DNA from: a virus
DNA: 25,997 nucleotides
Virus record (IMG/VR): IMGVR_UViG_3300042691_018062
Span: 1-25,997 of that record
Reading direction: 5' to 3' (one strand)
Position 1 is the first letter of the stretch. Each line of letters begins with the position of its first letter. Shown here piece by piece: positions 1 to 25,997 of this stretch. Below the pieces are notes generated by a model. The model was not told the origin of the DNA. It worked only from the letters and a program-made list of their open reading frames with translations, and did no database searches. A program made the translations under genes and the position numbers.

Positions 1-1232
1 GCATTGGCAACTAAATTTTCACCATCTGTAAAGATATTCGTAATAATCAAATTTGCACCAGATCCGCTGGTTGAGCGAATTTGTACTAATGAGTTTGTAT
101 GTGGTCTAAAATAGTATCCACGTTTGTTGATTAATACTGTTTTAATCGCGCCAGATGTAACATTTTGAACTGTTGCAGTTGCCTTCAATGCTTCTGGTGA
201 CTCAGTATTAAGACCGCCGAAAAATACTACAGGATCACCAGTTTTATATCTTGATCCTGCAAGAACTGTTCCTAGGCGATTTCTCTTTAGTCTCACATTT
301 GATATTAATGAGATAATTTTAGAAGAAAAAGTTTGAGGTAAATCGTTTTCATCAATATACTCAACAATTAAATCTTCATTTACAATCAGTGGTTTTCTTA
401 GATTTGAAATATAAACTTCTACAATCTCACGACCAGTTTCTTTGTCGACTGATTTAACTGCACTCTCAATAATACAGGTTGCTTTAGACTGCGAGCCATA
501 TCCTTGTCGTCGCTCAATTAAATTAAAGTCAAAAGCCTCATAAGAATTCGGTGTAACTCTGTATAAATTAGTTGAGTTGTAAATGTGAGTATTGCTAGCA
601 TTGTTAGGTGTATTCGCAAATGGAATATCAACAACAATAGCGGTACTGTTTACAGAAACAACTTTGCGCTTTTCAGTGCCAACACGAATCAATGTGTTTG
701 CAGTAATAATTGTGTTAGAGAGATTAATTCCATTTGCAGAAACTGTATTTGCGGCTGCAATTGTGACATTGACAGTGCCGCCTGGAACAATGGTTAGCGT
801 GTCTGATATAGATAAACGCAATGCTTGCGGCAATTTCCACTTACCATCTGATGCCTTTAGAATATCATCTTTTGGAAAATAGACATCTATTTCTTGATTG
901 TATAAAACACGAAAAAGAAACTTGAAGGAATCAGGGGTGCCTTTCTTAGCATAGAAATCGCGTGCTGCTTTAACCAACTTTTCCGTAGAAAGTGCATTTT
1001 CTTCTGGAAAATTTGGGATAATTTTGTTTTTAAAATATGTTATAAGATCTTGTCGAGTTTCATCAACATCAAAATAATCATACAACCTTTTATTTTCGTA
1101 AAGAGTTTTTCCACTTCCTTCCATGTACTCATAATATTTTTTAAGAAGTGTTACGAATACTGGATGGTCTGCCCGAACAAACTCAGGCAGTTGTGAATCA
1201 ACTACTGTTGAAATATAATTATTTGCAAACAT
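1..1232 (-). CDS. Baseplate wedge/structural protein in the gp7 position (N-terminal part, partial)
   Basis: The frame is open from an ATG at 1232 to the left edge of the window, about 410 codons, so the C-terminus is missing. The start overlaps the gp6 stop as TAATG, with no clear Shine-Dalgarno, so translation is probably coupled to gp6. The N-terminus (about residues 16-38) has the pattern PEFVRADHPVFVTLLKKYYE, followed near residue 85 by a helical segment containing RDFYAKKGTPDSFKFLFR and then NQEIDVYFPKDDIL. I know this pattern from large structural proteins that follow gp6 in marine T4-type phages. Residues about 140-225 look like a beta-rich module with VGTEKRKVVSVNSTAIVVD. In T4 the gene after gp6 is gp7, a large wedge protein. 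That this is the functional gp7 counterpart is inferred from position, not from recognisable T4 gp7 sequence. Confidence 0.75.
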   Translation of the reverse strand, partial: MFANNYISTVVDSQLPEFVRADHPVFVTLLKKYYEYMEGSGKTLYENKRLYDYFDVDETRQDLITYFKNKIIPNFPEENALSTEKLVKAARDFYAKKGTPDSFKFLFRVLYNQEIDVYFPKDDILKASDGKWKLPQALRLSISDTLTIVPGGTVNVTIAAANTVSANGINLSNTIITANTLIRVGTEKRKVVSVNSTAIVVDIPFANTPNNASNTHIYNSTNLYRVTPNSYEAFDFNLIERRQGYGSQSKATCIIESAVKSVDKETGREIVEVYISNLRKPLIVNEDLIVEYIDENDLPQTFSSKIISLISNVRLKRNRLGTVLAGSRYKTGDPVVFFGGLNTESPEALKATATVQNVTSGAIKTVLINKRGYYFRPHTNSLVQIRSTSGSGANLIITNIFTDGENLVAN

Positions 1233-3301
1233 TATTCAACTGAATTTACTGTAATGTTGATTGATACTGAATCCTCATCATCAATCGTAATGATTCTTTG
1301 ACGAGCAGACTCAAAGTTGTTTGAATATGGTCTTGCAGTAATCTTAAGAATTTTCGACACATCTTCAATATCAACTGGATTAAAATTGTTAAGCGTAATC
1401 TTACCCAGTTCATAATCAATAGATCCAGCATTCACATTTAATGTTCGTTTAATATTGTTATTATCGAAGAAATAACTTCTTAAAATGCCGTATCTATTTT
1501 GAACTGCAACAGATAATTTAACTGTGGTATCTAATTCGCCGTTGTAGTACAAATATGCATTAGCATTTGTGTAGTCAATGCCAGGATTATCTACGACGAC
1601 TGATTTCAATTTACCGTTTACAATAACTGGTCTTGCAGTTGCACCCACTCCATCGCCTATAATCTCAATTACAGGAATTTCTTCATACACACCAGGAGCA
1701 GCTGTTACAGATATTCCTTCAATACCAGAAGATGATCCTGGTGTTTCTTCTAAGAAACATGTACGAAGAACATCATTATCATCAAATTGAGTATATCCTG
1801 GCGCTGAGAATATTTTATATCTTGTATCTTCTCGAGCAAGTTGCGTTCCAAAATTTAGTGTGTAATTTCTTATAGTGTTTAAAGTTGGTAACAATCTCTT
1901 TTGGATTGTAATTTCAGCATCTGAATAGCTGATAGAAACTTCAGAGTCGTCTATTCTTCGTAGCATTCTTGACAATTTAAACCTACTGTTAAACTGGTCA
2001 AGTTCTGTTGTTTTATATGCGATAATAGCATTTCTTACAAGAGTTTTAATTGAGCCAACTGATCGAACAGTTTTGGTTGGATCATAGTAAACGCTGGCAT
2101 TTACATTTAAGTAATTATAATCAACATCAACAAACTCAGGCGTCACAGTAACAACAGAAACTGGTTTGATTATATCGTTAATGACTGTTGTTTTTTCTGA
2201 TTCAGTAATAGAATATCCGAGTTCTGGTTTCGCAGCAACAAACACTTTACCATAAACTGGTGGATCGTTTTCCTCGCCGCCCCAAACATTTACTGCTTCG
2301 AAATAAGGGTATCGTGAATTGATTAATGCAATCAAATCATTTTTAGTGACGCCACGATTATTTGACACAAATGCTTTTGGTGCGGCAAAACGAATTTTAT
2401 CAATTCCTTCTGGCGATGCCCCACCAGCTGCTGGCGAAATTGGATAGATAACATGATCTGTGATTCCAGCCACAGATTCTAATAGAGAAAATGCGTTTGC
2501 TTTATTTGCTGCGGCACCCTCAGTTTTAATGTAGTTTACAATAACGATGTTTCCATCAGTTAATGATTTGCCGATAACGCCGTCGCCAAAATAAATTCTA
2601 TATCGCCCCTCACGGACTTCGTCAGTAAAAAATACATTCGCGTTTGAAGAAACTGTAGTTGCATCCGTAGCGAGTGTATATTTTTGACTTGCTAAACTTG
2701 TTGATGATTCTTGAACAATAACATCTAGCGTTGCCAGATCTACGCCAGCGTCTGGTAATTCAAAACTTTGTGTGGTGTTTGTTGATGCGTTGTGAGTAAA
2801 TGTATAGGTGAACGGTTGTCCTTGATACAAATAAACATCGTGAAAACAAAATCTTCCGCAAGTTGGATCGTATTCACCAACTTTTGCTTCAAGACTCACG
2901 AATGTATAGGTGATTGAATCGACAGGAGCACACTGAAATTTTGTAAACTTTGGCATAGTAACAGCAGTTCTATTATCACCAGCCGCTTTTGTTAATTGCA
3001 CATCAACAAGTGCACGTGCCGCCTTTGATGATACTGGAGTGTATCCTAGCATCTTAGCATGAGATACAATTGAATCGCGAAAGACTGCTGTGTCCATGAA
3101 CATTTCGTTGGCGACCATGTTATTATAGAATGCCATATAATGAGTGTTGTATGCTAGAATGTCTAGCAATGTACTCATACCCGAGGCTTCAAAATCAAAA
3201 TCAGTAAATTCAGCCTGATCGCGCAAAAAAATCTTTAAATTATTTTTAATTTCAGCAAAATCGAGTTCTGAAATTTTAAGTTTTTGGTCTGTATTTGCCA
3301 T
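1232..3301 (-). CDS. 6: Baseplate wedge protein gp6 (baseplate J-like)
   Basis: This is a 689-residue protein (T4 gp6 is about 660). Residues 11-95 hold the strongly conserved gp6 N-terminus, including DFDFEASGMSTLLDILAYN, then the NMVANEMFMDTAVFRDSIVS segment and HAKMLGYTP. Residues 232-247 (GRYRIYFGDGVIGKSL) and 307-323 (APKAFVSNNRGVTKNDL) are typical of the baseplate J/gp6 fold, and VNVWGGEENDPP follows at 337-348. In T4, gp6 dimers form the inner ring that joins neighbouring wedges and changes shape when the tail contracts. The start overlaps the gp25 stop as TAATG, and its own stop overlaps the next gene in the same way, so gp25, gp6 and the gp7-position protein are probably made from one message. 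The family call is secure. Confidence 0.95.
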   Translation of the reverse strand: MANTDQKLKISELDFAEIKNNLKIFLRDQAEFTDFDFEASGMSTLLDILAYNTHYMAFYNNMVANEMFMDTAVFRDSIVSHAKMLGYTPVSSKAARALVDVQLTKAAGDNRTAVTMPKFTKFQCAPVDSITYTFVSLEAKVGEYDPTCGRFCFHDVYLYQGQPFTYTFTHNASTNTTQSFELPDAGVDLATLDVIVQESSTSLASQKYTLATDATTVSSNANVFFTDEVREGRYRIYFGDGVIGKSLTDGNIVIVNYIKTEGAAANKANAFSLLESVAGITDHVIYPISPAAGGASPEGIDKIRFAAPKAFVSNNRGVTKNDLIALINSRYPYFEAVNVWGGEENDPPVYGKVFVAAKPELGYSITESEKTTVINDIIKPVSVVTVTPEFVDVDYNYLNVNASVYYDPTKTVRSVGSIKTLVRNAIIAYKTTELDQFNSRFKLSRMLRRIDDSEVSISYSDAEITIQKRLLPTLNTIRNYTLNFGTQLAREDTRYKIFSAPGYTQFDDNDVLRTCFLEETPGSSSGIEGISVTAAPGVYEEIPVIEIIGDGVGATARPVIVNGKLKSVVVDNPGIDYTNANAYLYYNGELDTTVKLSVAVQNRYGILRSYFFDNNNIKRTLNVNAGSIDYELGKITLNNFNPVDIEDVSKILKITARPYSNNFESARQRIITIDDEDSVSINITVNSVE

Positions 3302-3693
3302 TATTGAACCTGCTGTAGAAACATGTTAACTGTCAATGGTTCTTCTACATTGTTTATTGAAAATTTGATAGCAACATTGTATCCATTCTTATCGCTATTC
3401 GCTTGCGCTCTTACTGCAAGCACATTAACACGAGGCTCATAATTTTTAATAGTATTACTGATTTCGGCTTCAAGAATATTTGCAACCATTGGGGAAATAT
3501 TCTCAAATAATAATGAACGAATATCGCCGCCATAGAGTGGTCGAAATGGTTTCTCAAATCGATTAGTCAACACCAAATTGCGTAAAGCAGCTATAACAGC
3601 AGCGTTACCTGTCTTTCTAACCACATCACCTGTGACGGGATGGGCTCTGAAGTTTAGATCTAGATCTTTAAACTCTCGGACTTCTAGTGACAT
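3301..3693 (-). CDS. 25: Baseplate wedge protein gp25
   Basis: At 130 residues it matches T4 gp25 (132). It shows the GPW/gp25 family pattern: NFRAHPVTGDVVRKTGNAAV at residues 14-33, an amphipathic helix with ALRNLVLTNRFEKPFRP at 36-52, and the conserved EPR triplet at 86-88. It ends in a beta strand pair with a hydrophobic FLQQVQ tail. gp25 clamps gp6 and gp53 in the wedge core and helps start sheath assembly. The ATG at 3693 has AGGAA about seven bases upstream. A CTAAATA box at 3721-3727 lies about 30 bases upstream and could start a late transcript for gp25-gp6-gp7. The neighbour order matches T4-type wedge operons. Confidence 0.95.
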   Translation of the reverse strand: MSLEVREFKDLDLNFRAHPVTGDVVRKTGNAAVIAALRNLVLTNRFEKPFRPLYGGDIRSLLFENISPMVANILEAEISNTIKNYEPRVNVLAVRAQANSDKNGYNVAIKFSINNVEEPLTVNMFLQQVQ

Positions 3694-3720
3694 TTAACGT
3701 TCCTAACGCTTATTCTTGTA

Positions 3721-3727
3721 TATTTAG
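3721..3727 (-). promoter_or_regulatory. Candidate late promoter box upstream of gp25
   Basis: On the minus strand the sequence is CTAAATATAC, and its TAA is also the stop codon of the 675-aa gene. It resembles the T4 late promoter element TATAAATA. It sits about 30 bases before the gp25 ATG, which leaves room for a short leader with the AGGAA ribosome binding site. Transcription from it has not been shown, and the motif is short in an AT-rich genome. Confidence 0.4.
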
Positions 3728-5751
3728 CAAGGTTCCGTACAAGGATCTGGCGTATCTGGTGGTAATAGTGAGTCTGGGGTTTGGTCAATGGTAATATCGC
3801 CGTTACCGCCACCAACGCCTGGTAATTCCAAGCCATATAGAGCTGGGTCGGGCTGTGTTAGCTGGTCCAAATCAATTCCAGGATCATATGGGGAATCGTC
3901 GCGTGGTTCTGGAAGAGGTACGGTGTTGTATTCATCGTCTGAATCATCAATAAGATCGATAAAGTCGGGTTCTGTGGCTTCGCAGCCCAGACGCTCTGGA
4001 TTAGGAACCAAAATTAACTGCAAATATTCATCTGAACTCAAATCTGGATTTTCAGGATCGTCACCTTTCTTCTTCTTAGAACATGAAATCTTAAATAGTT
4101 TTAAAAGTCCTTTGACAAGAGACTTAATCTGATTAATTGCAGCCTTGTCAGCCTCAACTATATCCTTAAAATTTTGTCTTATTGTTTCAATCTCTTGTTC
4201 TTTTGCTTCAATGTAAAGAACTAACTCATTCTCTTCAAGTTGGGCAATTAAATCGTCTTTAAGGTCGTCTAAAAGATTTTGAACGATTTCCGTTACCTTA
4301 TTCACAAGAGCCGCACCTGGATCCTGCACAGACCTAGTAACGTGAATAGGTTTCCAAGCATCAATAGTAGCATAAGAACCATCAGCTTTCTTATAACGAG
4401 TTGTTATACCTTCCACAAAGTTATCACCAAGACCAGCACTCATCTGCTCTGCAACCGAAAAAGATGCTAAAATTTCATCTGGTCCGTTTAATTCGGCAGT
4501 TCGTTCAATATTTGCCTCTTGAAGAATTTTATATACGAATTCTCCACTTAATCCTTTGAGTCTATCGTCAACCACTATCTCGGTGTTAGTTAAACTTACA
4601 ATATCATACTCTTTTTCGTCATAGTAAACTCGCTCACCGACAGCAAAATGTGATAAGAACGAAGTGTTATTACCATAAATCACATCGCCCAAACAAATGC
4701 TGCTGCCATGACCATATAATTCAAGTTTAACAGCACCATTAGAAGTATTGCTGGCGATATTTGAATTAGCAATCAACGAAGTTTCTACGGATACTCGGCA
4801 GTTACTGTTTGCAAAAGTGATAGGTCTATAAACCGTCATGTAATCACCGAGAGCATTAATCGTATTAATTTTTGCGGTTTGATTGTTTACAGTAATAGAT
4901 AATCCTGGCTTAATCTTTAATGAAGAACCTGATGCCATTGCAATATTAGCAAGGTTATATGTGAGGTAATTGGATGATTGAATGATCGTTGAGTTGGCAT
5001 TTAATGTAACATAAGCGTTCGTTTGAGTATAAACTTTGTTGACAACGACATATTCTACATTTGCAATTACAATGGAAGACCCAATATTTGTTACTGGATA
5101 TGCAGAAGCATTTAGATTAATGCTGACCACATTAGATCCAGTAGATGTATTAGCATACCCAACAATAGGATAACCAGGAATTGCTTGTAAACGAAGAACC
5201 TTGTCATCGGATAACACACCAGAAATTTCTTTAACGTGCCCCTGATATCCTAAAAATGCTCCAGCAAGTGTGCCATCATTGCCAATTTCGGACCATTGTT
5301 TCAAAGAAGTTCCAAGCCAGTTTTTTTGGCTTGCATAGTTATTAATATCACCAATTTTAGCCATGAGTCTATCTCGGGCTACAGCAACATCACCTGTTCT
5401 AGAAAATAGGAATGGACAGGCTTTGGCTAACGAACCTTCTTTTGGTGGAACAGCGAGTGGGTCTCCCACCACATCTTTTAATCTATATTCTGCAACTTCT
5501 AATCCAGTTTTAATATCAGCTGGGAGAGAAAAATTTTCTTTGATTACCTTGTTGATGTCGAAATTCTTAGCATCGTCTTTCAGTTTTTTTATTTTTTCTA
5601 TCAGTTTTTTTATAGATTCTGGTGGGAATTTAGCACCTTTCGCAAATGGGATAGGGAAATCATTAAATGTGTGTGCGAGAAGCTGGAGTAATGGTATGCC
5701 CCCAATCAAACATAGAATCCATTTAATTACGCTACTTAAACTGAGTGCCAC
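3724..5751 (-). CDS. Large structural-type protein with N-terminal membrane segment and acidic Pro-rich tail
   Basis: This is a 675-residue protein that I do not recognise as a named family. The GTG start at 5751 is supported by GAGGAAA six bases upstream, with an in-frame stop shortly before. Residues 8-28 (VIKWILCLIGGIPLLQLLAHT) form one hydrophobic helix. Residues 43-70 are lysine-rich and helical. Residues 185-400 are beta-rich, with three similar short modules (about 225-252, 284-316 and 368-400, the last with VGERVYYDEKEYDIVSL). Residues 480-553 look like a long helix or coiled coil, ending in a KKKK cluster at 559-562. The remaining 110 residues are acidic and proline-rich, with cysteines at the very end (CTEPC). 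It lies between small membrane-type genes and gp25. A virion role is likely from context. A membrane-contacting role is suggested by the N-terminus but unproven. Confidence 0.8.
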   Translation of the reverse strand: MALSLSSVIKWILCLIGGIPLLQLLAHTFNDFPIPFAKGAKFPPESIKKLIEKIKKLKDDAKNFDINKVIKENFSLPADIKTGLEVAEYRLKDVVGDPLAVPPKEGSLAKACPFLFSRTGDVAVARDRLMAKIGDINNYASQKNWLGTSLKQWSEIGNDGTLAGAFLGYQGHVKEISGVLSDDKVLRLQAIPGYPIVGYANTSTGSNVVSINLNASAYPVTNIGSSIVIANVEYVVVNKVYTQTNAYVTLNANSTIIQSSNYLTYNLANIAMASGSSLKIKPGLSITVNNQTAKINTINALGDYMTVYRPITFANSNCRVSVETSLIANSNIASNTSNGAVKLELYGHGSSICLGDVIYGNNTSFLSHFAVGERVYYDEKEYDIVSLTNTEIVVDDRLKGLSGEFVYKILQEANIERTAELNGPDEILASFSVAEQMSAGLGDNFVEGITTRYKKADGSYATIDAWKPIHVTRSVQDPGAALVNKVTEIVQNLLDDLKDDLIAQLEENELVLYIEAKEQEIETIRQNFKDIVEADKAAINQIKSLVKGLLKLFKISCSKKKKGDDPENPDLSSDEYLQLILVPNPERLGCEATEPDFIDLIDDSDDEYNTVPLPEPRDDSPYDPGIDLDQLTQPDPALYGLELPGVGGGNGDITIDQTPDSLLPPDTPDPCTEPC

Positions 5752-5882
5752 AGAGTTTTCCTCGGGTTGCTATTCGTCATTTTAGCCAAGAACTGTTTTT
5801 CCTGTTCTGTAGCCGTGCCAGTCTTTTGAATCTTCTTTATGATTTCCCAATACTTTTCGATCTTTTTAGGACAACAGCACAT
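5736..5882 (-). CDS. Small 48-aa Cys-rich basic protein
   Basis: An ATG at 5882 opens a 48-codon frame ending in TAA at 5736-5738. The protein starts MCCCPKKIEKYWEIIKKIQK, with three adjacent cysteines followed by a charged amphipathic helix, and ends NSNPRKTLWHSV. Its last 16 bases overlap the start of the 675-aa gene. The GAGGAAA ribosome binding site of that gene lies inside this frame, so the two would be coupled. There is no clear Shine-Dalgarno before its own ATG, but a CATAAATA box at 5887-5894 is just upstream. Without this gene there would be a gap of about 140 bases in an otherwise packed operon, which supports it being real. The function is unknown. The CCC could bind metal or be lipid-modified, but that is speculation. 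Confidence 0.55.
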   Translation of the reverse strand: MCCCPKKIEKYWEIIKKIQKTGTATEQEKQFLAKMTNSNPRKTLWHSV

Positions 5883-5886
5883 TTAG

Positions 5887-5894
5887 TATTTATG
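5887..5894 (-). promoter_or_regulatory. Candidate late promoter box (CATAAATA)
   Basis: The minus strand reads ACATAAATACTAAATG, where CATAAATA differs from the T4 late consensus TATAAATA at the first base only. It overlaps the stop codon of the 60-aa frame, the same placement as the boxes at 3721 and 9256. It is so close to the ATG at 5882 that a transcript would start at or inside that codon, so it would more naturally serve the 675-aa gene. Confidence 0.3.
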
Positions 5895-6072
5895 TTACTA
5901 TCCATAGAAGGTATACGAGAACACCAATACGGAAAATCCATCGGACTATCATTAGTCCCATGAATATTCTAAACCATTTTTTCTGCCACAACCAATCAAA
6001 GCGTTGGTGCAACCAATTTTTGTATTTCTTCACTGTTAGGTCCAGAGCAAAGTAATTCGCGTTGTTTTGCAT
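5890..6072 (-). CDS. Small membrane protein, up to 60 aa
   Basis: This frame ends at 5890 and can start at 6072 (60 aa), which overlaps the end of the Coq4-like gene by 77 bases, or at an internal ATG at 5961 (23 aa). Residues 34-60 form a strongly hydrophobic segment, with FMGLMIVRW in the middle and VLVYLLWIVT at the end, carrying only two arginines. Before it comes a Trp/Lys/Arg-rich stretch (WLWQKKWFR), as in an interfacial membrane anchor. No strong ribosome binding site is visible for either start. It fills the space between the Coq4-like gene and the 48-aa gene. It could be a membrane partner of the Coq4-like protein or a small host-membrane effector. The function is not recognisable, and the true start is uncertain. 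Confidence 0.45.
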   Translation of the reverse strand: MQNNANYFALDLTVKKYKNWLHQRFDWLWQKKWFRIFMGLMIVRWIFRIGVLVYLLWIVT

Positions 6073-6835
6073 TTAGAGCATCGAACTCCGCTTTGAGTAA
6101 ATCATAGTGTTTAGTTTTGTATCTTTCTTGAGTTTTTCTAAAGTATTTTAGATCTTCTTCTGTAATACCGATAATTTTACGAACTTCATCGACTGGCAGA
6201 TGCATGTAATCTTCCCACGGCAAGGAAGGGAGCCATGGTAGTTTCTTGGCTACTCGTGTGGCTTCGAAGAGAGAACGGTAGATGTAGAACAGACTCTTAA
6301 AACTCTTGGCTTCTCGTAAAATACGAATCCATCCAATGCTAATTAGAAGTTTGAATACTCGATTATTGTTTTGATCTTTGCTGGCATGAAAGGCAGCAGC
6401 ATGAACTTCACCCAAAAACATTCTTGGATAACCTACAAGCAAGTGCACAAAGTCATGGACGGCAAAGGCGCGACCTGCATAGATCCTCTTTTCCTTACAG
6501 TCAAGATAAGAATCCCAAGACTTACAGAATGCCTCAAACTGATATCCTGCATAAATGTCGACATTGAAATCTAGGAACTCGGCAAACTTATATCCTAAAG
6601 ATTCTTTAGGCAAACTGCGCAAATAATCCATATCTGCTTGAATCTCATGGAGTTGTTTTTTGGCTTTGAATACTTTTTTTGAAATTGGTAATTGACAAAA
6701 GTCTAAGTAACGCTGATGAAAATGTTTTTCGTTAAAGATTCGTTCAGCAGCGAATAGTAACTCTAATGGTTTATTTTCGTTTGATGCTTTACGAAATTCG
6801 CGAAGCATTTTAACTGCTTTAACATACTTAATCAT
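5996..6835 (-). CDS. Coq4-like protein (ubiquinone-pathway family)
   Basis: This 279-residue protein carries the signature of the COQ4 family. The full HDxxHx11E metal-binding motif is present: H127, D128, H131 and E143, with exactly 11 residues between H131 and E143. Before it, residues 71-89 read YLRSLPKESLGYKFAEFLD, which fits the family's conserved segment, and residues 213-224 (LPVDEVRKIIGI) fit the conserved C-terminal part. In eukaryotes COQ4 acts at the membrane in coenzyme Q biosynthesis and has been linked to oxidative decarboxylation at ring carbon C1. Bacterial homologues exist. Residues 1-60 are an extra basic, helical N-terminus. The ATG at 6835 overlaps the upstream stop as ATGA and has GAGGT eight bases upstream. 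Its place inside the baseplate operon suggests late expression. Enzyme activity is inferred. A structural role for a repurposed fold is possible. Confidence 0.8.
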   Translation of the reverse strand: MIKYVKAVKMLREFRKASNENKPLELLFAAERIFNEKHFHQRYLDFCQLPISKKVFKAKKQLHEIQADMDYLRSLPKESLGYKFAEFLDFNVDIYAGYQFEAFCKSWDSYLDCKEKRIYAGRAFAVHDFVHLLVGYPRMFLGEVHAAAFHASKDQNNNRVFKLLISIGWIRILREAKSFKSLFYIYRSLFEATRVAKKLPWLPSLPWEDYMHLPVDEVRKIIGITEEDLKYFRKTQERYKTKHYDLLKAEFDALNAKQRELLCSGPNSEEIQKLVAPTL

Positions 6836-7542
6836 TTGTAGTACCTCAAAATTCTTACACGCGACGAGTTGTTATTTGTGACGCTGATACTTGGATTCAC
6901 TAACTTATACATTTTGGTTCGCATTAATGCGACATCTGTTCCAGTTTTTAATAATAAATCTGTGAACATAACATAACAAGTGTTACAGTTTGGTCGTTCA
7001 ATTTCTAATGTTTGCCCAGCTTCGACTGTTCTTTGATCAAATGAATACTGGTTAAAGGTGTTGTTTATTCTAGTGACGCAAACAATCTCACTTTCATCAG
7101 AAGTAAATGTGCACTTTGCGCGAGGAGCAGCAATATGCCAACGGATATAATTGCTTACCCAGTTGTCTATACGATCGTTTGGAATAAGTAAATTTCCAAT
7201 AAGTTTATTGTTTGCGAAATCTTTCGTAATCGTAAAATGCGGATTTAAATTTTCGCTGCTAAACAAATTTAAATAAGCATCAACATCTGATTCTGGAATA
7301 GTTCCTACATTCCATTCCCACTCGAATCTAAATGAACCATTAATAAAAATATGTCCATTAGTGTTTTTAATCACATTTGGAATAGTTGGATGAGGTTCTG
7401 GTGTTCCTCCTGACTGATGCATATTAGATAAACTGTCGCGTGAAATAAATTTATCTTTATTTCCTGCCTCGTAATGAGAGAGCAGTAACTCATTATCATA
7501 TAAACCAAGAATTTTAGCAGTCATATTTGCTTCGAAAGCCAT
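6832..7542 (-). CDS. Accessory structural-type protein, 236 aa, unknown
   Basis: I do not recognise this protein. It has no signal peptide or membrane segment. Residues about 60-80 contain NTNGHIFINGSFRFEWEWN, then a helical stretch. Residues about 170-236 look beta-rich, with VEAGQTLEIERPNCNTCYVM and a closing NNNSSRVRILRYYK. Two cysteines two residues apart (CNTC) may bind metal or form a disulfide. The ATG at 7542 has AGAGGA seven bases upstream and overlaps the stop of the 44-aa gene as TAATG. Its own stop overlaps the Coq4-like start as ATGA. The position after the fibre suggests a tail decoration or fibre-associated protein, inferred from context only. Confidence 0.75.
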   Translation of the reverse strand: MAFEANMTAKILGLYDNELLLSHYEAGNKDKFISRDSLSNMHQSGGTPEPHPTIPNVIKNTNGHIFINGSFRFEWEWNVGTIPESDVDAYLNLFSSENLNPHFTITKDFANNKLIGNLLIPNDRIDNWVSNYIRWHIAAPRAKCTFTSDESEIVCVTRINNTFNQYSFDQRTVEAGQTLEIERPNCNTCYVMFTDLLLKTGTDVALMRTKMYKLVNPSISVTNNNSSRVRILRYYK

Positions 7543-7676
7543 TATAATTCCTCTGCCTTTGTTTCTGGTGGTGTGATAGGATTTTTAATAAAAATTAAAG
7601 TGTTTTGGTTGATGTGAGTTTCATCACCATTATCCCAGCGAGCCACCTCATTATTTGCAGTTGGCTGATTAGTCAT
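7542..7676 (-). CDS. Small 44-aa protein
   Basis: An ATG at 7676 opens a 44-codon frame ending at 7542. It is joined to both neighbours by TAATG overlaps (the stop of the 158-aa gene is at 7676-7678, and the start of the 236-aa gene is at 7542). Exact one-base overlaps at both ends, with nothing else filling the 133-base space, argue strongly that it is translated. The protein begins MTNQPTANNEVARWDNGDE and has a central hydrophobic LIFIKNP stretch, then a proline/glutamate-rich end. It has no clear ribosome binding site of its own, so coupling is likely. The function is unknown. It may be a small linker or assembly factor of the fibre cluster. Confidence 0.65.
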   Translation of the reverse strand: MTNQPTANNEVARWDNGDETHINQNTLIFIKNPITPPETKAEEL

Positions 7677-8152
7677 TATTGCCATCTAAAACCAACTGCT
7701 GCTGTTCCGCTGCCAGGCATGCCGCCGCCGTCAAAATTAAAATAGTCTGGCGGCGAATTAATACGATTAGATATATTTCTAGCACCGTTACCCAAAGCAA
7801 ATCTAATCAGATTATTGATCACATCAAATCCTGGCGCCTCATTGTAATAAACATAGTTAAGCCCTGCAGTAGCGATCGCATCAACTAGATATCCTGGAAC
7901 ATATGTTCTATTATCCATAGAACCAACTGGAATGTATGCAGAAAATCCTGTTGTTGTGCCAAATTTGTTAGTGAATGTTCCACAATTTACAACAGCACCA
8001 TAAGATTTCCATAAATCAGATATGGCTCTTTGCCCACCATAACCTAAACGATCACTAGGCTCTGTTAATGGGCAGTATGATCCTGCGCCTCGCTGCATTA
8101 TCTCAGTGTTTAAATCAGAAAATGCAATTTGTGTTCCATTAGGAGTTGCCAT
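7676..8152 (-). CDS. Fibre-associated structural-type protein, 158 aa, unknown
   Basis: This is a 158-residue protein. Its N-terminus (TQIAFSDLNTEI, residues 7-18) and the segment ISDLWKSYGAVV (44-55) resemble the short N-terminal pattern of many phage tail fibre or adhesin proteins. The middle has aromatic stretches such as GLNYVYYNEAPGF, and the C-terminus is glycine-rich (FDGGGMPGSGTAAVGFRW). No catalytic motif is visible. The ATG at 8152 has GGAG about nine bases upstream and overlaps the previous stop as TAATG. It is likely a virion decoration or fibre-tip component, from context and N-terminal pattern only. Confidence 0.75.
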   Translation of the reverse strand: MATPNGTQIAFSDLNTEIMQRGAGSYCPLTEPSDRLGYGGQRAISDLWKSYGAVVNCGTFTNKFGTTTGFSAYIPVGSMDNRTYVPGYLVDAIATAGLNYVYYNEAPGFDVINNLIRFALGNGARNISNRINSPPDYFNFDGGGMPGSGTAAVGFRWQ

Positions 8153-8490
8153 TATCTATTACTCCAAGGCAACGAATTTTCCTGCAATGATGCGTACTGG
8201 TCTGGCGCATTTTGCACGCGAATTAAATCTGCATCTAATCCTTTTTTAATTGCCCAGTGATCAAGTTTAGATTCTATCCAAGATTTAACTTTGGCTTCGG
8301 TCAAACTGTCATATTCAGTAAAATTTTGCGCATCAACTGAAAATACAAATTCCGTTCCTTTATGCGTGACTTGGTCTACACCGTTATTCGCAGTGTAGTA
8401 CCATTCTACTTGTTTAATGACTTTTTGGAGAGAATTTTCTTCGGTTTTAAATAATAACCGTTCAATTCCCCAGATATAGGTCGTAGACAT
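8152..8490 (-). CDS. Small structural-type protein, 112 aa, paralogue of the 145-aa protein
   Basis: This 112-residue protein shares a clear pattern with the 145-aa protein at 8774-9211: TYxWxIxxL at the start, a central NF...D.LTEA.V..WI segment (here residues about 56-72), and LPW near the end. The two are paralogues separated by the 76-aa gene. Proteins of this type are familiar from marine T4-type phages, but I know no assigned function. The ATG at 8490 is preceded by GGGGA about six bases upstream, and that ribosome binding site is inside the 3' arm of a predicted hairpin (8492-8522). Translation may therefore be regulated, in contrast to its paralogue. Confidence 0.8.
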   Translation of the reverse strand: MSTTYIWGIERLLFKTEENSLQKVIKQVEWYYTANNGVDQVTHKGTEFVFSVDAQNFTEYDSLTEAKVKSWIESKLDHWAIKKGLDADLIRVQNAPDQYASLQENSLPWSNR

Positions 8491-8491
8491 G

Positions 8492-8522
8492 AATATCCCC
8501 GAACAGAATGCTCAGGGATATT
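8492..8522 (-). promoter_or_regulatory. Hairpin that would sequester the ribosome binding site of the 112-aa gene
   Basis: A perfect 8-base inverted repeat is present: AATATCCC at 8492-8499 and GGGATATT at 8515-8522, with a 15-base spacer. In the minus-strand transcript the GGGAUAUU arm contains the Shine-Dalgarno and ends next to the AUG of the 112-aa gene. There is no U-run after it, so it does not look like an intrinsic terminator. It fills almost the whole 34-base gap between the 76-aa and 112-aa genes. Confidence 0.5.
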
Positions 8523-8526
8523 TATT
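8519..8526 (-). promoter_or_regulatory. Candidate late promoter box (AATAAATA)
   Basis: The minus strand reads AATAAATATCCC, one base from the T4 late element TATAAATA. It overlaps the stop codon of the 76-aa gene and the first arm of the hairpin at 8492-8522. A transcript starting about six bases downstream would lose most of the hairpin's 5' arm, while a read-through transcript would keep it. Expression from the two messages could therefore differ. This is inference. Confidence 0.3.
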
Positions 8527-8755
8527 ACTGCTTGCTATAGAAAGCTGGTGGTGGACTCTGATATCCACCCTGCCCGTTCTGCTGAGCAGCCTGTGCTTGG
8601 GTCTGAGCCTGTGTCACAACCTTACGAAGGACCTCATCTGAAATACGATGAGGCAGTTCACGGAGTCCTGTGATTACAACATTAACATCGTTAAGGTTGA
8701 GTACGAGATTCAATTCAACATCATTTGGGTTTTGTGGTGTAGCATTATTTTCCAT
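8525..8755 (-). CDS. Small 76-aa conserved phage protein with Gln-rich helix
   Basis: I place the start at the ATG at 8755 rather than the TTG five codons upstream, because GAGG lies nine bases before this ATG and includes that TTG region. The 76-residue protein starts MENNATPQNPND. It then has a hydrophobic amphipathic segment, ELNLVLNLNDVNVVITGLRE, and continues as a helix rich in Gln and Ala, ending in a flexible Gly/Pro tail (GGYQSPPPAFYSKQ). Small proteins with the pattern LNLxDVNVVIxxLxELP are common beside virion genes in marine T4-type phages. The function is unknown. It sits exactly between two paralogous genes, which suggests the three act together. Confidence 0.8.
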   Translation of the reverse strand: MENNATPQNPNDVELNLVLNLNDVNVVITGLRELPHRISDEVLRKVVTQAQTQAQAAQQNGQGGYQSPPPAFYSKQ

Positions 8756-8773
8756 AGTATTATTCCTCAATTA

Positions 8774-9211
8774 TTAAAGGTCTTCAAGAGATACAGGCGC
8801 TGCAGGTGGTGCAGCAGCTGCAGCCATAGCAGCAGCACCGATTGATGCAGCATTAGCAGAAACAGGTGTTGTTGGATCCCATGGCAAGAAGTCAGCGTCA
8901 ACAACTGGATTCTTAACTTGGTTAATTTGCTTCATGATTTGCTCATTAACATGTTGAGCATAACCACCAACAACAATTGATTTAATCCAACCAAGAACAG
9001 TTGCTTCTGTTAGATTGTCCCAATCAATAAAATTGTTAGGATCAATGTCTGATGACACAAATGGTGTGGCTCCATGAAATGTTCCAGAGTTACCATCCGC
9101 ATCAGTTCCAGTGACTTCCCAACGAGTACCAACCACAACATTGTTTAAATTTGCGGATGGGACGTTAGTCTTTTTAAGTCCTGTAATTTTCCAAGTATAA
9201 GTTAAAGCCAT
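8774..9211 (-). CDS. Small structural-type protein, 145 aa, paralogue with Ala-rich tail
   Basis: Residues 1-111 match the 112-aa protein downstream: TYTWKITGLK at the start, NFIDWDNLTEATVLGWIKS in the middle and DFLPWD near residue 110. The protein then carries an extra 33-residue tail that is almost only Ala, Pro, Ser and Gly, ending PVSLEDL. The ATG at 9211 has AGAGGA eight bases upstream. The 47-base leader holds a direct repeat (CTTTCAGA twice, ten bases apart) and a CTAAATA box at 9256-9262. The function is unknown. Position next to the fibre suggests a virion or assembly role. The low-complexity tail could be a flexible linker or a binding peptide. Confidence 0.8.
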   Translation of the reverse strand: MALTYTWKITGLKKTNVPSANLNNVVVGTRWEVTGTDADGNSGTFHGATPFVSSDIDPNNFIDWDNLTEATVLGWIKSIVVGGYAQHVNEQIMKQINQVKNPVVDADFLPWDPTTPVSANAASIGAAAMAAAAAPPAAPVSLEDL

Positions 9212-9222
9212 CTTTAAAGTCC

Positions 9223-9240
9223 TCTGAAAGAATCTGAAAG
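9223..9240 (-). repeat. Short tandem direct repeat in a gene leader
   Basis: CTTTCAGA occurs twice, ten bases apart on the minus strand, between the CTAAATA box and the ribosome binding site of the 145-aa gene. The period is about one helical turn. It may be coincidence in a short AT-rich leader. Confidence 0.3.
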
Positions 9241-9255
9241 TCCGAATCTATATAG

Positions 9256-9262
9256 TATTTAG
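9256..9262 (-). promoter_or_regulatory. Candidate late promoter box upstream of the 145-aa gene
   Basis: The minus strand reads GACTAAATACTATATAG, with CTAAATA identical to the box before gp25 and likewise overlapping the upstream stop codon (here of the 133-aa gene). It lies about 45 bases before the ATG at 9211, the longest leader in the operon, which makes it one of the better candidates. Confidence 0.4.
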
Positions 9263-9660
9263 TCGTTTACTGCACCGTCATAATATGATGTGAGTGTTAA
9301 CAAGTGATCGTAACCTTGTTCAACAACGCTCTTTGGCGAATTTATGTCAACACCAAAATTTACCAGAGGTTCAATAGTTATTTCACCCTGGAACAATCCT
9401 GGAGCATCAGTTGGGTATGCAGCCAACACTGCGATTGGTGTTTTTCCAGATTCTCTTGCTTCCTTTGAAGCATAAATGGACACCGCCATTTTAGCATAAT
9501 AACCAGCCTTCCATAAAAACTCTGGAGAGTTTGATGGTCTTGCTCCTGCAGGATCTTTGTCGTCTACTGCTCTTTTAAATGTGTCAATTTTATGAATGAT
9601 ATGGTACGCATTAGGAGCTTCCAATCCATTTTTCAAAGTGTATCCTTTAATTAAAGCCAT
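9259..9660 (-). CDS. Fibre-linked protein, 133 aa, unknown
   Basis: This is a 133-residue protein beginning MALIKGYTLKNGLEAPNAYH. The pattern of a short beta strand, NGLxxxNAYHxI, then IDTFKR is seen at the start of some small proteins coded beside phage tail fibres. I cannot name a family. The rest is mixed alpha/beta, with WKAGYYAKMAVSIYASKEAR near the middle. The ATG at 9660 has a strong AAGGAG nine bases upstream. It overlaps the end of the giant fibre gene by 14 bases, so the ribosome binding site lies inside the fibre's C-terminal coding region. Such tight linkage to an S74 fibre often marks an accessory or tip protein, but this is inference. Confidence 0.75.
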   Translation of the reverse strand: MALIKGYTLKNGLEAPNAYHIIHKIDTFKRAVDDKDPAGARPSNSPEFLWKAGYYAKMAVSIYASKEARESGKTPIAVLAAYPTDAPGLFQGEITIEPLVNFGVDINSPKSVVEQGYDHLLTLTSYYDGAVND

Positions 9661-10024
9661 TACGATTTTTCTCCTTTCGTAGTTCTTCTCTTAAATCTTC
9701 AATTTCATCCTTCAAGTCTTTGATTGCTTGGATTAGATATGGCGTAATCTTATCATAATTGATCGTTAGATAATCGTCAAGTATTTCACCATCAATCTCG
9801 ATTCCCTTCTTAGCAGTCATATTTATCACGACTGCATTCGGAAGAACTTCTTGCGTTTCCTGAGCAATCACGGAAACTTCTTCCGTGCCACCAGTAATTA
9901 CACCGCCAGTAACTTGTTCGGCTTCTTTTTTCCAATTGAAGCGGCTCGGCTTCAATTTGTAGATTAAATCAATACCTTCACCACGAGCAAGTTCTTTGAT
10001 GTTTTCCTTGAGGCGACGATCTGA
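9647..10024 (-). other. S74 intramolecular chaperone domain of the fibre (predicted self-release)
   Basis: The last 125 residues, from S3175, form a peptidase S74 domain. The dyad Ser and Lys are five residues apart in SDRRLKENI, as in the phage endosialidase chaperone, where cleavage occurs at this serine. Downstream parts match the family: LKPSRFNWKKE, VSVIAQETQEVLPNAV, NYDKITPYLIQAIKDL, then a heptad-like coiled coil. Known S74 domains drive trimer folding and are then cut off. Cleavage here is predicted from the intact dyad. Confidence 0.85.
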
Positions 10025-13000
10025 CCAGTAAGCGATGACGTTTCCTGGGAAGTGACCAGTACCGCCAGATACATAGAATCTCCAACCCACAGCATTCCAG
10101 TGAAAGCCATAGGTGTCGGTGTTCATCATCAATGAGGTATTTGCAAAACCAAATTCAATACCACCCCAACCATTTCTTGATCCGTCGATTTTCCAAGAAC
10201 CATAAGAAGCATTATTTGGATAGAAGTGCGCACCGTTTAAACCAGAGTAAATTCCATGATAGCCAGTTAAATTTGTCCAAGTATATTGATAAGCATAGTT
10301 ACTACCACCATTAAACTGCCATACGATACCACTCATATCGTAGTCAGTGTAGAAACGCATACCCTCGTAACTTGGGTTTGCGCCAAATTTAATGCCGACA
10401 TGATATGCAATTCTTAGGTCTGGATATGGGAACCCCCAGCCACCACCTTCTTGGAAGATACGATAAGCGTGACCACCATTACCACTGTTGCCGCCCACAC
10501 CATATGGTTCCCACCAAATTGAGTACAGTCCACCAGCAACTGTAGCAACATTCATTCTCGTTGTGCCATTACCATCAAAATACCATGCTGTATCATGATC
10601 GTAAAAAATCGGACCACGGAGATCGCCAGAAAAATAATTGTAACCATAGTTCCAACGAGTATAACCACCATCCCAATACCAGAGCCAGTTGCCGCGAGAG
10701 TTATCGTGTAGACCGAAGTTGTCGCCAACTGTCGTCATCAATGTCCAGCGTGAACCTGCACCATAACCATACCAACCATTGCGTCCGCCACCATAAGTTG
10801 CTATGTGACCATATGGATTTCCTTCACACTCTGGCGACCAAATTCCGCGACCATAAGATTGGAAATAAAGACCGACGCAACCTTGCGGACGGAACCAATC
10901 ATTAGCATAAGCAGAACTAAATTGCGCGCTGCCTGAACCACTTCCGAAATAATATCCTGTGTTATCGCGATCATAATAGATGTAAGCGCGGAAGTCATTA
11001 CCATATGTGATACGATACAATTCCATATTAGCATTGCCGTATTCAATACGAATCTGCCAGTTACCAGAACTGTTAAGCATACCGAAGCCGCTGCCATCCC
11101 AATAGCCAGTCCAACCACGAGTATCTGACTCGTAGTTTACAAGCATTTGAACGCCGCCATAACTATAACCACCACCAGACATCTTAATGTAGCCGCTGTT
11201 AGAATAGACGTGCATAGCAGATGATTGATTATAGAGACCACGACCAGAAGTATAATTACGCCACCAACCATCGGTGTATGATTCATTTGTATGAATCACA
11301 TTTAATCTGCTAGTTCCATTTGGATCTGAATAGTAACTGCCATCGTTACTATCGTACATAATTGAAGTCCAAATGTCGGTTGAGTTCTCATTCAACCCAT
11401 ACATCATTAACTTACGCCAGCCAGAGAATGTTGACCAAGTGTTGCGGAACCACAATCCAGAGATTGGTCCACCGACCATCTGCCAACCATAACGAGCCGA
11501 GCCGTTGGTGTAGTGATATGCTTGAGTTCCTACCCAGTGTGAACTTCCTGCTGGCTGATTGCCTGGACTTGACCACGAATCAATAAATCCTGAACCCCAG
11601 TCAGCGACTGTGTTCATGTCAACAGTGCCCCAACCGAATGAACCTGTCCAATAATCACGATCAGTTGTAATACTTGGACGCTGCGCATAGTATTGTGCGC
11701 TAGAACGATCTTGTCCTGCTAGACCAATCTGAGCCTTCGAGCGAGTCGTCAATCCTTGCCAGTTTGTGAGGCTGTTAAAGTCAGCATAATATGATGGATC
11801 ATTACGATCAGCAAAAGTTGTTGCCTGAATTTGATTTTCGACATAAACCAGATTTCCAGCATACCAGTTCAAGTAAGTGTGATAACCACCGCGACGAGGG
11901 TCAAGGTGCAAGTTTCCGTTGGTCGTCATTACCTGCGCCCAGTCGCCTGAGTCGCCATTACCACCTACGCGAAGATATGTTCCCCAAGTTGGGTTTGGTC
12001 CATGAGTCCATGCACCACGAATGCGACCAGCATCAAATCCTGCATTGTCGCCATCAAAGAAATATGTGGTATCTACATCATAGAAAATTGGTGCGCGAGC
12101 AGAATATGCTGCTTGCACAAAGTTACCAGATTTACCAATATGGAAAATTTCAGTGCCAAGATCTTCAGTATCATAGAAGCGAATACCGCCATAACCTGGC
12201 TGCGCACCCATACGAATACCAGTGTGCCAGCGAATATCAAGTTTATTATAGTTCCCACCATAATTTTCTTTGTTGGTTCCAATGTAGTAGTTTCCCTGGG
12301 CATCGCTGTCGCCGCCGCCAAACATAAGACGAACGCCTTCGTCAGTGCTATGCGCATTCCAGGCTGGACCAGCACCACCAATCGTGACTAATCTATAGTT
12401 GCTTGGGTTAATATTAACAGCCCAAGAACCAGCTGCACTTAATAAACCAAATCCATTACCATCAAAGTAAACATAACCGCGATTTGATGCACTTCTATCC
12501 TGATAAATCCAACCATTATCAGAACGAGTGTAAATATAAGTTGAATTTTGAGAGAAGATACGAGTATCGTGTGTTTCCCAATAAAAGCCAACATTTCCTT
12601 GCGCACGGAACCAGTTGTCTGCGTAAACACGATGCAACTGTGTGCTTTCTGGTGGATTTACATAGTAACCAGTGCTATCAATATCGTAGAATATTGTGCC
12701 GTAAATTTCGCCACCACCAGCAACACGATAACGCCATGAACTGCCATTATAAAGACCATATCCATATGATGCGCCGCCAGTTACATCAACGCGAACGCCA
12801 TAATCAAATCCAGACTTGTCGACATATACGCCCCAGTCTGAATTACTGCGATCTGAAACCATAACAACAGCATCAGAATTACCAATTGTGTATGGATTTG
12901 ATGAACGATAGAATATCGCTGTGCCATTATCTTGACCACCGACAACAAGAGAACGCATATTACTTGTCGAGTCTGGATCAATATAGAATCCAGTTGATGC

Positions 13001-16000
13001 GCGAGCGTAGAAATTATAACCATAAATGTCGCGACCAGCGTACATGTCATTATTGGTCAAATCCCAATAAACTGGCCAATTGCCGTTTGTTCCTGCCGTC
13101 GTCCAAGATTCTGTATCGGCAGCATTTGCTCTCAATAGATAGAACAGATTGCTATTATTGTGCAACATCGCAACATAGTTATCAGTGTCGCGGAAATAAA
13201 TTGTTGGCGAACTTCCACGAAGAACAAACAAATTACTATCCCAGCGAGTTGCAGTATCATCAATATCATAGTAAAGTGGCGAACGAGTTGAACCATAAAT
13301 TTCTGTGTATGGTCCTGGGTATGATGATAAGGCAGACTGACTGCCGTTGATATTGAATATCAATCTACCAGCAGCTGTTTGATAAAATTCTGCTCCATTA
13401 CCGCCATTATATCCACCTGAGAATTTAATCAATGGCGCAGAAGCTGCTCTAACACGAAGTTGACGATAATCTGTTGGGTGATAGATATCAAGTGCGTATG
13501 TAACATTATCAGCAATGCTACCAGTTCTACCAATAATACTTCTGTTACCTTGCTGGCTTACTTTGATGCACTTCCACCCAGAAATATACGAAGTGCCGCC
13601 ACCAGTGTAATTAAACAATGCTTGTGGTGTGAAATATTTTGTACCAGTTCTAAACTGACCTGTCGCAGAACCAAACCCAGTGATGTAACCAGAGTATTTC
13701 GTCCAAGCACTTGGTCCAGCACCAGGACCGCTATTAGACATTACCCAATAACCAAACGATCCTGGATTGCCACCTAAACTTGAGAACGATTCATTGAAAT
13801 CAATCGATCCCATGTAGTGACCATTGGTTCCAGAGATATTCTTAATCCACACTTCCATGTAGAAGATATCGTCTTGGTCGACTGGGATATATGGGAAACC
13901 AGAACTATAAACGCCACCGACGTTTACGCCGCCAACGATTTGAATTGCGTATCCGCCAGGAGCCGTTGAGTCTGCAACCCAAGAAACTGATGCACTATTA
14001 AAGTATGCTTGTAGTTGGTCGTTAGTCCATGCGCTATCAAACTCAAATACTGTTTCACCAGGAGTGTAGTGACCGATTGGATATGTCGTTGTATTAATTC
14101 TGGCTTGATCGAGCACAATGCGACCAAGTCTGCTATAGTCTTGCGGATTTAAATAATAGCCAGTGCTATCACGATCAACGAATCTTCTTGCTTGTATGTC
14201 TTCGCGAACCAGTGTATTACCGTCGCCGCGAATGATCATGTTCCAATCACCAGCAAGACCACCATCGCGGAACGAAATGTCCTCGCCACCTGATGTGGCG
14301 ATAATTAGATGCGCATCATCAGTGTCTGTTGATTGTAAGTACCCACGAACAGTTCCAGCTGAAGTGTATAATTGAATTTGAGAACCAGCTCTCCATCCCC
14401 ATGTTCCATAAACATTTGCAGCGTTGAGTTCAGATGTACCAGCTGGATCAATAATATATGCGTTATTATTTGTGTCAATTAATCTTGGCGCATAAATGTC
14501 GCCACTGGTGATAAAATTACTTGCAACGTTTAAATTGAACAATACTGATGTTGAATTTGCATCAACATAATAGGCTGTGTTGTCAGAATCAACAAATTGC
14601 GGTGCTCTGAAACTGCCGCTTGTTTGAATTATGCCGCCGTTATCAAAGTTGTCACCAAATACAACACGCTTCCAAGCACCCCATGATGTGCTAGATCCAT
14701 AACGCATCCACAAACGAGCATTATCAGAATATGCGAGTTCTACTGCACCACCACCAGTCCAATCAGTTGTGCTGCCGTATTTTCTCCAATACATGACACC
14801 ATTAAATGATCCGCCATCACTTAATCCATTGGTACTATTTTGCTTAAAGTCCCAACGAATGCCAGAATTGTAGGACTGAGGATCTGTTGCTGCGGCTCTT
14901 GTATCATTACTTGCAATCAAATATAGTGTTGAAACATTGTTTGCGTCAACATAGTTTGCAGTATTGTCGCTATCATAGAATATTGGTGCTCTAAAGCTGT
15001 ATGCGCTGTAAACATACAGGTCATCACCCAAAACATCAAACAATCCAAGCTGAGCAATTGATCCTGTTGCAGCACCATGTCGCCCAATTCTGAAGTCTGC
15101 GCCAGAGGTGTTATTATTATTCGAATCTAGATTAATAAACACTGAGCCATAACTATTAATGCGAATATCATCATCAGCATTACCGCTGGAATTTCTAGAA
15201 CTAATAGAATGCTGAGTTCCATCATCACCATAGAATGTAATAAAATCGCCCATATCAATCATATTAAAGCGATTCGAACTTACAGAAGATACAACAGAAT
15301 TACTTGCTGGATTTATAAAGAACGCAGCATTATCTCTATCGTAAAGAATATTGCCATATCCATTACCAAAATAGAATGTTCCATAAACTTCTGATTCAGT
15401 TGTATTTGCTCTGAACGCCCAACCAAGGTTTTGATTCATCAAACCAAAGTTTGTTTCTGGAGATGCATTATCCCAATACAAATATCCCTTTACTGCTTGA
15501 GCAGTATCAGTTAGCATAATACCGCTATTCGCACGAATACGAAGATAACTTGTATCAGTAGCAAGAATGCGCTGACCCCAAGTTTCCCAGATTACTCCAT
15601 TATTATTCGAGACGCGGAAGTGTCCGCCATTTGCGTAAACATCACCCTTAATGTGTGCTTTATATGCTGGCTCATCAGTGCTAAAGTCGCCAACGCCGAG
15701 ACGGTTTAGGCTGATTGTGACTCCATCGGTTGGCTTCGCTGGATTCGCTACGCTGGCGTCATAACCTGTAGCAATTGTAATTTGTGAGAGTGCATCTTTC
15801 GAGTAGATGTAAAATTCTTGTTCGCCGTCATCATGCTTACGAATACCAGAAGAAGTTGCTGCATCACTACCGAATGTAATATGACCTTCGGTGGCACTGG
15901 CATGCATATTCAATGTGCCAGTCATTGTATCGCCAGTGACATTTACATAACGATTATCCAAATCAGCAACGCTGTTTCCACCAAGGAACTGAGCATTTAG

Positions 16001-19000
16001 ATTGGCAACAACAGTGTTAGAAACAACAATAAGTGGTGCTGTTCCAACTGCGACATTAGAAATTAATCTTGATGCAGTGACATTCGTTCCAAACTGACCT
16101 GTGCCAGTAATCGTGAGCGATGCACCATTGACTGTGCCAGTGACACTTACGCTGTTGCCTGTAAATTGGTTTGCGACGAGACTTGCGGCAGCATTACGAA
16201 TTGCTACAGTGCTTGCTGTATCTGTTAATGAAGTGTTATATCCATCTAACAAGTCAACATTTAAATTAGCAACAACAGTATTTGATACAACTTGAAGTGG
16301 AGCAGTGCCTGTAGCAACAGTTGAAATTAATTGACTATCAGTTCTAACAGCACCACCAGACACATCAACTTTAGTTCCTGGCGTCATTGTTCCAACGCCG
16401 ACATTACCATCTCCACGGAAGATAACTCTATCAGCTGGAGTGTTGTTTAATGTTGCGTTGAAAATGAAACTTGAAGTGCCTTCGCCATTTACACCTAATG
16501 AGCCATCATTTTCTGTGACGACTTTAATACGAGCTTCGTTAAGACCACTGTTTCCATCTTGGTTCTTGAAGACAATAGCTGAACCACCGATACCTGTAAA
16601 GTCAGCGCGATTGGTTTCAATTAAGAGCATATCGGCAACATTCGTTGACGCGATAGTATCTTCAAAGATGTGTAAGCGAGTATTAGGATTTAATGTGCCA
16701 ACGCCAACTGTGCCACCCTTTGACACGACAATAGAATTACCAATCGTTGTTGTCGTTGCAAATTTAGCAACATTGTCTGTGGTGCCTTGAGTAGAAATAC
16801 CAGCACCCTGCAGACCTTGAACACCTTGTGATCCCTGCGCACCATCATTACCTTGAACACCTTGTACGCCTTGTACACCTTGTACTCCCTGAGCACCTTG
16901 AATACCAGCCGTACCTACAGTACCTTGTGCACCAAATATTCCTTGTGTACCTTGCGAGCCTTGAGAACCATTTGTACCATTAAATCCTTGTGCACCTGTT
17001 GCACCTTGATTGCCGTCATTTCCTGCAACACCTTGAGGACCAGTTGCGCCTTGTACACCTTGACGACCTTGAATGCCTTGTGTGCCTGGAGTTCCTGATG
17101 TACCTTGTGTTCCTGCTCCTTGCGTTCCCTGCGTACCGTCGTTGCCTTGAGGACCTTGGATACCTGTTGATCCTTGGAATCCGATACCTGCTGAACCTTG
17201 CACACCATCGCCACCCTGTACACCTTGCGAACCACCTGTTCCTTGTGAACCTTGTAGACCATTTGTACCTTGCGTGCCATCAGATCCTTGAACACCACCT
17301 GTACCCTGCGTTCCTGTTACACCTTGAGTTCCTTGTAATCCTTGGATACCTTGAATACCAATGCTTCCCTGCACACCCGTTGAGCCTTGAGAACCTGTTA
17401 GACCAGTTGTACCTTGTACACCTATATCTCCTTGTGTGCCCTGCGACCCGCCTGTTCCTTGAACTCCCTGAACTCCTTGCGGACCAATAGGACCTTGCGA
17501 ACCAAGAGTACCGTCAACACCCTGGGTGCCTTGCGTTCCTTGAGTGCCAAATGTTCCTTGTGTTCCAATTTCACCCTGAGTGCCTTGTGTACCTGTAGTT
17601 CCTTGAACACCTTGAGTGCCTTGCGTTCCGAATACACCTTGCGTTCCTTGTGTGCCTTGCGTTCCTGTTGTGCCTTGAGATCCTGTGTCTCCCTTGTCAC
17701 CCGTTCTTACGAAGGTAATGATGACATTTGTGTTATTAGGAAGAGCAGTTATACCATTAAGATATGCCGAAGGAACAGAAAAGTATCCACTCTGATATGC
17801 ATGGAATCCATTAACATTAAAGAATGCAAACTCAATGACATTAGCGGTGTTTGCAACTTTAAATGTGCCTTTGACTGTAGATGTAGAGTCATCAATCGTA
17901 TCAAGATATGCACTTACATTAACATTCGCGCCATCAAGTTGCGAAATATAAAGTCTTGAAACGCTTGCCCAGTTAGTATTATCAAATCTTAGATAACCAT
18001 TTCCTGGATCGGTGTTTGCTGTGCTTGTGCTGTACACATAATCAAACGAAGCACCACCGAACTCACCCTGCTCACCAACAATGCCCTGTGTTCCTTGAGA
18101 ACCAGTTGTACCCTGCGAACCTTGAGTTCCTTGTGTGCCTTGAGTGCCTTGTGCACCATCTTCGCCTTGCACTCCCTGCGTGCCTTGTGTGCCCAATACA
18201 CCTTGAATACCTTGTGTTCCTTGAACACCAATTTCACCTTGAACACCTTGTGTCCCTTGAGTGCCTTGTGTACCTGTAATGCCCTGCACACCTTGTGTGC
18301 CTATCGTGCCTTGAGATCCTTGTGTACCAAGTGTTCCTTGAGTGCCAGTAGTGCCTTGTGCACCACCTTGACCTTGAATTCCTTGTGCGCCATCTTCACC
18401 TTGTACACCCTGCGAACCTTGTGTACCATCTAAACCTTGTGTTCCAGTTTGTCCTTGGACACCTTGTGAGCCAGTTGTTCCTTGAACGCCTTGAGAACCT
18501 TGTGTACCATTTAAACCTTGTGCGCCTTCGTCGCCTTGAATACCAACAGTTCCCTGCGCTCCTTGAGCACCTTGTGATCCTTGAAGACCATTCGTGCCTT
18601 GTGTACCCAAGTCACCTTGAATACCTGTGATGCCCTGCACACCTTGTGGACCAACCCCGCCTTGTACGCCTTGGTCACCCTCAGAGCCTTGAACACCAGT
18701 TAAACCTTGTGTTCCTATAAATCCTTGTATGCCTTGTGAACCTTGTAGACCAAGAGCACCCTGTGTTCCTTGAACGCCAGTTTCACCCTGCGCTCCCATA
18801 ATACCTTGGATGCCTTGTACACCCTGCGCACCAACCTCGCCTTGCGATCCTTGAATGCCCAATACACCTTGAATACCTGTCGTTCCTTGTGGACCTGCGC
18901 CAGTTGGTCCTTGAGGACCTTGTGGACCATTAGATGAACCTTGCGCACCTTGAGTGCCATCAACGCCTTGTAGTCCTGGTCCACCGCCACCGCCGCCACC

Positions 19001-19546
19001 TCCTCCTCCAATAGAGTAGAAGTAAACATTCGTCATACCATTTGCGTTATTTGAAACAGCAACAGTAACACTTGATGTGTTAATAAAGTTTAATTGGCTG
19101 GTAAGTTTTAAACTTCCATTATTTGCAGAAGTGAAGAAAGTAGTTCCAACACCAGCAAGACCCTGAACACCTTGCGGACCTGCATTACCATTTGATCCAG
19201 CTGGACCACTTGGACCGAAATCGCCTTGTATACCTGTTGTTCCTTGAACACCTTGGATTGATGGCGAAGACTCAATAAGCGTAGTGCCATTTGAAATGAC
19301 TTCTGTAGAAGCAATGAACACATTATTAACTTCGAAACCATCTTCTTCACGATTTAAAGCAGATTCATCAACCTCTTGGTCAATGCCTGATGTGATAAAA
19401 TCTAAATTGCCAGTTTCGTAGGCTTCTGTAACTGCTTGTTCTAGAAGTGTGACTGTTGTATTAGCGTCTACTGCATTCGCAAACGCATTTGCTGTCGGTG
19501 TGATTGCCGATATCGAGTCATCTATGCAATTATTAGCTGTTGCCAT
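9647..19546 (-). CDS. Giant collagen-like tail fibre with C-terminal S74 self-cleaving chaperone
   Basis: At 3299 residues it takes up over a third of the window. Residues 1-97 are a non-repetitive N-terminus, probably the baseplate attachment. Collagen-like Gly-X-Y blocks follow at about 98-134, 190-497 and 616-916, with Gln very common in the third position (TQGTQG, VQGVQG). The first two are separated by a beta-rich insert and a run of ten glycines (180-189), and the last two by a globular insert (498-615). Residues 920-1400 hold modules such as NTRLHIFED and two copies of TAPLxVVSNTVVANLN. Residues about 1400-3000 carry some 13 copies of a YD.DNT.YYVDPN.TS-like module among Gly/Trp/Tyr-rich beta segments. 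The end is a peptidase S74 chaperone with SDRRLK (S3175 and K3180), then a coiled coil (3270-3293). It is probably a trimeric receptor-binding fibre. It starts three bases after gp5. Confidence 0.93.
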   Translation of the reverse strand: MATANNCIDDSISAITPTANAFANAVDANTTVTLLEQAVTEAYETGNLDFITSGIDQEVDESALNREEDGFEVNNVFIASTEVISNGTTLIESSPSIQGVQGTTGIQGDFGPSGPAGSNGNAGPQGVQGLAGVGTTFFTSANNGSLKLTSQLNFINTSSVTVAVSNNANGMTNVYFYSIGGGGGGGGGGPGLQGVDGTQGAQGSSNGPQGPQGPTGAGPQGTTGIQGVLGIQGSQGEVGAQGVQGIQGIMGAQGETGVQGTQGALGLQGSQGIQGFIGTQGLTGVQGSEGDQGVQGGVGPQGVQGITGIQGDLGTQGTNGLQGSQGAQGAQGTVGIQGDEGAQGLNGTQGSQGVQGTTGSQGVQGQTGTQGLDGTQGSQGVQGEDGAQGIQGQGGAQGTTGTQGTLGTQGSQGTIGTQGVQGITGTQGTQGTQGVQGEIGVQGTQGIQGVLGTQGTQGVQGEDGAQGTQGTQGTQGSQGTTGSQGTQGIVGEQGEFGGASFDYVYSTSTANTDPGNGYLRFDNTNWASVSRLYISQLDGANVNVSAYLDTIDDSTSTVKGTFKVANTANVIEFAFFNVNGFHAYQSGYFSVPSAYLNGITALPNNTNVIITFVRTGDKGDTGSQGTTGTQGTQGTQGVFGTQGTQGVQGTTGTQGTQGEIGTQGTFGTQGTQGTQGVDGTLGSQGPIGPQGVQGVQGTGGSQGTQGDIGVQGTTGLTGSQGSTGVQGSIGIQGIQGLQGTQGVTGTQGTGGVQGSDGTQGTNGLQGSQGTGGSQGVQGGDGVQGSAGIGFQGSTGIQGPQGNDGTQGTQGAGTQGTSGTPGTQGIQGRQGVQGATGPQGVAGNDGNQGATGAQGFNGTNGSQGSQGTQGIFGAQGTVGTAGIQGAQGVQGVQGVQGVQGNDGAQGSQGVQGLQGAGISTQGTTDNVAKFATTTTIGNSIVVSKGGTVGVGTLNPNTRLHIFEDTIASTNVADMLLIETNRADFTGIGGSAIVFKNQDGNSGLNEARIKVVTENDGSLGVNGEGTSSFIFNATLNNTPADRVIFRGDGNVGVGTMTPGTKVDVSGGAVRTDSQLISTVATGTAPLQVVSNTVVANLNVDLLDGYNTSLTDTASTVAIRNAAASLVANQFTGNSVSVTGTVNGASLTITGTGQFGTNVTASRLISNVAVGTAPLIVVSNTVVANLNAQFLGGNSVADLDNRYVNVTGDTMTGTLNMHASATEGHITFGSDAATSSGIRKHDDGEQEFYIYSKDALSQITIATGYDASVANPAKPTDGVTISLNRLGVGDFSTDEPAYKAHIKGDVYANGGHFRVSNNNGVIWETWGQRILATDTSYLRIRANSGIMLTDTAQAVKGYLYWDNASPETNFGLMNQNLGWAFRANTTESEVYGTFYFGNGYGNILYDRDNAAFFINPASNSVVSSVSSNRFNMIDMGDFITFYGDDGTQHSISSRNSSGNADDDIRINSYGSVFINLDSNNNNTSGADFRIGRHGAATGSIAQLGLFDVLGDDLYVYSAYSFRAPIFYDSDNTANYVDANNVSTLYLIASNDTRAAATDPQSYNSGIRWDFKQNSTNGLSDGGSFNGVMYWRKYGSTTDWTGGGAVELAYSDNARLWMRYGSSTSWGAWKRVVFGDNFDNGGIIQTSGSFRAPQFVDSDNTAYYVDANSTSVLFNLNVASNFITSGDIYAPRLIDTNNNAYIIDPAGTSELNAANVYGTWGWRAGSQIQLYTSAGTVRGYLQSTDTDDAHLIIATSGGEDISFRDGGLAGDWNMIIRGDGNTLVREDIQARRFVDRDSTGYYLNPQDYSRLGRIVLDQARINTTTYPIGHYTPGETVFEFDSAWTNDQLQAYFNSASVSWVADSTAPGGYAIQIVGGVNVGGVYSSGFPYIPVDQDDIFYMEVWIKNISGTNGHYMGSIDFNESFSSLGGNPGSFGYWVMSNSGPGAGPSAWTKYSGYITGFGSATGQFRTGTKYFTPQALFNYTGGGTSYISGWKCIKVSQQGNRSIIGRTGSIADNVTYALDIYHPTDYRQLRVRAASAPLIKFSGGYNGGNGAEFYQTAAGRLIFNINGSQSALSSYPGPYTEIYGSTRSPLYYDIDDTATRWDSNLFVLRGSSPTIYFRDTDNYVAMLHNNSNLFYLLRANAADTESWTTAGTNGNWPVYWDLTNNDMYAGRDIYGYNFYARASTGFYIDPDSTSNMRSLVVGGQDNGTAIFYRSSNPYTIGNSDAVVMVSDRSNSDWGVYVDKSGFDYGVRVDVTGGASYGYGLYNGSSWRYRVAGGGEIYGTIFYDIDSTGYYVNPPESTQLHRVYADNWFRAQGNVGFYWETHDTRIFSQNSTYIYTRSDNGWIYQDRSASNRGYVYFDGNGFGLLSAAGSWAVNINPSNYRLVTIGGAGPAWNAHSTDEGVRLMFGGGDSDAQGNYYIGTNKENYGGNYNKLDIRWHTGIRMGAQPGYGGIRFYDTEDLGTEIFHIGKSGNFVQAAYSARAPIFYDVDTTYFFDGDNAGFDAGRIRGAWTHGPNPTWGTYLRVGGNGDSGDWAQVMTTNGNLHLDPRRGGYHTYLNWYAGNLVYVENQIQATTFADRNDPSYYADFNSLTNWQGLTTRSKAQIGLAGQDRSSAQYYAQRPSITTDRDYWTGSFGWGTVDMNTVADWGSGFIDSWSSPGNQPAGSSHWVGTQAYHYTNGSARYGWQMVGGPISGLWFRNTWSTFSGWRKLMMYGLNENSTDIWTSIMYDSNDGSYYSDPNGTSRLNVIHTNESYTDGWWRNYTSGRGLYNQSSAMHVYSNSGYIKMSGGGYSYGGVQMLVNYESDTRGWTGYWDGSGFGMLNSSGNWQIRIEYGNANMELYRITYGNDFRAYIYYDRDNTGYYFGSGSGSAQFSSAYANDWFRPQGCVGLYFQSYGRGIWSPECEGNPYGHIATYGGGRNGWYGYGAGSRWTLMTTVGDNFGLHDNSRGNWLWYWDGGYTRWNYGYNYFSGDLRGPIFYDHDTAWYFDGNGTTRMNVATVAGGLYSIWWEPYGVGGNSGNGGHAYRIFQEGGGWGFPYPDLRIAYHVGIKFGANPSYEGMRFYTDYDMSGIVWQFNGGSNYAYQYTWTNLTGYHGIYSGLNGAHFYPNNASYGSWKIDGSRNGWGGIEFGFANTSLMMNTDTYGFHWNAVGWRFYVSGGTGHFPGNVIAYWSDRRLKENIKELARGEGIDLIYKLKPSRFNWKKEAEQVTGGVITGGTEEVSVIAQETQEVLPNAVVINMTAKKGIEIDGEILDDYLTINYDKITPYLIQAIKDLKDEIEDLREELRKEKNRNGFN
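10555..15350 (-). repeat. About 13 degenerate YYVDPN-type modules in the fibre shaft
   Basis: Short related segments recur, each ending a longer beta-rich unit. Examples are FYDSDNTANYVDANNVSTL, FVDSDNTAYYVDANSTSVL, FVDRDSTGYYLNPQDYSRL, FYDIDSTGYYVNPPESTQL, MYDSNDGSYYSDPNGTSRL and FYDHDTAWYFDGNGTTRM. Spacing varies from about 40 to 330 residues. Several of the larger units between them are also alike (for example NWFRAQGNVGFYWE and DWFRPQGCVGLYFQ). They are degenerate at the DNA level, so the duplication is old or under strong selection. Confidence 0.75.
16799..17701 (-). repeat. Collagen-like block 3 of the fibre
   Basis: This stretch codes for about 300 residues of mostly uninterrupted Gly-X-Y (residues 616-916), starting GDKGDTGSQG and ending LQGAGI, with small breaks such as GAGTQG and GIGFQG. 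At the DNA level it is a degenerate 9-base repeat. It joins the globular insert to the NVAKFATTTTIGNS module. Confidence 0.9.
18056..18979 (-). repeat. Collagen-like block 2 of the fibre
   Basis: This stretch codes for about 308 residues of Gly-X-Y (residues 190-497), dominated by TQG, VQG, IQG and SQG triplets, and begins right after the ten-glycine run. Proline is rare and Gln and Thr are common, as in bacterial and phage collagen-like proteins that lack hydroxyproline. Confidence 0.9.
18980..19009 (-). repeat. Ten-glycine run in the fibre
   Basis: Residues 180-189 are ten consecutive glycines coded by mixed GGN codons, between a beta-rich insert and collagen-like block 2. It is probably a flexible hinge. 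Mixed codons make replication slippage less likely than in a pure repeat. Confidence 0.9.
19145..19255 (-). repeat. Collagen-like block 1 of the fibre
   Basis: This stretch codes for about 37 residues of Gly-X-Y (residues 98-134), including DFGPSGPAGSNGNAGPQG. It is richer in proline than the two later blocks. It follows the N-terminal attachment region. Confidence 0.85.
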
Positions 19547-19549
19547 TCG

Positions 19550-21133
19550 TTAATCTGCTGTTCCTTGATTTTGTAATCGTATTTTATCTTTTTCCAAAAA
19601 TCCCATACTGTCTGTTGGCTCTTTCTTAAATGTTGGTTTCGTAGGACGATATTTAACCACTGGCGGATTTAATTTTTTCGCACGACCCGCATCATCTGGC
19701 CAACTTGGACTAAATGATACGGAAGGCAATATATTAGTAACAGCACTGTTAAATGTTGATAACAAAGTTTCAGTCCAAAAGTTAGGACCGCCAACCACTA
19801 CACCACTATTTAACGGAGTTGGTGGAGTTCCTAATTCTATTCCTTGGGATTTTAATGCAGCTAATAATATGGGACTTGGTATGTTTGGTGTCGAATTGAG
19901 TGAAGTGACGCCACCAGAATGAAGTCCTGCAGTATAGCCACCATACAACCTTAAATGCCCTTCTGAGCGAACATTTACGATACCCAATGCAGAAACATTT
20001 GCTCGAGAAGAACCATGTAAATCTAAATTCTTTTGCGCAGTAATTTTAACATTATATCCGCTGATATTAATATCACCGCCAGATTCTAAGCGAAGCCCAT
20101 TACACTGCACAACAAGTTCACCATTAATTTTTAAGAACATATCTGATTGCACAGTTTGGTCTTTTGCGCCATTAATATAGGTGCGCTCATTGCCCATAAT
20201 AATATTGTACTTATCTTTAAATGACTTTTCTTTGATAGAGCCTGATGGTAAGAATTCAATTGTTGAGCCAGTGCGATGAGATAACTGCACACGCTCATAG
20301 TCTGGTGTGTCATCCATTTCAAAGGCATGTCCAGATTCAGTTTCTTGAACATGATTGAATGGATACTTGGCATTATATGACGGAAATGGTTCACTCCACA
20401 CTGCTTGGATTCTTCGCTTCTTAAATGATTTTGGATTCTTACTAACTTCTGTTTCTTTTCCAGTTTTAGGATCTTTAACTTTATCTTTTTCTTCGTAACT
20501 TTTTTCTTGAAATTTTGCGCTGGTAATATTTGTAATTCTATTTTTGCGCTGAAAGTCAATAGCAGTTCCTGAAATAGAACGAGAACGAACACCTAATGAT
20601 GCTCCAGTATTTGCACTCTCAATTCTATTTGGACGAGCTAGACGACTAACTGTTGGTTCATTTAAGCGGTCAGGATATCTTTTAGCAAAATCGTCCGTGA
20701 TCGCAGGTCCAGCAGCATTAATTTGAACTTTAGATTCAGCAACCTTTCTGGGGAATAGTGGATTTGTGTTAAGTGCCTTTTGCTCATTGGTATATGGGTC
20801 AGTGAATCCATTGTTTGACCCGAGTTGTTCTTCTGGGATACCAGGAACAGTTCCCATAATGATTGGATACTTACCTTCCTTACCATCAGCAAAAAATCCG
20901 AATACAAGAGTTCCTTCAGCTGGTGGCTGAACTGCATTTCCACCATAAGGAACAACTGGATGAGCCCACGGCAAATCATCCACAGGAATATCAATCTTGT
21001 TATCACTGTGCCATCCGAATGCACGAACTTTACAACGTCCAAGATTGAGTGGGTCTAATCGGTTTTCTACGACACCGAACCACCAAACGAAATTGTTTAA
21101 CCCCATAAAATCGGGTGTGTCATTTTCAATCAT
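19550..21133 (-). CDS. 5: Baseplate hub/spike protein gp5-like, without visible lysozyme domain
   Basis: This is a 527-residue protein (T4 gp5 is 575). Residues 12-97 form the OB-fold type domain, with FVWWFGVVENRLDPLNLGRC, PPAEGTLVFGFF and KYPIIMGTVPG. Residues 258-300 match the VgrG/gp5 core (HVQETESGHAFEMDDTPDYE and LSHRTGSTIEFLPSGS). Repetitive strands of the needle follow at about 305-410, with NGELVVQCNG and SGGDINISGYNVKITAQ. The middle, 100-255, where T4 gp5 carries its lysozyme, is a charged low-complexity linker (KSYEEKDKVKDPKTGKE) with no lysozyme motif. Residues 410-527 are an extra proline- and lysine-rich tail. It acts as the trimeric central spike with the gp27-like protein just upstream (one-base gap). 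The start is the ATG at 21133. Confidence 0.9.
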   Translation of the reverse strand: MIENDTPDFMGLNNFVWWFGVVENRLDPLNLGRCKVRAFGWHSDNKIDIPVDDLPWAHPVVPYGGNAVQPPAEGTLVFGFFADGKEGKYPIIMGTVPGIPEEQLGSNNGFTDPYTNEQKALNTNPLFPRKVAESKVQINAAGPAITDDFAKRYPDRLNEPTVSRLARPNRIESANTGASLGVRSRSISGTAIDFQRKNRITNITSAKFQEKSYEEKDKVKDPKTGKETEVSKNPKSFKKRRIQAVWSEPFPSYNAKYPFNHVQETESGHAFEMDDTPDYERVQLSHRTGSTIEFLPSGSIKEKSFKDKYNIIMGNERTYINGAKDQTVQSDMFLKINGELVVQCNGLRLESGGDINISGYNVKITAQKNLDLHGSSRANVSALGIVNVRSEGHLRLYGGYTAGLHSGGVTSLNSTPNIPSPILLAALKSQGIELGTPPTPLNSGVVVGGPNFWTETLLSTFNSAVTNILPSVSFSPSWPDDAGRAKKLNPPVVKYRPTKPTFKKEPTDSMGFLEKDKIRLQNQGTAD

Positions 21134-21134
21134 A

Positions 21135-22487
21135 TTAAGACGCTACCGCTTTTTTATACTCTTGATTGTTACCTGTTGCACCACCATACGCTGCTCTAGA
21201 AGAATTTTTACACAATTCAAGTGCAGTTTCGTAACCTTCTGCTTCAGCAAAGGTATGTCGAACTGCAGTAATTAAATATTTTCCTGATTGGTATGGATCA
21301 AGCATTCTTTCGTTAGGATCTTCCTGCGTGAACCCTGGTAATTTAAAGTCTACTACAAACCCTACAGTGTAATTTGGATTTCCTGGTACAGTGCATCGCA
21401 ATTTAGTATTATTTAATATTGCTAACTGCATCTCTCGTTGCATCAAAACCTTTTCAATATTGGTATTTTGCACGCGAATACCTCTATCTAAAAAGTATTG
21501 AGAGTTGGTTTGATCATAATTAGTCAGCGCATACTTAATATGAGTCCCATATTCATCATATACTGTTTTACCATCTCTGTTTGTTGCAAACCCCACAGGA
21601 AGTCTTTTTTCAAGAAGTGAACTATCGGCGCCTCTATTGGTTAAAGAGTTTGTGATGGTAGTATACTTTTGTCGAATTAAATCTAAAGTGCGTAGAGTTC
21701 CAGAAAATGCAGGTTTTTTAGTTGATGCCAGCATATCAAATGAATTATCAAATACAAACTTCATCATTTCATTTGTATTTTGTTGTGCTGAGTTATTCTC
21801 ATCATTGTACATCTTCGCCGTACTGTATTTTAATTCAGCAATTGGATTTTGACTCATTAATTTTTCAAGAGACTTAAAGTTAAATCCTTGGTTGTTCTCA
21901 TAGAATAAAAATGGGGATCCTTGAAAACCGTGAGCATATTTCATAATCATTTCAATTGCTTCGAATGGCTTTTGCTGTGTAACTACAAACTCATTGAGTC
22001 CAAGAGAATCTTCAAAGCAGTCTAATTTCAGTTTAGATGGATTAATTTTTAAGTATCTCTTTAAAATTGAGATAATATATGCTGCAGCCGATTCATTTTT
22101 AAATGTGGTTGATATGGTTTGCTGATTCGAGAAGATCATTTCTTCTGAGCAAAAATGCAAAACATATATTTGACTTTGATTTCTTTCGCTAGGTTGTCTG
22201 CCAGTCGATTTATAAATTCTAAAAGTTTTTAAGTAACTTGTCTCATCTCCTGGCTTTTTAAATTTAATTCTAATATACTCAGTACCATTAAATCCTATTT
22301 GAGAATATAAATTAATTGCATCTGTAATTTGAATATATCCAGTTACAACTGGAGAGTATATGTTTTCAAAAATAGAAAGAACATCGAACTGGAATGTGAT
22401 GTTTTCAATTTTACCAGAAGGACTTATAATCTCAATTTTTTCAATTAGATTATCCTTCGCACTTCTGGCGGTGCGAGTATCACTCAT
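21135..22487 (-). CDS. 27: Baseplate hub protein, gp27-like
   Basis: This 450-residue protein is somewhat longer than T4 gp27 (391). It shows the pattern of the gp27 / late-control-D hub family: an N-terminal beta domain (FDVLSIFENIYSPVVTGYIQ near residue 34), then PFEAIEMIMKYAHGFQGSPF with LFYENNQGFNFKSLEKLM near 172-210, and near the end SGKYLITAVRHTFAEAEGYE followed by ALELCKNSS. In T4, a gp27 trimer forms the cup that joins the tail tube to the gp5 spike, and the two genes lie next to each other here too. The ATG overlaps the gp53 stop as ATGA. Assignment rests on pattern and position, because gp27 proteins diverge strongly. Confidence 0.8.
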   Translation of the reverse strand: MSDTRTARSAKDNLIEKIEIISPSGKIENITFQFDVLSIFENIYSPVVTGYIQITDAINLYSQIGFNGTEYIRIKFKKPGDETSYLKTFRIYKSTGRQPSERNQSQIYVLHFCSEEMIFSNQQTISTTFKNESAAAYIISILKRYLKINPSKLKLDCFEDSLGLNEFVVTQQKPFEAIEMIMKYAHGFQGSPFLFYENNQGFNFKSLEKLMSQNPIAELKYSTAKMYNDENNSAQQNTNEMMKFVFDNSFDMLASTKKPAFSGTLRTLDLIRQKYTTITNSLTNRGADSSLLEKRLPVGFATNRDGKTVYDEYGTHIKYALTNYDQTNSQYFLDRGIRVQNTNIEKVLMQREMQLAILNNTKLRCTVPGNPNYTVGFVVDFKLPGFTQEDPNERMLDPYQSGKYLITAVRHTFAEAEGYETALELCKNSSRAAYGGATGNNQEYKKAVAS

Positions 22488-23203
22488 GATCGATTACCGA
22501 GCATTCTATTTAATTCGGAAGATAAAGGTTCTAAGTATTCTTGTTTTAGTAGTTTAATTTCTCTTTTGTTCTCATTTAACTCAATTTCATAATCGTAAAT
22601 GCTTATAGGCTTTACTCGTTCAACAATCTGTAAAGTTGCAGTAGCATTAGCTGAGTTGGCAGTATTTTGCCCAGAATTATTGGCTTTAAAATAGATCGTG
22701 TTAGAAGAGTTGTGGGGATACACATATGCAACTGTTGGCGTATTTGCAAGCGTTATTAATGCATTATCTTTATAACTATATTGTTGTAGAGTTATGATTG
22801 TATTCTTAACATTTGTTGTTGTAATTCCAGCTTCGTTTAAAGTTGAGGTTGTTTCTAACACATAGTGGTGTACATTATCATACGCCTGTTCAATTCCAGT
22901 ATATCCATACTTTTTTAGAATAATACTTTCTAGCGCATTAATAGGTAATGGGAAATCAAAGTATGGATCTTTAAGATTATTGATGAGAATAATTGCCCAA
23001 TGATACTCTACATCACCATATGCTTTGTAGGCAACAATTTCTGGTGTGTCTCCATCCTGTAGTTGATATTTTGTGTATGCAGAAACAGAATTTATAATTT
23101 TACTATTAAATCGAACTCTAGATAAAACATCTGTTACTGCAACTGTTGAGTTGGCAACTAAATCAAAACTGTACAGTTTTTTAGGAAATTTATTAAAAAA
23201 CAT
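22484..23203 (-). CDS. 53: Baseplate wedge protein gp53
   Basis: The 239-residue protein has the gp53 hallmark N-terminus: FFNKFPKKLYSFD at residues 2-14, VTDVLSRVRFNSKI at about 23-36, and YQLQDGDTPEIVAYKAYGD followed by VEYHWAIILINNLKDPYFD at about 46-83. T4 gp53 is 196 residues. The extra length comes from a Thr/Asn-rich insert around 110-195 before a C-terminal helix (NENKREIKLLKQEYLEPLSS). gp53 caps the wedge by binding gp25 and gp6 and joins wedge to hub. The ATG at 23203 has AGGTAA upstream and follows the gp48-like gene by four bases. Confidence 0.92.
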   Translation of the reverse strand: MFFNKFPKKLYSFDLVANSTVAVTDVLSRVRFNSKIINSVSAYTKYQLQDGDTPEIVAYKAYGDVEYHWAIILINNLKDPYFDFPLPINALESIILKKYGYTGIEQAYDNVHHYVLETTSTLNEAGITTTNVKNTIITLQQYSYKDNALITLANTPTVAYVYPHNSSNTIYFKANNSGQNTANSANATATLQIVERVKPISIYDYEIELNENKREIKLLKQEYLEPLSSELNRMLGNRS

Positions 23204-23207
23204 TTAA

Positions 23208-24416
23208 TTACCTATAATTACCTGAAGACTTACCGAAATCGCTTCGCGAAAGAATTGATGTTTCTGTAAAGTTTAACTGTAGAGAAATTTGTGCTGGGTA
23301 ACCATCTGAGTGCGTAACATACCCATTCGGCGTATAGTCTACTGCAACAGAATTTAACACACATTTTTTTGTTTTAATTAATGATGTGTTCGTTTTGTTC
23401 CCATGAAAAAAAGTAATTTCAAATTGCGCAGGTGGGATAAAATATCGCCCAGATACGCCTGCTGGAATTTCTGGTGCTGCATAATATTTTAATGCATGTA
23501 AAATCCCAGTATTAATGCTTGTCGCGAACAATGCATCGGCGTCCCTTTTATTTTTAGGCGTTAATTTAAAGTCTAAAATAAATTTACGAAGACCTGTGCC
23601 TTGAAACATCATTTCTAATTGCGGATTAAGTGCTAACCCCGTTGTTCCGAAAAATAACACTCTTTCAGCACCCTCGCCGAGACCAGGAACCTGACGAGCC
23701 AAACTTGTAGCCAGTTCCAATGCATACATTGATGCGCCAGCTGTACTCACGTCGCTGCCTTTTGTGACCCCATATGCTTGGGCTAAAAGTCCTGGCACGC
23801 CTAATGCCTGAGTTAGACCAGTTTCTAGAAATAAATGATCATATGAAACACCAATATTATCTGGCATTGGTAAAATGATGTATTTTACATTATTATTTGT
23901 ATTTCTACGAAGACTAAAATTTGCAAGTCGACTTTTTAACGCTTCACCAGCTCCACTTATGTTTACGCCGAGGGAACTTTGTACTGAGTCATTTATGAAT
24001 CCAGTAAATTGATCCGTTAATCCTAACGAATCGGCGGCACCGATAGCGCCACCACCCAATGCACTACCTGCAGTACCAACACCTAATTGCGCTAATACCG
24101 ATGAACCAATAATCGCTTTCCCAACTGGACTGGTTATGGCATTGTAACCCTCAATCAATCCTTGCCCAAGATCTCTTGTGATACCCGAATCTTCGCCCTG
24201 CTCATTTGCTGGCAATCCACTGGCGTCGCGTTTAATTTCACTAATTGCGAGCATCACATAAGGATATCCTTGCTGCTCAGCCTCTGATGTTCTATCTTTG
24301 TTCGAATCAATATCTCTTGGGAACGAAAGGTATTTACGACCTACTGCAGATTCAACATCTTGTAATTCTTCTTCTAGTGCCGTTGCAGTGACATTTTGTT
24401 CTGCATTTTCTGTCAT
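23208..24416 (-). CDS. 48: Baseplate tail-tube cap protein, gp48-like
   Basis: This is a 402-residue protein (T4 gp48 is 364). The C-terminal half fits the gp48/gp54 tube-initiator pattern: FQGTGLRKFILDFKLTPKNK at 271-290, RYFIPPAQFEITFFHG at 324-339, CVLNSVAVDYTPNGY at 352-366, HSDGYPAQISLQLNFTETSI at 369-388. The N-terminal half has an unusual Gly/Ala-rich stretch (about 100-135). In T4, gp48 and gp54 sit on the hub and template the first tube ring. The gp48 rather than gp54 label is chosen by gene context and is less certain than the family. The ATG at 24416 has AGGA eight bases upstream. It is the first gene of the leftward operon and is divergent from gp4. Confidence 0.8.
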   Translation of the reverse strand: MTENAEQNVTATALEEELQDVESAVGRKYLSFPRDIDSNKDRTSEAEQQGYPYVMLAISEIKRDASGLPANEQGEDSGITRDLGQGLIEGYNAITSPVGKAIIGSSVLAQLGVGTAGSALGGGAIGAADSLGLTDQFTGFINDSVQSSLGVNISGAGEALKSRLANFSLRRNTNNNVKYIILPMPDNIGVSYDHLFLETGLTQALGVPGLLAQAYGVTKGSDVSTAGASMYALELATSLARQVPGLGEGAERVLFFGTTGLALNPQLEMMFQGTGLRKFILDFKLTPKNKRDADALFATSINTGILHALKYYAAPEIPAGVSGRYFIPPAQFEITFFHGNKTNTSLIKTKKCVLNSVAVDYTPNGYVTHSDGYPAQISLQLNFTETSILSRSDFGKSSGNYR

Positions 24417-24426
24417 TGCGGTATCC

Positions 24427-24434
24427 TATAAATA
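24427..24434 (+). promoter_or_regulatory. Exact T4-type late promoter box (TATAAATA) in the divergent junction
   Basis: TATAAATA matches the T4 late promoter consensus exactly and is in the right orientation for gp4. It ends only four bases before the gp4 ATG, so a transcript starting about six bases downstream would begin at or inside the start codon. No Shine-Dalgarno is visible for gp4, which would fit a leaderless message. Confidence 0.45.
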
Positions 24435-24438
24435 GTTG

Positions 24439-24876
24439 ATGGCTTACAGCGGTAAATTTAGTCCTAAAAATACCAATAAATATTTAGGTGATCCCACAAA
24501 CATCTGGTACAGATCGCTTTGGGAACGCCGAGTAATGGTACACCTAGATGAAAATTCCAGTGTAATTGAGTGGTCGAGCGAGGAAATCATTATACCATAT
24601 TTATCACCGATTGATAATCGTTGGCATCGTTATTTTCCAGACTTTTTTGCACGAGTTCGTAACAAAGCTGGGTTGTTGGAGGGAGTAGTTATAGAAGTTA
24701 AACCTCATAACCAGTCAGTTCCACCAAAAGTAGGTAAGAAAGTTACTAAAAGAGTTATTCAAGAAGTGATTACTTATGGGATAAATGAGGCAAAGTGGAA
24801 CGCAGCAAATGAGTATTGTAAAACTCGCGGTTGGACGTTTAAGGTTGTAACGGAAAAAGAGCTTTTTGGAAAATAA
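24439..24876 (+). CDS. 4: Head completion protein gp4
   Basis: I choose the ATG at 24439 over the TTG one codon earlier, giving 145 residues (T4 gp4 is about 150). The N-terminus MAYSGKFSPKNTNKYLGDP is typical of the family. The protein has the layout of a PD-(D/E)xK nuclease-like fold: SLWER with E29, then RYFPDF with D68, then VIEVKP with E86 and K88, and a helix-rich C-terminus with EYCKTRGWTFKVV. Relation of gp4 to TnsA-type nucleases has been suggested from such motifs. In T4, gp4 acts after DNA packaging so that tails can join heads. It is the first gene of the rightward operon and overlaps the next gene as TAATG. Confidence 0.9.
   Translation: MAYSGKFSPKNTNKYLGDPTNIWYRSLWERRVMVHLDENSSVIEWSSEEIIIPYLSPIDNRWHRYFPDFFARVRNKAGLLEGVVIEVKPHNQSVPPKVGKKVTKRVIQEVITYGINEAKWNAANEYCKTRGWTFKVVTEKELFGK
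24481..24487 (-). promoter_or_regulatory. Candidate late promoter box for the leftward operon
   Basis: The minus strand reads CCTAAATATTTATTGG, containing the same CTAAATA as the boxes before gp25 and the 145-aa gene. It lies inside the gp4 coding region, about 65 bases before the gp48-like ATG. A transcript from it would have a leader of roughly 55 bases and would overlap the start of gp4 in antisense. Confidence 0.35.
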
Positions 24877-25424
24877 TGGCAAGACTTTTAGACAAATTAA
24901 GTAAAGAAATGAACGCTGCGGGCATCAAACCTCGCACTGGTCAGGCTAGAAGCTGGCTCCAATCCAAAATTTCTCGTCTTCGCATACCATCAAATAGATC
25001 AAATATCTTAAATGATGCTGATCGTATCTCCCCAAAGGCATTTATCGGTCGTATGTATTTTTACCACTACGACCCCAAGTATAAAGACACCCTCCCAGTC
25101 TACGATAGATTCCCATTAGTAATTCCAATGGAAGCATACAGCGACGGCTTCCTTGCTATGAATCTCCACTATCTTGATCCAGGAAGTCGTTTGGCTCTTT
25201 TAGACCGACTTATGGATTTTATTAATAACGATAAATATGACGATAGTACTCGTTTTAATCTATCTTATGATTTGTTGAACCGTTCAAGACGATACAAGCT
25301 GTTTGAGCCATGCATCAAGCGATATTTGATCTCTCATATCATGTCATCAATCATTTATATCGAGCCAGACAACTGGGAAACGGCGATATTCCTACCAACA
25401 GCCCAAATGGTGTATAAAAAATAA
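24876..25424 (+). CDS. Conserved T4-type protein, possibly DNA end protector gp2-like
   Basis: This is a 182-residue protein. Residues about 50-120 contain a distinctive pattern, GRMYFYHYDPKYKDTLPVYD then RFPLVIPMEAYSDGF and LAMNLHYLDP. Near the end it has EPCIKRYLISHIMSSIIYIE and WETAIFLPTAQ. I recognise this as a conserved protein of T4-type phages. In T4, gene 2 (DNA end protector) lies beside gene 4, so a gp2-like role is possible, but the match is from memory and tentative. The N-terminus is basic and helical, and could bind DNA. The ATG overlaps the gp4 stop as TAATG, with GGA upstream. Confidence 0.8.
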   Translation: MARLLDKLSKEMNAAGIKPRTGQARSWLQSKISRLRIPSNRSNILNDADRISPKAFIGRMYFYHYDPKYKDTLPVYDRFPLVIPMEAYSDGFLAMNLHYLDPGSRLALLDRLMDFINNDKYDDSTRFNLSYDLLNRSRRYKLFEPCIKRYLISHIMSSIIYIEPDNWETAIFLPTAQMVYKK

Positions 25425-25997
25425 TGGCAAGAATACAATCATATAGTCCTGGCGAACTGTTTCGATATTCGTTTTTAAAATCATCAAAAATGTCATTGCA
25501 AATGAATGACATCCCAGCTATTTTAAAAAGAGAATCTCGTATTCCTAGAAATAAACTTCGAGATTTACAATTTTTATGTGAGTCTGTTGAGATGCCAGGA
25601 AAAAATCTCTCAACTGCTGAGTACAGAGTTGCTGGTGACAATCGCGCTAAAATTCCAATTGCTAGAAATTTCCCAGAAGTTAATCTAACCTTCCTACATG
25701 ATGAGTATCTATTTCCACTATATGACTTTTTCAGTAAGTGGATAGAACTCGCAGCTCCTCGTGAGCATTCTGTCGCTTATTACGATGACATTGTAGTAAA
25801 ACAGGGTATAGAATTGATACAATGGGAAGAAAGCGGGAAAGAAGCTGCTATGGTTGCGCAGTTAAGAAATGCATTTCCAATTACACTTGCTTCAATGCAA
25901 GGAAATTGGGGCGATGATAATATACAACGAATAAGCGTCACATTAGCATTTGAGGATTTTAAGATTATCGATGGTTCTAATACAATCGGTAAATCTA
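25424..25997 (+). CDS. Tail-tube-fold protein (gp19/gp54-like), partial
   Basis: An ATG at 25424, overlapping the previous stop as TAATG, opens a frame that runs off the right edge after 191 codons. Residues about 51-85 read QFLCESVEMPGKNLSTAEYR then GDNRAKIPIARNF. They are followed by EVNLTFLHDEYLFPLYDFFS with KWIELAAP and, near the end, NWGDDNIQRISVTLAFEDFK. The order of strands (a MPG turn, a beta hairpin, a helix with W, then an aromatic closing strand) is that of the T4 tail tube family, shared by gp19 and the tube domain of gp54. Which of the two, or a third paralogue, cannot be decided from the part visible. Confidence 0.8.
   Translation, partial: MARIQSYSPGELFRYSFLKSSKMSLQMNDIPAILKRESRIPRNKLRDLQFLCESVEMPGKNLSTAEYRVAGDNRAKIPIARNFPEVNLTFLHDEYLFPLYDFFSKWIELAAPREHSVAYYDDIVVKQGIELIQWEESGKEAAMVAQLRNAFPITLASMQGNWGDDNIQRISVTLAFEDFKIIDGSNTIGKS

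Follow-up and report, generated by a model that had tools for sequence, protein, structure and literature searches.

A phage fibre gene with long proline-poor collagen-like blocks and a C-terminal Peptidase_S74 domain in a predicted T4-like baseplate operon

Background

What kind of structure does a virus build from a single 3299-residue protein whose proximal part is collagen-like and almost devoid of proline, and how far could such a structure reach? We addressed this question in a virus record of 25,997 bases (a 26-kb fragment), the whole of which is called the window below. In our reading, the product is very probably a homotrimeric adsorption fibre of a T4-like myophage, with a collagen stalk, a distal receptor-binding part and a Peptidase_S74 (S74) domain that is shed. 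The source virus infects aquatic bacteria. A preliminary description had taken the protein for a phage tail fibre with a collagen stalk, and this assignment is borne out by the baseplate-operon context of the gene, its matches to PHROG tail-fibre families and the S74 domain at its C-terminus.

Results and discussion

Genomic setting and reading frame

Judged by the content and order of its genes, the window is a T4-like (Kyanoviridae-type) baseplate operon, in which PHROG and Pfam matches identify gp54, gp53, gp5, gp25 and gp6 in T4-like order (Table 1). The operon is syntenic with 32 related loci and with phages HTVC008M and Melnitz. The nearest cultured relatives of gp6 belong to Methylophilales phage Melnitz and Pelagibacter phages HTVC008M and Mosig (38–40% identity over 70% of the protein), and identity to cyanophage gp6 is about 30% over 93% of the protein. 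The gp5-like hub gene lies directly upstream of the fibre gene, with a gap of 3 bp.

The long open reading frame reported in the preliminary description is real and occupies the minus strand, reading from an ATG at 19546 to 9647. It has a full-length homologue of 3288 aa in the contig L070 (IMG/VR 3300035670_000345), where the operon has the same order as in the window. Between the two genes dN is 0.17 and dS is about 1.3 (1.33 overall), so that dN/dS is well below 1; a full-length homologue at this divergence supports both the reading frame and purifying selection. An origin by chance or a wrong-strand reading frame is ruled out by shuffles, Pfam matches, dN/dS and the homologue.

Table 1. 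Features of the window, in the order in which the minus strand is read
Feature	Positions	Strand	Evidence or remark
gp54 tube cap	23208-24416	(-)	PHROG/Pfam
gp53	22484-23203	(-)	PHROG/Pfam
Tail protein	21135-22487	(-)	PHROG/Pfam
gp5-like baseplate hub	19550..21133	(-)	phrog_430, E 2e-68; Gp5_OB
Fibre gene, 3299 aa	9647..19546	(-)	ORF; 77%-identical homologue in L070
N-terminal 98 aa, probable virion-docking part	19253..19546	(-)	65% identical in L025, 27% in L070
Collagen block 1, residues 99-134, 12 triplets	19145..19252	(-)	Repeat count and Pfam
Insert 1, residues 135-179	19010..19144	(-)	
Ten-Gly run, residues 180-189	18980..19009	(-)	Five Gly in L070
Collagen block 2, residues 191-499	18050..18976	(-)	Includes the unbroken 94-triplet run, 218-499
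Insert 2, residues 500-615, portable domain	17702..18049	(-)	tblastn to DSL-LC01 and HTVC010P
Collagen block 3, residues 616-916	16799..17701	(-)	58 + 8 + 35 triplets
Distal region, residues 917-3174	10025..16798	(-)	About 13 FYDxDNTxYYxDP-type motifs
Peptidase_S74 intramolecular chaperone, residues 3175-3299	9650..10024	(-)	Pfam PF13884, homologues, PDB matches
133-aa gene, candidate assembly or tip partner	9259..9660	(-)	Position after the fibre in relatives
DUF7936 protein 1	8774..9211	(-)	Pfam PF25590, E 9e-17; after the fibre in relatives and DSL-LC03
DUF7936 protein 2	8152..8490	(-)	Pfam PF25590, E 8e-12
675-aa gene	3724-5751	(-)	Beyond the fibre and a group of small genes
gp25, gp6, wedge protein	After the 675-aa gene	(-)	PHROG/Pfam

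Collagen-like blocks

The collagen-like part consists of about 215 Gly-X-Y triplets (about 645 residues, close to the 640 or so estimated earlier), all within residues 99–916 and arranged in three blocks. Counted in triplets, its runs are 12 at residues 99–134, about 8 with one interruption at 191–217, 94 at 218–499 and, in the third block, 58 at 616–789, 8 at 789–812 and 35 at 812–916. The longest consecutive run of 94 triplets compares with a maximum of 7 in 200 shuffles of the protein, and the Pfam collagen repeat PF01391 matches above its cut-off (247 bits, six stretches). Gln fills 61% of the Y positions and Pro makes up 2.4% of the X and Y positions, in agreement with the Gln predominance and rarity of Pro noted previously; charged residues account for 6.8%, and the commonest triplets are GTQ, GVQ, GSQ, GIQ and GAQ. 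Lys and Arg together number only 8 between residues 99 and 916. The ten-Gly hinge and the two inserts of the preliminary description are also present, the former at residues 180–189 and the latter at 135–179 (45 aa) and 500–615 (116 aa). It is plausible that both inserts are beta-rich; an AlphaFold2 model of the second has a mean pLDDT of 47.5.

In tblastn searches, residues 494–614 matched a segment of Actinomycetia phage DSL-LC01 that has collagen runs on either side. The same residues also matched a tail protein of Pelagibacter phage HTVC010P, which carries two copies with a short collagen run directly after.

N-terminus, distal region and S74 domain

While sound on the collagen part, the preliminary description passed over about 72% of the sequence, above all the S74 domain but also residues 917–3174. 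The latter, distal region matched no solved structure by sequence. The S74 assignment comes from PF13884 (E 7e-13, 49 bits against a cut-off of 22, residues 3175–3239) and from a profile of nine homologues, which matches the MYRF chaperone (PDB 7dc3, E 4e-12) and a long tail fibre distal subunit (PDB 6f45, E 1e-9). The motif AYW-SDRRLKEN is unchanged across these nine homologues at 51–77% identity. An AlphaFold2 model of residues 2968–3299 has a mean pLDDT of 33, a value that, like that of insert 2, is too low for interpretation. The Ser-x4-Lys dyad is S3175-D-R-R-L-K3180, in which Lys follows Ser by five residues. Because cleavage Ser1264 and activating Lys1269 of T5 pb1 are spaced identically (PMC4690869), self-cleavage before Ser3175 is expected, with Lys3180 as the predicted partner. 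A C-terminal domain with this self-cleavage Ser and Lys spacing is shared with T5 pb1, K1F endosialidase and MYRF (Peptidase_S74), which are otherwise unrelated in sequence and, in contrast to the fibre, have no collagen stalk.

Conservation is lowest in the N-terminal 98 residues of the fibre. With this segment as query, tblastn retrieved nothing from 50,697 phage records or from viral contigs, although L025 and L070 do carry a homologue of it.

These parts can be placed in a model of the adsorption fibre. The N-terminal 98 or so residues would attach the fibre to the baseplate or tail. The collagen-like blocks would make up a proximal stalk that is long, thin and jointed, with the Gly-rich hinge and the two inserts as joints or clamps, and the distal 2260 or so residues would bear the receptor-binding surface. 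The S74 domain would gather three chains and nucleate folding, which would pass through the distal shaft first and through the collagen next, in the direction of the N-terminus; finally the domain would cleave itself off. An assembly chaperone or tip protein may be supplied by the overlapping 133-aa gene, possibly also by the DUF7936 proteins. Docking by the N-terminus is the step that is disfavoured by the comparison with relatives, since a segment seated on a conserved baseplate is expected to be conserved itself and this one is the most divergent.

Block lengths, folding and reach

We compared block lengths among relatives, a check named in the preliminary description, and found the two big blocks exactly conserved in one homologue, L070. 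The 94- and 58-triplet blocks have identical lengths in both proteins, and their ungapped identity is 72% and 76% in register, compared with 49–57% when shifted by 3–9 residues, at dS values of 1.46 and 1.16, respectively. Because exact lengths are kept in register at near-saturated synonymous divergence, the two main block lengths look constrained; this comparison covers one full-length pair together with the fragment L025, in which block 1 is kept at 12 triplets. The last part of block 3 shows small indels relative to L070. Searches for further collagen-bearing close homologues with insert 2 and residues 921–1400 as queries returned the L070 contig alone.

The constraint on length bears on whether the blocks are folded. 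The Gly-X-Gln repeats might instead be a flexible, mostly unfolded tether at the temperature of the host, in which case the distal part alone would work and the reach would be much shorter. Their low content of Pro and charged residues is indeed far from the composition of stable phage collagen (PMC3368898), and the length of the Gly hinge varies freely, from ten in the fibre to five in L070. However, Gly recurs faultlessly at every third position over 94 and 58 triplets, which a disordered spacer would not need, and the block lengths are identical and in register at dS of about 1.2–1.5. In addition, the virion model of PR772 shows a short collagen-like motif of P5 as a triple helix (PMC6750898). 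We therefore regard an unfolded tether as unlikely.

If the stalk of the proposed adsorption fibre is folded, its length can be estimated. The earlier figure of about 180 nm is correct as arithmetic (645 residues at 0.286–0.29 nm give about 185 nm for a fully straight triple helix), but it ignores the distal part. As a rule of thumb, the rise in T4 fibres is 0.054–0.068 nm per residue. At T4/T5-fibre-like rises the 2258 distal residues would add roughly 120–150 nm. The stalk length of about 185 nm is conditional, because a Pro-poor helix must be both folded and straight. The earlier proposal that such a reach helps to find sparse hosts is speculative. Proline at roughly half of the X positions, together with charged residues, has been offered as part of the reason why E. 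coli prophage collagen is stable (PMC3368898); this explanation is inapplicable here because the fibre collagen is Pro-poor and nearly uncharged.

Relatives with the same fibre C-terminus have quite different proximal halves. The fibre is 3437 aa without collagen in L007, L009 and L010, 2082 aa with 86 triplets in L012 and L014, and 1255 aa without collagen in L018–L021. Since collagen is shorter or absent in these distant homologues, the fibre family does not invariably need a collagen reach.

A fibre cassette at varied genome positions

The fibre gene, the 133-aa gene and the DUF7936 genes form a cassette sited between gp5 and the 675-aa gene. These two flanking genes are close neighbours, with no fibre between them, in the 32 loci that share them with the window, and are separated by about 13.5–13.8 kb in the window and L070. 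In most relatives that share the fibre C-terminus, the 133-aa gene and the DUF7936 genes come next after the fibre. The 133-aa gene follows the fibre in L070, L002, L004, L009, L012/L014, L015 and the cultured phage S-CAM9, and a 14-bp overlap of the two genes at the fibre stop is seen in the window, in L070 and in S-CAM9. The presence of this overlap in three phages suggests that the fibre and the 133-aa protein are produced in a coupled manner. The 133-aa protein matched no Pfam or PHROG family, and its profile gave no convincing PDB match; no relative among known chaperones or adhesins was detected. It falls outside the T4 gp38/Tfa sequence families, resembling that arrangement in position and overlap only. 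Likewise, no convincing solved relative was found for the DUF7936 family.

In L009 and L014, head-tail connector genes lie a few kilobases past the cassette. This site corresponds to the region before the neck gene gp14 that holds the host-recognition cluster of pelagimyophages (PMC7029224). Placement of a fibre inside the baseplate operon is not unprecedented, since in some cyanomyophages a plastic region splits the baseplate module (PMC7029224). The fibre, its partner gene and the DUF7936 genes occur together at varied genome positions, with varied proximal stalks on one conserved distal end. Although dS of the fibre is slightly lower than that of the flanking tail genes, synonymous sites are near saturation, and we therefore do not propose that the fibre passed recently by horizontal transfer between the lineages of the window and of L070.

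The position within the baseplate operon, and not beside connector genes as in L009 and L014, would also suit a structural whisker or side fibre of the baseplate that binds no receptor and leaves host recognition to another fibre; since the record is a 26-kb fragment, other fibres may exist. Nevertheless, relatives carry the cassette in the neighbourhood of head-tail connector genes, at a site within or close to the pelagimyophage host-recognition cluster (PMC7029224), and the S74-processed end is the receptor-binding one in T5 (PMC4690869). A purely structural role thus seems to us quite improbable, and we retain the adsorption fibre as the preferred reading.

Known systems and prevalence

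The architecture of the fibre is already known, and its size is high but not extreme. Collagen combined with a C-terminal S74 domain has been published and also occurs in S-CAM9, so the fibre is a large, recognisable member of a common phage-fibre type. Polinton-like viruses encode proteins of the same architecture, with collagen repeats and a C-terminal S74 domain, of up to 3.9 kaa; however, these are viruses of protists and carry the fibres on pentons rather than on a tail (PMC12220804). The tail fibre of Synechococcus phage S-CAM9 (NC_031922 BOW85_gp222, 1830 aa) likewise has collagen, a distal domain and a C-terminal S74 domain (NSDRRLKDNI), and its downstream overlapping gene encodes a homologue of the 133-aa protein, but its collagen is of the GQK/GPT type, shorter and near the C-terminus, and follows a long, different N-terminal part. 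A protein of Synechococcus phage DSL-LC03 (WJZ47903, 3161 aa) resembles the fibre in size, in a homologous FYDxDNTxYY distal region, in an S74-like end and in the DUF7936 gene that follows, whereas its proximal half is different and has no long collagen stalk.

The EPclA/B side-tail fibres of E. coli prophages share a collagen stalk, globular ends and a hinge with the fibre, and their collagens are trimeric and triple-helical by experiment (PMC3368898). In contrast, the EPcl collagen domain is 111 aa in one listed example, is charged and has Pro at about half of the X positions, and is joined to trimerisation domains other than S74 (PMC3368898). The fibre collagen has neither the Pro-rich X positions nor the many charges of the EPcl type. 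That the repeats are single-chain polyglycine-II bundles and not a three-chain collagen helix is very improbable: one Gly in three residues and a lack of Pro would also allow such packing, but in these bundles the chain has to turn every few triplets, whereas the Gly spacing is unbroken throughout the runs of 94 and 58 triplets, and the C-terminal S74 chaperone points to a trimer.

The rules derived from collagens of animals and of E. coli prophages predict only weak stability for a Pro-poor collagen with few charges, yet Gly-X-Gln stalks are frequent in environmental viral contigs. We tentatively suggest, with limited confidence, that Pro-poor collagen with Gln at Y is a common stalk material in the fibres of environmental phages, that it forms stable triple helices without Pro or salt bridges, clamped by the inserts and by a shaft nucleated by S74, and that selection holds the block lengths as rulers. 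If folded, such stalks would provide naturally occurring triple helices free of imino acids, on which the sources of collagen stability could be tested, and would give phages a simple means to set fibre reach. A scan of viral contigs for eight consecutive Gly-X-Gln codon triplets returned at least 120 stretches. Among the matches listed, 118 stretches have at least 10 triplets; in 75 of these 118, Gln holds 50% or more of the Y positions and Pro does not exceed 5%; 20 reach at least 217 triplets, 16 contain a single run of at least 94, and seven carry an S74-like motif.

Fibre N-terminus and neighbouring genes

The N-terminal segment of the fibre is 27% identical to that of its homologue in the viral contig L070, while the downstream parts are 67–85% identical. 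This shift in identity occurs where the collagen-like sequence of the fibre begins, and the segment is possibly an exchange point, or a docking part that evolves fast.

The window's two DUF7936 proteins have diverged, with 29% identity to each other. In three relatives sharing the fibre C-terminus (L009, L014 and L020), the fibre is followed by two or three DUF7936 copies. These proteins are companions of S74 fibres.

The Coq4-like gene sits within the phage baseplate operon, and its product had no tblastn match among 50,697 phage records. The equivalent position in L070 holds a cysteine-dioxygenase-like protein (phrog_4786). Because these two different proteins occupy one site, it looks like a slot where metabolic genes are exchanged.

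Features of the fibre and its operon
Feature	Position	Strand	Remark
Fibre N-terminal 98 aa	19253-19546	-	
DUF7936 protein	8774-9211	-	downstream of fibre
DUF7936 protein	8152-8490	-	downstream of fibre
Coq4-like protein	5996-6835	-	PF05019, E 7e-14

Collagen-like genes in other viruses

Three adjoining collagen-like genes are present in Actinomycetia phage DSL-LC01. One carries 195 triplets in 14 runs, with short interruptions recurring between them, and a gene adjoining it has a domain of the insert 2 type flanked by collagen runs.

A 2128-aa ORF, open at both ends, in the viral contig IMGVR_UViG_3300036770_004472 has at least 596 triplets of the Gly-X-Gln type (longest run, 240), with Gln in 96% of Y positions and Pro absent. 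Its collagen-like sequence is much more extreme than that of the window's fibre.
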